Source: Mugil cephalus (Eukaryota; Chordata; Actinopteri; Mugiliformes; Mugilidae). Taken from it: a DNA stretch of 64,000 nt. A program made the translations under genes and the position numbers. The stretch lies in assembly GCF_022458985.1 (NCBI RefSeq), contig NC_061783.1, forward strand, positions 5,796,413-5,860,412, read 5' to 3'. Under the pieces are notes generated by a model. The model saw only the letters and a program-made list of their open reading frames with translations, did no database searches and had not been told where the DNA came from. How positions within the stretch are numbered: the first letter of the stretch is position 1; each line of letters opens with the position of its first letter. Of the stretch, positions 1-64,000 are shown one piece after another.

Positions 1-337
1 CAATCTGGACGGTAAGAAGTAATCCCCTAAACTGTTTTAGATTTATGTGGTTAATGCTGCACATTGTAACAATAAAAATTCAAAATAAAAAGAGCATTAT
101 GAAATAAATAATCCTAACAATCATCTGTGCAAATGAGAAAAACTGTTGAATAAATAGACAGAAAATGACTTTATAAAGAAAAAATGTGTCAAGAAATAAA
201 AAAAAAAAGAATTGCCCATAGGAAATAAAACATGATGAGTGAACTGAAAAATAAAATAAATTTAAAACATGTTAAAATGGAGTCTTGTAAAAGTAAATGT
301 TACGTTATTATGAATAAAAGTAATGATGAAATAACAG

Positions 338-357
338 TAATAATAATAATAATAATA
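338..357 (+). repeat. (TAA)n microsatellite
   Basis: Six to seven TAA units in AT-rich DNA. Confidence 0.85.
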
Positions 358-2563
358 GTATTTTCCTTCACAACTAATTGGTGCATTGCTGATGCAATTT
401 ATTCTGTTAATTAATTCTAATTATTAGTCTCTAGTTAAGGTCTAATGACATCATTGAGTGTTACAAAATAGAACAGCAGCTGTGTTGTAACATCAAATAC
501 AGTCTTTTGCATCTTCATTTTAATAATTGTCACTAACTCCAGCTCTAGATTCTCCTTTGTGGTGTTGTTACATCCATCCACTAGGGGGCAGCACATTCCC
601 GGTTTACAGATTCCCCCACTCCATTTAAAGTCCAGGAGGAGGGGAGCTAAACAGGGATTAAGCAATACCGATTTCTGGCCAGTTGCAGATTGTTTAAGGT
701 TAAACTTTAATGTTTAACTGGTTAAAACTTGATCTGCTGTAGATGATAGATCCACACTAAAGGGTTTAATTTGTATATTCTCTTTTTGTTTGTCTTACAC
801 TAAATTGTTGACAGGTTTATGATCAAGAAAAGGAGCCATAAAGATGTCTTGATTCTGATACCGGTAACCGTGCATCACAATGTCAAACCATTTAAATCGT
901 GACTAAAAAAGCATACCACTGTTTCATATTATAGTGGCTACAGAAATACAGCCACTTGTGTTTGATGTTGGTATAAAGTATCGATGAGAGCAGCTTTAAA
1001 AGCAGGAACACTTAAAACATCTAATGAGATTATCAATATACAGCTCCACCAAAAAACAACAGAAGACCGTTGACTTTGCAGCTAATTGTATACCGATGGC
1101 GGTGGATCGAATGATCAGAAGGTAAGTGAAATCCCGTTGGTGAATCCATTAGGGCAGGCGTAGTCAAACAAAGGAGGCTCGAGCATTGAGCAGTGCAACA
1201 CAAAGGCTGCTTAAACTGCCACAAGACATTGATTTTTTGAGTATGGACAACCTGCCTTTCTTTATTCCCTGAGTTTTCCCTGGGCTCCACCTTCTCGAGT
1301 ATAATGAGCAGATTAAGCAAATGGGGTGACGTCGCATGTGAAAACTGATATGTAGCATAGCAACAGCACCAAAGCTCTTCTCCTAAGTTTCTTATGTGCT
1401 TTGTTAATCCTCTCATCATTGCTACTGGATGAATGTTATGTTTCATGATGCTCACTCAGGACATTTTTATACAAGTCTATCCAATGAAACTCAACCTCTT
1501 CAGTCGCTTCACTCTACACTGAAATTGGTCCGTTTTACTGTAAGAGATTCAGCTAAAGTGGAGCACTTCCAGAATTTCCAGTCATTTTCTCTTGTGCTTC
1601 TTTATCTTATCATCCCTTTTGAGTAGCGTCAACAAAACGACTGGGATTTAAAAATTGCGGTGGAATACAGCGGGCTGATATACTTCACTTTAAAGGCAAA
1701 CAAGATTCATTTTATGTAACCAGTCTGTGTCGTATAATTGAGTTTTAGATTTTCTTTTGTTTTGTCTGGTCTGTATTTTTCCGTTATCATGCCATGAAGT
1801 TTTATTTCTTAGGGGCAGTGCTCCACAGCAGACAGGAATCTGCCACGCCTCTGTTTTGTTTTATGACAGATTCCAGAGAAAGGTACAGTAAGTGGCTCCG
1901 TAAAGGCTGTGCCTCTCTCTGTGTCTCTCACAGTTTCCCTAACCTATTGATAGTTCATTAAATTAAGCTTCGTTTCAGGTTTAAACCTCCATCCGTTGCT
2001 TTCAGCTTTTCCAATACTAATGAAGTAGACATCCATTTCCATCTATTTAATCATTGCTTTTAATTAACTCATTTTAACTTTTAACTTTTTGCATTATTTT
2101 TGTCTGATAGGTATGTATCCCTAAGTCCAGCCGTCCTTGTTTCAACTTTTCTGGATACACAGTTACATCAGACTGCACTGCAGATTTTAGCTCATTTGAC
2201 CAAAGTCATCTGTGTACATGCTTCTTGTAGGCTGGTGTACAAGTTTCCCAGCTCCATTCCCACGAACATGATGAAAACCAGGGATGCATCGCCGCACGGC
2301 TAAACGCCCCCACCCCCGAATCAGGGCTCAGTATTGATCAGCGTGGCCACGAGGGTGGCAGAGGGAGCTCCTTTGTTTCAATACTCCAGCGACCTCTGAA
2401 CCCTGACTCCCTCCTGCTCGCGTTGCCACCCCTCCTCCCGCCCTCCCTCCCACCGCATTTGCACACCACACGCGTTGCCATGGCGGTGGCGACCTCTCAC
2501 CTCTCTTGGGCACCTACATCTGCTATCACTTAAATGGACAGGAACCCTTCCTCTTCTGAATTC

Positions 2564-2970
2564 AACATTTATGTTTGGGGGAGAAAAGGGGGGAACATGT
2601 GAATGCAATCAAAACCTATAGTGGCTATTTAAAGGCAGGAAGCGGCGGATTTATTTTTATCATCGGCCTCCGTGATTAATGGAGTCGAGCTTAATAAGAT
2701 GTTATCACATTAATAACCCCGTCAGATCTTAATGGCCGACAATCTACAAATCAAGACTCTTCTATCCTGTTAACTGCTTAACATTCGCGTTGCCAATGAG
2801 AATGACGAAACATCTGAATGCAATCACATCTAGCAGGTTTTTAAAGACAGGAAGATGTGGGGTTACTTTTATCACTGCCAGCCATGATTAATATGGTCAA
2901 ATCCACTAGATGCTATCAAATTAATGGCCTCGCAGGATCTCAACTGCCGAAATACGCTCTCAAGACAAAG
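2564..2970. repeat. Diverged tandem duplication of a ~216-bp element
   Basis: The segment starting at 2564 (AACATT) aligns with the one starting at 2780 at a constant offset of about 215-216 bp. Shared blocks include TGAATGCAATCA, TTTAAAG-CAGGAAG, TTTTATCA, GTGATTAAT / ATGATTAAT and a late block of TATCA-ATTAAT followed by CAG-ATCT. The copies are clearly homologous but differ at many sites, so the duplication is old. The ATTA-rich blocks look like homeodomain-type sites, which suggests a cis-regulatory element rather than a transposon; this is inference. Confidence 0.65.
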
Positions 2971-3740
2971 TCGGCCGTCACAGATAAATTACTTTGCTCC
3001 ACTTGCCGTCATTCACAACTTCAGTTATGGCCTTTGATTTTTCTTCTTTTTTTTTCAGAATAAAGCGTCAAACCTTGAGGCAACAAAAGAAAGAGGAGCA
3101 CTGGCAGAGAACAGAAAACAGAGCAGCTACTGAGGCAGTTCAGCTCCACAGTGAAACCAACGTTTTGTCAGGAGGACAACACGGCTGCGAAAGTCTAATC
3201 GTACGCTCGTGTCGGAACGTCTTTTCAGATGTCAGATCTCATTTGTCAGTTTGCGTTGTCTCAAGATATTCTTGAATGTTTTATAGGGATGACAAAAAGT
3301 GTGAAATATCAAATACCAAGTCTATAGTGTTTAGAAAAATAATATAAATAACAAAAATGATATACTTTTAAGAACATTTTTGGGAGTTGCAAATATATAT
3401 AAAAATAAAATATGTAAATATTCAGAATAAAAATAAAATTTGACATATAATTTTAATATTTTGATTTCAGGAGATAGTAACACACACCAAATAATTTGCG
3501 CAAAAATAAATAAATAAATGGGGAGAATGGTTTTCATTGTTGTTATTTTTTGTTTTGTTTATATTGCTGTTGAGAAATTTTCCCTTTTTTTTCAGGATGG
3601 CAATGTATGTCAGACATCGTTTAGTCCAGTGTGAAGTCTCTACAGTCCACCAGTTACTGAGTGGATTGCTATTAAATGTTTGATGCAAACTTTCGCGGTC
3701 CTCTGAGGGTGAATCCAGTTGCCAAAGGTCAGCCCTGCTC

Positions 3741-3893
3741 TTTTTTTTTTTTTTTTAATCAGATTTGATTCATGTTGCAACTCAGGTTTCAGTGTCTTGC
3801 GTCAGGACACTTCGGCATGTGATCGATGTACCTAGGATCAACTCACTAACTGGTTTATGAGCAACCTGCTCTACCTACTGAGCCACAGCCACA
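3741..3893 (-). repeat. tRNA-derived SINE, minus orientation
   Basis: Read on the minus strand it begins GTGGCTCAGTAGGTAGAGCA, a tRNA-like A-box region. A degenerate B-box-like TTGATCC follows, then AGTGTCCTGACGCAAGACAC, and it ends in a long A tract (the T run at 3741-3755). A related copy lies at 51645-51834. Head, body and poly-A order fit a SINE. The family name is not known to me. Confidence 0.6.
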
Positions 3894-4557
3894 TTGTGAT
3901 GACATCCAGAAGCAAGAAAAAAATTATTCACAAGTTATTTAAAATCCCACAATGACATTTATAGCCGCGCTAATAACAGTAACGAACAGTAGGTTTTTGT
4001 TTCTTACAGCAGCCGCTCACTGACAATTTCACTTAGAATATGTAAAATCACCCCCAGGAGGTTTATTAAATCTAAAAGAACAGAAGCAAGTCCGGATGCG
4101 ATTTCACAACTTTGTCTATCTCTGTGTATGACGATTGTCTGACTTCAGAAAATATTTATTCGTTAGATTATGTGTCTGACAACCTTGCACCAGGATGCCG
4201 TAAGTTTTTCTCAGTTAAGCACAAAAGACTGAAGGAGTTAGTCTAGCTATGTAAAAAAAACTAAATGCACTTCAAAACCTCACCACCACAAAGATTTCAT
4301 ACATAAAATCTATGTAAGATAATTTGCGGTTTTAGGAATGAAAGAGTGTTGCTGTAACAGCACGCTGAGGTGGTGGTGGTTGTATTTTTTTCACCTTAGA
4401 AAGTGGCACGTTAGCCATTTCCTCCTTCTTGCCGTCTCAATGCTAAGCTAACCTAATACATTCCTAGCCCTGGCTTTGCAAAGGACGAATGTTACTCAAA
4501 ATGAGACGCTCCCTGGCGCTCTATAACAGCACGCGGGCGTCCTCAGACTGCACTCAC

Positions 4558-7500
4558 TTGTCCTCCTTGGAGCGTCGTTTCTGGGAGCTCTTTGGTCGCC
4601 TCTCACTGCCCAGGCACGGCGCTCCGCTTGGCCCGGTGACCCGCACAGACTCCAGACCTTTGGAGGATTTCTTGAAGGTAAACTCCACGGCCTCGCCCTC
4701 TCTGAGGCTGCGGAAGCCCTCCATGTGTAGTTTGCTCTGTTAATGAAAGAGAACGATGATTATTGGAGGTGAAACAATGAAGACATCAGATGCAAGCTGT
4801 CTTGTGGCTACATCCTCGTGCGAACAACCACATGAGGAAGATGGGATTCGGCCAGTTGTTATGAATTCGTAGAACTGCTGAGAACTAAAGCCGTTCTCGT
4901 CTGCTGGGGATAAACCAGCCCCAAAGACCCCTCAGGCTTTCTATGCAAGGCCCATAGAAGGGACGCATGGAAACAGAGCCATGCAACATATCATTATGAC
5001 CAGCTTCCTAATATTGTGTAGGTCTCCCCTGTGCCTCCAAAGCAGTTGTGACTCATTTCAGGATGTCCTGTGATGTTTAGCAACACATTGTTGTTAGTTG
5101 AGGATCCTTTGGGTCCTGTGGCTTCAGGGGAGGGGCCTCTGTAGATCAGGCTTGTTTCAGTGCATCACACAGATACTTGACCAGCTTGGGTTCTAGTGAA
5201 TTCAGAGGCCAGGTTAACACCTCGTGCTGTTCTTCTTGTATTTTTTTTTTCAAGTTGTTCCTAAACCGTTATGTGTCATTGCTATGGGCGGGTTTAGAGT
5301 TAGGGTTAGGGTTAGGGTGGGGGTGGGGGTGTCTGGTCTGGTCTAGGTGGGTGGTAAATGTCTAAGTAACGAATGCCAGGTACACAAGATGGTCTTCTCG
5401 GAGGCGTCCATGTTGTTATTGTCATGTGATCAGCGTCTAGTCGACTTCCTGCCTAAAGCGTCATGGCACAACAGTAAAGGCGACCAGTTGACTAGTCTGT
5501 ACAACTCCTAGTGTGTGCAGTAGCTGACTAGCAACGGAGAGAACACCCCTGAATGTAGTCCTCTCTACCATGACATTCCAACTGTCCAGACAATCACTGT
5601 ACATCAGCATTTTCAGATCTACTGCTGGTGCAACTAACCACATGGCAACTCTTTGTCCAATTGCTATTTGTCCAAACTGGTTTACAGTGTCAGTTGTCAC
5701 CTCCTTTCCAGTTGCCAACACTGACTCAACATTTGCGTAAATGCTGCATGAGCTGAGACACATATAGCCAACCAGTCAAGGAATCCTTGTAAAAAAAAAA
5801 AATCCAACAGCCCTGGTAAAACATCAAGGCTATCACGCACTCCTCCTTTCCTCTCCTCTTCTTGTGTGTCTCCGGCCAAACCACCAAAGCATTCTTAACC
5901 CCAACCCCCTCCTCTCTACTTCCTCAGCACCACCACCAGTCTGTCCATTTGGTCTCAAGCTGACCACTGCACTGGAGGATGTGAGGAAATGACTCGGGGG
6001 AGGAGTACAGATCTGGCATAGTAACCAAATGAGGTGGAAGAAGGATATTATTATTATTATTATTTTTTAAATTAGATCCAAATGTAATCTGAGGGAGTAC
6101 CGGTTGCATTTCAAAGTTTTTAGTTGTTGTTTCTGCCATATTGTGCCATAAATATTTTTTGCTAAGCACAATGTTCAGTCGTTCAGCCAGATATCGTACC
6201 TACATATGTACAGTATATCAGCATCAAACTGGGAGCAGAGGCCAAAAATATTCTTATCTACAAAAAGGGGGCCTTGCACGAAAACTGTGAGAACCACTGC
6301 TCTACACTGAGGAGACTTTATATTTTTAAGGATGATGAATATTTGACAAATCATCCATGGTCACTTGAAGCTATGAGGCTTCTTACTGAGAGTTTTCCTG
6401 TATCAGCTTTGGGCTAATACACTTAACTATAATGCACACAGGAATGTAAGCTTGCTGAGCAATACAAATAACATAAAAGCATTTCAGAAATGTTGTTTGT
6501 TTATTTTTGGGTGGTTTGGGAAAGATTATTCTGATTATGAGCAGTTTATAATTATAACTGTTGAATCATCCAGCTCTCTGACAATCACTGCCACTTTTTG
6601 GAAGTTTCAGGAGCAGTAGAGCTCCTGAAAATTAAGACTGAGTGGGGCCCAACTTTAAAATTTGTGAAGTTTTTGGTGTAAGAGAAAAGTAATTTCTCTA
6701 AAAGTACTTTCAGCGAAGTTAGAGTCAGTCCAGAGTACTTCTGAGTTGCTAAAACACACTGTCACCCAGCAATGGGCCTCGTTGCATCAGACATTGCATC
6801 AGAGTTATATATAAGAATAAAATGATAAGGGACCTTCAAATCTATACTTGGCGACAGCCGGTAAAAGAGGACTCAAACAATCTCATGAGACCAGAGTTGA
6901 CAGTTTGTTGGTTATTATGACATTATGGCATCAAATCACAAGTCAAACCGTTTATATGGTGTTCACTGGAGGAATTATATTTAATAAAATACACTGATGG
7001 GATATGTAGTCAGATAGGGTCAATTTAACAGGAGATGTGTTGAGGATAAAGACAGCAGTGTCGCATCATTTGAAAACATATGTAACTGAGAATACAGTTT
7101 TACCATAGAGGTGTTCCCATCCTAATGCAGGGCTGGTGGCATGAAACCGTCACAGAGGATAAAAAAAAATGATAGACATATTTTGTTGTTGCGAGGAAGC
7201 TTATAGTTTCCTCGTGGCTATGCAAAGTTCTTCAGAGATTACTTAAAGGGGCAGAAGGTTAAGTGGACGGTGAAGTTATAATTTATTCACAACTGCTTTC
7301 AGTGCAGTTGGTCGTATTTAGAGGTTTGGGATGGTTCCACTTCAGGTTTAGCAGACTTAAATCCACCTTTTGATGGCAGGATTTCTGAAACAGATCGAGC
7401 CACTTCCACCTGTATTCCTTAAGTTGCTACCAGAACATCTAAATTTGCTGCATTAGAAGGATGGAAAACAATAGCTGATCCACAGTGCAAGTAAAGAAAG

Positions 7501-9863
7501 AACGCTGGTGGTTCTACACAAGCTATGAGCCTGATGTAATTCATTTCTAGTAATATTTAACTGGTCACCAACGATGCCGACCGTCTCTCCTGTGATCAAA
7601 CCTCAACATACCAAATTAACCTCCACACACTGCACCGAATGCCTAAAATAAGCATGGAAATGTCATCAGATGATTTACAACAGCACCGGTGCAGGGAAAC
7701 CTGATCCCTGAGCCAAAAGGTTCCACGTGGGGTTGGAGGGCCGGACTGAGACTTTAAGGATTGGGTGGGCTCCCTGATGCTTTAATGCCTTTATAACAGG
7801 AAGCAGGGTTGGACTGGGGGGGAGGAATGAGCCTTGTTATCTCTGCTTCAGCCTCTAACCCCTTTAAAACAGAAATGTTTGAGCTCTGAACCCACCGCCC
7901 CTTTCCACTGTCTGAACATTTCACAGCAAAGGTCTGTGTGTGAGGTGAAGTAATGGTAGGACACTGTGATGGGCCTGGTTGTCTTAATATCTGTTTATCT
8001 TAAAGTCATTTTATCACCAGGGGAATTCCCCCAGCTTTTTCTCAAGCTTAGGTTACCGTGGGCAGTTTTTAACACATTAACCGGGCAAATGAAACAGTTT
8101 GACAGACAGAAAAACAATCTTCCAGTTGTTTTTCTCTCAATAGAACCTTATTTAAGATGTTCTGTTTGGAAATAAAAATGGTTTAAACACAGTTAAACAG
8201 CCAAATAGAGTTGTCTTTCTATTTTAATTACCATTTCTTCCAAAGAAAACAAACGTAATTGATCATTAGATGCTATTTAACTTTTCTTAATTAAGTTGAA
8301 TAACTTTTACTTGATCCATTGAACAATACAACGAGGTCCATGCAAGCGCAAGTGTGAGTTTTGGCACACACTCCGGGCCTACTTTAAGCAAACACGACCA
8401 CTCAAATCTGGGAATCTGTAATGAAGCCACTCGCTCAATGCTTAACATGGTTCCAAAGCAAAAACTCACCTGGTGGACGAACACATCGAGCGGCTGCTGC
8501 AGAGGAGCTCCGTCCCTGCTGCTCATGGACAGGAAGCCGAAGCCCATCCGCACGTTGAACCACTTGCAGACGCCGCTGCCCCGGGACAGACCCGCGTCCT
8601 CCTCCTCGCCCTGCGCGCAGCCCCCTGCGCAGGTGACAATACAGTGTGATGTCCGTATGCGTCTGAAGCGTCATCCCCACAAACAAGCAGCCGATTCGAG
8701 CGAAAACTACACAAACGACACACCGCTCTATACGCTAACTGCAACGGCGATTCTGTTCATATCCAGTTGATCTGCATAATACTTTCGAATTCATTCATTG
8801 TCCATTGTATGCAATAAAGTTGTTGTTTTTTTCCCTTGAAAAGGCAGGACAGGAATTAGTTGACTTCAGTCGACTGTTTTCCCATCGTGCATGGATATCA
8901 CATGGTAACGAGATTTGCGCATACACAAAATCAGAAAAATATCAATCAGTGACAATGAATTATAGTAGCAAAGTGAAGTTTGGGTGGATAGACTGGTAAA
9001 TCCTAATCGTCAGTAAAGTTCACACTAGATTCTGCAATGACAGCCAGTATAAGAGCAAATTAACCCCGTGGATTTTTTCCCCTGCTGCTTCTGATGTCTT
9101 TCTATAAGACATACAAACATGCAGGAAATTCTTTGATTTTGTATTTGCTGCAGTCACAAGACACTGTAAATAGTGGCCCGGGACCCTTTGAGGTCCAGTG
9201 CCTCTCATGTTTAAAAACAATGATTTTAACGATTAATCGGACGATTTATCTCTCGGTTAGTGGATTAATCGGATAATCTACCATCCCTAAAGTAATATCT
9301 TATTCAAGCAGTCAAAGAAAATCAAACATATTCAATTTGGCCCACTATCGAATAAAGGTTCAAATATTCAAATTTAACAATAATTATTTATTTATTTTAT
9401 TTATGTATTTGCTTATACTAGTCCAATAATTGCGGCGTTAGTAATTATTAAATAGCTGTGGGTCCGTCTAGCTGCTTCTATATTGTTTTAAAACAGGACC
9501 TTGGCATTAAAGCCTTTCTGTTCAAGCTCTCGTCCCAGGTGAGAGGGTTGGACTTCTCACATTAAAAGTTTAATTGGTCTGTATTACCTGCGAGCCTCTG
9601 ATTGGAAGCGGAGCCCATACCGTCTCCGCCGTTTACTCCCGGCGTCAAAGCGCACCGTCAAAGCCTCCGGTTTCCCTTCCAATCTACCTCAGCAGCAACA
9701 CAATCATGTTTTCTCTCCCCCGCACCCCAAACCTCGTCTGTGGAGGTCTCCCTGAATGGACACCCACCCACCAATCCCTCACAAAAAAGACCATGGAAGG
9801 AGAAGAAAAGCTTCCTTTCAGTCCCTCGTTTCTTTCAGTGCATCCCCTCATACCTTCTGCCAT
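4558..9863 (-). CDS. lin28a: lin28a-like RNA-binding protein, 5' three coding exons (3' end off the left edge)
   Basis: LIN28 proteins bind let-7 precursors and mRNAs through a cold-shock domain plus two CCHC zinc knuckles, and control developmental timing. Coding exons read on the minus strand: 9863-9854, 8624-8470 and 4736-4558, with phases that join cleanly (10 nt; 2+153 nt; 177+2 nt) and GT-AG ends. The assembled 115 residues start MAEGGCAQGEEEDAG and contain the whole cold-shock domain, residues ~21-95: VCKWFNVRMGFGFLSM (RNP1), PLDVFVHQ (RNP2), SKLHMEGFRSL and EAVEFTFKKSSKGLES. The linker ends QKRRSKEDK. SKLHMEGF, EAVEFTF and QKRRSK resemble LIN28A, while the MAEGG start and PCLGSERRPK resemble LIN28B, so LIN28A is favoured but not certain. 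No zinc-knuckle exon was found between 1 and 4557, so it must lie beyond the left edge. The family call is very secure. Confidence 0.93.
4985..5402 (+). mobile_element. TIR element family 1, copy 1 (carries telomere-like repeat)
   Basis: Shares CTAATATTGTGTAGGTCTCC, CAGGGGAGGGGCCTCTGT, AATTCAGAGGCCAGGT and the CATTGCTATGGG block with the better-preserved copy at 13962-14464. It lacks the ~60-bp stretch before CATTGCTATGGG and has degraded ends. No transposase frame is present, so it is a non-autonomous remnant. It lies in lin28 intron 3, immediately left of exon 2 by about 3 kb. Confidence 0.7.
5300..5317 (+). repeat. Interstitial telomere-like (TTAGGG)3 tract
   Basis: Three perfect TTAGGG units follow a degenerate TTAGAG and are followed by two TGGGGG units. 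The tract sits within TIR element copy 1, at a point where the other copies read GGGGTGGGGGTG. Confidence 0.85.
6238..6304 (-). mobile_element. hAT-type transposon end (remnant)
   Basis: The minus strand reads GAGCAGTGGTTCTCACAG and then a G/C-rich run containing GGCCCCC. This is the usual look of a vertebrate hAT terminal repeat (CAGTGGTTCTCAA and similar). Only one end is recognisable, and the family assignment is tentative. Confidence 0.4.
8625..9853 (-). other. lin28 intron 1
   Basis: Bounded by GTATGAGG (donor, minus strand) and CACCTGCGCAG (acceptor). No other exon is recognised. Open frames of 119-132 codons on both strands at about 9570-10040 overlap each other and show no protein similarity I recognise; I treat them as chance frames in GC-rich promoter DNA. 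Confidence 0.6.
9854..9863 (-). CDS. lin28a: lin28 first coding exon (10 coding nt, MAE + G)
   Basis: On the minus strand CCCACCATGGCAGAAG is followed at once by gtatgagg. This gives a near-ideal Kozak start and a good splice donor after ten coding bases. The leftover G joins the GG that opens the next exon at 8624 to make Gly, giving MAEGGCAQ. Known LIN28B proteins begin MAEGG, and human LIN28A has GGCAK at the equivalent junction, so both sequence and phase fit. The exon is too short to be found by ORF length. The 5' UTR extends to higher coordinates and its start is not determined. Confidence 0.72.
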
Positions 9864-9899
9864 GGTGGGAGGTTTCAACGGCCTCCTGCAGAGACGGCT

Positions 9900-12800
9900 C
9901 CGGCCCGGGACAGTATCACATGAAAGGGGTTGAATGCATGCTGAACGTGCGTGGATCTTCCCTGCGCGTTTGTGCGTGTAATCCTCCACGAGGCTTGTAA
10001 CGCGCTCTCCCTGCTTCCTGCTCCCTTCTTGCACAATACGCACCAGCCCCTTGACCCTTCTACCTAATAACCCCTTTTTCGGTCAAGTCCACGTGACTCC
10101 CAATCGCATATAAATCACACATGTCATTTAAGATAGGGAGCAGAAACAATTGACAAGCTGGCCAATGAGAATAGCTGCTGCACCCAAGGGCCCAGAGGGA
10201 TATCAACCCTCCCACTGCCACACACACGGGGAGATAAATGTAGGAAACAAAACAAAAGGTATTCAACCCATTCCAAGTATAAGAGTGATACGCTTTGAAT
10301 GGCATATTATTTAAATAAAAAAACAAATCTACATGCAAATGATTAATCCTCCCTGCTTGTGTTGACTTTGTCCTACATGTTATTCACTAAATTAGTTTCA
10401 AGATTTCAAGGTTTCAAACAAAATGAAAAGAAATAGTTCAAATGAGAGGTTAGATCTTATAATGGTTTGTGCAGAAAGGTGGAATTGATGAAAAATATTT
10501 GACTTTTTTGTCTTTACCTGGAATGTATGTCATTGTAAGAGATATATTAATAGTTACAATGAAAGCAGAAAAAAAGCACCGTGAAGAACCACATAATGAA
10601 TATCAGTACATGTGCAGTCAAACCCAGCTAAGGCAAGGTCTCTGCATTTGATACCTGATGAATTTAAACTTCTATTAATTTAATAGTAATTACATCATCT
10701 GAACTGGAGACTTGTAAGGTGGTTACATAGACGGTGCCTTAACAATAAATGGATTACCTTGCACACTGAATGGCTTTTTAAATACTAACTGAAAGCCATG
10801 GAAAAATCAATTGCGCAAATTAAAACATTTAATTCAAATTTACCTCATCAGGGAAAAGTATTTCAAATATTGTGCAAAATAATCAATTTAGAAAAACCTT
10901 CAACTTATTATAACAGACTCATTTATCCTTTAATCAACCCTTGAATTTGGAGCGGTTGGATATGTTCCAGCTATATTCCATTTAATTGATAAAAGATGAT
11001 TAATACACTAGTGAAATATTTCAGATTGATGTAGTTTCAAATTTCAGTTTTCATATCAGGGGACAAATGAAGGGATCTCTAGTTTGCACATATTCAGAAT
11101 AATTGTGTTATTATAGTTTTACATTCAGGTGCATACCTTCATGTGTGTGGAGGTGGCAGCTGTATTCACGCAGCCTGTCTGTAATGAATCTACAAACAAA
11201 CGGATGAAATTCATACAGCAGATGGCAGGTAGCTCTCCTGTAGCCCTGCAGGGTGAATCATATGCATTGCAAGACTTTAATCTGCCAACTTTGTCTGCGC
11301 CTGAGATGATTCACCTCCTTCCGTTAAAGGCGTGCATAGGCCCCGCCGAATTCATTTCATTCACTGCAGCTCATTAATAGATAATTAGTCGCTCTCAAGC
11401 TGGTGGGGAGGACCACGGCCCATATCTCGCCACAGCTGAGTCATGGAACTTCCTGTAAAGATACACAGGCGAGGGTGAGTGCGGCTTAATGGCTCATTTT
11501 ACATGTGTAAAAGAGCTCTCAAGTTCCGAGAGACTCTCCCTTCAACTTTTCAATCTAAATCATCACATTAGCAGGGACACAAAGCTTCTCCATGTAGTTA
11601 GTGACTTAAGATTTGTTACTGTTGTTGAAAGATGCAGGAAATGATTGCATATAGATGACAAAAACACACACAAAGTGACCCTAAAAAGCAAAATGTCTGA
11701 CAGGAGGCAGAAAACAGAGACTCAAGATGATGCAAAGAGGCACACGATACTACCCTGTAACTGACAAACATCACCCAGAACAACTTCAAAGACACGCTAG
11801 GACTTAAAAGGCAAAACAGGCTCAGCTCCTGCTGAACTGAGGCTTTGACGTGTCCATTGGTTGCCCATTGTCTCTTCATCTGTCCACATTTCCTTCGACT
11901 TCAGCAAAGAGTCATGGCAAAGGAACAGAATGAGCCAAGGTTTAACATCCTGCCTCTGTGCATTTGTTCATTTTCACAGTCTAAACCGTGAAACAGATCT
12001 GTGATTAACAGAATCAGCCTTTTACCACTTTTGAACACGTGCACAAATACATTTTTGTTTTTTCCCCAGTGATTTTTTTATTGTTTCACTGCAGGCATTT
12101 GCGTTATGTAACGACTCACCATCATCACATGGAAAAGCCTAAAATAAAAAACAGTTCTGAGACAGGCCGCGGTTCACACTGCTCTTTATTGCAGTGCTGG
12201 TTTTGTCCTGCTCTAAACCAAAGAGAGAATCAGAGAAAGAGAGTCCAGCCAGAGGCAGTGAAAGACGCAGGGAGAAACAGAAAAAGGCCACCGGCAACAA
12301 AGCCGGCCACCCCGGGGTGACACGGGTCACACAGAGAGGAGCTTGTGGGAACAAAGCCTCGCCACGCGCTTGCTCGCTGAATCAATACTCACACAAAACG
12401 CACGTTCTTTCACGTTACAGCAATTAACATAATTTCTCTCCAAACGCACTGCTGAATCATATCTGTTCCTCCTCTATTTATGACGTACAGTGCTAGTGCA
12501 GGTGCAATGGTGTGCAGTTCAGAGCAAACACACTTTGGGACTGAACAATCTCTCGCGGGCCTTTGTGTGTGGAAATAAGCAACCGTGCCACTGGGAAGCC
12601 CTTCAGCTAACCCCTCACCTTTTCCCTCCGGAGGGAAATCAATCAATAATCTTGATCAATAACAAATCTATGACCTGCTGCCATGTTGTGACAGATATCC
12701 CTCCAGTAACAAGCCAGGAGGACGGGCTGCTGGAGGCGCGCTCGGGGCAACAATGACAGGCAGAAGCCTCTCTTAAAGGAAACCTGTCTGTCACTTTCAC

Positions 12801-15800
12801 CAGATGTCAGTGGCAGGCATTGTAGCTATTTGCACCTGCAGTGTATGTGAATTTGATATTTTACCTTTATATACAGTATATTAACTCCACACAGCTCATA
12901 ATATTTTTGATTATTCTGATGACAAGTGTTGCAAGCATAGTCGTAGCTTATTGTGCCACCAGATGGCACCAGTGCAAGAAAAATGAAAACATATTACCCT
13001 ATTTTTTTATGGTCTTTCTTGTGTGTCTGCCTCTGTATGTACATGCAAAACTGCGTAAAAAATAATGTGGTTAGTAAAATGAATTAATTAAAGTGACATT
13101 TCATCCACAGAAATACATACCGAACACAACTCTCAACAAATGTGTGTCATACTAAGAAGCATAAATCACATGTGGAAGCGTGAACGTAGCCCTCTAAGTT
13201 CTGATTGTCAAACTTTATTAAACACGTCCATTGTCAACGCCACACATTATAGTGTTAACTACCCTGTTAGGAGGCACCTGAGTGAACTTAATACGCTTCT
13301 CTGGAGATTTGTTATTTCTGGCTGACCCAAAATGTAACCCACATGGATTTGATGGGGTTTTATAACATTTTTTTTTTTTTTTTTTTTGGCTTTGTGCCAT
13401 TATTGCATAATTGTCAGTGGAGAGAAATCGGGCTTAATGGAGCGAAAGAGAGAGAAAGAAAGACAGAGGGGACTACGTGCAGCGAATGACACAGGCTGGA
13501 ACTGAATCAGCACCTGGCTTTTTAATGGACAAAGCCAAGAGAAGACTTTTATAAGTGATGGATGTAAGGATTTGGATGCCCGCTCAAATAATGTTTTGGC
13601 AATGTGAAAGAGTGTCCGCATAGAGGCCTGACCTAAATCCCACACAGGAAATATATCTCGTACATCACCTAATGTTTAGTTTTGAAAGTCTACTAGTCAA
13701 TGATTTAGTGTGACCATGAAAGCAGTCCTGTTTAAAGGCAAAACTGTGTTGTGCAGTTCTGAGAACTAAAGCACAGAGTCTCTAGTGAAACCATGTTGGG
13801 TGTCCATTTACTTTTGGTTTTCCTTTTCTTCTGTCTGTCTGTTGTTTTAGTATTTAGTATTTATTGTGTTTATTTGTTGTTTGTTGACATTTTATTGGTA
13901 ATTTACAGTATATGCGTTTCTATTAATCACAGAGGCCCGTGGATAACAAAAGTGTTTACCAATCAGGCATAACATTATGACCACCATCCTAATATTGTGT
14001 AGGTCTCCCTTGTGCCTCCAAAAACAGTTGTGAACATGGGCTTTCTGAGGGTGTCCTGTGGTACCTGGAAACAAAATGGAGTTGGTGGGGGCCTTAGGGT
14101 CCTATGGGTTGAGGGGAGGGGCCTCTGTGGATCATTCTATAGATACTTGATCAGTTTGGGATCTAGTGAATTCAGAGGCCAGGTCAACACCTTGTGCTGT
14201 TCTTCATGTGTTTTTGATTGTTTCTAAAGCATTTGTGTGTGTTTCTGTGTCAGGCTGCATCCTGCTGGGGATGGATGCTGCCATCAAGGAGTGTCATTGC
14301 TATGGGGTGGGGGTGCCTGGTCTGATCTAAGTGGGTGGCACATGTCTAAGTAACATCCACATGAATGCCAGGTCCAACAGTTTCCCAGCAGAACACTGAA
14401 TTGTATTCAAGATGGTGAACGATATTCACTTCTCTTGTCAGTGGTTTTAATGTTGTGGCTGACTTTCAGAAATCCCTGCTCTAGCTATCAAAATTCACTT
14501 GCGGGTGTCTGATGTGGAAATCTTGCTTCCAGTTGGTTTGCCAAGTACTGCTGCCTATATCAGCACAAATACGACCACCACCATTTTTAAGAGGACGGGT
14601 CAAGCAACAGTAATTAACTGTTTTGCCTCTCTCACACAAAAATGGAGCACTGAATGCACCAGAGGACAGTTTCAGCACTAGGGACAGCTCCAACCGCAAA
14701 GTAACAGTTTCCAAGAAGCCATTTCTGAGCAGGTTGGCACTGTGCCTGACAGTGAAGCATTTACAGTTGGATCATGTTGGTAAGCGAACATGATTATTGA
14801 TAAAAACCAGTGACCAGTTAGTTATAAAACCTGAGGAATAGTAAGAGTCGCCCAATGTCAGTGCAATGTTGAGTCAGCGAGATCATCTAATATTTCACTC
14901 CTATTTATGTTGCCTGAAAGTATGTAGATATGTTTAAATATGAGTGTGTCATAGTGTTAGATAGTAAGGAGTCAATAAGATTTACATATAGCTAAACACT
15001 AACTTTTATTAATGAGCTACTTGAAACATAATTTTATGTTGTGAGAATGCTCTTCACAATATCAAGCTTAATTGCTTCTAAACTGCAAAAAGTTTTTGTT
15101 AACTTAAACTGTAAATGCCATTAAAATAACCTATCCATCTCTGCTTTGTTTTGTTTTTTATCAGCTGTCGAAGCGCACGTCCTACTTCATGGTGTCAGTG
15201 GTATTTAAGTTTGGCATTTAATTTGACAACAATTTAGTCTGACATTTAAGGGCAGCATATAAATATTTAACACATGCTTTATGGCGTGCTGCAAAACATC
15301 CAAATGTTGATTAATGACTAGCAGCCAGAACTCCGGCCATACATGCCCATAAATGCAGCCTGCTGCATTTAAACAGAATGAATGAGAATAAAATACAGCT
15401 TCCCTCAACAATAAAAACTGAACTTTCATAAACACTGTGCTTATAGCAGTGTACTGCTACATATGTGGGTTATGGTCCTTTTATTAAACAGACACAGCTT
15501 ATAAATGCTAGACTGAGACTGGAATGAAAGTATTAGAAATCAACAAATAGTAACTCTTAGCTCTGAAAGGGGTAAAATGAATTTGGTCTTTTCTGTAATT
15601 TGCTTTACATTTTTACGGAAACCGAACTTGATTTGAGATATAGTATAGTATGGTAAGATTGAAATGATAAGTGTTAGCCCACCTCTCTCCAAAATATGTC
15701 GATAACTACAATTTAGTGCGGCCGCTTGTTTCTTCTCAAGCAGAAATATTTCTTTGTGATTTCACGGAGAACTAGCAGCTCGACACTTTTTCTTTAAAAA

Positions 15801-17100
15801 ATAAAATTATAGTTATAGCAAGGTTGCCTGTGATAATCATCAGTCCTGTAGAGAAACCTGAAATGAAAAGTTGACCAAGAGGGTCCAACAATCAGTATTT
15901 ATCAAGACTGTTGGTGAGCTTTTGAGAGGCTGAATGCTAAAAAAAAAATACCTAAACCACAAGCCTCTAGCCAATTCAGTCCTCAGCTAGTTCCATTCAA
16001 ATCTAGGTCACATTTAAACCAAATTTCAATCAAATCTGCAAAGAGGAAATGTGGCATAATGCTAGTTTAATTCATTTCGAGAATATTAGTTGGTTTATCT
16101 GATAGACTGGTGACACTGATTATACTCTGAGGTACCCTTGCACAATTGCAGAAGAAGAGGGCGCAATTATGTAATAATATCAAACCCTAATAAAGAACAT
16201 AATGAAACATTTCCATTTAATAGAGAATACTAACCCTTCCCATCCTGCTTACACCCCTACCCCCCAGGATGAAGGCTGCACAGCTTCAGAACCAGAACAA
16301 GCAGACTCAGAAATAGCTTCTTTCAAGAGTTGGACTCCCAAACTCTGCCTCCCAGTAATTATGTTTCATGTACAATAGCTCTCTCAGGTGCAACATCTGT
16401 GTATCTACATATTATATTCATGTATTAATGCTAACTTCATGCTAATTGAACTGTCCTTGCTTTGAGACGGTTTCGTGCCTATTCTAACAACATTTGATTT
16501 ATTATTTCTCTCGTGCTATGACTAGACCTCTGTCCTAGTTTCGTTCCCTTTCACTTATCTCATGTGTTGATGTAACAATAAAAACTAATTTCTGTACCCA
16601 GAAGTATTAGGCACCCGCTGCCACAGATGGGCACCAGGCTCCGCCCCCTGCCTCTTTGTGGCATCAATCGCCCCTCATACATCTTCCGGTCGGGGTTAAT
16701 CCCACCTCTCCGCTGCTTCCACAACAGAAACAAATGTTCCATTATCTCTTCTAACATGGACGTCCAGTAAAAAAAAATAAATAAAGAAAACGGGCCGTGT
16801 TTCACACAGGCAGGACCGAACCTTCCAAGAATGCGGTCTCTGAGACGTAAAGCCGCCGCAACAGCTCGACGGAGAAGAGAGAGGCAGCAACGACAGGAGG
16901 AAATACAAAGGTAACCAGACTTGGCTCGGCGGACTGATCTCTGTTTTCAGACAAGACACGAGTTGCTCGATTAAATCGATTTTTTCCCCTCCACTTTTCT
17001 CTTGGAGATCATAGGGTTTGATTTTGTTTTATTATTTCTTTATTTTTTAAAAAAGGAAAAAGCGTCGTGGCCGTGAAGAAATCGAACAGCGTTTTAGTGC
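9900..17100. other. Spacer between divergent lin28 and maneal
   Basis: No coding exon is recognised. It contains TIR element copy 2 (13962-14464) and poly-T at 13371-13387. Two stretches look like conserved non-coding DNA by composition: 11130-11470 (around CATTAATAGATAATTAG) and 12600-12840 (around AATCAATCAATAATC). The conserved status cannot be tested here. The right end becomes CpG-rich as it approaches maneal. Confidence 0.5.
13962..14464 (+). mobile_element. TIR element family 1, copy 2 (best preserved)
   Basis: About 500 bp with imperfect terminal inverted repeats: the left end TCAGGCATAACATTATGACC matches the reverse complement of the right end, TCAGCCACAACATTAAAACC, at most positions. 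Other copies show ends reading TACACCRATCAG, consistent with a TA target site as in Tc1/mariner-type elements. There is no transposase frame. It is the reference for four other copies in this window. Confidence 0.72.
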
Positions 17101-17337
17101 AAAATGTCCCCGGGTCCTGATTATGGAAGTGAGACGAGACGGTTTCGGTTATCGTGCGTTTTACGTGCTCCATTATGCACGACTGAGCGCTCTTCTTCTT
17201 CTTTTACCTGCTCGACGCCAGTCCGTGTAGCGAAGCCGATGGCTGCGTTCATGTAGCTGGCGTTAAGAGGGACCGTCACTCCCCTGCTGCCTCCTGGACC
17301 GGCTGTTCTTCCTGCGGCAGCACCACGGACAGCGACA

Positions 17338-19053
17338 ATGACTCGGCTGCGCAGAAAAGCTCTGGTTGCGCTTTTCCTCTTCACCCTCTTCATTTTCGGG
17401 ACCATGATGGGTCTGAGGACGCTGAAGCCCAGCGACGGCTTCTCGGACCTGGCCCCCGGCATGGACTTCATCGGGGAGAGACACGAGAGGAAACGGCTCG
17501 ACGAGAGGGACGTGGTGGTGTCGCCGGGCCAGTCCCACATGGGCAGCAGCGACACCAAGGTGGTCTTCACCAAATCGGACCGAGACTACAGCATATTCTA
17601 CGACGTGCACATCTTCTACTACCTGTGGTACGGCTCCCCGAGCGTGGACAACAAGTACATCCACTGGGACCATGTGCTGGTGCCGCACTGGGACCCCAAG
17701 ATTGCGGCCAGCCACGCTCAAGGGAGGCACACGCCACCGGAAGACATCGCCTCGAGCTTCTACCCTGAGCTCGGACCCTACAGCTCCAGGGACCCGAAGG
17801 TGCTGGAGTCACACATGGCCCAGATAGAAGCTGCTGCAGCGGGTAACAGATGTTGCAACACTGGCTTTACATGCACACCCACAAACCTCCCTTTAACTAA
17901 TTGAAATTCTAACAACAGTGAGGGACATAAATGTTAAATGCACCAGAAATACTGTTAGAGAGCAGAATCAGTCATTGTGTAGCCAAGAAGTAGTTATGTT
18001 TTATTGTACATGCACTCTAAAAGTGCTGGAAACTGCCTTTAAAACATGTGTTATTCTTTCTAGTAGCAACAGTCCCAAAAATGTTAATAAACCATAGAAC
18101 CAAGAAACATGTTGCATATCTATTACAGTAGAAGTGGATTATTAGAACACTTGTGCGAGGAGAGGCACAGAAACAGGAGCTAATCGCATCGTAATCATCC
18201 CAAACAAATACTCCTCGGTGAAGGTTAAAATTAAGCCAGAATGAGGTCGCTTGTTGTGGATGAGGCATTACGTTCAGGCTTGTCCACCCACGGCTATTAA
18301 CCAGTAGTCAGCCCCAATGCCCACACGGCTGCCTTGAGCACTCACCGCATGTGCAGGTTCATTATGGTGCCAAGTAGTTCACAGCCACATCAGAGCACAG
18401 TTCTCTTAACTTAACCTGCTCTCGATGCACGCTCCACCGATTCCGAGTGCTGTTCAGAGATAAGCACGGTTCAGTTTGGTCGCCTGCCCCAGTTCAGCCC
18501 ACGCTGGATCACCAGCCGGGCGACCGACTGTAAACACGGCAACAGCTCTGAGGTCGCCTACTCCCACTGAGAACCCCAGATGGGGGGATTCACTGTCGAT
18601 TAGCTTTTGGTGAACACATAAATGTATTGCACAAGAACGTCAGCCACTTAATAACAAAATCAACTCCAGAAGAAGCTGTAGTAGTAGTCCCTGTTCTCAT
18701 GTAGTACTAGTGCACATTAGCAAATTACATTATTTTACCTGTCCCCTTAAGGCCAGTTTTAAGTTTCTGGATGTGTGTTTGTAGCGTGACATTTGCGCAC
18801 TCTTCTGTGTGTACTTCAGTCTGGAGGATGTGTAAGCTGTAAGATGTTGAACTTTGTTCCACACATGCTACAAAACAACAGGGTGGAGACCTTCTGACAA
18901 CAGAAGGAGAGCCGCTTTATGTAACCTGTTTGTGTGGATAACGTGAAAAAGCTAAAAGAGAAAAGTGTCTGTTCAGCTGCTTAACGAGGTCATGGCCAGT
19001 GGTGTGGGGCGGCACAACAATTATCTTGACACAAAATTACCACAAATATCAAA

Positions 19054-19145
<92 letters not shown>

Positions 19146-19153
19146 CATCTATC

Positions 19154-19196
<43 letters not shown>

Positions 19197-22100
19197 GTGT
19201 GTGTATAAATCCCTATTAAAATATAATGTTTTTATTGAGGCAGACTCTAGATTTCTAGATGTGTTTTGTTTTTCACTATCATCTGTCTGTAAATGGGGGG
19301 AAAAAACAGTTTCAATCCCACTTAATTCATCAATTATGTGGATGCAAACCTAACAGAACATCAGATCTCAACAGAGCCTTGTACTTGTGCAAGGAACAGG
19401 ATGTAACATTAAGCTACGATACACCCCCACATGCCTGCAGCCTTGAGCGGCGACGTGGCACTTACTGGAAGTACATCCCACAAACTAAGAGCTTGACTAC
19501 ATAAAGAACACTGCAACTGTGGATATTAACCCTTGCAGCTTAAAGGGCACACACTACTACCTGCAGCCACGCTGAACACTGGCTTCGGAAAATAGTATTT
19601 ACGCGTGCTACGGTGAAGACAAATGGAGCAAGCAAAGGTCATCCTGAGCCTTTGCCAAAGTTTTGAATCGATGCTCCAAGTCAAACAAGAGCAGAACTGA
19701 AATGGAAGGAAATGTTTATTTTAAATATGAATGATGCAACTGATAGTCTGTGAAGGTTCTGTTCAGGTCATCGCATATATAAAAAAAAATCTCCATGTTT
19801 CATTTAAGTAGCTTCTACCAGTTCTAATAATATCATTACCAGGTGATTTTCAGGTATATCATTCGTAGCTTTCACAGGTGTTAAGGAGGAACTCTGTTCC
19901 TAAAAGTCATGATTACCTTTACAGTTTGCCCAAACAAAATACTTAATTACATTTAAATATGTAATATGCGTGTTCCTGTCCGCCTTGCTCAGTTCCTCAT
20001 CTCCATGTTGTGGTTGTGTAGGGGTGCTGGTGTTGTCGTGGTATCCTCCCGGAGAGGCGGACGACCACGGAGAGCCCACAGAGGACCTGGTTCCTGCAGT
20101 CATGGACGCCGCCCACAGGCACAGCATCAAGGTAACTGGTGAGACAACCGGTATGTTTTTCCCTTTCTGCTGACTTACTGAGTGAATGGGTGGCTTGGCG
20201 TGAGAGCTGACTGTTGAAGTTGAGAGCACTACTGATGTGAAATTTGTGTCATCAAGTTTGTGTCCACGCTAAGTCTGAAAAAAATATTTCTGTGTCAACT
20301 GTGTGGAGCCAATCGATGTGTTTATTTATGTTGGCATGACGATTGACAAATTCCTTTACTTTTAGTACTAAATCCACAGCATAAAATGCTGTGTTACAAG
20401 TAAAGGTCCTGCTTTCAACATGAAAATAAAGTAAAACATTTAAGTAATCCATGGCTGCTGTACTATTATCAATGTATTATTGTACATTACTGTTGTGGTT
20501 GGTTGAGGTTAGGCTCACTCTCAACAGTTTTATTTCAAAATAAGGACATTTGATATTTTTTGGAACTCAATTACATTGTTTGTTGTCCCTAGAGACCAAA
20601 TTTAAGGAAAAGCACAAAATTCCAATATTTGACCTTGAAGAAAGTTTTTGGCATGCCAAATAATTACGTTCCTTATGGATTTACATGCATATCTTAATGT
20701 TTAAGTAACTCCACCTACTGTATTAAAAAGAATAAAATGACTGAAAATGATGAAAAGTGGCCGAGTATAAGATCACTCAAATGCTGGTTATGACAGTCCA
20801 GTCAGACAAGTCAGAAAAGTAGACGTGAAATTTCTTCTTTCAGTTAGTGCTTCTTTTTGACAGTGTCACTTTGTTTTTCCGTCTGATGGCAGTCTATGAT
20901 GTGAGCAGCTGACCAGTTGTGCTCATAAAAGCCTGCTATTTGTCTGTTAACATGGAATTAGAATTGAAAATTATTTTAAAATCTGCTTGCTATCACAATG
21001 TGATAACAAATGAACATTAAAAATGTTAATTATAGCTCATCATTTGAGGTTTTTAAAGGAAATATTCATGTAGTACCAACACAAAGGAGACAAGGAGGTG
21101 GGGAGATACCATAGTAACAATACAAATGCTGACATGAATCCCTTGTATTGTTGGAATGACATTCAAGCAGGCACGTCACTTCTACGACATAGGTAAGACA
21201 ATTTTACGATGTAGGTATGGTGCAGGTGATATGAAGTTATGATGTAGGTATGCCATGGGTATGCTCTAGGTAAGATGAAGGTGTGGTGTAGGTATGACAT
21301 AGTTATGGTGTATGTAAGAGGAAAGTAACACATAGGTATGGCATGGAATAGGTGAGATGAACGTATGGCGCGGCTACGTTGCAGGTCACAGGGTAGTTAC
21401 AACAAACATCCGAATTTTCTGTGTCGCTTTGAAAATAAATGTTGAACCTCAACTCCATCATGAGCCACTCAGTTCCAGACACCATTGTTCGAGGTACACA
21501 GAGAAGCTCTACACAGCTGAGCAGTCGCTGACTAACGTTTTAGTGACGTAATTACAGAACAATGCTGACATACTAGCACACAGGTATAAATGCTTTCAAA
21601 CCTCCATATGACATAGGAGGAAGTGGCTCTCAGTATATTTGTTGTAGGACTAGAAGCCAAGCTTAATTAATAAATGGCACCAAAACAAAACAGAAACTCC
21701 TAAACACAACATGCTAATTGGAGTCAGTACCACCAATATGGCATGCTAGCTAGCTTTGAGGAGATACAGGCGCAGTGGCAGAGGTGTCAGAAAAAACTTT
21801 ATTTATACCCGAAGGGCAATTAGGAGGGTGTGGTGCAGTTACAGCCCTGCTAGTGTGTATTGTATGTTGTGCATGACAGGTCTTGTGCACACATTAACAT
21901 ATTCATGACCTGGGGCTGTGTACCAATGACTCCTGTCTGTCAGCAGTCCAATATTTGTTGGCAAAGCTGAGTTGTGGTGAAAAACAATAGACTATGGTAG
22001 CTTCCTCAGTTCTAGGCAGCGTTGTTGTTAAGTTTGCTGTTGGTCACCTGGTGGATGGTCAGAATTCACTCAAGCTAAACTTAAATATAGGATTAAGTTC

Positions 22101-25100
22101 AACATTTAGCAATTGCATTGAAAGGAATCGATTTTGTGCTAAAATACCGCTGTTGTAAAAGGCTGGTGTGACTGGTCCTTAACACTACATTTTCTCCAGT
22201 CGAGAAATGCCATTTGTTCAAAATGAATGCATTATGTCTCGTAGCTGCATTGCGTTCTGGTCCACCGACAGTGAAGAAATTGATACCTCCGCATTATGTC
22301 CCTGCGGCGCTTTCGATTTTAACGCTCCAATCTCACTCCATGACATTTACAGAAACATGAGCGCTGCAGAGAAATGAAAATGTCCTGCTATCAGAGGCTT
22401 TTCTAGCTGAGCCGAGTACTTTTTTTTTTTTTGGAAACACGTGCTTTAGAGCAGATATTTATCGTTTTCAGTGCACAACTGAAAAAATGTATCTATTTTG
22501 CCACCGACGTCTTTTAAATACCTTAAAGTCTCAAGACACCAAAGGTGCCTTTGATGGCAATGGCAAAACAAGCTGAGGCCAGACTGTAGATTCAGCACTA
22601 ACAGGACAGAGGAGCTTTCCGTCGGTCTACTTTCATGCTCCTTATATGGAAGTCTTAAGCTGAGAACTGGGTCTCTCTGTGTGTCTCGGTTGGACTTACA
22701 CAACAGTGTGTATCTCACAGCTGACCTGAGGGCTAATGCTCTAGTGTTTCAGTGCATCAGAGCTGCCTCTGACAAAATACAGGCTGAAGTCTGTGTGCGT
22801 GAGCAGTCGTGTGTGTCCGTCCACTCGTTCCCTCTGAAAATGTCAGGCCTTCAAACTTCGCACGCCTCGCGATTCTGACTTGTTAAGAATCTGTCAGTTC
22901 CTCTGCCACTTACAAAAGTGGAGGAGCCAGATCGCTGGTGTCACAGAGATCCGCTGCTACCATCACATATCACACATAAGAGAACACAGGCTGATCTATA
23001 ATCCCCTCCAGTGCTCCATCCTCTCTAATTAAGCATAGATTGACCCTATTTGCCAGAGTGATGGTGACTGCAAACAAGAACAGTAAATATTATACATGTA
23101 CAGGGCGCCAAATCACAGTGTGTAATATCAAAGTTGTTGTAAAGAATAATCACATATCTGGGTCCAGTACAAGTTGCTACTGGGCATTGTTATAGATTCA
23201 GTATCCGTTTATGAGACCAGCATTTAACAGTTTAGAGCACTGGTGTTCAAAGGGGGATCTGCGACCCCTAGGGGTTCCGTGGAGGTACTGCAGTGTGGTC
23301 ACAAAATCTTTGGTTGATTAGACTTTTTTTTTTTTTACCCACAATTTTCCCCTGCAAAATGTATATTTCTTTGACATGAATCCAACATATTTTAGTAAAG
23401 GGGTGAATGGAGGCTAAAGACATTGTCTTTCAGTCAGCATTTCACTCATTCAGCGATACAAGAGCTGTCTCAACAGCACCAGAGCGCCACACTAGCTGAG
23501 ACCTGTCAATCAAAGCCTCCTGTAGGCTCCGCCCCTATCGCTGCTGAGTCAATCACAAGGCCCGATATTACACGCTGACTCAGTCAGGGTCCCCGCAACT
23601 GGCCGAGAGCCTATTCAGTCCCCAGGTGAAATCCCAGGCGCACGCTGCAGTATTAGCAGGAGAGAAGCTAACAGGGCATGATATATATCAGTATGTTTAT
23701 GTTTACGACAGTTGCGTATATTATCACTATCACTTCAGTCATTAAAATATTTTTATACAAAAGAGTTTTTTGCCTGTGCCTTTGTGAAAAACAGGATTTC
23801 TAACATGTATATATTGCTTAATATTATGATCTTCTGTCTAAACTGTGTCTCTGTTATATATTAATACGTCCATTTATCAGCATTCCCTGATTCTTGATTG
23901 TTCTCTACTCCTCAAATTCATTCAGATTTTTCTCCAGATATTTTGGGCTCATAAACAGAGATGAAAAACACATAGGGAATACGTTGCAATATAGGAACAG
24001 GACATAAGGTCAAAATATGTTTAAACCCCAGTTAGCAGTCCATGACAATACTAAATAGTATTAGTGAACCAGCTGAGTTCGGATGGGATTTCTACTCCAT
24101 CTAAATTCCAGTTTATTTGTCATAAACTCATTCACTGTAGAGGAATCGTTCCGTTATGAGGCATTCTTTCTAAATTGATCGATTAAAGACTTTGGGCTTC
24201 TCTTAATCCTTTGGGTTCTTTTGTACAGTATGCAGCACACAGACCAGATGAGAGGTAAATGTGAAAGTGTGTTGTGCACACACTGGCCACACTCGGAGTG
24301 TAAACATAAGAGTCAGTCAGCATCGGCCTGAGGGAGAGAATCTGACCAAACAAAACATTTTTCATCCTGATTTATTCAACCGAACAGGAACTGACTGAAC
24401 AGTGTCTTACCTCGCTGGCCTTTCATGATTTCCTACCAGTCCAGACTGCTGACAAGCCCGAGCACGGGCGCCAAACAGCACCGTGTTGCTATGGAAACTG
24501 TTTATGAAGACCTTGCAGCCTCTTTTGAAAGACGGAGTGGGCGTTGAGCGTTCACTGTTTGTTGCTCGACAGCTCTGTCGGCGCTTGAATGTTTGCTACT
24601 GAGCTACGTTAGACCTTTTCTGTTTTGTGATTGAAGCTAACCGTGGTTATTTTAGGGATGACATCTGTCACTCAGCTTTCCGCTCCCGGCGAAGAACGCA
24701 ACACGCTGTCTGGACCAGCGGTTTTGCTGACAAAAAAAGGAAAAAAAAGAGAACAGACATTCTTTTAGGTTTTTAGGTTTATTACTCAGGCAGGTAAAAA
24801 GAAATCTCAGAGACGCTTGGGTCAGTGGGGTAGATGTAACCTGCACCACCCGAATGTGTTTACAAATGAGATGAAAGTACAGGACATGCCTGTGAGGAAG
24901 GTGAGCATCTGCTTCACTTGGTCTCTTCTTGTCCTCTCAGCTCCTTCGTCCGGAAATCCTTAGCATCCTGCTGGCTAAATTTAGGCTCCTGTCGTCTGCT
25001 GTTCTGTCTCCTTGTATTTTTATACCAGGCAAAAAAGACAACAATGTCATTATTTGCCTGTTTTCTATGAGTACATTTATCCAAAGAAGACTATTTATGC

Positions 25101-28100
25101 CCTAAATGTCACAATTTATATATATTACATTTTTATTCAGTATCTTTTGGTATACTTGCCCTTTACTGTTTGTATCTTAGGGTTTGTCAGGTCTGCTATG
25201 GTTGCTATGGTTGGAAGCATTTGTATTTGCATTTCCCAGTGCAGGGTAATGAGCTGACTGTAATGTCTAACAAAGTTAAAAAGGATTGCAAAAGCAAAAA
25301 GATGTAATGTGACAGAAATATATTGCTGGTCAGATAAGTTCAACATATAAATGTAAATGCAACATGTAAATACAACAACCTTTGAGTCGTACAGCGTTTA
25401 TATGCTTCAGTCTACCTCAGAGACAGCCCTGGGGTCGGCTTTTTTGTACAGTGGCTTTTAAAAAGCTCTGCGGTGGACGTGTGGTACAGCACAGTTTCAA
25501 GGCATAACTTTTAACTTAAACATTTTCCAGTATTTGAATTCGGTGGATTGCGATCGTAGGGGATTGGAGTTGAGCTCCAGATTGTGGTGCAAGTCTTTTT
25601 GGATTCAGTCAAGTGGAACTAAGAGCTGTGAAATTTCTGACTCAAGTGTGATTTAAGTCCACACCTCTGGTCCATACCAGGACAAACTGTGATCGGGATG
25701 TGCTGGTACTCATAACTTAAAGGATCTCCTACCAACGTCTGTGTGAAAGATACCAAAGGCACGTCAGAGGACTCAGTGTCCATGCCTTGATGATTCAGAG
25801 ATGTTCTATGCACACACAAAGAACCACTGACACATGAGGCATGGTCATAAGGTCTTAGTTCACTGGTGTATATTACCATTCTTCACTCTGAACATCTGTT
25901 AAAAAAGGATCGTCACAGGGTTCTGAAAAGCCGAGACCTGACATGAGAACGAAGATGGTTGGAATTTTTCTTTTTGTTATGCTAAGATATGTCTGTTCAG
26001 GTCTGTTTTAGTCTGGCTTTTTTCACGTCTTCTTTTTTTTTAAAAAAAAAACGAATGAATGCACTTTGTGTTCAGGTAGTTTTTCCCCCAATCAGGTCCA
26101 ACATTGTAGACCACCAATTCTGATTTTTAATTTGAACTGACCTGCTTACTTCCCAGTGCTCAAATAAGCCTTGACTGGTTCTGTGTTCTGTCAGACCTAT
26201 GCACCTGCTATTCAACGTTTTAAACACACATCATCACAGAGCAGCTATTCAGAAAATAGTGCATAGAAAGCTACAACTGCATAAATGCTTCCTCTGACTG
26301 ACGCTAGGCTTCCTCGGAGCAGAGTACGATGCTGTTGTGATGTCGAGTAGCTTGTGTGTTTGAGTATTCACGCGAAAAACAAAAACATCCACTGCGGAAC
26401 AAGTACCATCCAGAGTGGGCACGAAATAACACTTCAATCAAGGCTGTGATTCAGAGGGAGCACTGCCAAATAATTAGCGAGGTCCACAGACATGTAATTA
26501 AATGCCTTTTTAAATACTGGCTGTCTGTCACAACTACTAGCCCACATGAACAATGAGGATTCACAGCATAACCCCTTATTTTACAGGTTTTTGTGCATTC
26601 AGCTGATGCTTTTCACTAACAATCTTATTCACATGTGTCTCTGCACAGGTGGCCTTTCACATACAGCCATACAAGGGCCGGACGGACCAGAGCATGCATG
26701 ACAACATCAAATATATTATTGACAAGTAAGCTCTTTTGCTGTGTCTGCTTACCTCTCTGCTGGATCTGTTTTCTTTGGCTGACCTAAAGGTCAGGTCGAG
26801 CTCTGCAGCTAGAAGCCTGTAGATCGGTTGGACCATAAAGCCTCATAGGGGAAAGAAAGGGTAAAGGTAGTTTAATATACAGTGTCGCTTTAAAAGTGTA
26901 GAATTTTCTACATTTCTGCATAAAATTACTCAAAACATCCAATTATTATCACATGGGTCTTGAAAGCAGTTGCAGAGAACCCAATTCAACTAAGGAGACA
27001 GAGATATTACAGAGATCTTTGAGTTGCGAAAGACTGCAAAGCTTTGCCGGGAGGGATTTTTGCCCATTCCTTGGATAAAGAACCACTTCAGTTCTGACAT
27101 GTTGGTGGTTTCCTCACATGAACTTCTCGCATCAGGATGTTCCTTCCAATTCATTGGTCCATCAGTTATAGGACTCCAGTGTTCAGAAAGCTCCTTTGTC
27201 TGTGCCATCATAAACTAAAAATATCTATTGTGAATATCAGATAGGGTAACAAGGCACTGAATGATTACTGTTATTGGCTTATATGTTACAATCCCACATG
27301 CCAAGATCCCAGGCAAAACGTTTAGAAGTCCAGTCTAGCTGAAAACTAACCAGGAGGCTAGCAGTCAGCTACCAGCTAGCAACACGCCAGCTGCCTAGCC
27401 TAGCCAACAGCAGTGGGCAGTGGGCACCTCGCATCACAGATGTTTCGATAAGTTAGGCCCACAACACCTTAAGAAGGCTTAACAGTGGGTTCCAGCGTCC
27501 TGGAGTCACCACCTCTCCATGCCGCCACCGCTCGGCTGTGTGCAGAAATGTAAAATTCTGAAGCGCACAGTAAGTTTGAGGTTGAACTGTAGACACCTCT
27601 CTAGATACCTCCTGCTGTATTGGTTTAGAATGTAGCTATTTCTCTGGCTTCAACAAGCTGCAGTAACGTATGTCCGTGATGGTTTCCCCATGACTCAAGG
27701 ATTGTATGAAATTTATTCCATTTAAGAGAGATATAGGGATGTGGGGGCAATCATTTTACGGTGTGACTAGAAACAGGAATAAAGAGACTCAATGATGCCA
27801 TGTTTAAAATGATACAAGGCTGGATGAAAATCAAAGGGCAGGCTTTGTTGGGCGTCTTTGAGAGGAATACCATTTCTGGACTTTATATCGCTGCCAGTGT
27901 TTTCGGGAACCCACTGTGCCGACCATCTGCAAATGAAAGAAACATTGGAGTATCAAAAAAAAAGAGAGAAAAAAGTCCACGGTTGCTTTTAAACAAGCCA
28001 TAAATATTTTCTGAATGTGCAATTCATAGCTGTATTTGAGTCAGAGTATTCAGTATCGTCACATTTGGAAATACATGTACACATAGTTACACTTAAAACA

Positions 28101-29365
28101 GGCAGCGCCATGGCCTCTAGCCTGGATACCAAAGTGATTCACGGTCATACTGATGTACTTAAATGGTAATGCTGATTTACGTTACAAGGTTTTCCATCAC
28201 TGCCATATGGCTTGTCGCTGCTTTCACTGCAAATGGGAATGCGGCCTGAGCCTGCAGGCTTGCCGCTTAGGAAATATAAAAAGTAATTTAAATTGTTTTC
28301 ACCGACATAAAAGGTTTTGCTCGGGAGAGTAATCACTCGGTTGTGCAGTTTTCCTCTGCTCAACAGAGCATTTTAGAGTGGCTGTTATGCAGCCTGCAAC
28401 ACATTACTGCGAGATTCACAAGAAACGGCTTAAAAGCTGCACGAACACATCTACGGGCGTTTTGATAACTATATTTTGTTCCGATTCAGGCAGTAATTAG
28501 TGCAACACGGCCTCAATAATACAGATTGATCATACTTTTGTGTGAAATTTATATCTCAGAAAATAATCTAAATGATATTGATATTGATTTCTGTGGTTCA
28601 TGAACCGATTTGCTGTATATGAACACAACGTCTGATCAAGCATCTATGTTATACGTGGAAAATCATGTTTTAAGGAATGTTGACTTTAAATGCTTTGAGT
28701 CTGAGTATCTTTCTCTAATTTTCCCCAGATACGGAAAACACGGCGCCTTCTACAGATTCAGGTCAAGCACAGGACGGGTCCTCCCACTGTTTTATGTATA
28801 TGACTCCTACCTGACGCCAGCTGAGTCCTGGGCAGAGCTCCTGACAGCGAAAGGCTCCCACAGTGTCCGAGGCACGCCTTACGATGGGATTTTCGTTGCC
28901 CTCATTGTTGAGGAGCGCCACAAACATGACATCCTCGCCAGCGGCTTCGACGGCATATACACCTACTTCGCCTCCAACGGCTTTTCCTTCGGCTCGTCCC
29001 ACCAGAACTGGAAAGCCATCAAGGCCTTCTGTGACGCAAACAACCTGATCTTTATTCCCAGCGTCGGCCCAGGCTACGTTGACACGGCCGTTCGACCGTG
29101 GAACAACCACAACACCAGGAACAGGGTCAATGGACGTTACTACGAGACGTCCCTGCAGGCAGCTCTGTCTGTCAGACCAGAAATCGTCACCATCACATCC
29201 TTCAATCAATGGCACGAGGGCACACAGATAGAGAGGGCTGTACCCAAGAAAACTGTGACTCGCTTGTATCTAGACTATCAGCCCAACCAACCAGGCCACT
29301 ACCTGGAGATTACACGGCAATGGGCAGAGAACTTCAACAAGGAGAAGGACAAATGGCTGATGTGA
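17338..29365 (+). CDS. maneal: Mannosidase endo-alpha-like protein (GH99, Golgi type II membrane protein)
   Basis: Four coding exons: 17338-17842, 20022-20131, 26649-26725 and 28729-29365. All introns are GT-AG and phases join to 442 aa (human MANEAL is about 457). The N-terminus MTRLRRKALVALFLFTLFIF has a basic patch and a single signal anchor, residues ~8-24, then GLRTLK as in human MANEAL, then a stem to ~85. The GH99 domain spans ~88-435: FYYLWYG, YIHWDH, PHWDPKI, SSFYPELGPYSSRDP, VLVLSWYPPG, AFHIQPYKGR, LPLFYVYDSYL, FIPSVGPGYVDT, RPWNNHNTRNR and the catalytic-loop region ending WHEGTQIE. Family members cleave alpha-1,2-mannose from glucosylated N-glycans in the Golgi. Oddity: the EWHE motif reads QWHE (Q391, E394). 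The start is chosen by match to the MANEAL N-terminus. Identity is certain; catalytic activity is doubtful. Confidence 0.96.
17843..20021 (+). other. maneal intron 1
   Basis: Bounded by GGTAACAG and a TTGTGTAG acceptor. Contains the large (CTAT)n microsatellite at 19054-19196; the long Tyr-Leu-Ser-Ile frames over it are an artefact of the repeat. No other gene is seen. Confidence 0.8.
19054..19196 (+). repeat. (CTAT)n / GATA tetranucleotide microsatellite
   Basis: About 36 CTAT units with two single-base interruptions (CCAT near 19144 and TTAT near 19164), ending in GTGTGTGT. Expected to be highly polymorphic. Confidence 0.97.
21181..21390 (+). repeat. Degenerate ~10-12-bp minisatellite
   Basis: Many imperfect repeats built on GATGTAGGTATG: GACATAGGTAAG, GATGTAGGTATGG, GATGTAGGTATGCC, GTGTAGGTATGACATAG and CACATAGGTATGGCATGG. 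Spacing varies, and the array decays at both ends. Confidence 0.7.
23238..23420 (+). mobile_element. hAT-like non-autonomous element
   Basis: Begins CACTGGTGTTCAAAGGGGG, then GATCTGCGACCCCTAGGGG, the usual start of teleost and vertebrate hAT repeats. An internal block, CATGAATCCAACATATTTTA, recurs in reverse at 30186-30205. The right end is not well defined. No transposase. Confidence 0.55.
24410..24434 (-). other. Possible first exon of an unrecognised minus-strand gene
   Basis: The minus strand reads ATGAAAGGCCAGCGAG and then gtaagaca, a start codon with A at -3 and a near-perfect splice donor. It lies in CpG-containing DNA about 60 bp downstream (minus strand) of an X-box at 24485-24498. 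The encoded MKGQR matches nothing I recognise, and no partner exon was found between 20132 and 24400. It could be a nested gene, a non-coding RNA or chance. Confidence 0.25.
24485..24498. promoter_or_regulatory. RFX-type X-box
   Basis: GTTGCTATGGAAAC is close to the imperfect palindrome bound by RFX factors, which drive ciliary genes. It stands inside maneal intron 2 in a locally GC-rich patch, with a splice-ready ATG on one side. Confidence 0.45.
26726..28728 (+). other. maneal intron 3
   Basis: A 2-kb intron between ACAAGTAAG and TTTTCCCCAG. No exon, RNA gene or clear repeat is recognised in it. The stretch 28140-28450 has the even composition of a possible conserved non-coding element, which cannot be tested here. 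Confidence 0.6.
28729..29365 (+). CDS. maneal: maneal last coding exon with altered catalytic motif
   Basis: This exon encodes about half of the GH99 domain, from KYGKHGAFYRF to the C-terminus KEKDKWLM and stop. The acceptor is TTTTCCCCAG; the first base completes a Lys codon begun in the previous exon. The codon at 29207-29209 is CAA (Gln) in FNQWHEGTQIE, where GH99 enzymes have Glu; the second acidic residue, Glu at 29216-29218, is kept. Substrate-pocket motifs such as SVGPGYVDT and RPWNNHNTRNR are intact, so the fold is under constraint. Confidence 0.95.
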
Positions 29366-29750
29366 ACATGGCTCTAGTTGTCTGCTAGAATTAAATGGCA
29401 CCAAGCTCTCAGCGCTCACTGTTGCAAGCACCTTTATGTTCATCCACTTACCTGTTTTTATTCTGCTCTGATCACTCCTGATGACACGTTTTTCCTAAAT
29501 GTTCACTCTGTCCTCACTGGTTTGATTCACTAACACTTTTTTGTAGGTTAATAACATCACTGGAAGGATGAACCAATAAGGTCACAATGACAGACGGATA
29601 ATCGTTGTTCCCTAAAAGCAGCTCCGCTCACTATCTGTTTGCGACATCACAAAGTGTGGCTATGTACAATGACACTGCCTTGTAGGGTTGTGTTGTTTTC
29701 TTATTTTCTTATGATGAAGACTGTTCTTTCCTGTATTTCCTTGGTGACAA

Positions 29751-29756
29751 ATTAAA
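29751..29756 (+). terminator. maneal polyadenylation signal (ATTAAA)
   Basis: ATTAAA lies 386 bp after the stop codon and is followed by GT-rich sequence (CGTACGTGTGTTTACTG). This gives a 3' UTR of about 400 bp. It is the first good signal downstream of the stop. Confidence 0.6.
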
Positions 29757-29925
29757 CGTACGTGTGTTTACTGTTTACGGAGAATCAGTGTTTGGTGTCA
29801 AGGTAAAGCGTGACTTGAGTACACAGCCAGACCCTTCAGTCACTTCTAGCAGATAATCACATTAAATGGTTATATTGACTCTTAACCTCTTACAAAAGGC
29901 AAACAAATTCACCTGCCAACCTGAA

Positions 29926-30547
29926 GAGACACAGGAGAAGTAAATAACATTGACCATCTTATGACAATTCAGTGTTCTGCTGATAAACTTTTTGGACCTG
30001 GTATTCATGTGGATGTAACTTAGGCCAGACGTCTTCAACCCCCAAACTGATGGAGAGCTTAATTAGGGACCCCCTACCAACTATATGTGTTCTATATTAA
30101 GCTCGGCCTAGTGATATTATTAAATATACATTATTATCATCATTTTCCATTCAATATTAAACTATCCCTTATCCCTTTACTAAAATATGTTGGATTCATG
30201 TCAATGTGTATTTAAAGAAATTTCTATTTGTGTCAGGAAAAATAAATACATGAAAATGGTTTAGGAACAACTGAAAAGACATGAAAAACAGCACAAGGTG
30301 TTGATCTGGAATTCAATTTACTAGATCTTAAACTGATCAAGTATCCGTGACTTGATCCATAGAAGCCCCTCCCCTCCACCCATAGAACCCTAAGGCCCAC
30401 ACTAACAACATCTTGTATCCAGACACCACAGGACGCCCTCAGAAGGTCCATGTCCAGTCTCTGATGAGTCACAACTGTTGTGGACGCACTAGAGAGAGCT
30501 ACACAATATTAGGAAGGTGATCATAATGCTGTGTCTGATCCGTGCAT
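29926..30547 (-). mobile_element. TIR element family 1, copy 3 (interrupted)
   Basis: Minus-orientation copy: TCAGTGTTCTGCTGA, GACCTGGTATTCATGTGGAT, then a break at ~30026-30235, then AAACAGCACAAGGTGTTGA, AGCCCCTCCCCTC and CACAATATTAGGAAGG, ending GTCTGATCCGTGCAT. The interrupting DNA is a hAT-like element, so this copy is the older of the two. Confidence 0.68.
30026..30235. mobile_element. hAT-like element nested in TIR copy 3
   Basis: Starts CAGACGTCTTCAACCCCC and contains GGGACCCCCT and TAAAATATGTTGGATTCATG, the reverse complement of a block in the 23238-23420 element. About 210 bp with no coding potential. Confidence 0.55.
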
Positions 30548-31887
30548 GTCAGTGCAGTGTTACCTTGTTTGTGTCAACAATGTCTACTTCGGTCCAAGCT
30601 TAAAATAAGATCCCTTCTTCTTTGCTCGTGTTTGGTTCATTTTAGGTTACCCTCTTATAGACCTACCAGTTTAGTAACATGGGCTCTAAATCGTCTGGTG
30701 ACACATTTAAATGGGATTTCATTGCTTTAATGTCAATCATATATCTGGCAATGAGAGAGAATAAAGGTAAGAAATACAACATGGGCTTGGAGGCGAGGGT
30801 TTAAAATTGAGGCAAACAGAAGAGAGAGGGTTTAATCTACACCTATACCTATAGGTATGCACTAATCTCCCTGTCTACAATTACTTTGTGGGGGAAGGCT
30901 GGTCTGGAGTCGTTTCAGTGGAAACTGATTATGCTACAGCAAAGATCTTCCAGGCAATGGACAGCGATGTAGCCATGCATGTTATCTCAATTGTGGAGTT
31001 CAGTTTCTTTACTTTTTTTCTATATCAATTGAAGTATGCCCCATAATGAACCAAGCTAGATAGGCACAGAAATAGACTGCATGCTTGTTGGTAATATTAG
31101 GAGCTCGTCAGAACTATCCTGAGACTTGTACAACTTCATATAATGGGGTTAATTCCATTAGTATTAGCAAGACAGGTCTGTCTCTCTTTCAGTTGAATTG
31201 GTTTAAGAGTTTGAAATAATCACTCTGAGCATTCTTGGCATTGCAAGCTCTTCTAATAAGAATGCTGTTTAATAAATTCATAACCCAGAAGAAGAAGCTT
31301 CTCTAAGGGATACTGGATGTTTTTAATCAGTGGTTACTGTCTCCACATAAACAAAGTAATACCACTTTTAAGAGCGTGTCAAGGGAACATTGTTGTCACT
31401 GCCTGATGCGTGCCACGCATTCATGAGGGTAAGGCGTCCACGGCACGCAAGACCTGCCATCTGTGCTGGAGTACATAAATACAAGGTCGCTCTCTCAGAG
31501 TCTGGGGACATAAGCTGTGAAATGCAAGATAACTAGATTAACGGTAGATGATCCAAAAATAACCTCTGTCTTTATTCCTAGAATATAAAGCTGGGTTTGA
31601 GCAATACTGTATCAAACAGTGTTTATACATTACGTTATGATACAAAGTAGTCTGTCAACACCGACAGGTTAAAGTGCAGCCCTTTAATAACGTTGCCTGC
31701 TACGTTGGGTTGTGATGAGGAACTGAAGCCCTAATGTGATATAAAACGTGTCAGAACAACCTGGTGACATGGTACAGAAATGCAAAAATCGTAAGAATGA
31801 TGCTACCACAGGAAGCTGAGGTAGGATAATTGTATGTTTTCATCAGGATCGGCATGCGTCAAAGAAGTAGTTGAAAATGCATAAACA

Positions 31888-31960
31888 TGTTTCCGCCCGG
31901 TTTCGAACCGGGGACCTTTCGCGTGTGAGGCGAACGTGATAACCACTACACTACGGAAAC
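31888..31960 (-). tRNA. tRNA-Val (CAC), copy 1
   Basis: The minus strand reads GTTTCCGTAGTGTAGTGGTT at the 5' end, has anticodon CAC in a CCTCACACG loop, T-arm GGTTCGAAACC, and an acceptor stem closing with GGAAAC plus discriminator A. It is 73 nt with no intron. A-box TAGTGTAGTGG and B-box GGTTCGAAACC are intact. A short T4 run follows about 10 nt downstream (AAAA at 31874-31877 on plus). It looks functional. Confidence 0.97.
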
Positions 31961-32341
31961 CTGTGGTCAATGATCTACGTCCACATGAACGCGCGACATA
32001 AAGACCCTGAAATGTATTATTAAGTTATTGTGTTCCAAAAATATGCTGACAGCGTGATTAGAGGATTTGGAAGTTATTATTATGTGTGGGGAAAAAAAAA
32101 CGTGATGCAAGCATATGGTAGCGTACCATATGTTTCAAGCAGGAATCGTCAGGTAAGGACTTTCCAAGTCCAATTGAACATCTGCTGCATGACAAGTCAT
32201 TAATCAGAGAAATATTTCCATTCAGCGTATCCTTACAGCAACATCGCAATATATTCCAGGCAGCTGTGCCTCAGATGGGAGACAGTACTTACTCTATAAA
32301 CCCCACAAGACACAACACAGTTCAAAAAAGGGGCATAAACA

Positions 32342-32414
32342 TGTTTCCGCCCGGTTTCGAACCGGGGACCTTTCGCGTGTGAGGCGAACGTGATAACCAC
32401 TACACTACGGAAAC
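32342..32414 (-). tRNA. tRNA-Val (CAC), copy 2
   Basis: Identical over all 73 nt to the copy 454 bp to the left, in the same orientation, and sharing about ten bases of 3' flank (GCATAAACA on plus). It has a stronger terminator, T6 (A run at 32324-32329 on plus). Intact internal promoter boxes suggest it is active. Confidence 0.97.
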
Positions 32415-34478
32415 TCGCGGAGACACGTAACAGGCAGAGGCCTCTTACGCCCCCTGTGACGGCTCAGGTCGTGATATTAAGATATTTTTCTTTTTCTACA
32501 AGTCTATTTAGCAGTAAACCATTATCTCGATACTGGTGCCTGTTGTTAAAAGCCACAGAGATTAACTCTCTTTCAGAATACTATTACTACTTACTTATGT
32601 CAGTAAATGTTTCTCTACCAACTTGTACACCGAGTACTACTCATAACAGTAAATGCCGTGTATATGCTTGTTTAACTGAACTTTATGCTACATTCAATTC
32701 AGTTCCAAAGGTCGATTTCCCAACTTTATCCAACCACAAATTCTGTCTTTTGTCAAACCTGGGCTACCTCAGCATGAATGTTAACATTCATTAACATCAG
32801 TGATGGTAATAGATGTTAATGTACAACAACTTCTCTAACTGGTTATAGTGGGAAAACATTTTTCCTTTGTAGATGTAGTAGCCTATTATAAAATAGTGAA
32901 AGTATGTTTTTTAAAAAAAATAGATTAATTGTAATAATTAATAATACAACTCTTTTGTAATTAGAACCAAAAGGAGAAATTAATATGTGGTTCCAGGTAA
33001 CACACTGTACATTGATACTGTTCCACAATGCTTTGAATTACAATTAGAGAATGATTTGAGGGACATGTTTGTCTGTACTTGCGTTATCAAAAGTAAAGGT
33101 AAAATAGTTTTTTAAATTTTTTTATTGAACTGTTAATGCTGATGCCGATGTGCAACATTTTAATGTTTAAGATGGCTGTGTTGAACTAGTTTTAAGTGTA
33201 AGAAGAAATCATAGTAGCTCCACTACACGGTTGGGATAATTCAGACTCATGCTACTCTACTTTGAGTTTGTTTCAGGACAATTAAACCTTTTCAGCAAGG
33301 ATGCAGGGTCAGACTGCAGTTTCCACGGTTTGAAGTATTTATGCAACAAACAGCATCTAGTTCATAATTTAAGGTCTCTCTTGTTGTTTACCAGACTACT
33401 GAATCAAGCGCCAAGATGCAAGAGCCCCATCTGGTGGAGTTTACGAGCCAACAACAAATCACTGGAAGTCATTAAACCCGTCAGTGAGTCACTTGCATGT
33501 TCTAATGTCCAAAACACATTTCTACACAGAAAGTAAGACTAAGCTCAGTCAAGAGATAAACGAATAGATGCAGTGGTAGTGGTGTTACCTCTTGATGGTG
33601 ATCTTTGTCTCAGTATGATAAGAACGCAGCTAGAAGAAGGTCGTGATTCTTGGTGAAATCTAGGCCAAATGTTTCATCAGTTTCATGACTACCATGAAGT
33701 CACCGATGACTTTCAGTTCACACAGAACGCGGCCCCATCTTGTCTCAGTGAAGGTGTTGCGTCTGACCCGTTCATCCACCCCAAGCCTCCACCTTCTGAG
33801 TAAAATAAATAAGTAAAAGGCCCACACATGGAAGAAAGCCCTGAGAAAAGTAGCACTCCCTGCTCCCCTCTGGTTTGCATTTCTTTTATTCACACTGCAG
33901 GAGGATGATGAGCCGTAACACCCTGTTCTACCACGAGCAAGTTGTGTTTTATTTCTTCTCAGTACGATGTCAGGCTGAATGCCATTAAATCGACTGGATC
34001 AAAAATGATGACTTATATGGCTTTGAGAGGAAATGTTGCATGCGGTAATTAACAAAATGACATACCTGTAGTGTGTTGTCACGGCTCGCCTGATCTTCTC
34101 CCGGTCTTCTTAATGAGGCACCTTGTGCAGGATGATAATCAAGCTACGTGTGTGAGCGTATTCAAACATACTGTGGTATCTGCTAAGATATAAAATCCCC
34201 AACCGTCATGAAACACGTCTGGCAGGTAATTATGCCTGAGGTGTTGACTGAAAAGAAAAAAAATAATTGTGCATTGGATCATTTGGTCCAAGTGCAGCAA
34301 ATGGCACAGAATGATTGTTTAGACAGATATAAATGCGGCTAGATGATGGCCGAATAATGTTCCTTAAAATTTCCACTGGGAGGGTTCCAGGCCGAGAAAA
34401 TGTTCCAGTTTACGGCCCAGCATTGAGCAGATGGCCTGGTGGCTTTCCAGTTGTGCAGAGGAAAGACCTCTTCTGCAG

Positions 34479-34497
34479 GCACAACAAATTGTTGTGC
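34479..34497. promoter_or_regulatory. Perfect 9+1+9 palindrome with inverted SOX-like sites
   Basis: GCACAACAA-A-TTGTTGTGC is a perfect palindrome around one base. Each arm contains AACAA, a SOX-type core, in inverted orientation as in SoxE dimer sites. It could be chance; no gene is adjacent. Confidence 0.3.
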
Positions 34498-36343
34498 TGT
34501 ATTTCAAGGTGCTTTCATGGTCCGCATGTATATCCACATGGCATCCAGCGTGCATCATCCCTCACTATGAGGTAATCTGTGGGTGCCGCATTCAGGGGAG
34601 GATGTAAATGCTGAAAGGAGCGTGGAAAAAAGGAGGAAAAATCAGATCATCAGAGGAAGGAGGAGTAAAAGGAGCTGGCTCATCAGATAACCTCCATCAT
34701 TTTTCTAAAGAACGTGCAAAAAAAAAAACATCTTCCAGTCACTTTTTTTTATGATCTGTATTACATTTGTCTCAGCCGTTTTCTTCTCAAAACAGTGTGA
34801 CAGTGTTACCAAGCTAACAGCTTTTTTCAGCTACAACCACATCCACAGACACTTTTGTTTTTTTTTCTGCTGGAATAAGAAGAATCTGTTACAATGGAAC
34901 TGACTCACCAGAGAGTTGGTCTGCGTCATGTTAAGTCAGGGTGAATTTTAGCATTGTGACAACTGGTGGAAGACAAAATGATGCAGGAGTTTCTCAAAGT
35001 TAACATGAAATGACTGAGGCGTGGACGGGAACATGCTTCTGTTGTGACGACGCTCCGTTCCATTGACTGTGTCATCATTCCGAGTCACAAAGACGGAACG
35101 GAACCCTCTCACATGAGGCTGGAGACAGACTGTAACTCAGGGCATATCTAGGTGTATTTATTAATCCAGTTGGTAAAATTAACTCTGCAATATTGTGAGT
35201 TCTCGTATTTGCTGTGATTTTATCAGAAGTCATTCATCAGGAACCAACACACAAAGGTCTGGCATGATCTGAAGCGTTCACCAGAACAGTAATGGAGTAA
35301 GTGGAGGGGTTAAAGGCTAATTCGATAAATTCATTCTATTAGCTAAGGACATGCCGAGTATGTGGTTTATTATTTAACTACATGAACCACCGGCCTGTGG
35401 TAGTTGGCATGTAGCAAGACTGTTTGACCCAGTGTTTCCTCTTCTCTCAATTATGAATTCTTTTTTCAGTGTTTGGAAAAACTCAAATATTTTTTTTTCT
35501 TCTAGGAAACAGGGAAATGGAAAAAGAAAGAACTGGACAGTGAACAGTCGCTGCAGGATCGTTAGACTTGACCTCTTATTTCCAGTTAAGTCTTTCCATG
35601 CTGTTTTATTCCACAATAAGTATCAGACCAAAATATAACTTGATGTTAGGTCACCAGGTTGCCCAGTTACTGGACTGCCAACGAGATATATAATTATATT
35701 ATGGCGAGCAGGGTTTATTGCAAATGCAACTACCAATATTTAAATGACTATTGAGAGGTTTAAAGCCATCGTAAGGTCCCTGTAGTAAACAACCACCCAT
35801 AAAGAGTTACGATGCGAATAGAAGTCAACGGCAGCAATAAATCAAATCACCGCCCCCCAACCAGTTTGCCTCCACTGAGCAGCTGTAAAGTCGGAAATGG
35901 GAATGTACATTTACAACTACTCTAATAACGTTCGACGTATTTTCACTTCCTTTGCTTCTTTATACTTACTCCATCACATTTAGCCTTTCCCCCGAGTGAA
36001 TACACACCCTTAAATTAAGTAATTGCAGCATTTGAAAAAACATTAAGATCAGAGATAACGGCAAAACCTGAAATTACTTTTTCTTCCATTAATCTTCCAC
36101 AAACGTTCAGTTCTGATCTTCAGTTCTAAGGGACTGGTGGGGGTTTAAATAGGAACGTCTGAGGCTGTAGCCAATCAGAAACTTGCTTGACTGTTAACAG
36201 AAACGCCGCATACACGCCAATACATTAATGTTTTAGTATTTACTCTTTACGCTCCAAGTACCTTTTTATACCATCCACCATAGTGCAAGTCTCATGTTCA
36301 ACAAACTGTGAGTACAGGAAACAGCAGTGACAAACGTATTAAG

Positions 36344-36349
36344 TTTATT
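36344..36349 (-). terminator. sf3a3 polyadenylation signal (AATAAA)
   Basis: AATAAA on the minus strand (TTTATT on plus), about 370 bp after the sf3a3 stop codon. It is the first canonical signal downstream and gives a short 3' UTR ending near 36325. Confidence 0.6.
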
Positions 36350-36717
36350 ATGATCACTGGTCGCCACGTTACAAAGTTATGAGACTACAGAAAATACCCT
36401 TTCCTCAGCATTTTGAAGGCACAGGTGTATCGCTGGAAGCTCATTTCCATTAAGTGCCCCAGTCTACAAAGAAAGTGAACCAGCATGCACGAAAACACAA
36501 CCTGGAATGCATCTTTAACACACCTGCGCTGTCCTCACCGAGTCAAATGTCTGCTGAGAAAAGAGTCTATGGAGGGAGGGTCTGTAAAAAGTTACTACTT
36601 ACAAATAAAAGGGCACATGAACAAATATGGGATAAAAAACATAGTCAACTTCAAAACAAAGCTCCTTATAACCTCCTTTTCATTTTTTTCCGACACTCGA
36701 GTCACGTCGTCTTCCAT

Positions 36718-39700
36718 CTACAACAAGCCCTGTCTCTTCAGATCCTCGTAGGTCTTCTTGTTGACCACGTTTCCGCTCGAGTCCTCGTACTCTTCCTGAA
36801 AGGCACACGTGAGGGGATGAGCAGAGGTTTATTATAATATGAAGGAATTACATCTTGAATCTGTTGCTCCGAGTGTGCACTTACCTCTGTGTCTGGCTGC
36901 CACCGCTCTAACGCCTTCTGGGACTTCAGCTTCGCCCACACTGGTGTTAACAAACATAAACCACTTCTTAAAACCCAACTCGCAAATCACATTCACAAAA
37001 ACGCGTTCACGGCCGAGTCGAGACGGGACTTACGAGAGACGGCGTCCTCGATCTGTGTGACGTTGGCGAAGTGGGCCGTGTTGGGGATTCCCAGACAGCG
37101 CATACCGTGAGCGTGCCTCCACTCCTACAAAACGACAAGGAACTGGCTTCATTTTCAACTCCAAACATGAACACGCCTCCTGTAACATCATTTAAAAACA
37201 TCAAACGTACCGCAAAGTGCCTCTGGAAGGCTTTGGGTCCTCTGTAAGTGTAGTTGCCGCAGATCTCGCAGTTGTAGTTGATGTTCAGGCCGTGGAGTTT
37301 ATAGAGCCAGTATGGGATCGGCTGCAGGGACAAAACAGGAGTCAGCAAACTTTTAAAATTCAGACCAGGAAATGAAATGTGACAGTTAAATCCCTGATGC
37401 TTGTTTGAATAAGGTGATGAAAGTTATTTATAGAAATTAAGTTAAACAGGATAAATTTGAAGCGTCTCGTTTTAAATCACAAAACAGGCGTCAATTCATG
37501 ATCAATGGAAGCATCAGACCAACCAAACACGTATTTCAACCATAGACCATATAAATATGGACAATGTGTCTCCAGTTCTCTGCAATGGCCAAACTGATGC
37601 CATTTTCTCAGAGATACAGGCGGCGCCATCTTGTGACTTTGGAGCCAGAGCCTGATCAGTTTGGTCTGGGAGTGGAACCACATGGAGCCGCAATATCGAT
37701 GACCCACCCACAGTTCCTCTAGACTCACTTGCGTTTCATTTAAGTAATACTATGCTCTGCTTTACCTCCACGAGTTACAAGGAAATGTTGGATTATACAC
37801 TGTACTTATTTATAATTTTAATTTTTTTATTTTTATTTTTTTACAACTTTCTACATCCCACAGAGTAGCTTTACAGAGTGGTTGGCATGCCTGTTTCAAT
37901 AGCGTCAAATAACAAACAAAACTTATCTAAAAATTAACAATTGTAGATACATCAGTATTATTTTAACTACTGAAACCACCCATGATAAATTATTTGACTT
38001 ACAGTGTGCTTTATTGTTTTAGTTGGGCTCAAGTCCCATCCACTAACATGGAGGAGGTGGAGCCTATGATTTAAACTGCAGCCAGCCACCAGGGGGAGCT
38101 CTACTTTGGCTTCTCCTTTGAGGAGCGGTTCTGCCCATGTTTATACAGTCTATGATTTCAACACATGAATCATATGGGTTCATTCCACCAAATGGAGTCA
38201 CCAATGCCAAGAAGCTCTCAAGCAACATGTGAATGGGGACTTGCTGACAGCGCAGCTGGCGGATTTTTTAACTTTCATTTCTAGCAGTATTTCAGTCAGC
38301 AAACAGTCTCTCTGCAGTGTTGTTCTTGTGTAAGTTTAGTACTGTGGGGAAAATCAAATGCTTCACAGGTCTTCTAAAATCTGTATCACTTCGTTCGGCC
38401 CAAATGGCCACTGAACCTTATTCCTTGAATCTTTATAGGCGTTAAAGTCAACCAGGTGTCCCATACTAACAGTTTAACCATAAAAGCCTCTTTCAGAGAC
38501 AGATAAATGTGGGTTGAAACACCACCGGTTCATTTTTACCACACAAGTGAAGCCTCACCTTGCCGTCCCAGCCCAGCGGCAGGTTCTTGGGGTTGTAGAT
38601 GATCTCGTTGTCTTCATCTTCGCTCTCGCTCTCACTGAGCTGCTCTTCCTCCTCCTCCTCGCGCTCCTCTCCGGTCCGGGCCTGCTTCCTCTGCACGTTC
38701 TCGTGAGTCAGCTGCCTCTGTTCCTGCAGCCACCGGCAACGACAAGAGCCCTCATTAAAACGGTCATACCTGAGCCCACGCCGACCTCCACAAGCTAGGT
38801 AACACTTCGCTCAAAATGCCGGATGGAACCGCTCATGCGTTCACTCGATGATGATATACTGACTCACCCCAAGGATCTCCACGTATTCATAGACCTGAGC
38901 TTCCAGAAAGCCAATTTCCTTGTTGCGCTCCGTGTCTCTGCGGGAGTGATGGATGGAAATCGTTATGAATTATATAATGAACGCCATCACGACCATTAGG
39001 CTGAGATGATTGCACCCACTCACTTTTTAGGGCCTTTGGCTTTAGGATTCTTGGCAAACAGGGATGGGTCAAGTGATTCCAGGGATTTGCCTTTAGTGCT
39101 GAAGAGTCTCTGAGCTCTCTCCTCCAGAGTCCTGTACAAACACAAACACACACACACATTATAGCTGGGACACGTGCAGATCGTTCGGCTCTGTTCTTAA
39201 TGCTCATCGTTCAGTATTATTTATCCCCTACACCAATCAGCCACAACATTAGAACCACTGACAAGAGAATTAAATAACATTGTGAAAATACAATGTTGAG
39301 CTGGGAAACTTTTCGACCTGGTTTTCATGTGGACCCACTAGACCAGACCAGGCACCCCCACCCCATAGCAATGACACTCCTTGATGGCAGCAGCCATCCC
39401 CAGCAGGATGCAGCCAGACACAGACACACACACGAAAACGCTTTAAAACGTTGTTGCTATCATTTGCATCTGTTCTGATGTGAATAATTCTTATATGAAC
39501 TCAACTATTCCATCCATCCACCGAAAGCTACAGCTAGAAGATAACACATGGGTCTGATCTAGCCTCTCCAGAGTTTCCCATGCTGTAGGCTGAGCACTGG
39601 CAGCCACAACGAACACATGGACCTCCCTGACATGTGTAATACATAATAGCTGGCTAATAACTGGTCTCATATCAGTCTCTACATTGTCTTCACTGAGAAA

Positions 39701-42700
39701 GCACCTTTCAGTTTGGATGAGCCGATTTAATCAATAACAGCTGATTGACCTTATTCCTTAAAACTTTATTGGCATTAAAATCACAAGAATTTTGCACTGT
39801 TTGACTTTTTTTTCTATTTTTAAATAATAGAAACATTTTATTCCAAGGATGGTTATAGTTTAAACAGATATGATACAAATCTGTTTGACGCACTACTTTC
39901 TATAAACTATCCAGGATTAGTTTCCCTCATAAATAAACACTTCATAGTCACTTTTGAACCACCAGATTGGAACCACACTCTGTATCAGTTTCCCTCTCCC
40001 TCCTTTTAACAGTAACAGGAACTGAATTCAATCCAGTTGCATTGATAAACCACCAGTAACCATCAAAGATGCTTTACAGAAGCCAGAGCCTGAAACCCAC
40101 GGCCACAGTAGCTAAATGAAAATCTCCCTTTGATATTTGAGGAGGGCCAAGTCATGTGGAGGCCCCGTCTGCTTGGAGCGCGCATTTCCATTCATACATG
40201 CGTTTGGATGAAGCACATTTCATACACGGTATAAGTAATACCATGTAATACCATTTAGTGGGATTGTTGGGTTATTATTGAATTGGAAGAGTGGCTTTGC
40301 GCTATGGAAAATTACCCATTAGTTGCGGTAGTTAGTCAGGCCACAGCAGCTGGTGCCAACTGGCCTAGCATAGACATCCCCTGGTAGTTACCCCGGCAAC
40401 TGGGAAGCGGTTAGGCAACGGTACCAAGGAAGCATAGGCGTACACAAAGAGCCATGTTTCACCACCGAACATGACAACCTGCTGTGATGAGAATCCATGG
40501 AGGGCTGGATGACGTGGACCAAAAACCACATCTCAATACCTTTTCCATAAAATAACCACAAAGATAGCACCAAGTCAAAGTCACAAGCATAAGCTAAGAC
40601 TCTTTTGAATGAAAGGCTCTACATTTTATATGACCAACAATATCAGGGGCGAATGCGTTTGTTTTGGGGCAGCATTCTGGGAAGACTTCCTGTTCGGGTT
40701 GCAGCGTGCAGTTTAACACACTCTTCATACTGCTCTTTATAGCACTGTTGTAAATGGAGGAAAAGAATAAGTCGTGCTCGAGTCTTTGTCAGCAACTTGT
40801 TTTCAGCACTCTTTCCAGAATAGTCTTCAGCTGCACACCTGACACTTTAAATCTGAACCGTCTCCAAATTACTGAGCCACTGCTTTTCTTTTTTATAACC
40901 ATCCAGCTCGTCTTCAATACATAGACTCTCACCTGTGTTACTCTCTGTGTTGTCGACACAAAGCGATCCACACTCACGACTCTCATTGTGTTCATTTAGA
41001 CAATTGCAGAGCACAGAAGATAATTTACTTGCAAACTAACCCCCAGTGGAATAATGATAATAGCAAAGCTCACCCTCCACACTTGAGTCCCAGGGCCATG
41101 AGAGCTGACTTCAATCTGTCCAGACCCAGAGACGCCAACTCCTGTAAGAAAAGAGGAGACAAACGCAGGTGAGTTTAAGCTTGAAAGTGCCACCTGATAT
41201 TAATGCTGAATATTCACGGTTTGACACTTACCTCCCAAGAAGAGAAGGCAGAGAGGTCCAGATGAGCTCCAGCATGTGTCAAAGCACTACTCGTCTCTTT
41301 CTACAACCAGATGAACAAAACCAGTCAGGTGAGATTTCAGTAGCCAAAATGGGAGCAATCCTCAGACACGTAGATCTATGAGAAGAACTTACAGGCCAGC
41401 CTGGAAAGGTACCGTTGTCCCATTTCTTCTCAAAGTCTGACAGCACTTTTCCATAGAGCTCGTTGTGGTCCAGCAGAGGTTTGACCCGGTCTGAGTAGTC
41501 CTGCAGGTACTCCAGCAGCATCTCCAAATACCTGTATAAACAACAACACATTAGCCAGATCTACACATTTGTTAATTACTGCGTATTCATGGAGAGGCCC
41601 GTTGTTTCCTCATTATTACTTATGTTTTCCAAATGATGAATATGAATGGACGTACTTTTTGTATTCAGCATTTTTCCTGTCCTTGGGAATGTCAAAAAGC
41701 TGGTCGAATGAAGAAAGGTAAGCGATGTACTCCAGTTTCTGTAAAAACAGTCCACATATGGAGCAGTCAGAAACCAAGGTCTGGGATGAGTCTTCACTCA
41801 CATGAATGAACGGCGAAGAGCTTTGTTTTAGATTTTTACCTCGGCTCCCTTTAAATTGATGTACTTCAGGTAGCAGTCATGGAGGTCCAGGTAGCGGCCG
41901 TATCCCTCCTCATCTGTGAACTCCACCATGTCTGTGGAAAATTTGAACGATCTTACTCAGCCATGCAATTCAATTTTTTATTTTTTATAGACTACCAACA
42001 ATAACAGCAGTGATATAAAACACACAGAATTGCACATTTAAAGCACATTTACAGATCACATGAAGATCCCTGACTCCCAAACCCCTCTAAGCATGAAGGA
42101 GCTGGTATGCAGACGTACTTTTTTTCTCTCAGTATCAGCTGAAAGGCAGCATGCAGAACAGTTAACATTAAAGTGCCTTAATTTGAAGATTAAAGGCCGG
42201 GGGAGAGATTAAAATTCCAGTGGAATATTAATTGTATGATTTAGTGAAAATGACAGCGATTAAGATGCACTCGCTAGGTTAGTTAGCCTGACCTTGCTGA
42301 TTCAGAAAGGAATATTTTTTCCCCCAACTGCACATCGATTTTGCATGTCGGTAACAAGCAGAGAAACACATATACAGCGGCACACAGAACCAAGCCTGTG
42401 TTGATGAAATGGAAATGGCATTAGTTTAAACGTACTCTGAGCCTCCTCGCTGGGGTTGTCTCTGGCCTTCATTAGCTCCTCAAACTCTGCAGACATGGGA
42501 ACGGAAATCTAAAGGAAAGAAACCACAACGTCATCAGGGATTTAGTTTCGCCAACACTGTTACACAAAGTAAAAGTGTGCGCTTTAATACCTCATTTGGG
42601 TGCTTTCTGTGAAACTCCTTTATCTGCTTCAGTCTGTTGTAGAACTCTGCAAACTCGTTTGGTCCAGAGATGGCGGCGAGTTCATCTCTCCTCATTCTGT

Positions 42701-43563
42701 CGAGCAGAGATGGAGCGCACAATGAGCAGCAGGATACATATTTAGACGTTTGTACAAAGAACAAGCAGAAGAAATCATTCTAAAGGCAAATGTTTATAGG
42801 AAAGGTTTGAATCAAAGGAAAAATGACCAATTCCACACATATGGAATATGACTAAAATAGGGGAGAAAAAAAACATACCCATCTTTGTCTTCATAGGAGT
42901 CTCTGAGATTTGCGCTCACATCCATATACCTCTGTCAGAAGACAAACAGAAAGTCAGATTAATTCCCGTGTTGAGCATTAATACTGGTGCTGAAATCAGA
43001 TGTCCACATTCAGAAAGGTCTTAGTAAACTCTTTTTTTCCTACCCAATTTGCTTCGAACCTCCAACATCTATCCCAGTTTTACAATCAGGCTGATATGGT
43101 GAACATTTTACTGATGTTGCATCAAAATGTTCCTTTTTATCAGCCAGCTTCCATCTAGACCACTCAAATTACTTGCCCTCTCACTCGGGTATGAAAAGGA
43201 ACAAAAGGATGACTGAATTATATCTGACACTATCTCAGATATTGGAAACGTTAATAAGGCAGCTATCTATCCAGTGCTACCTTTGGCCGGTCAGTTTTAT
43301 GGGTAGAGAAATCGAGTCATACTTACATCCAGCATCGCCCTTATTCGATGGTCTGAATTAATTTGTTCCCGCAGCTAAAATGGGGGAAAAAACACGAGTT
43401 AATATCAATAAGTTCCACATAGCTGCTTAACTTAATGCTAATGCTAGGGCAAAGCGGCACAACTTACCGTGGACTTCTTGTGTAACATTTCTTTAGTCTT
43501 AGCGTCCATTAGCCGCTCATTCTCTTCGTGGTATCGACGCTGTTGCTCCAAAATAGTCTCCAT
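36718..43563 (-). CDS. sf3a3: Splicing factor 3a subunit 3 (SF3a60), complete
   Basis: SF3a60 is part of the SF3a complex of U2 snRNP and is needed for prespliceosome assembly in the nucleus. Seventeen coding exons (minus strand): 43563-43468, 43374-43327, 42931-42879, 42696-42591, 42508-42436, 41931-41840, 41738-41656, 41531-41393, 41300-41232, 41141-41074, 39131-39024, 38937-38868, 38723-38559, 37321-37211, 37124-37034, 36940-36885 and 36795-36718. All phases join without a break to 501 aa, the same length as the human protein. It starts [20 protein letters not shown] and ends [13 protein letters not shown]. An acidic run lies at ~354-376 ([20 protein letters not shown]). A matrin-type C2H2 zinc finger uses C408, C411, H425 and H431 ([20 protein letters not shown]). 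No disruption is seen; this is an intact housekeeping gene. Confidence 0.97.
37541..38154. mobile_element. MITE with 20-bp TIRs and 8-bp target duplication, in sf3a3 intron 13
   Basis: Left end CATAGACCATATAAATATGG and the reverse complement of the right end, CATAGACTGTATAAACATGG, agree at 17 of 20 positions. The flanks ATTTCAAC (37533-37540 and 38155-38162) form a perfect 8-bp target-site duplication. The 614-bp body has no transposase. TIRs of this type recur in many percomorph genomes, and 8-bp duplications are typical of hAT elements. It lies harmlessly between sf3a3 exons 13 and 14. Confidence 0.8.
39229..39445 (-). mobile_element. TIR element family 1, copy 4 (truncated), in sf3a3 intron 10
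   Basis: Starts TACACCAATCAGCCACAACA, an intact terminal repeat with TA at its outer edge, and carries CAGGATGCAGCC and GACACTCCTTGATGG. It stops after GAAAACGC; the other half is missing. Confidence 0.72.
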
Positions 43564-43699
43564 TATTTAGAAATGTGAACGCGCGCTCTTTTTAAAGGTA
43601 AAACAACGACTCCAACAAGCTAGCCAAAAATGAAAGAAACCAGTAGCCCCGCCGCCCGTACCTACTACGTTTGTTTTCAATGGCGCATGTCGCTAGAAG

Positions 43700-44840
43700 C
43701 TAACTTCCGTCACTTGTGCGCGGCGTAAGAGAAACATTGACCAGCGCAAAGGTTCCGCTCTGGAAGCCGACAGCAGCAACCATGCGAGCTTAACAGTATT
43801 TTTAAAATGTCACTTTAATAGCTTAATGTTTGCTGCAGATATCAACCAGGTAATAGACTTACTAGAACAGAGTGGTAAATTTAGTTATGTTTACACAGTC
43901 ACTTGCATTTGCCCGTGGTGCTTTATTTGTGCTGTTATTATTATTTTTTTTAACTACATTACTACATTAGTAGTACTACTAGAACAATAATAGCAACAAT
44001 GCAATAATACAGGAAAAGAACACCGAAGCTCAGACTTCATTAACATTTCGGAAGCCGCCCGTACCCTTGCATCTAAAGGATACCTATGACATGGACTTAA
44101 AGATCATTAACGAATCTAATAGATAGCTTCCAAAATCTTCTTTCCAAGCGAGGTGAGCTGGCAGCATGCCTGGAGTTCCTCTCTTTTGCACTCCCTTTGT
44201 AGTCTACACACTATCATCAAAGCCTGCCATGATGCTTCAGAGAGCACACGGCAGCGCGCGCAATCGCGTGGGAGCGCGCACGGAGGCGTTACGATTAATC
44301 AAGTGTCGGTTGGCGATGAAGACACCGGAAGCGCGGGTTCACTGCCTAAAAATAAAGGCTGCCAATTAGACTGTACGGTCGTTTGTCACGAGACACTCGG
44401 ATTGGATCTCTGTCCTCTTGTATTCGTGAGTATTTAAGAATTTAAATTACATTGATTTTCTCTTTTCTGTAGGAGAAAATACCAGGCAAACGTAGTAGAG
44501 AAGCCCAACGGGTTTAAATGTAATGTTTGTTGTCAACACGCAACAGTAGCATAACAGAAAATACAGTAATATAAGAATCAAAAGTTCTTCTAAGTATATA
44601 GAAACGTGGACATATATAATGGATTCGTGAAATTTACAACATTTTATGCCATATGTAGTGCATGAGCATGGCCTTGTGCAAACGTGCAAGTAGTGCAAAT
44701 ATGCCATAGTAATGAGCAATAACTACAGAAATCTTTCAAATGTATTGTCTAGTAGTTTCTTAAGTAATGAGCAATACCTTCAGAAATCTTTCAAATGGTA
44801 TTGTCTAATAGCTTCCTATACTCTCCTCCTTGACCTTTTG
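43700..44840. promoter_or_regulatory. Intergenic region between divergent sf3a3 and ube2e2
   Basis: The start codon of sf3a3 (43563) and the first ube2e2 exon (ending 45079) point away from each other about 1.3 kb apart, so this interval probably holds both promoters. No TATA box is obvious. It ends with a 55-bp tandem duplication (44710-44819). No coding exon is recognised; frames at 44153-44437 overlap one another and match nothing known. Confidence 0.4.
44710..44819 (+). repeat. 55-bp tandem duplication
   Basis: Two copies of TAATGAGCAATA, CAGAAATCTTTCAAATG and TATTGTCTA in the same order, starting at 44710 and 44765, with a handful of differences. It stands directly upstream of the ube2e2 first exon. 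Confidence 0.9.
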
Positions 44841-44849
44841 ACACAGTTC

Positions 44850-45079
44850 GGGACGGAAGTTTTCCCCTTCATTTAGATTTTATTTTGCCAGATGAAACCG
44901 GAAGCCGTGCTCGTATCCGTTGCTACCCTGACAATCGCGGTTGGCACATTCTCCAGCAGCCAGTCAGTCAAAGCAACGGACGACGAGAAGGGGGCAACCA
45001 GTGTCGCGGTTTTACGGAACAAACAGTGGACATTATATCTAATTTCTCCTGCCGCCGTGCGCCCAGACTGCTCAGAAAG
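44850..45079 (+). other. ube2e2: ube2e2 first (probably 5' UTR) exon
   Basis: A good donor, CAGAAAG|gtgagtcg, closes an exon at 45079 within CpG-rich DNA, and the next exon with an acceptor starts at 49681, just before the protein start. An ATG at 44892 opens a frame that stays open to the donor and, once spliced, runs in phase into the main start codon. The 5' boundary is a guess; the donor is the firm part. Confidence 0.5.
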
Positions 45080-45145
45080 GTGAGTCGTCCCTGAAACATC
45101 AACTCTACATGTAGAACGGACGTTTATTACGCTGTCCTATAGAGT

Positions 45146-45200
45146 AGGGGGGCGGCGGTGGTGGTGGCGGCGGCGGCGGCGGCGGCGGTGGTGGTGGTTG
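45146..45200 (+). repeat. GGC/GGT trinucleotide tract
   Basis: Alternating blocks of GGC and GGT, with eight GGC units in the longest uninterrupted run. It lies about 70 bp inside intron 1 of ube2e2 in the CpG-rich promoter area. G-rich on the plus strand and able to form G-quadruplex-like structure. Confidence 0.9.
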
Positions 45201-48200
45201 GGGAGGAGAGAGGGGTATCCATTCTGTCTTTTGTGCTGGAGCAGATATGGCAGTGGTCAGTGTGTGCTCCGATACCGGATAGGCTAGATGTCGTTTAAGT
45301 GTGCCGTTTAGTTTTTCACGTCCTTGTGTGAAGACAAAGATAGCCCGTTGCGAGGCTATCTTGCTGTTAACTCTTCGTAGCTAACAAACCGGGGGCGCCG
45401 AGGGCTCCTCAGCTTTTTGGGGTTTTTGAATAGAGAACGTTTCCCCGGTCTCCGTCTAAAATATGGTCAAATTAACACACGCGCTGCTCTTTACATGCAT
45501 ATGAACACTTTATGGGAATTCTGTTTTTCACATTAATAAGCTGACGAGCCCCGCATTAATTCGGCACACACACATTTCACGTAACTGGACTTGATAACAT
45601 TTAAACTTCAGCAATGCCAACCGTTTCCACTAATATGCGTTAGCCTTGCTAACAGTGAGAGCCAAATTCAAAGTGGGAATTCCCTTTTTTGAGGGCTTGT
45701 TTGCTTTCCACAAAGCTCCTAATTCAGAAAAGATTCAAAGTATAATACAATGGGTGATTTCTAGCCAGCTGACCAATGTTTAAAAGGAATTTGACATGTT
45801 GGGCTCCCTTCACGAGACAGAGGAATGTGGGCTCTCTTTTGGGTGTGATTTACCTCCAGACTTGCTCGGCAACACGTTATTTGGAAAGCTTCACCGAGCC
45901 TGATAGTCAAAGGTTGAGGGGCTGACACTTTCACACTTGAGGGGAGAAGTGGAAACATCTGCCCGATCTGAAAAAAACAACAAAAATGAAGGTGTTTCAC
46001 TGCCGTTTCAGTGCATCTGTCTCCACCTGACAAATGGAAACGTCTGCTGCCTGTGATGACTCTATTCAAATGATGCCCTTCTGTCCTCTTTCACCCCATA
46101 ATCTCCAAATTATCTCCCCCATCAGCTCACCACCAAATGCAGCCGATTGCATCAGATAACGTGAGATGTGCCCACCGAGGTTTGTCAGATGTCAGAAGCC
46201 AAGTCACCTTGCCTTGCTGCCATCAGCCCGTCCGTCCTTACTTCTGTCCAATTTGATATTCTTTTTCAGCTAGCAACAGAAGTGCCCTCACAGCCATTCA
46301 TCTGCATCATACATTTTTCATGGCAGGCCCGGGAATGTAAATAGAGGCATTCACCTTGAGCGTCGCACACAGTAATGGGGGAATTGGATTTAGTGAACAT
46401 GACCTTGTGGGTGTCGTTTATTATTGAGACTCAAGGGTTGTGACCGTCAGACTTTCAGCTTGGCTGATTCCAAGGAGGAGAGGTGAAATGTCTGAGGTCT
46501 AGATTGAACTCGCTCAACGCTCAAGCTGCGAATGTACCGAATAACTAGAGATGCAAGTGGTACCGCAGCCTTACCTACAATTTCTTTGTGGCAGAAAGCT
46601 TTTCTGAAACCTCCCCGCTGGGAACTGATTCTGCACCGGCAAAAATCTGCTGGGCCTTTATGTAGTGATGGACAGAAGAGTAATTGTGATATATTCAGCC
46701 ACCTGAATCACCTGAGCCCCATGAATTTAAATTTGTTTAGCAAAATGACTGCTGTCAAAGACCAAAGATGTCTGGAGTCCGCTATGGCATAAGTTGTTAA
46801 AAATATTGACAGAGAAATAAGTTTAAAAGACGATGCTAACACAATCCAGACATTTGTTGAGAAGGCCTTGACTGGTTGTAGGAATATTCAGTTGCTTGTA
46901 GAGCTTTTTTCCCCTCTGTATTGGTTGAAATGCTTATCAGTTATGGGTATTTTGGATTCCAGGAAATAACCTTATTGAAAATGAAGGTTCATTGAAGGAA
47001 AGTGTTTCCACGTTCAGAAAACTCACTACTGACTTGGGTAGAAATTATACATTTTGTCGTCTTCATTCTTGATCAAGAGAAAAATAAAACAGGAGGCATA
47101 CAATATCCCGTTTATCTGGCAATTTCTCCAAAGTTGCCGCAGGTAAACTGCTCAGTTGTATAATTATGTACTTATAAATTACGTTTATGTATAGTAGTTG
47201 TATCAGTCTGTGAATAACATATGTTCTCACTGCAAATGAATTGCAAAGGGGAGCCCTTGCAATCCGGCTGAGACCACCCGTTCTGATCAGTTGCAGCGCA
47301 GCTGCACAGTTGCCTTGTTCTGGAAAAGTGTGCGATTGTTGTTCACATCAACTCAAAAATAGATGGACCCTGGGAGAAACGCTCCTGGTTTTGGAACGAT
47401 GATCTAGGTGTGAAAGCATCCTTAAATGGGAGCAGTGAAGTGTATTGGAACGCAGTCAATCAGTTGTTCATGCAGTTAACACAAAGGCTTTATCTTAGTA
47501 CATAATGATGAGCGCTTTGAGCTCGTAAGAGTGTCTAAAATTCTATCTTTAAACTAAGAAAAAAAATCACTCTGCCTTTGTGATGCAGTTTTGCAATTGT
47601 GTTTGGCAAATGTGTTTGTTTTTGGAAAATGGGGCTTTGTGTTCTTATGAATTGATGGTGCATCACTATAATACTTAGAAGCTGCAGCCTGTATGTGGTT
47701 AAGTTTTTTTTTTTAAATGCGAAATAGCAGCTCCTGCTCTGAAGTCGGTGCACGGAGACCGCACAGAAAATTAGAGTAGACAGTCCTTATGTAATGGTTA
47801 ACAGCATTTTAAAAAGTGATAACATAAAAAAACACAGCACTTCCCAACATCACAGACTTGCCAGAGATGCCTTCGCTGCCAAACAACAACCTGACCGGCA
47901 CTCTGCTGCGCTCCCTGAGGACCTGAGCATCCGAAGTGGATGATGCTGGTTTCCATGAAATAACAATGAATATTAATATGTCTATTGCATCGCCAAAAGA
48001 ACCAAGTACATATCACTCTACACAGCCTCCACGTCTCATTTTGATAATGGGAATCACCCTGGAGAAGAAATCTTTTAAGAGGACGCCTTTACATTTTGTA
48101 ATATATATTTATTTGCTTTCTTGGAAAGAGTTAAGCCTTCACAATTTGAAGAGAGTCAAACAAAGGCATTTTTCAAATAAATATAGCTTGTTTCTTTTTG

Positions 48201-48235
48201 AGTGAATAGCATATATAAAAGTCGTTTTTACACAG

Positions 48236-48599
48236 GCTTGTCCTGCTGAGAAACGTTTGGACCTCCCACGTAGAGCAGACCAGCCACCCCACCCCATAGC
48301 AGTGACACTCTTTGATGTCAGCAGCCATCCCCAGCAGGATGCAGCCTGACACAGACACACAAAAACGCTTTAGGATCAACTCAATAAACATATAGAACAG
48401 GATGAAGTGGCCTCCAAATTCTCTAGATTGTAAACTTATCAAGTGTCTGTAGGATGATCTGTGATCTGATCAATTTTCCTATGAAGATCAAATAAACATC
48501 TATCCACAGAGGCTCCTCCCCTCTCTGATAAGTCACAACTGTTTTGGAGACCTACACAATATGAGGAAGGTGGTCATGATGTTATGCCAGATCGGTGTA
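48236..48599 (-). mobile_element. TIR element family 1, copy 5
   Basis: Minus-orientation copy lacking one terminus: it starts TCCTGCTGAGAAACG, contains CAGGATGCAGCCTGACAC and AGGCTCCTCCCCTC, and ends in an intact terminal repeat, CATGATGTTATGCCAGATCG, followed by GTGTAT. It helps define the element end as GATCGGTGTA. Confidence 0.75.
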
Positions 48600-49687
48600 T
48601 AGTTTCTGCCACAAGCCATTTGTTGTTACGCGGTTGAGCCTGCCTGTTCAAGTGACAAATTACAGTATTTGTGGCTTTGGTTTTTCAAAGAAATTCTTGA
48701 TGAACATGCAATACTGAAATACTGCCTTAGTAATTCTGCACATTATCTTTATTATCTCTAGACTTAGCTTAATTGGTCACAGTGCACTCTTCCCTATTAG
48801 CTTGAATCAATTATGAATGACCATAAAAAGTTTGTATTTCCAGAATACTACAGACACTGAAGTGGTTTCTTGTTGCTCCTGGAGTTAAAAAACAATAATT
48901 AGATCAAACATACTGAGTTTTGTCAATTGTGATATGTTTTCACTAAAAGCCTCATATGTAAAACATGATCATAGCAAGCACCTTGTAGCGTACTTGTTCA
49001 ATTTCGTGTATTTAGAATAAATGCTTTGATAATTTGCTGCTTTTCTTTGTAAACTAAATTGTAAACTTTGGATTTTAAGATGTTAAGCTTTGACAAAACA
49101 AGACATGAACATTTTAACTTGTGCTCTCAAAAATTGTAATAGAGCATTTGTGAGCATTTTAGACACTAAGTCATTAATTTAGCACTAGTGTTATTATTTT
49201 CCTTTACCGCAGCAATATGATCACTCACCCAACTTGACGCCTGCTAGCTTTTTGTCAAACTTTCAGTAATATTACACACTCTATACGGATTGAATGGGTA
49301 TGTGTGCTTCTGATCGCAATGGCTACTTTTTATTATCAACAATTATTATAATCAGAAGTGTTCACCCATAAAATATTTAGTCTTTAGTATTTTGTCTGCG
49401 GTGATTTAAAAGTTATCCACACAGAGATCAGAAGAATTAACAACAAATGAATCACTAATTAACATATCATCTGTTTAATAAAATTGTCGTTTAAGTCAAT
49501 AAATATAACTAATTACATATTATTTCACTACAGAAATTTAAAAGTGTTAGTGTCTACCATCTTGTTAATTGTATCAGATGAAGGGACCCTGCAGTAAAGT
49601 CAAAGTAGAAGCTATTAGGTTTGTCTGTCTATATACACTGTGTACTCACTGCCGCTTCTGTGTGTGCGACCGTCCTGCAGCGTCAGC

Positions 49688-52600
49688 ATGTCCAGTGAAG
49701 TGCAGCCGAGGCCGGACGACAGCCCCAACACCAGTGGGGGTAGCTCGGACGCCGAGCAGAGGGAGGCAGCTCCTCCAGAGCAGCCCGGCCCAGAGCAGCG
49801 GGACCAGACCCAGCCCAAGAAGAAGGAGGCCAAAATCTCCAGCAAGACTGCTGCCAAGCTCTCCACCAGCGCCAAGAGGTAGATCTGCTGCACTCAGTAT
49901 CTTTTACTCGGCCTCCTCCGCTGGGCGCGTGCCCATGCTGCCCCGGATGGCTCTGTTTAGCTACTCGAGTGGTGATCTGTCACTGGTTCTCTCTGCTCAG
50001 ATAGCATCATCTGCCAATCACGACGGTTGATGATGTGAAGCGCTGAGTCAGTTGTCAAAACAGCCATGTCAATTTAATACTAAACAAAACTTTTGAAATT
50101 GAATGGAAAGAAAATATCAGCAAATCCATGAGGTCATTGATTAATAGATACAATGGAAATATGTTAAATGATAACTCAGCAGCCACTGGCTTTTATTAAA
50201 TAGACTTTTTTGGCACCGTGCATTGGCAAGATGGAAAGGGCCTTTCTTCCAAAACAAAACACCGAACATAAAAGCATCACTTTCTGGGCACCAGAGAATT
50301 TTCCGCAGAAAGCTCCACAGACATCAAAGCTGGCTCATTGGGGTGATGAATTTTTAATGTCTTTGTTAATCTTGTTGTCACGCCTTAGTGCTATGTGCTA
50401 ACTCAGTTCCCATGTCCTTTTTTCAGAGAAAACAATGCGAGGGAGTTCTGGAAATGTGATTGTGCAAAAATCTGCTCCATGTTATGTTAATAGCTGTTTT
50501 AATCTCGTATTTTCATACAGCAATGAATAAATGTTTGAGCCATTTAAAGTCAAGTGATGGTATTTTTAACAATCATCCCGCGTTCCCACTTAAGGAGCCA
50601 GGATGTAGAAGAAGAACAAATGCATCACTTCGGTCCTCCCATAGAGTCCTAGCAAAGGGAGAAGCACTCACCAATAAACCACCATTTATGAAAACATTTA
50701 ACAGCTGACCTTTCAAACTTTTGTGCAATGCCTCAATGTTTGACATTGTCGCGTGTAATTATGGTTAAACAATAGTGTATCTAAATAAGTCTTTGCTCTT
50801 TGAAAACATCACCAGACTACTTTGAGTAATCTTAAAATGGCTTTAAGCTGTGGTGGAAACATAGATAACACAGGGGGGGAAGAAATCTTTAGCTCCTTGA
50901 AAATTTCACAGACATTTGTCCAAATGGCTTTTGGTGGAAACTCAGCTACAGAGAACATGCAATAGTTTGTGGATTAAGGCAGCGTCAGTGTTTTCTGTCT
51001 CCCCCCATAATCCCCATGATATGGAGGTACAGGTCATACCATGTGCTGCAGCACGCTTTGTTCTGTGTATAGCTTAATATAGTTCTTTCTGAGGCTGGCT
51101 GTATGCTTGGATTTCTCATCCTACTGCAGAATGAGTGTTGGACCAGACAAAAACTTCCCTGACGGTTTTGCGCGGTGGATAATCTAAACATCAAAACCCC
51201 TGCGCAGTACTCCGCTCTGCCCCCCTGCATACCAAATCACGTTTAAAGGCTGCCGGAATATGATGTGCACCATTGGGAGTGAATGCATCATTTTCACCAG
51301 AAAGAGCAAACCAGGACCAGAGGTTTTTTTTTTGCATGAACTCACTCTTGGTGTCCCAGTGTTCCCTGATGGCGCACATAGCTGATTCAGTTTGTAACCA
51401 GTTTATGGCCGATTGAAGCTGAATATGTTGGTGTGGCGACAAAAAGAAACAGCTGTCGTTATCCGATGGGGCAATGAGCGGACCAAGCAGCACGGTCTTG
51501 TGTTGATGCTGATACAAGAGCTGCTCAGATAATAGCCTTTGTTATTTTCTGCACCGTAGCACTCGTCGGCAGCTGTAGCGCTCATAGGTGGTGCCATGCT
51601 AGGAGCGGTAGAAGCAGCACCAAAGTAAAGGCACAGTATTAAATGGTAATGGTAAATGGTCTTGCTTTTATATAGCACTTTTACAGTCACACACACATCC
51701 ACCCATTCACTCACACACCAGTGTCAGTTGCACTGGGAGCAGCTGGGGCTTTAGTGTCTTGCTCAAGGACACTTGGGCATATGGCGCATTCGGTTCGTGG
51801 ACAACCTGCTCTACCTACTGAGCCACAGTCGTCCCAACAAGGTCTGACAACTAACTGGACTAAGGGTCATATGTGAGAGAAAAGCAAGCGCCTTCCTTTG
51901 TGAGTTGACCACAAACCCGCTGCCTTGCAAAATAACACCTCTCATACTGTCCTAGGGAAAATACAGTATTGCCAAGTCTTGCAAATACAGTCTTTCTGTG
52001 ACATTGTCTCCCAGGGACATATAACTGATCTAATGAAAACTGTTTCCATAGTGAAAATTGACAATGGTAATGACATCTTATTTGCAATGACAATGACATT
52101 TACTTCTTTAAAGTAAGGTTGACAAGCAATAAGTCGTTTCGTCACTTCTCAGTACTAGCTCCTATAATAAATCATCAGCTGCCAGACACGCAAACCAAAG
52201 CTTTCCATTCTAAAAACTATGCTCAGATGGTATTGACTTATTTGCATTTGTTGAGGCATGCAAAATGTAGTAGTTTAGTGCGTGCAGTGTCTCGAGGGAT
52301 TATCAACCAAAATGAGCTGCGCTACATTAGAGAAAGCAAGTGTTTTGGTTAACGGGGTTGTGCAAAACAGCGACAAACCAACGGTGTAATCACAAGTACT
52401 CTTCCCTTTGGATTCCCCCAGCTTTGTTCATTGCACCACTCTCCCTAACGGGTCCCCGGCTTCAGTCATCCAAATGTGCCACCTCAGGAAATACTGCAGA
52501 TAAAATTACACCGCACGCACTCAAGCTGAGAATGACTCCATAACCGTGGAGATTGTATTACAGGCTCCCTTGCAAATATATGTCTTTTTTTTTCCCTCCT

Positions 52601-55600
52601 TTCCCGTCCGAGTCGCACGCAGTCATTTCCCCCACCGAGGCGAGTTTAAAAGAATATCCTCCCGTGGACACTCTTGTCCTGGTATGTATCGTCAACCTGT
52701 GATACACATTCCATTCCAGCCGTCCCTTCATGATGAAGTGTTGTAGTTGACTTCTTTATACCAGTATTCATTTAGCCGACTTTCACTTATAACCTCACAC
52801 AGGGGAGTAGCAGCAGCTGGTATTTGGTTTGTTTTCATGTACACAAACCCGTAGTGAATGACTATACCAGTACCCTTCCACCCAGTCACCCAGTGGTGGT
52901 GTTTAAAGGCCTGATTTTTTCACCATTTTTCCTGTATTTGATAGAAAGTAGTGACACTGGCAGGAAATCAGGGAAAATGAGTTGGAATTGCATGCAACAA
53001 AGCTGTCAGGCCACTTGCCATTGTACAAGATGAAGCAGTGATGGAATCCATTACAGAACAATCAGAGTGTTTTGCTTCCTTCAAACCAGCCAACAACAGC
53101 TTGTAAAATCTTTACCTAAGAACTCTGTCAGTTGCATCTTTCCAAAATGTTTAGACAGGATAATCCCCGACCACATGCTTGTAGTGAGATCATTTGACTT
53201 CATTCTATATCAGGCTTCAAAGTTCTGTAATGTTCAATTTATTATGAAAAATCGCCACGTGTTTCCGAATATCTATTCGTCATCATCACTTTAATGGCAG
53301 CAGCGCTGCAGCAGCATGGGCTCGTGGTATTGATTGATTGATTCCCAGCGTGGATGGTATTCCAAAGAGCTGTAGCTCTGCAAATGTTTTCTTTTTTTTT
53401 CGGGTTGAGGTCTGGTAGAGGAATATCCATCCCCGAAACAAGGCTGAAACAAGACAACTTGTACGAACTTGTTTTTTTTTTTTCCCCTGAAGATGCTTCA
53501 CCACTAATCCGAACGGATTCTTAACTTCTGAATGGCTGGGGAGTTAAGGTATTTGCTAATAGCATCTGTGGATGGTGTGCACTTGAAACTCATATGGCTC
53601 AGATCCCTGAATACCTAGTCCAGATGCCTTTGTTTTAGCCTTTAGTCTTTTGGATGTGCCCTGACTTGGATGACTGAGAATCTTCACAGATGTAGAGGGT
53701 GATCCATGACAGTCAGTTCTCTCTGGTCTTCTTTAGCGCTTCAAGGCTTTGAGGTGTGTTTGGGCTCATTATCCTGCCACAGTATAAATCCTTCCCCATA
53801 AATATGCAAACCAGTGGGTGCAGCATGTCTGTGAATATTGGAGTGCTACTTTTCCTTGGTTAGGGCGGAGTTGATTTGTTACAAGTTTTTCACCGTATTT
53901 CACTTTGGGGTTGATGTGCTGTGACAATCATTCTCTCTCGTGTTCATATATTTTGGTGCCATGTTTCTAAATGTTACCCTGCTGCTTTGTAAGTAATGTT
54001 CTCCTGGAAACCTGAAGCACAGCCATATTTATAACAGGTGACCAATAGCATCTGATATGAAATCCAAATCTAAAGCAAAATAATTACATAACATTCCCTT
54101 AATTGTATGCGTGTATCTACAAATCTGTTTATTGCTTTTCCAGTGCCAAAACTGCTGAGAGAATGCCTTCTGGATGTTGTCCTTCAACAATGTCAGTTTA
54201 AGTTACATCAATCAGGTTTGTCCTAAATGGTGTCAGATCTTCAAACAAACGCAGCCCATTTAAATAATTCTTCACTTCTTCAAACAAAACAAACATTTGA
54301 GCAGATTTTCAAGCATTTGCATAAATATACCACATATTCAAAGTAGTAAACAGTTTGTTTTGGTTCAAAAACTTTATTCTTGACCTGAGACCTGACCGGC
54401 AATTAGAAATTAAAAAATGGAAAATGTTGAACTTGTTCTGGGGTATTTAGTCGTGCCTCATGGAACCATCATCATCTGAAGAAATCTCCCTAAAACACTC
54501 TCTCTACGTGTTAAATTAAATGAATTGTGGGAATGAATAAATTCACATTTCTCGTGTTTTCATATCATGTCATTGTGTGGCTACCACACTAATCTCTTAC
54601 TTGCTTAGTTGCGCTAGCTGCTGCATGGCTGAAATTTCAACCAAATTATCACTTGTTTCCACTTTATTAATTAATGCATTTCATCTAATTACAGTGCATT
54701 GAGGTTTAATTCACACACTATTTGCGCCGGCTTTAATTAGCTTCTCCACACTTCCAATATCATTATTGACCACCACACATTGGTTTCCTATTTTTCTTTT
54801 AATTACTGTTTGAAATGAGTAAAATCGCGCTTCATTATAGATACTCTCACACGCCATTGATTCTCTCAGCCGCTCCTCGGCCCGCGCTCCTCGGAGCTGT
54901 AGCTAATAAAGAGTGAGACGTAGGAGAGGACAGCCACAGCCAAGGGAGGGAGAGCGAACAGCAGCTAGGGCAGAAACAACAGGTATTATTACATAATCGA
55001 TTAAGGAAAGTGTAGGTGTGCCTCGTCCACGTAGACAACCTCCCCATGCTGCTTTCATCTCAAAGGGAGCGATTGCTGAGATTGTGATTAACCAAACCTT
55101 TATGTAGGATGCAAATGTGGCATCAGCCATGTTTACATATCCATTTTGAATCTTTAATTTGTCATTATTTTGTGTTGTTGTTTTTCACGTTGACCTGACA
55201 CAAACCCCTTTGACAGCTCAGAGCTGCTGTGCATGTAAAAATACCCACAGACTATATGGTGCAGATCAGGATAAAGTGGATCCTGGTAATTGGGGATCTT
55301 CTATTTAATGTGTGGTTACCATATTGTTAGCAACATACCAAATGAAACCACTGAGATCCTGAAACAGACCTGGAAACAATAATTCCACAGCTCTTTCATC
55401 AGAAGGTGAAACTTTATTTCCTTTTATTATTCTTGGAAAACATAATAAGTGCATCTTATTGTAGAATTTTGTAAATGAATTTGAGTCTTTCTTTTTTTTA
55501 ATCAACACAATAAGTTTCAGAGGTACAATAGTCGCCAATCACCACTACTTACTGCATGGTAAATACTTACATACGACTTGAAAACAGCTCATCCGTTCTA

Positions 55601-56348
55601 TAATGGCTTAGAAAATGTTTCACCGTAACCTTTAACAGGCTTTGAATGTCAACAAACCAGGAAAGGGGAAAGAAACACAGATGCTTAGTGATGCGTACTG
55701 TAGATGCACCATGGTCACGAAGGAACCCCCGGTGTAAAACGTTGCTCTGTGATAAAATAAGTCAGGAGTGGTCCTCTCTGCACATGAGAAAATAGCCGCA
55801 GCCTTTACAGCTGATTGAGTGGTTGTAAAGTACCACCTGGCTTCTGCATCCGTGCAGGCAAATCATTGGCATTTAATGAATACTTAACCAGGGAGACGTT
55901 TGACCCCTCTACGGTCTGTTCATTAAACATTATGTGCCCTGTGTGAAAATGCTCCCAACAGCTTCCCGAAAGTACGAGAGATGCGGCAAGACCGTGATCG
56001 GCGGCGAAATTAATTGACCCGGTTATAGTAGATAGGATTCCTTCATCTAACATGGCCTTTTGACATCAATATCAACGTGGACAAGTGTGCCTCAAAAATG
56101 GCAAATATTCCTCCGTGCATCCCCGTGTTAACCTTGCGTGGCGCCGCCTGTTCCTGTGTTCAATCACAGTGCTCAGGAGCTCATTAGAAAATCAATGAGG
56201 TATTCAATGTGTACACTCACAGATTGATTTCACAGGCGGGATTTATGTAACTGTCTGTGAGAGCGTGATTATAACGCGCATCCTCCTCTCTTTTCAGAAT
56301 CCAGAAGGAGCTAGCGGAGATAACCTTGGACCCGCCACCAAATTGCAG
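49688..56348 (+). CDS. ube2e2: Ubiquitin-conjugating enzyme E2 E2-like, N-terminal two coding exons (3' part off the right edge)
   Basis: UBE2E enzymes are class III E2s, with an N-terminal extension before the UBC core, and transfer ubiquitin in partnership with E3 ligases. Visible coding exons: 49688-49878 and 56298-56348, phases joining Arg 64, for 80 residues. The start [20 protein letters not shown] is followed by a Glu/Pro/Gln-rich stretch, [20 protein letters not shown], and the beginning of the UBC fold, [28 protein letters not shown] and [16 protein letters not shown] are as in UBE2E2; UBE2E3 has KLSSKTTAKL and UBE2E1 is shorter, so E2 is preferred. The catalytic Cys exon is not in the window. 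The first coding exon begins at 49681 after CGTCCTGCAG. Confidence 0.9.
49879..56297 (+). other. ube2e2 intron 2
   Basis: A 6.4-kb intron holding a SINE copy (51645-51834) and an AT-rich block at 54640-54790 with several ATTA sites (TTATTAATTAATGCATTTCA) that looks like conserved non-coding DNA. Short open frames here show no protein similarity I recognise. Confidence 0.65.
51645..51834 (-). repeat. SINE-like dispersed repeat with tRNA-like head
   Basis: The minus strand starts GACTGTGGCTCAGTAGGTAG, runs through AGTGTCCTTGAGCAAGACAC, and ends in TATATAAAAGCAAGACCATT and duplicated ATTTACCATT. It is the longer relative of the copy at 3741-3893; both share GGCTCAGTAGGTAGAGCAGG. Confidence 0.65.
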
Positions 56349-58947
56349 GTAGGAGCCTGTTGATCGTGCGCTTTTAAAAGGGCTGTTTGCCGTGGCTCCT
56401 GAGGCGCTGTTGTTTGTGTGTGTGAGCTGTGTGAATGGCCTGTGCCGGTCACGTGAACAGCACAGGTAGACATGTGCGCTTGCATCTGCAGCGGAAGTGT
56501 GACGAATGGTCTTTGTGAGCTGACAGAGGTTTGAACCCGACTTGTGCTGAAAATTGAAATAAATATCAGTGTGATAGACCGTGTTTACTATTAGGATCGC
56601 CGTAGCAACAATGATGTGTTTGTTCACGCTCCATAAAGGCAGGAAAGCCTTCTTCTGCTCGACTGGTTTGCATGGTTCCTTTTTTTTTTAATCGAGTGTG
56701 TTGAAAGGCTGATTTGCAATCCTGCCGCAGCCTGCCGATCAAGACCTGAGTAAGAGCTTTCTTTGTGTTCATTTTTTTTCTTTTGAGTCTGAATTTGTTA
56801 TTCTCCTCCAGCCGATGACTTATGGGACCGGTGTTAGAGGGCGTTTTGAGATGTGACATTACAACCTCACATTGTAAGCCAAGCAATCAGCAAGCCAGTG
56901 AAGTCCAGGCATTTCCTGGAGGGCTGAGAAGGCAGGAAAGTTCAGTGATGTACACGCTCCATGCTTGATGTGTGAAACTTGAAGATGACTGCTTTTGCTT
57001 TACATGAACTGGCAAGTTATGGCTTTATAGTATATCATTTACAAGGCAGCAACGGGGCTGACATCATCATTTTTATACATGCATGCAAAACGTATGAAAA
57101 GGGCCTCAACAGTGTACACCCAAACTGAAATAGCAGGTATATGATGTGATATGCTGTTGTATTTATTACTCACTTGGAATTTAATTTAGCTCCTGAAACT
57201 GGAACCTAGAAGCAGATCAAGCAAAGGAGGCTGAAACAAGTTTGCATAGTGAAACGGAACTAAACCTTAACCTCTAACCACTGAAACAAATGCCCAGACA
57301 CAAGGCCAAACAGCCAGCTTTTCTCCAAGCTCTCTCCTCTTTCTATGCAGAGAGCTTTGGAAGGCAGGAGAACCACACGGAGGCCCCGTGGAAACTGTTT
57401 TCCACCGAGTTCCTGATATTAGTCTGTTAAACACAGTCCGTCAGGTTGGTCACTTTCGAGCACTTCGGCCATCTCTGGTTTCATATTACTTCACATAAAT
57501 AAGGTCCCGCTGAGCTCAATGCAGTGAGGTGAGAACTGATATTGGACTCAATTGACAACAGAATCAAAAGTAGCTGTAGTTGGTTTGAGTTCTGAACATT
57601 TCAGTTTGTATAAATGTGAATAGATTATTCAATCTGGCAGCCCAAGATTATTTTGAGTTACTGTAGGAAGGATCCTTACATGAGAACTGTTGTGTCCCTT
57701 GTTTGTGTCGATTTTAAACTGTGCTGCATGGCTCGTTAGCTGGCTCGTCATGTCAGTGAATGGGTGTAACATTAAAGTGTCCTTGTTGAAAAGTCTGTAG
57801 GGCCGACAGACACATACTTGGAGAAAAACCTTCTAACTTGCAAGAACAGAACAAGTAAATTACTGTGCTGCTTGTGGTGTAGATGAACAGCTAAAGTGTT
57901 TTTTAAGAGGTGAAGAGTAACAGAAATGATCAAGGAACTATCTGTCACCATCACAGACTGTTTGTTGACACTCCTATCTCAAAGACAAGGCTAATCTGTC
58001 TTAAGCAAGCCATTATGCTTCTTTACAAATGACAGCAGAGGGAAATTTCACGGGCAGACTTTTGTATAAAAACGACATGCGTTGGGGGTAAAAAGAGGCT
58101 TCCTCGAAGAATGTCCACACTGAAAGGAGCCCTCGTGACTAATGGATTGATCCCGGCTTCAGTGAAAAATGAAGGCCCAGGCTGCTTGAGTGCATTGCAG
58201 TGGCAGTCAGAGATGCAAAGACGGCGTTGGCACGGCACTACTTGATGTGTAGATTTCTGTATTCATATGCCCCTTGGGGTATTTGCCTCACTCTAACATC
58301 TTCCCAATTCCCCTACGAGGCTGTCACATCCCCAGCGTTTGATTTAAGCTATATTTTTTCAGCGCAACAATCCCGATTCAGGCCCTTAATTTTGCGCAAT
58401 AAACGAGGCACAGTCCCACATTGCGAACGTAAAAACCCTCCGCCGAGATAAATTCCCTTAAACCGTACTGTACCTTCTTGCGCGCGGTGCCTGTTTGAAC
58501 AAAAGGCTCCTCGTCTCCCCGGCCCCTTTCTTCACCTACTAATTGATCTGACAGTGTTAAATAGGCTGCGCTCACAGAGAGACATCAGATGTGAGGGGTT
58601 ATGAACGGACGCTGTGATGCAGCTCATTACCCTACAGGCTTCGGTTCTTTTTTCTTTTTTTTTTCTTCTTCCCCCCGCCTGCCACAATAAAGCACGGCTC
58701 ATGATCACAGCCGCTCCTGCAAACATCCTCTCTGGCTCATTTTCTACATTCCCTTTCTCCGCTGAAGGAAACATACTGTAATCCCTCTTGGGAATGAAAA
58801 AAAAAAAAAAAAACAACACCTTTAACTTTCGCTGAAACAGCTTGCCTTGTTACATAGATCATTTGGCTTCATTTTAAGAGGACTTAGCGACATTTTTGGA
58901 TCCATACGAGGAAGTATTTCTCATCATTCTTTTTAATCATCTTTGTC

Positions 58948-58996
58948 ACCCTTCCAGAGAGTAATTAATTGAATGTGACAAGCGCTCTGGAAGGGT
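58948..58996. promoter_or_regulatory. 12-bp perfect inverted repeat around an AT-rich loop
   Basis: ACCCTTCCAGAG (58948-58959) and CTCTGGAAGGGT (58985-58996) are perfect inverse complements, separated by 25 bases including GTAATTAATTG. It could be paired binding sites flanking homeodomain sites, or a small hairpin. Confidence 0.4.
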
Positions 58997-59058
58997 ATGT
59001 AAATAGCCCCCACACCAGACACATTGTATTAGTGTGGCGCTTGGTTGGCCTTCCTTGC

Positions 59059-59060
<2 letters not shown>

Positions 59061-59089
<29 letters not shown>
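59061..59089 (+). repeat. (TG)n microsatellite
   Basis: Fourteen uninterrupted TG units in ube2e2 intron 3. Confidence 0.97.
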
Positions 59090-59093
<4 letters not shown>

Positions 59094-62000
59094 CATAATT
59101 ACCATATCCTTTCATGATAGTCCTGGCAGCGTTTTGATAAGAATCCCCCATCGGCTGACGGGAAACAATGTGCGGACTCCGAGGGGGAATTGGCCACGCA
59201 CTCTCTCTCGCTGTAATTTGTGCTCGCTTTCCTTCGCTCCCTCTCCCTCTTAATCCCAGTAAGACTCTGTGTGTTCCAGAGGAGTAACTTCCCAGTGAAG
59301 ATCTTAAGGAATGAAAACAATAAGGCAGATGAGGGAATGGGCCCGGGGTGGGGTGAACGAGAGAAATCTGAATTCATCCGTGACGTCGGGCTGTAGATGC
59401 GATTGACTCATCTCAGGGGAGGGTGATGGCCGCTGGGCTCAGCTCAGGTGGTTTTACGTTGGTCGTCCAGGTGTCAAAGTGTGGAAAAAAAGAAAATTAA
59501 CGTCTATGTTAATGCTAATCATGCGATAGTCCACAGCTGAAGAACTACTCTTAGCGGTGTTAAGCTACAGAGGGAGTCTAATACGGTCAGCTGTGATGAG
59601 TGCAGATCATGTTTTAACAGTTCCATAAACAGCGTAAAGTCCTGGTGGAGAGTTGTATGTCAAAGGCAGTAACGTGTCACAGCGTTTCCCACAGCTGCGA
59701 GCAGGGCTCTTTAAAGAGCGTCTAATCCTCCAAGGATTCTGTTAGTTTGCTTCAGTGGCCCCAGTGAGATGTGGTCTAAATCAAAATGAAGTGATCTTGC
59801 TGCTTCATCCGAGGTTGTTTATGACACGGCAACAACCTGAAGTCGGGCTGCTGTTAACAGCTTTTCAAGGCCAATTAATCTGCCTCTTATTATATTTTCT
59901 GCCTTTAATTAATTAATCCTCTTGTCAGTATGTGAGAAAAGAAGAGAAAAATGACCATCTCGGACCCTTGAGTTCAAGCTGATGTTCTTATGTTCGTCTT
60001 CTAATGCCTTGAATTTTAAAGATTGAATTTACTGCCATTAATGAGAAAGATGAGAATGATGCGTGTAAAACATGGGATTAGTTGTCAAAGGTTGCACGTT
60101 TCTGCTCGCTTATTTGCAAGTATTTGTAAACCATTATTTAACTGTTTAACTGTCAGTAAATATAAGGAAATGGTCAGAAAATGAAAATGATTGTTAGTTG
60201 CACGCATTTGTTTAGCCACGGTGATAAACCAGTATGTTAGTCTTGTTAAACTATGAAAAATCTGTGGTACACCAGTGCATTTCCCTCAGCGCGCGCCACA
60301 ATGCAAACAACGGCTCAGCTGCACATTCTAGTGTGTTATGCCAGAAGTGACTCATATGGCCTCAAGCCACTCGCCTCAAGCAGCGACGCGGCGAACATGA
60401 AATAAATGTGTGACTGTGGTGATAATAAAACATCATTACGTCTAATAGGACAAACATCACCGGCTCACTAAATCGATGATGGAGCGAGTCAGGTCCCATT
60501 GACAGGTGAACCGTCCAATAAAAATATGAACTAAGGTTATATTTTAACTTGGGCATTATCGTATCAAATCTCTATGCGCGCTGGAGTCAGACAGGCTTAA
60601 AATGAGACTGCTCTCTGTGTGATGACGGCAAAGATTAACTGGCCAGCTTTCTCGTGCCAGGCTCCACCGTCTCCAAAGTGTTTCCTACTAAATTTATTCC
60701 GGACTGACCCAAGTCTGCTGCCATCGGCTCCCAAAATATCTTGATAAAACGCGCCGAGCCTAAACTCTTCTGGTGTATTCACCTTAAAGCAAACGTGGAC
60801 TGTGACTGATGATGTTTCACGGGATTATGAGAACTCAAATATACAGAATGCAGTTTTATGAAAATAGCAGCGTGGTATTGTTTTCAGGATGAATATTAGA
60901 ACCAACAAGGCTGAAAAGATGCTTTCAGGTGTTTGGGAGGTATATTTATAGCACCACTGACTTACCATACATATATCTCCCATAAGTGTGTCTCGTGAGA
61001 AGTCTCTGAGAAGAACTTAGGAAAACTCTAATTCATAATAGTCAAAAACAGAAGTCTTGAATTGCCGTCATAAGGGTTCCTAGTCAGAGTGTCAAGAATG
61101 CCAGTTTTAAACATGTCATGAAAATGGAAAGTGTGAATTCCTCTGGCCTCATTTTGTCTTCAGTAGTTTCTCTGTGATTGACAGACTAAAAACAAGTGGA
61201 GGATGTTGCTGACTCTTGCACAGTATTGCTTGTCAGCTCGTTTTAAGTTGTTATAAAACAATATAAATGGAGCTTTCGCTAAAGAGATGATGAATGCAAA
61301 CGCCGACTTAATGCACTGTGCATGTAAGAAGTGACTGAGAAAACCTTTTATCTGAGGGCAGCCAAAGACGTGCTGTACGGAACACTATCCGAGACGATAA
61401 GAGGCATTTCATGCAATATGTGACATTGTCGTTATTTCACGCTGTCTACAGATGCAGCCCCTTACAGACAGTGCTGAGCTGCTCTAAGCAGCTGTGAGCA
61501 GAAGGGACACAGAAGGCTGTAGCTGGCTTCATTACGTGCTTTTACAAGTCTTCTGTGCACGGCTTTGTGTTTCCTGTTCGTTCTCCTGGTTCACCAGACA
61601 TCGTGGCTGGTCAGTAATGCTAATATGTAAATGAGATGTAAAATCAGCATGTAGCCAAATCGTTTTTTTCCATTCACTTTTATCGGGATTTGTGAAACGC
61701 ACCTTAGCCTGCCCTCTAATAATTAATGCAGATCTCAGGGTGCGAGAAGAAAGAATGAACCGTCACCTATAATGGAGGTCAGTAGGAGACCAACAGTGAA
61801 TTGTTGCCTCAGGTGGTTAATCAGGCCGTGGCCGGTAATGAGCTCATTATGACTCGGTGTATCTCGATGACACCGGAGCTGAAAACGGTCTCAGACGAGT
61901 GTCACCTTTATTTGAAGTGTTTTCAAGCTTCATTATTTCATTAAAAAGAGACTCGAAAGGTTAAGATGAACTGGTTTTCGCTCAGAAAAATGCATAGATT

Positions 62001-64000
62001 AACAGCCCCGCCCCCATTAAAGAGCAGCGCGCGGCTGCGTCCTGGAGCGTGGGCCTCACACGACCGCCTTCACGCAGTGGTAGACCGAGGATGCCACTGC
62101 CTTCACTTCGCAGCGCGTTTACTTTGAGCTGGAAGCCATGGTGAATTATGAACTGTAGCGACATGCTTCATTTGCTCGCAGCAAATAAACAAAGTTTGAA
62201 TAAACACATTCATAAATGCAGTACAGCCTGAAGGAGTAATAATCAATGCGTCGGAAGTGTCTGAGACCATTTCCATTTTAGCCATGCTAGCGCTGTGTCT
62301 TTATGGATTTCAAACTAATGTCACTATTATATACTGCTCCAATAATTGTAAGTGTGGAATGGACGTCCATGTTTCCCAGAGGACATGTCCTGGCTTTGGT
62401 GACCCACTGATGCACAATCATCAAGTCAAGGCAAACAATGAGGCCTCGGAGGAATATAAAATATGAAACGTATTTGTTGAACATATTTTTACTTTTAAAT
62501 CTATAAGTTGTTTCAGAGTATTGACGGCTTCAGTTTGGTTCTATGCATAAAACCCATTGAATGAGTAGGTGTGTCCAACCCTTTGACTGGAAATGTGATC
62601 TTCTGCTGCTCTGGTCTAATAATAAAAGAAGACTGATGGTTGTTTTTAAGAAATGCTTTGTCAGGCAGTTGACTGAGCTGCAGATGCTTTTGTGTGGTCC
62701 GGTCCTTTGAGGTCCTTGAGGTTGAAGTGGTTTTGTAAAAAGACTTGGCCTGAAGCTTTTTTCTGCATTCGAGCCCTGCAGCCTCTCTGTAAGCTACCGT
62801 AGCCGTAGTTGTGATCGTGTCAGATAAATGGGGAGAGGTCCAGTTTGTTTTTAGGAAACATCCCGCAGTGAAACAGCCGGCTAGTGGGCGCACCAGCTGT
62901 TCAGCCAGCAACGCGCTGTTCAGGTTAAAAAGCTGCTCCGCTCATCTAAGAGTCGACACTGCGAGGAAAGCACACGATACATGCTAAACATGATCATAAT
63001 AGTGAATAACATGCAGATAAAAATCATAATTTCTGGACAGAATGTGTCAGACTCGCAGTCAAATGCTGCACCATCTGTGATGACTTGTCGTCAACAGAAA
63101 ACAGCGCCGAGGCTGTGGTTTTCCTGCTGAGAAAAACCACGAGTGCAGTGAGTTAACTGGCGATGGGGGTGGATAATAACAATAGAAGTGCAGAATAGGA
63201 GCTGTCTGAAATGATTTAACCGTATTACCCTCCTTTGTTGCCATAGATCTTTGTCAATTCATAATGCGCATGTCAAACTTAAAATATATCTGGCTTGGTG
63301 CTGAGTTATCAAAGGACTCTTCCTCATATAGGTCACAGATCCACATACATCTTCACTGCTATTGTACGGCTCACTCAACCTGCTTGTCACCATCATTCAC
63401 CTAGAGTGGAGTAACATTGGAATATTATTTACTGTGGTTAGGTAGATCAGAGATCAGGCTGTCAAAGCCTTATAAAGAATGTATATGACTGCATATATTT
63501 TTTCAAGTGATAATGTAATGTCTTATGTAGCTTACACTGCATGTCCAAAAGTATGTGGACGCTTCTGCTGCTTTTGTCTGTCCTGGCAGAAATCGTGATT
63601 TGTCCACGTTTGCGCTCTCACTCACATGGATAAAATCTCCGGGACAATCTCTCCGGCCACGAGAAAGATTGTTTCAAGATGAAAAGCCGGGGATAAAATC
63701 AGATATTAAGAGCGGGAGATATCCGTCCGCTTCACAGAGCAATCAGATCAGGAATGTAAAAGATTTCTGCAGCCCGTCTGAAGGGAGCAGATGCTATGGA
63801 AATACTAATTATTCATCCACTTCTTCAGGCAACCCTGCCATACTGCGAAGCACTTATTTATTTATTTTCACTCACCAAGGAAATTGTTAATAGTGACTTT
63901 TCCCTGCCTGAATTTCTGCTTTATTTTGTCCACATGAAGCTGATTTAATTGTATTATTTTATGTACACTCCTTCAATGATTCAGAAGTCAGGTGGTTGCA

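Follow-up and report, generated by a model that had tools for sequence, protein, structure and literature searches.

The locus raises the question of what a glycosidase gene may still do once its catalytic base reads glutamine. The window, by which we mean the whole 64,000-nucleotide stretch of Mugil cephalus DNA analyzed here, holds a GH99 gene in which positions 29207-29218, CAATGGCACGAG, encode Q-W-H-E in frame within an open stretch of 253 residues. Translation and alignment place Gln391 (codon CAA, 29207..29209, + strand) at the position of the catalytic Glu of human MANEA, E404, and Glu394 (codon GAG, 29216..29218, + strand) at that of the second catalytic Glu, E407, which is retained. 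The reading of CAA as Q391 with E394 intact, made in the initial annotation, is borne out by the 442-aa spliced frame, and the protein has Q391 and E394 where the EW[H/G]E motif has two catalytic Glu residues. Window residue numbers plus 13 give the human MANEA numbers as used in PMC11025385 (391 becoming 404). RNA editing of the CAA codon was considered and dropped, as by the genetic code neither A-to-I nor C-to-U editing yields a Glu codon.

The Glu-to-Gln change is not new and has already been published at the clade level, for CMANEAL of Acanthomorpha. In the GH99 survey of Sobala (2023, Glycobiology 33:687, PMC11025385), three GH99 genes are the usual number in Clupeocephala. The third, which the survey names CMANEAL, is described there as a clupeocephalan sister of MANEAL, an ohnolog from the third-round duplication. 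The CMANEAL proteins of Acanthomorpha have E404Q, likened in the survey to artificially created inactive GH99 variants, and their MANEAL consistently has E404; a further consistent feature of CMANEAL is DDHGE (N197H), N197 being a residue that bonds O4 of the −2 glucose (PMC11025385). The branches of the CMANEAL subtree are short, so that in most species the gene has probably escaped decay; that its product no longer hydrolyzes and that it acts as a lectin are put forward as predictions (PMC11025385). The question whether the change is confined to this fish, is a feature of fish maneal or holds for MANEAL generally, left open in the initial annotation, is thus answered in print: it belongs to CMANEAL of Acanthomorpha.

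The window gene has four coding exons, all on the + strand, with GT..AG borders at 3/3 introns, and the spliced frame of 442 aa contains no internal stops and no frameshifts. Exon 1 (17338..17842) runs from an in-frame ATG to a donor GT and encodes a short cytoplasmic tail, a probable signal-anchor, a stem and the start of the GH99 domain. Exon 2 (20022..20131, AG/GT borders) holds Tyr176 (human 189) and the −2 loop DDHGE, exon 3 (26649..26725, AG/GT borders) carries HIQPY, and exon 4 (28729..29365), open from its AG acceptor to TGA, encodes the second half of the catalytic domain and the stop codon. The hydropathy maximum of the protein falls on residues 8-26, a segment that fits a type II Golgi protein and is probably the signal-anchor. 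The Pfam model PF16317 (Glyco_hydro_99) matched protein residues 89-435 with 516 bits against a cut-off of 33, covering profile positions 5-341 of 341, and the alignment with human MANEA is gap-free across residues 90-439. Exon 4 matches GH99 proteins of known structure, and the PDB search matched nine sequences, with a QWHE form of the human protein at the top (6zfn, 6zj1); this form, which we take to be the engineered E404Q human MANEA, outscored the EWHE form (6zdc and six more entries) by 1.4 bits. It resembles the window protein in QWHE but, unlike it, has N197 and E224. A long TATC-type microsatellite lies inside intron 1, at about 19049-19195.

Searches of the genome (634,849,253 bases in 24 contigs) with the protein and with Pfam, which gave 3 matches among 4 candidates and 7 exon matches among 11 candidates, respectively, with all counts being lower bounds, found GH99 at three places: C14, which is the window, C11 and C17. 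The C11 and C17 genes splice to 444 residues each and are 78% and 54% identical to the window protein, the identity to C11 being 69% in exon 1 (tblastn) and 82% in exon 4. At the E404 position the codons are CAA in the window, GAA in C11 and GAG in C17. The N197 position reads CAC in the window (His184, 20066..20068, + strand) and AAC, coding for Asn, in both other genes, and the E224 position reads CAG in the window (Gln211, 26664..26666, + strand), CAG in C11 and GAG in C17. From these identities and codons we read the C17 gene as MANEA and the C11 gene as MANEAL; the latter is like the window copy in HIQPY, Y189, four coding exons and a lin28-type neighbor, and unlike it in having EWHE and DDNGE.

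Among the three genes, QWHE and DDHGE occur only in the window copy, so that Q404 and H197, the two published marks of CMANEAL, are both found there and neither in the other two, which have EWHE and DDNGE. With E404Q, N197H/DDHGE and coexistence with MANEA and an E404 MANEAL, the window gene shows three features of CMANEAL. It is like acanthomorph CMANEAL in E404Q and N197H, in being a third GH99 gene and in giving no sign of decay, and we found no difference from the description in the consulted parts of PMC11025385. The initial annotation called it maneal; CMANEAL, the third-round ohnolog of Clupeocephala, is the better reading, and the gene that we read as MANEAL is the one on C11, with EWHE. 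A sequencing error or private polymorphism at 29207 would have to alter no more than a single base, GAA and CAA differing by that much, but the presence of H197, the other CMANEAL mark, and the publication of E404Q for CMANEAL of Acanthomorpha (PMC11025385) make this explanation extremely unlikely.

The neighborhood of the gene was compared with a 180-kb stretch of C11. A lin28-type cold-shock-domain gene on the - strand (4557..8670, matched exons 4557-4739 and 8290-8670) stands head to head with CMANEAL. Both exons have lin-28 homologs as their best PDB matches, and the Pfam cold-shock model (CSD) scored the first at 27.9 bits, above its cut-off of 27, and the second at 22.8 bits, below it. 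By tblastn the exons match C11 at 5552509-5552688 and 5556279-5556410, and the C11 lin28-type gene points away from C11 MANEAL, in the same order as in the window. One common head-to-head pair supports a duplicated chromosome block, although it is no proof of one, and would fit an ohnolog pair. A further short match, at 2407-2556, is collinear with those of lin28. Leaving aside the MANEAL exons and the frames that overlap them or the lin28 exons, the rest of the matches between the window and the C11 region resemble dispersed repeats, many of them at several places; repeat-like stretches at about 13895-14465, 29865-30508, 39224-39500 and 48142-48469 each have several matches in the C11 region, the first two flanking CMANEAL. 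Two tRNA-Val (CAC) genes are found on the minus strand at 31888-31960 and 32342-32414, less than 500 bases apart.

The pocket had been described as otherwise intact, which turned out to be wrong at two positions: His stands in place of Asn at residue 184 (human 197), and Gln in place of Glu at residue 211 (human 224). The second of these lies in the H[I/L]EPY motif of active endomannosidases (222-226), which reads HIQPY in the window protein; Glu is found at this position in all five sequences compared from the nine PDB matches (two human forms, three bacterial). Because C11 MANEAL also has HIQPY, the motif is by itself no mark of inactivity. Tyr189, the glucose-preferring form, is present and encoded by TAT in all three genes of the genome, and Y189, D196, G198, H222, Y323, W405, H406 and E407 are identical across the three paralogs. 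The changes of the window branch are not significantly concentrated in the pocket motifs, 2 of 15 falling in 16 of 353 residues (P = 0.14), and on the C11 branch 0 of 22 fall in the same number of residues (P = 0.35).

The prokaryotic relatives of the gene were found with the patterns K[YF]IHWDH and FN[EQ]WHEG, and the residues were tallied in the best 80 of 496 confirmed stretches. The E404 position is Glu in 80/80 of these best 80 of 496, stretches found with FN[EQ]WHEG being able to show E or Q only, with Gln admissible; the E224 position is likewise Glu in 80/80, a tally independent of the search pattern at that site. Among the same best 80 of 496, the Y189 position is Trp in 56 and Leu in 24 (n = 80), and the N197 position is variable, with Lys commonest (36), His in 2 and Asn in 0 (n = 80). 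Given this variability, His at N197 is not by itself a sign of new function. Gln391, on the other hand, is more than a chance state, as the other two GH99 genes of the same genome have GAA or GAG there and the best 80 of 496 prokaryotic relatives all have Glu. A search of viral contigs for further GH99 relatives gave 76 pattern-matching stretches, none of which encoded a relative.

The uniform Glu of the prokaryotic relatives bears on the possibility that catalysis has been kept or gained in CMANEAL, for instance as glycosyl transfer or as hydrolysis at a low rate, if water or some other group took the place of the base. The acid Glu407 is retained, and a study of endomannosidase-catalyzed transglycosylation stands among the references of PMC11025385, which would suit such an activity; the 80/80 count at the E404 position in the best 80 of 496 relatives and the likening of E404Q to artificial inactive variants (PMC11025385) speak against it, and we hold it to be distinctly improbable.

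The evolution of the Gln copy shows that the protein has been constrained. Between the window and C11 genes, 0.106 of the nonsynonymous and 0.706 of the synonymous sites differ in the catalytic domain, and 0.132 and 0.699, respectively, in the whole protein, where the synonymous value is near saturation and dN/dS therefore rough; these constraint figures span the whole time since the duplication, including the period before E404Q. With C17 as the outgroup, 15 derived changes of the catalytic domain were placed on the window branch and 22 on the C11 branch, 28 being unplaced (one of them facing a gap in C17), and the rates of the two branches do not differ (chi2 = 1.3). Relative to its EWHE sister, the Gln copy shows no acceleration, nor is it visibly decaying. 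When drift was simulated as neutral, 11/500 frames were free of stops at 0.1 substitutions per site, and 0/500 at each of 0.2, 0.3, 0.5 and 0.8. That the copy is dispensable and on its way to a pseudogene would have precedents, as only vestiges of CMANEAL are found in three neoteleost relatives of Acanthomorpha and loss of MANEAL is common among tetrapods (PMC11025385). Such a fate is very unlikely for the window gene, with its zero stops and zero frameshifts, normal splice sites, low nonsynonymous divergence and no increase in rate, and the CMANEAL subtree as a whole has short branches (PMC11025385).

A constrained copy with a presumably dead active site could also work through protein contacts, for example by stabilizing or holding MANEA or MANEAL in the cis-Golgi. 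The entire exon 4, which extends beyond the cleft, keeps its high identity to C11, and the parity in rate with the EWHE sister agrees with this. Contacts alone would not require the retention of the eight cleft residues that are identical across the paralogs, from Y189 to E407, and we know of no protein partner of CMANEAL; we therefore see this explanation as unlikely.

In GH99 enzymes, the first Glu of EWHE acts as the base on the 2-hydroxyl, which in MANEA is that of the −1 mannose, and a 1,2-anhydro sugar can form. The 1,2-anhydro route appears in PMC12394665 and PMC4220041, and in the sister family GH71 the replacement of either residue of the acidic dyad cost 200- to 15,000-fold of the activity (PMC12394665). 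As a Gln amide cannot act as this base, the cleavage of Glc-Man from the monoglucosylated high-mannose N-glycan would be lost or very slow. The inactivity of the Gln form is a prediction, and the step from sequence to inactivity is, by analogy, a strong one. The product would be a membrane protein of type II, probably residing in the Golgi, whose GH99 barrel keeps the acid Glu E407, Tyr323, the larger part of the cleft motifs and Tyr189, which gives the preference for glucose at −2; N197H would alter a direct contact to the −2 glucose. HIQPY may lower glycan binding as well as catalysis.

Because most of the cleft motifs and the glucose-selecting Tyr189 are kept, holding without cutting appears to be the likeliest function: CMANEAL would hold the glucosylated glycan uncut, and MANEA and MANEAL would cut it. 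The reading that we favor, and consider fairly probable, is that the gene is a CMANEAL of the acanthomorph type and that its product, dead as a hydrolase, serves in the Golgi as a lectin-like receptor or guard of glucosylated N-glycans. The acanthomorph assignment was drawn from the gene and is to that extent circular. The lectin function of the Gln form is a reasonable prediction; among the literature matches listed on the themes of MANEAL, endomannosidase and lectin, we found no experimental test of it. A pseudoenzyme or lectin had been suggested in the initial annotation, and this idea agrees with the published prediction and with the constraint on the protein sequence, but not all of the pocket motifs on which it leaned are intact. 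Chitinase-like lectins, Klotho and heparanase-2 are comparable in having glycosidase folds that lost catalysis and were kept for another function, and differ from the window protein in their families and ligands.

The second Glu-to-Gln change would be older than the first. As HIQPY is common to the window and C11 copies, E224Q most simply predates their duplication, and human MANEAL presumably reads HIQPY, too. The consulted main text of PMC11025385 contains no mention of E224Q or HIQPY, which may be displayed in its Fig. 7C or supplements. One may tentatively picture that the loss of enzyme chemistry began with E224Q in the MANEAL lineage, earlier than the teleost duplication, and was followed by E404Q in CMANEAL, a sequence of events that we consider possible but rather doubtful. 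If it were true, MANEAL, which is predicted to be active, would already differ in its activity or its substrate, and the path from enzyme to glycan receptor would have had two steps, with CMANEAL at its end. Given E224Q in both MANEAL copies, one may ask if MANEAL acts as a normal endomannosidase, and judging from the motif its activity may differ from that of MANEA.

To the published description of CMANEAL, the present analysis adds a further genome in which all three genes can be compared, the parity in rate between the Gln copy and its EWHE sister and the apparently older E224Q. If CMANEAL binds as predicted, this natural counterpart of the inactive mutant used in crystallography, in a conserved Golgi glycosidase, would provide a clean case of an enzyme turned receptor in N-glycan quality control.
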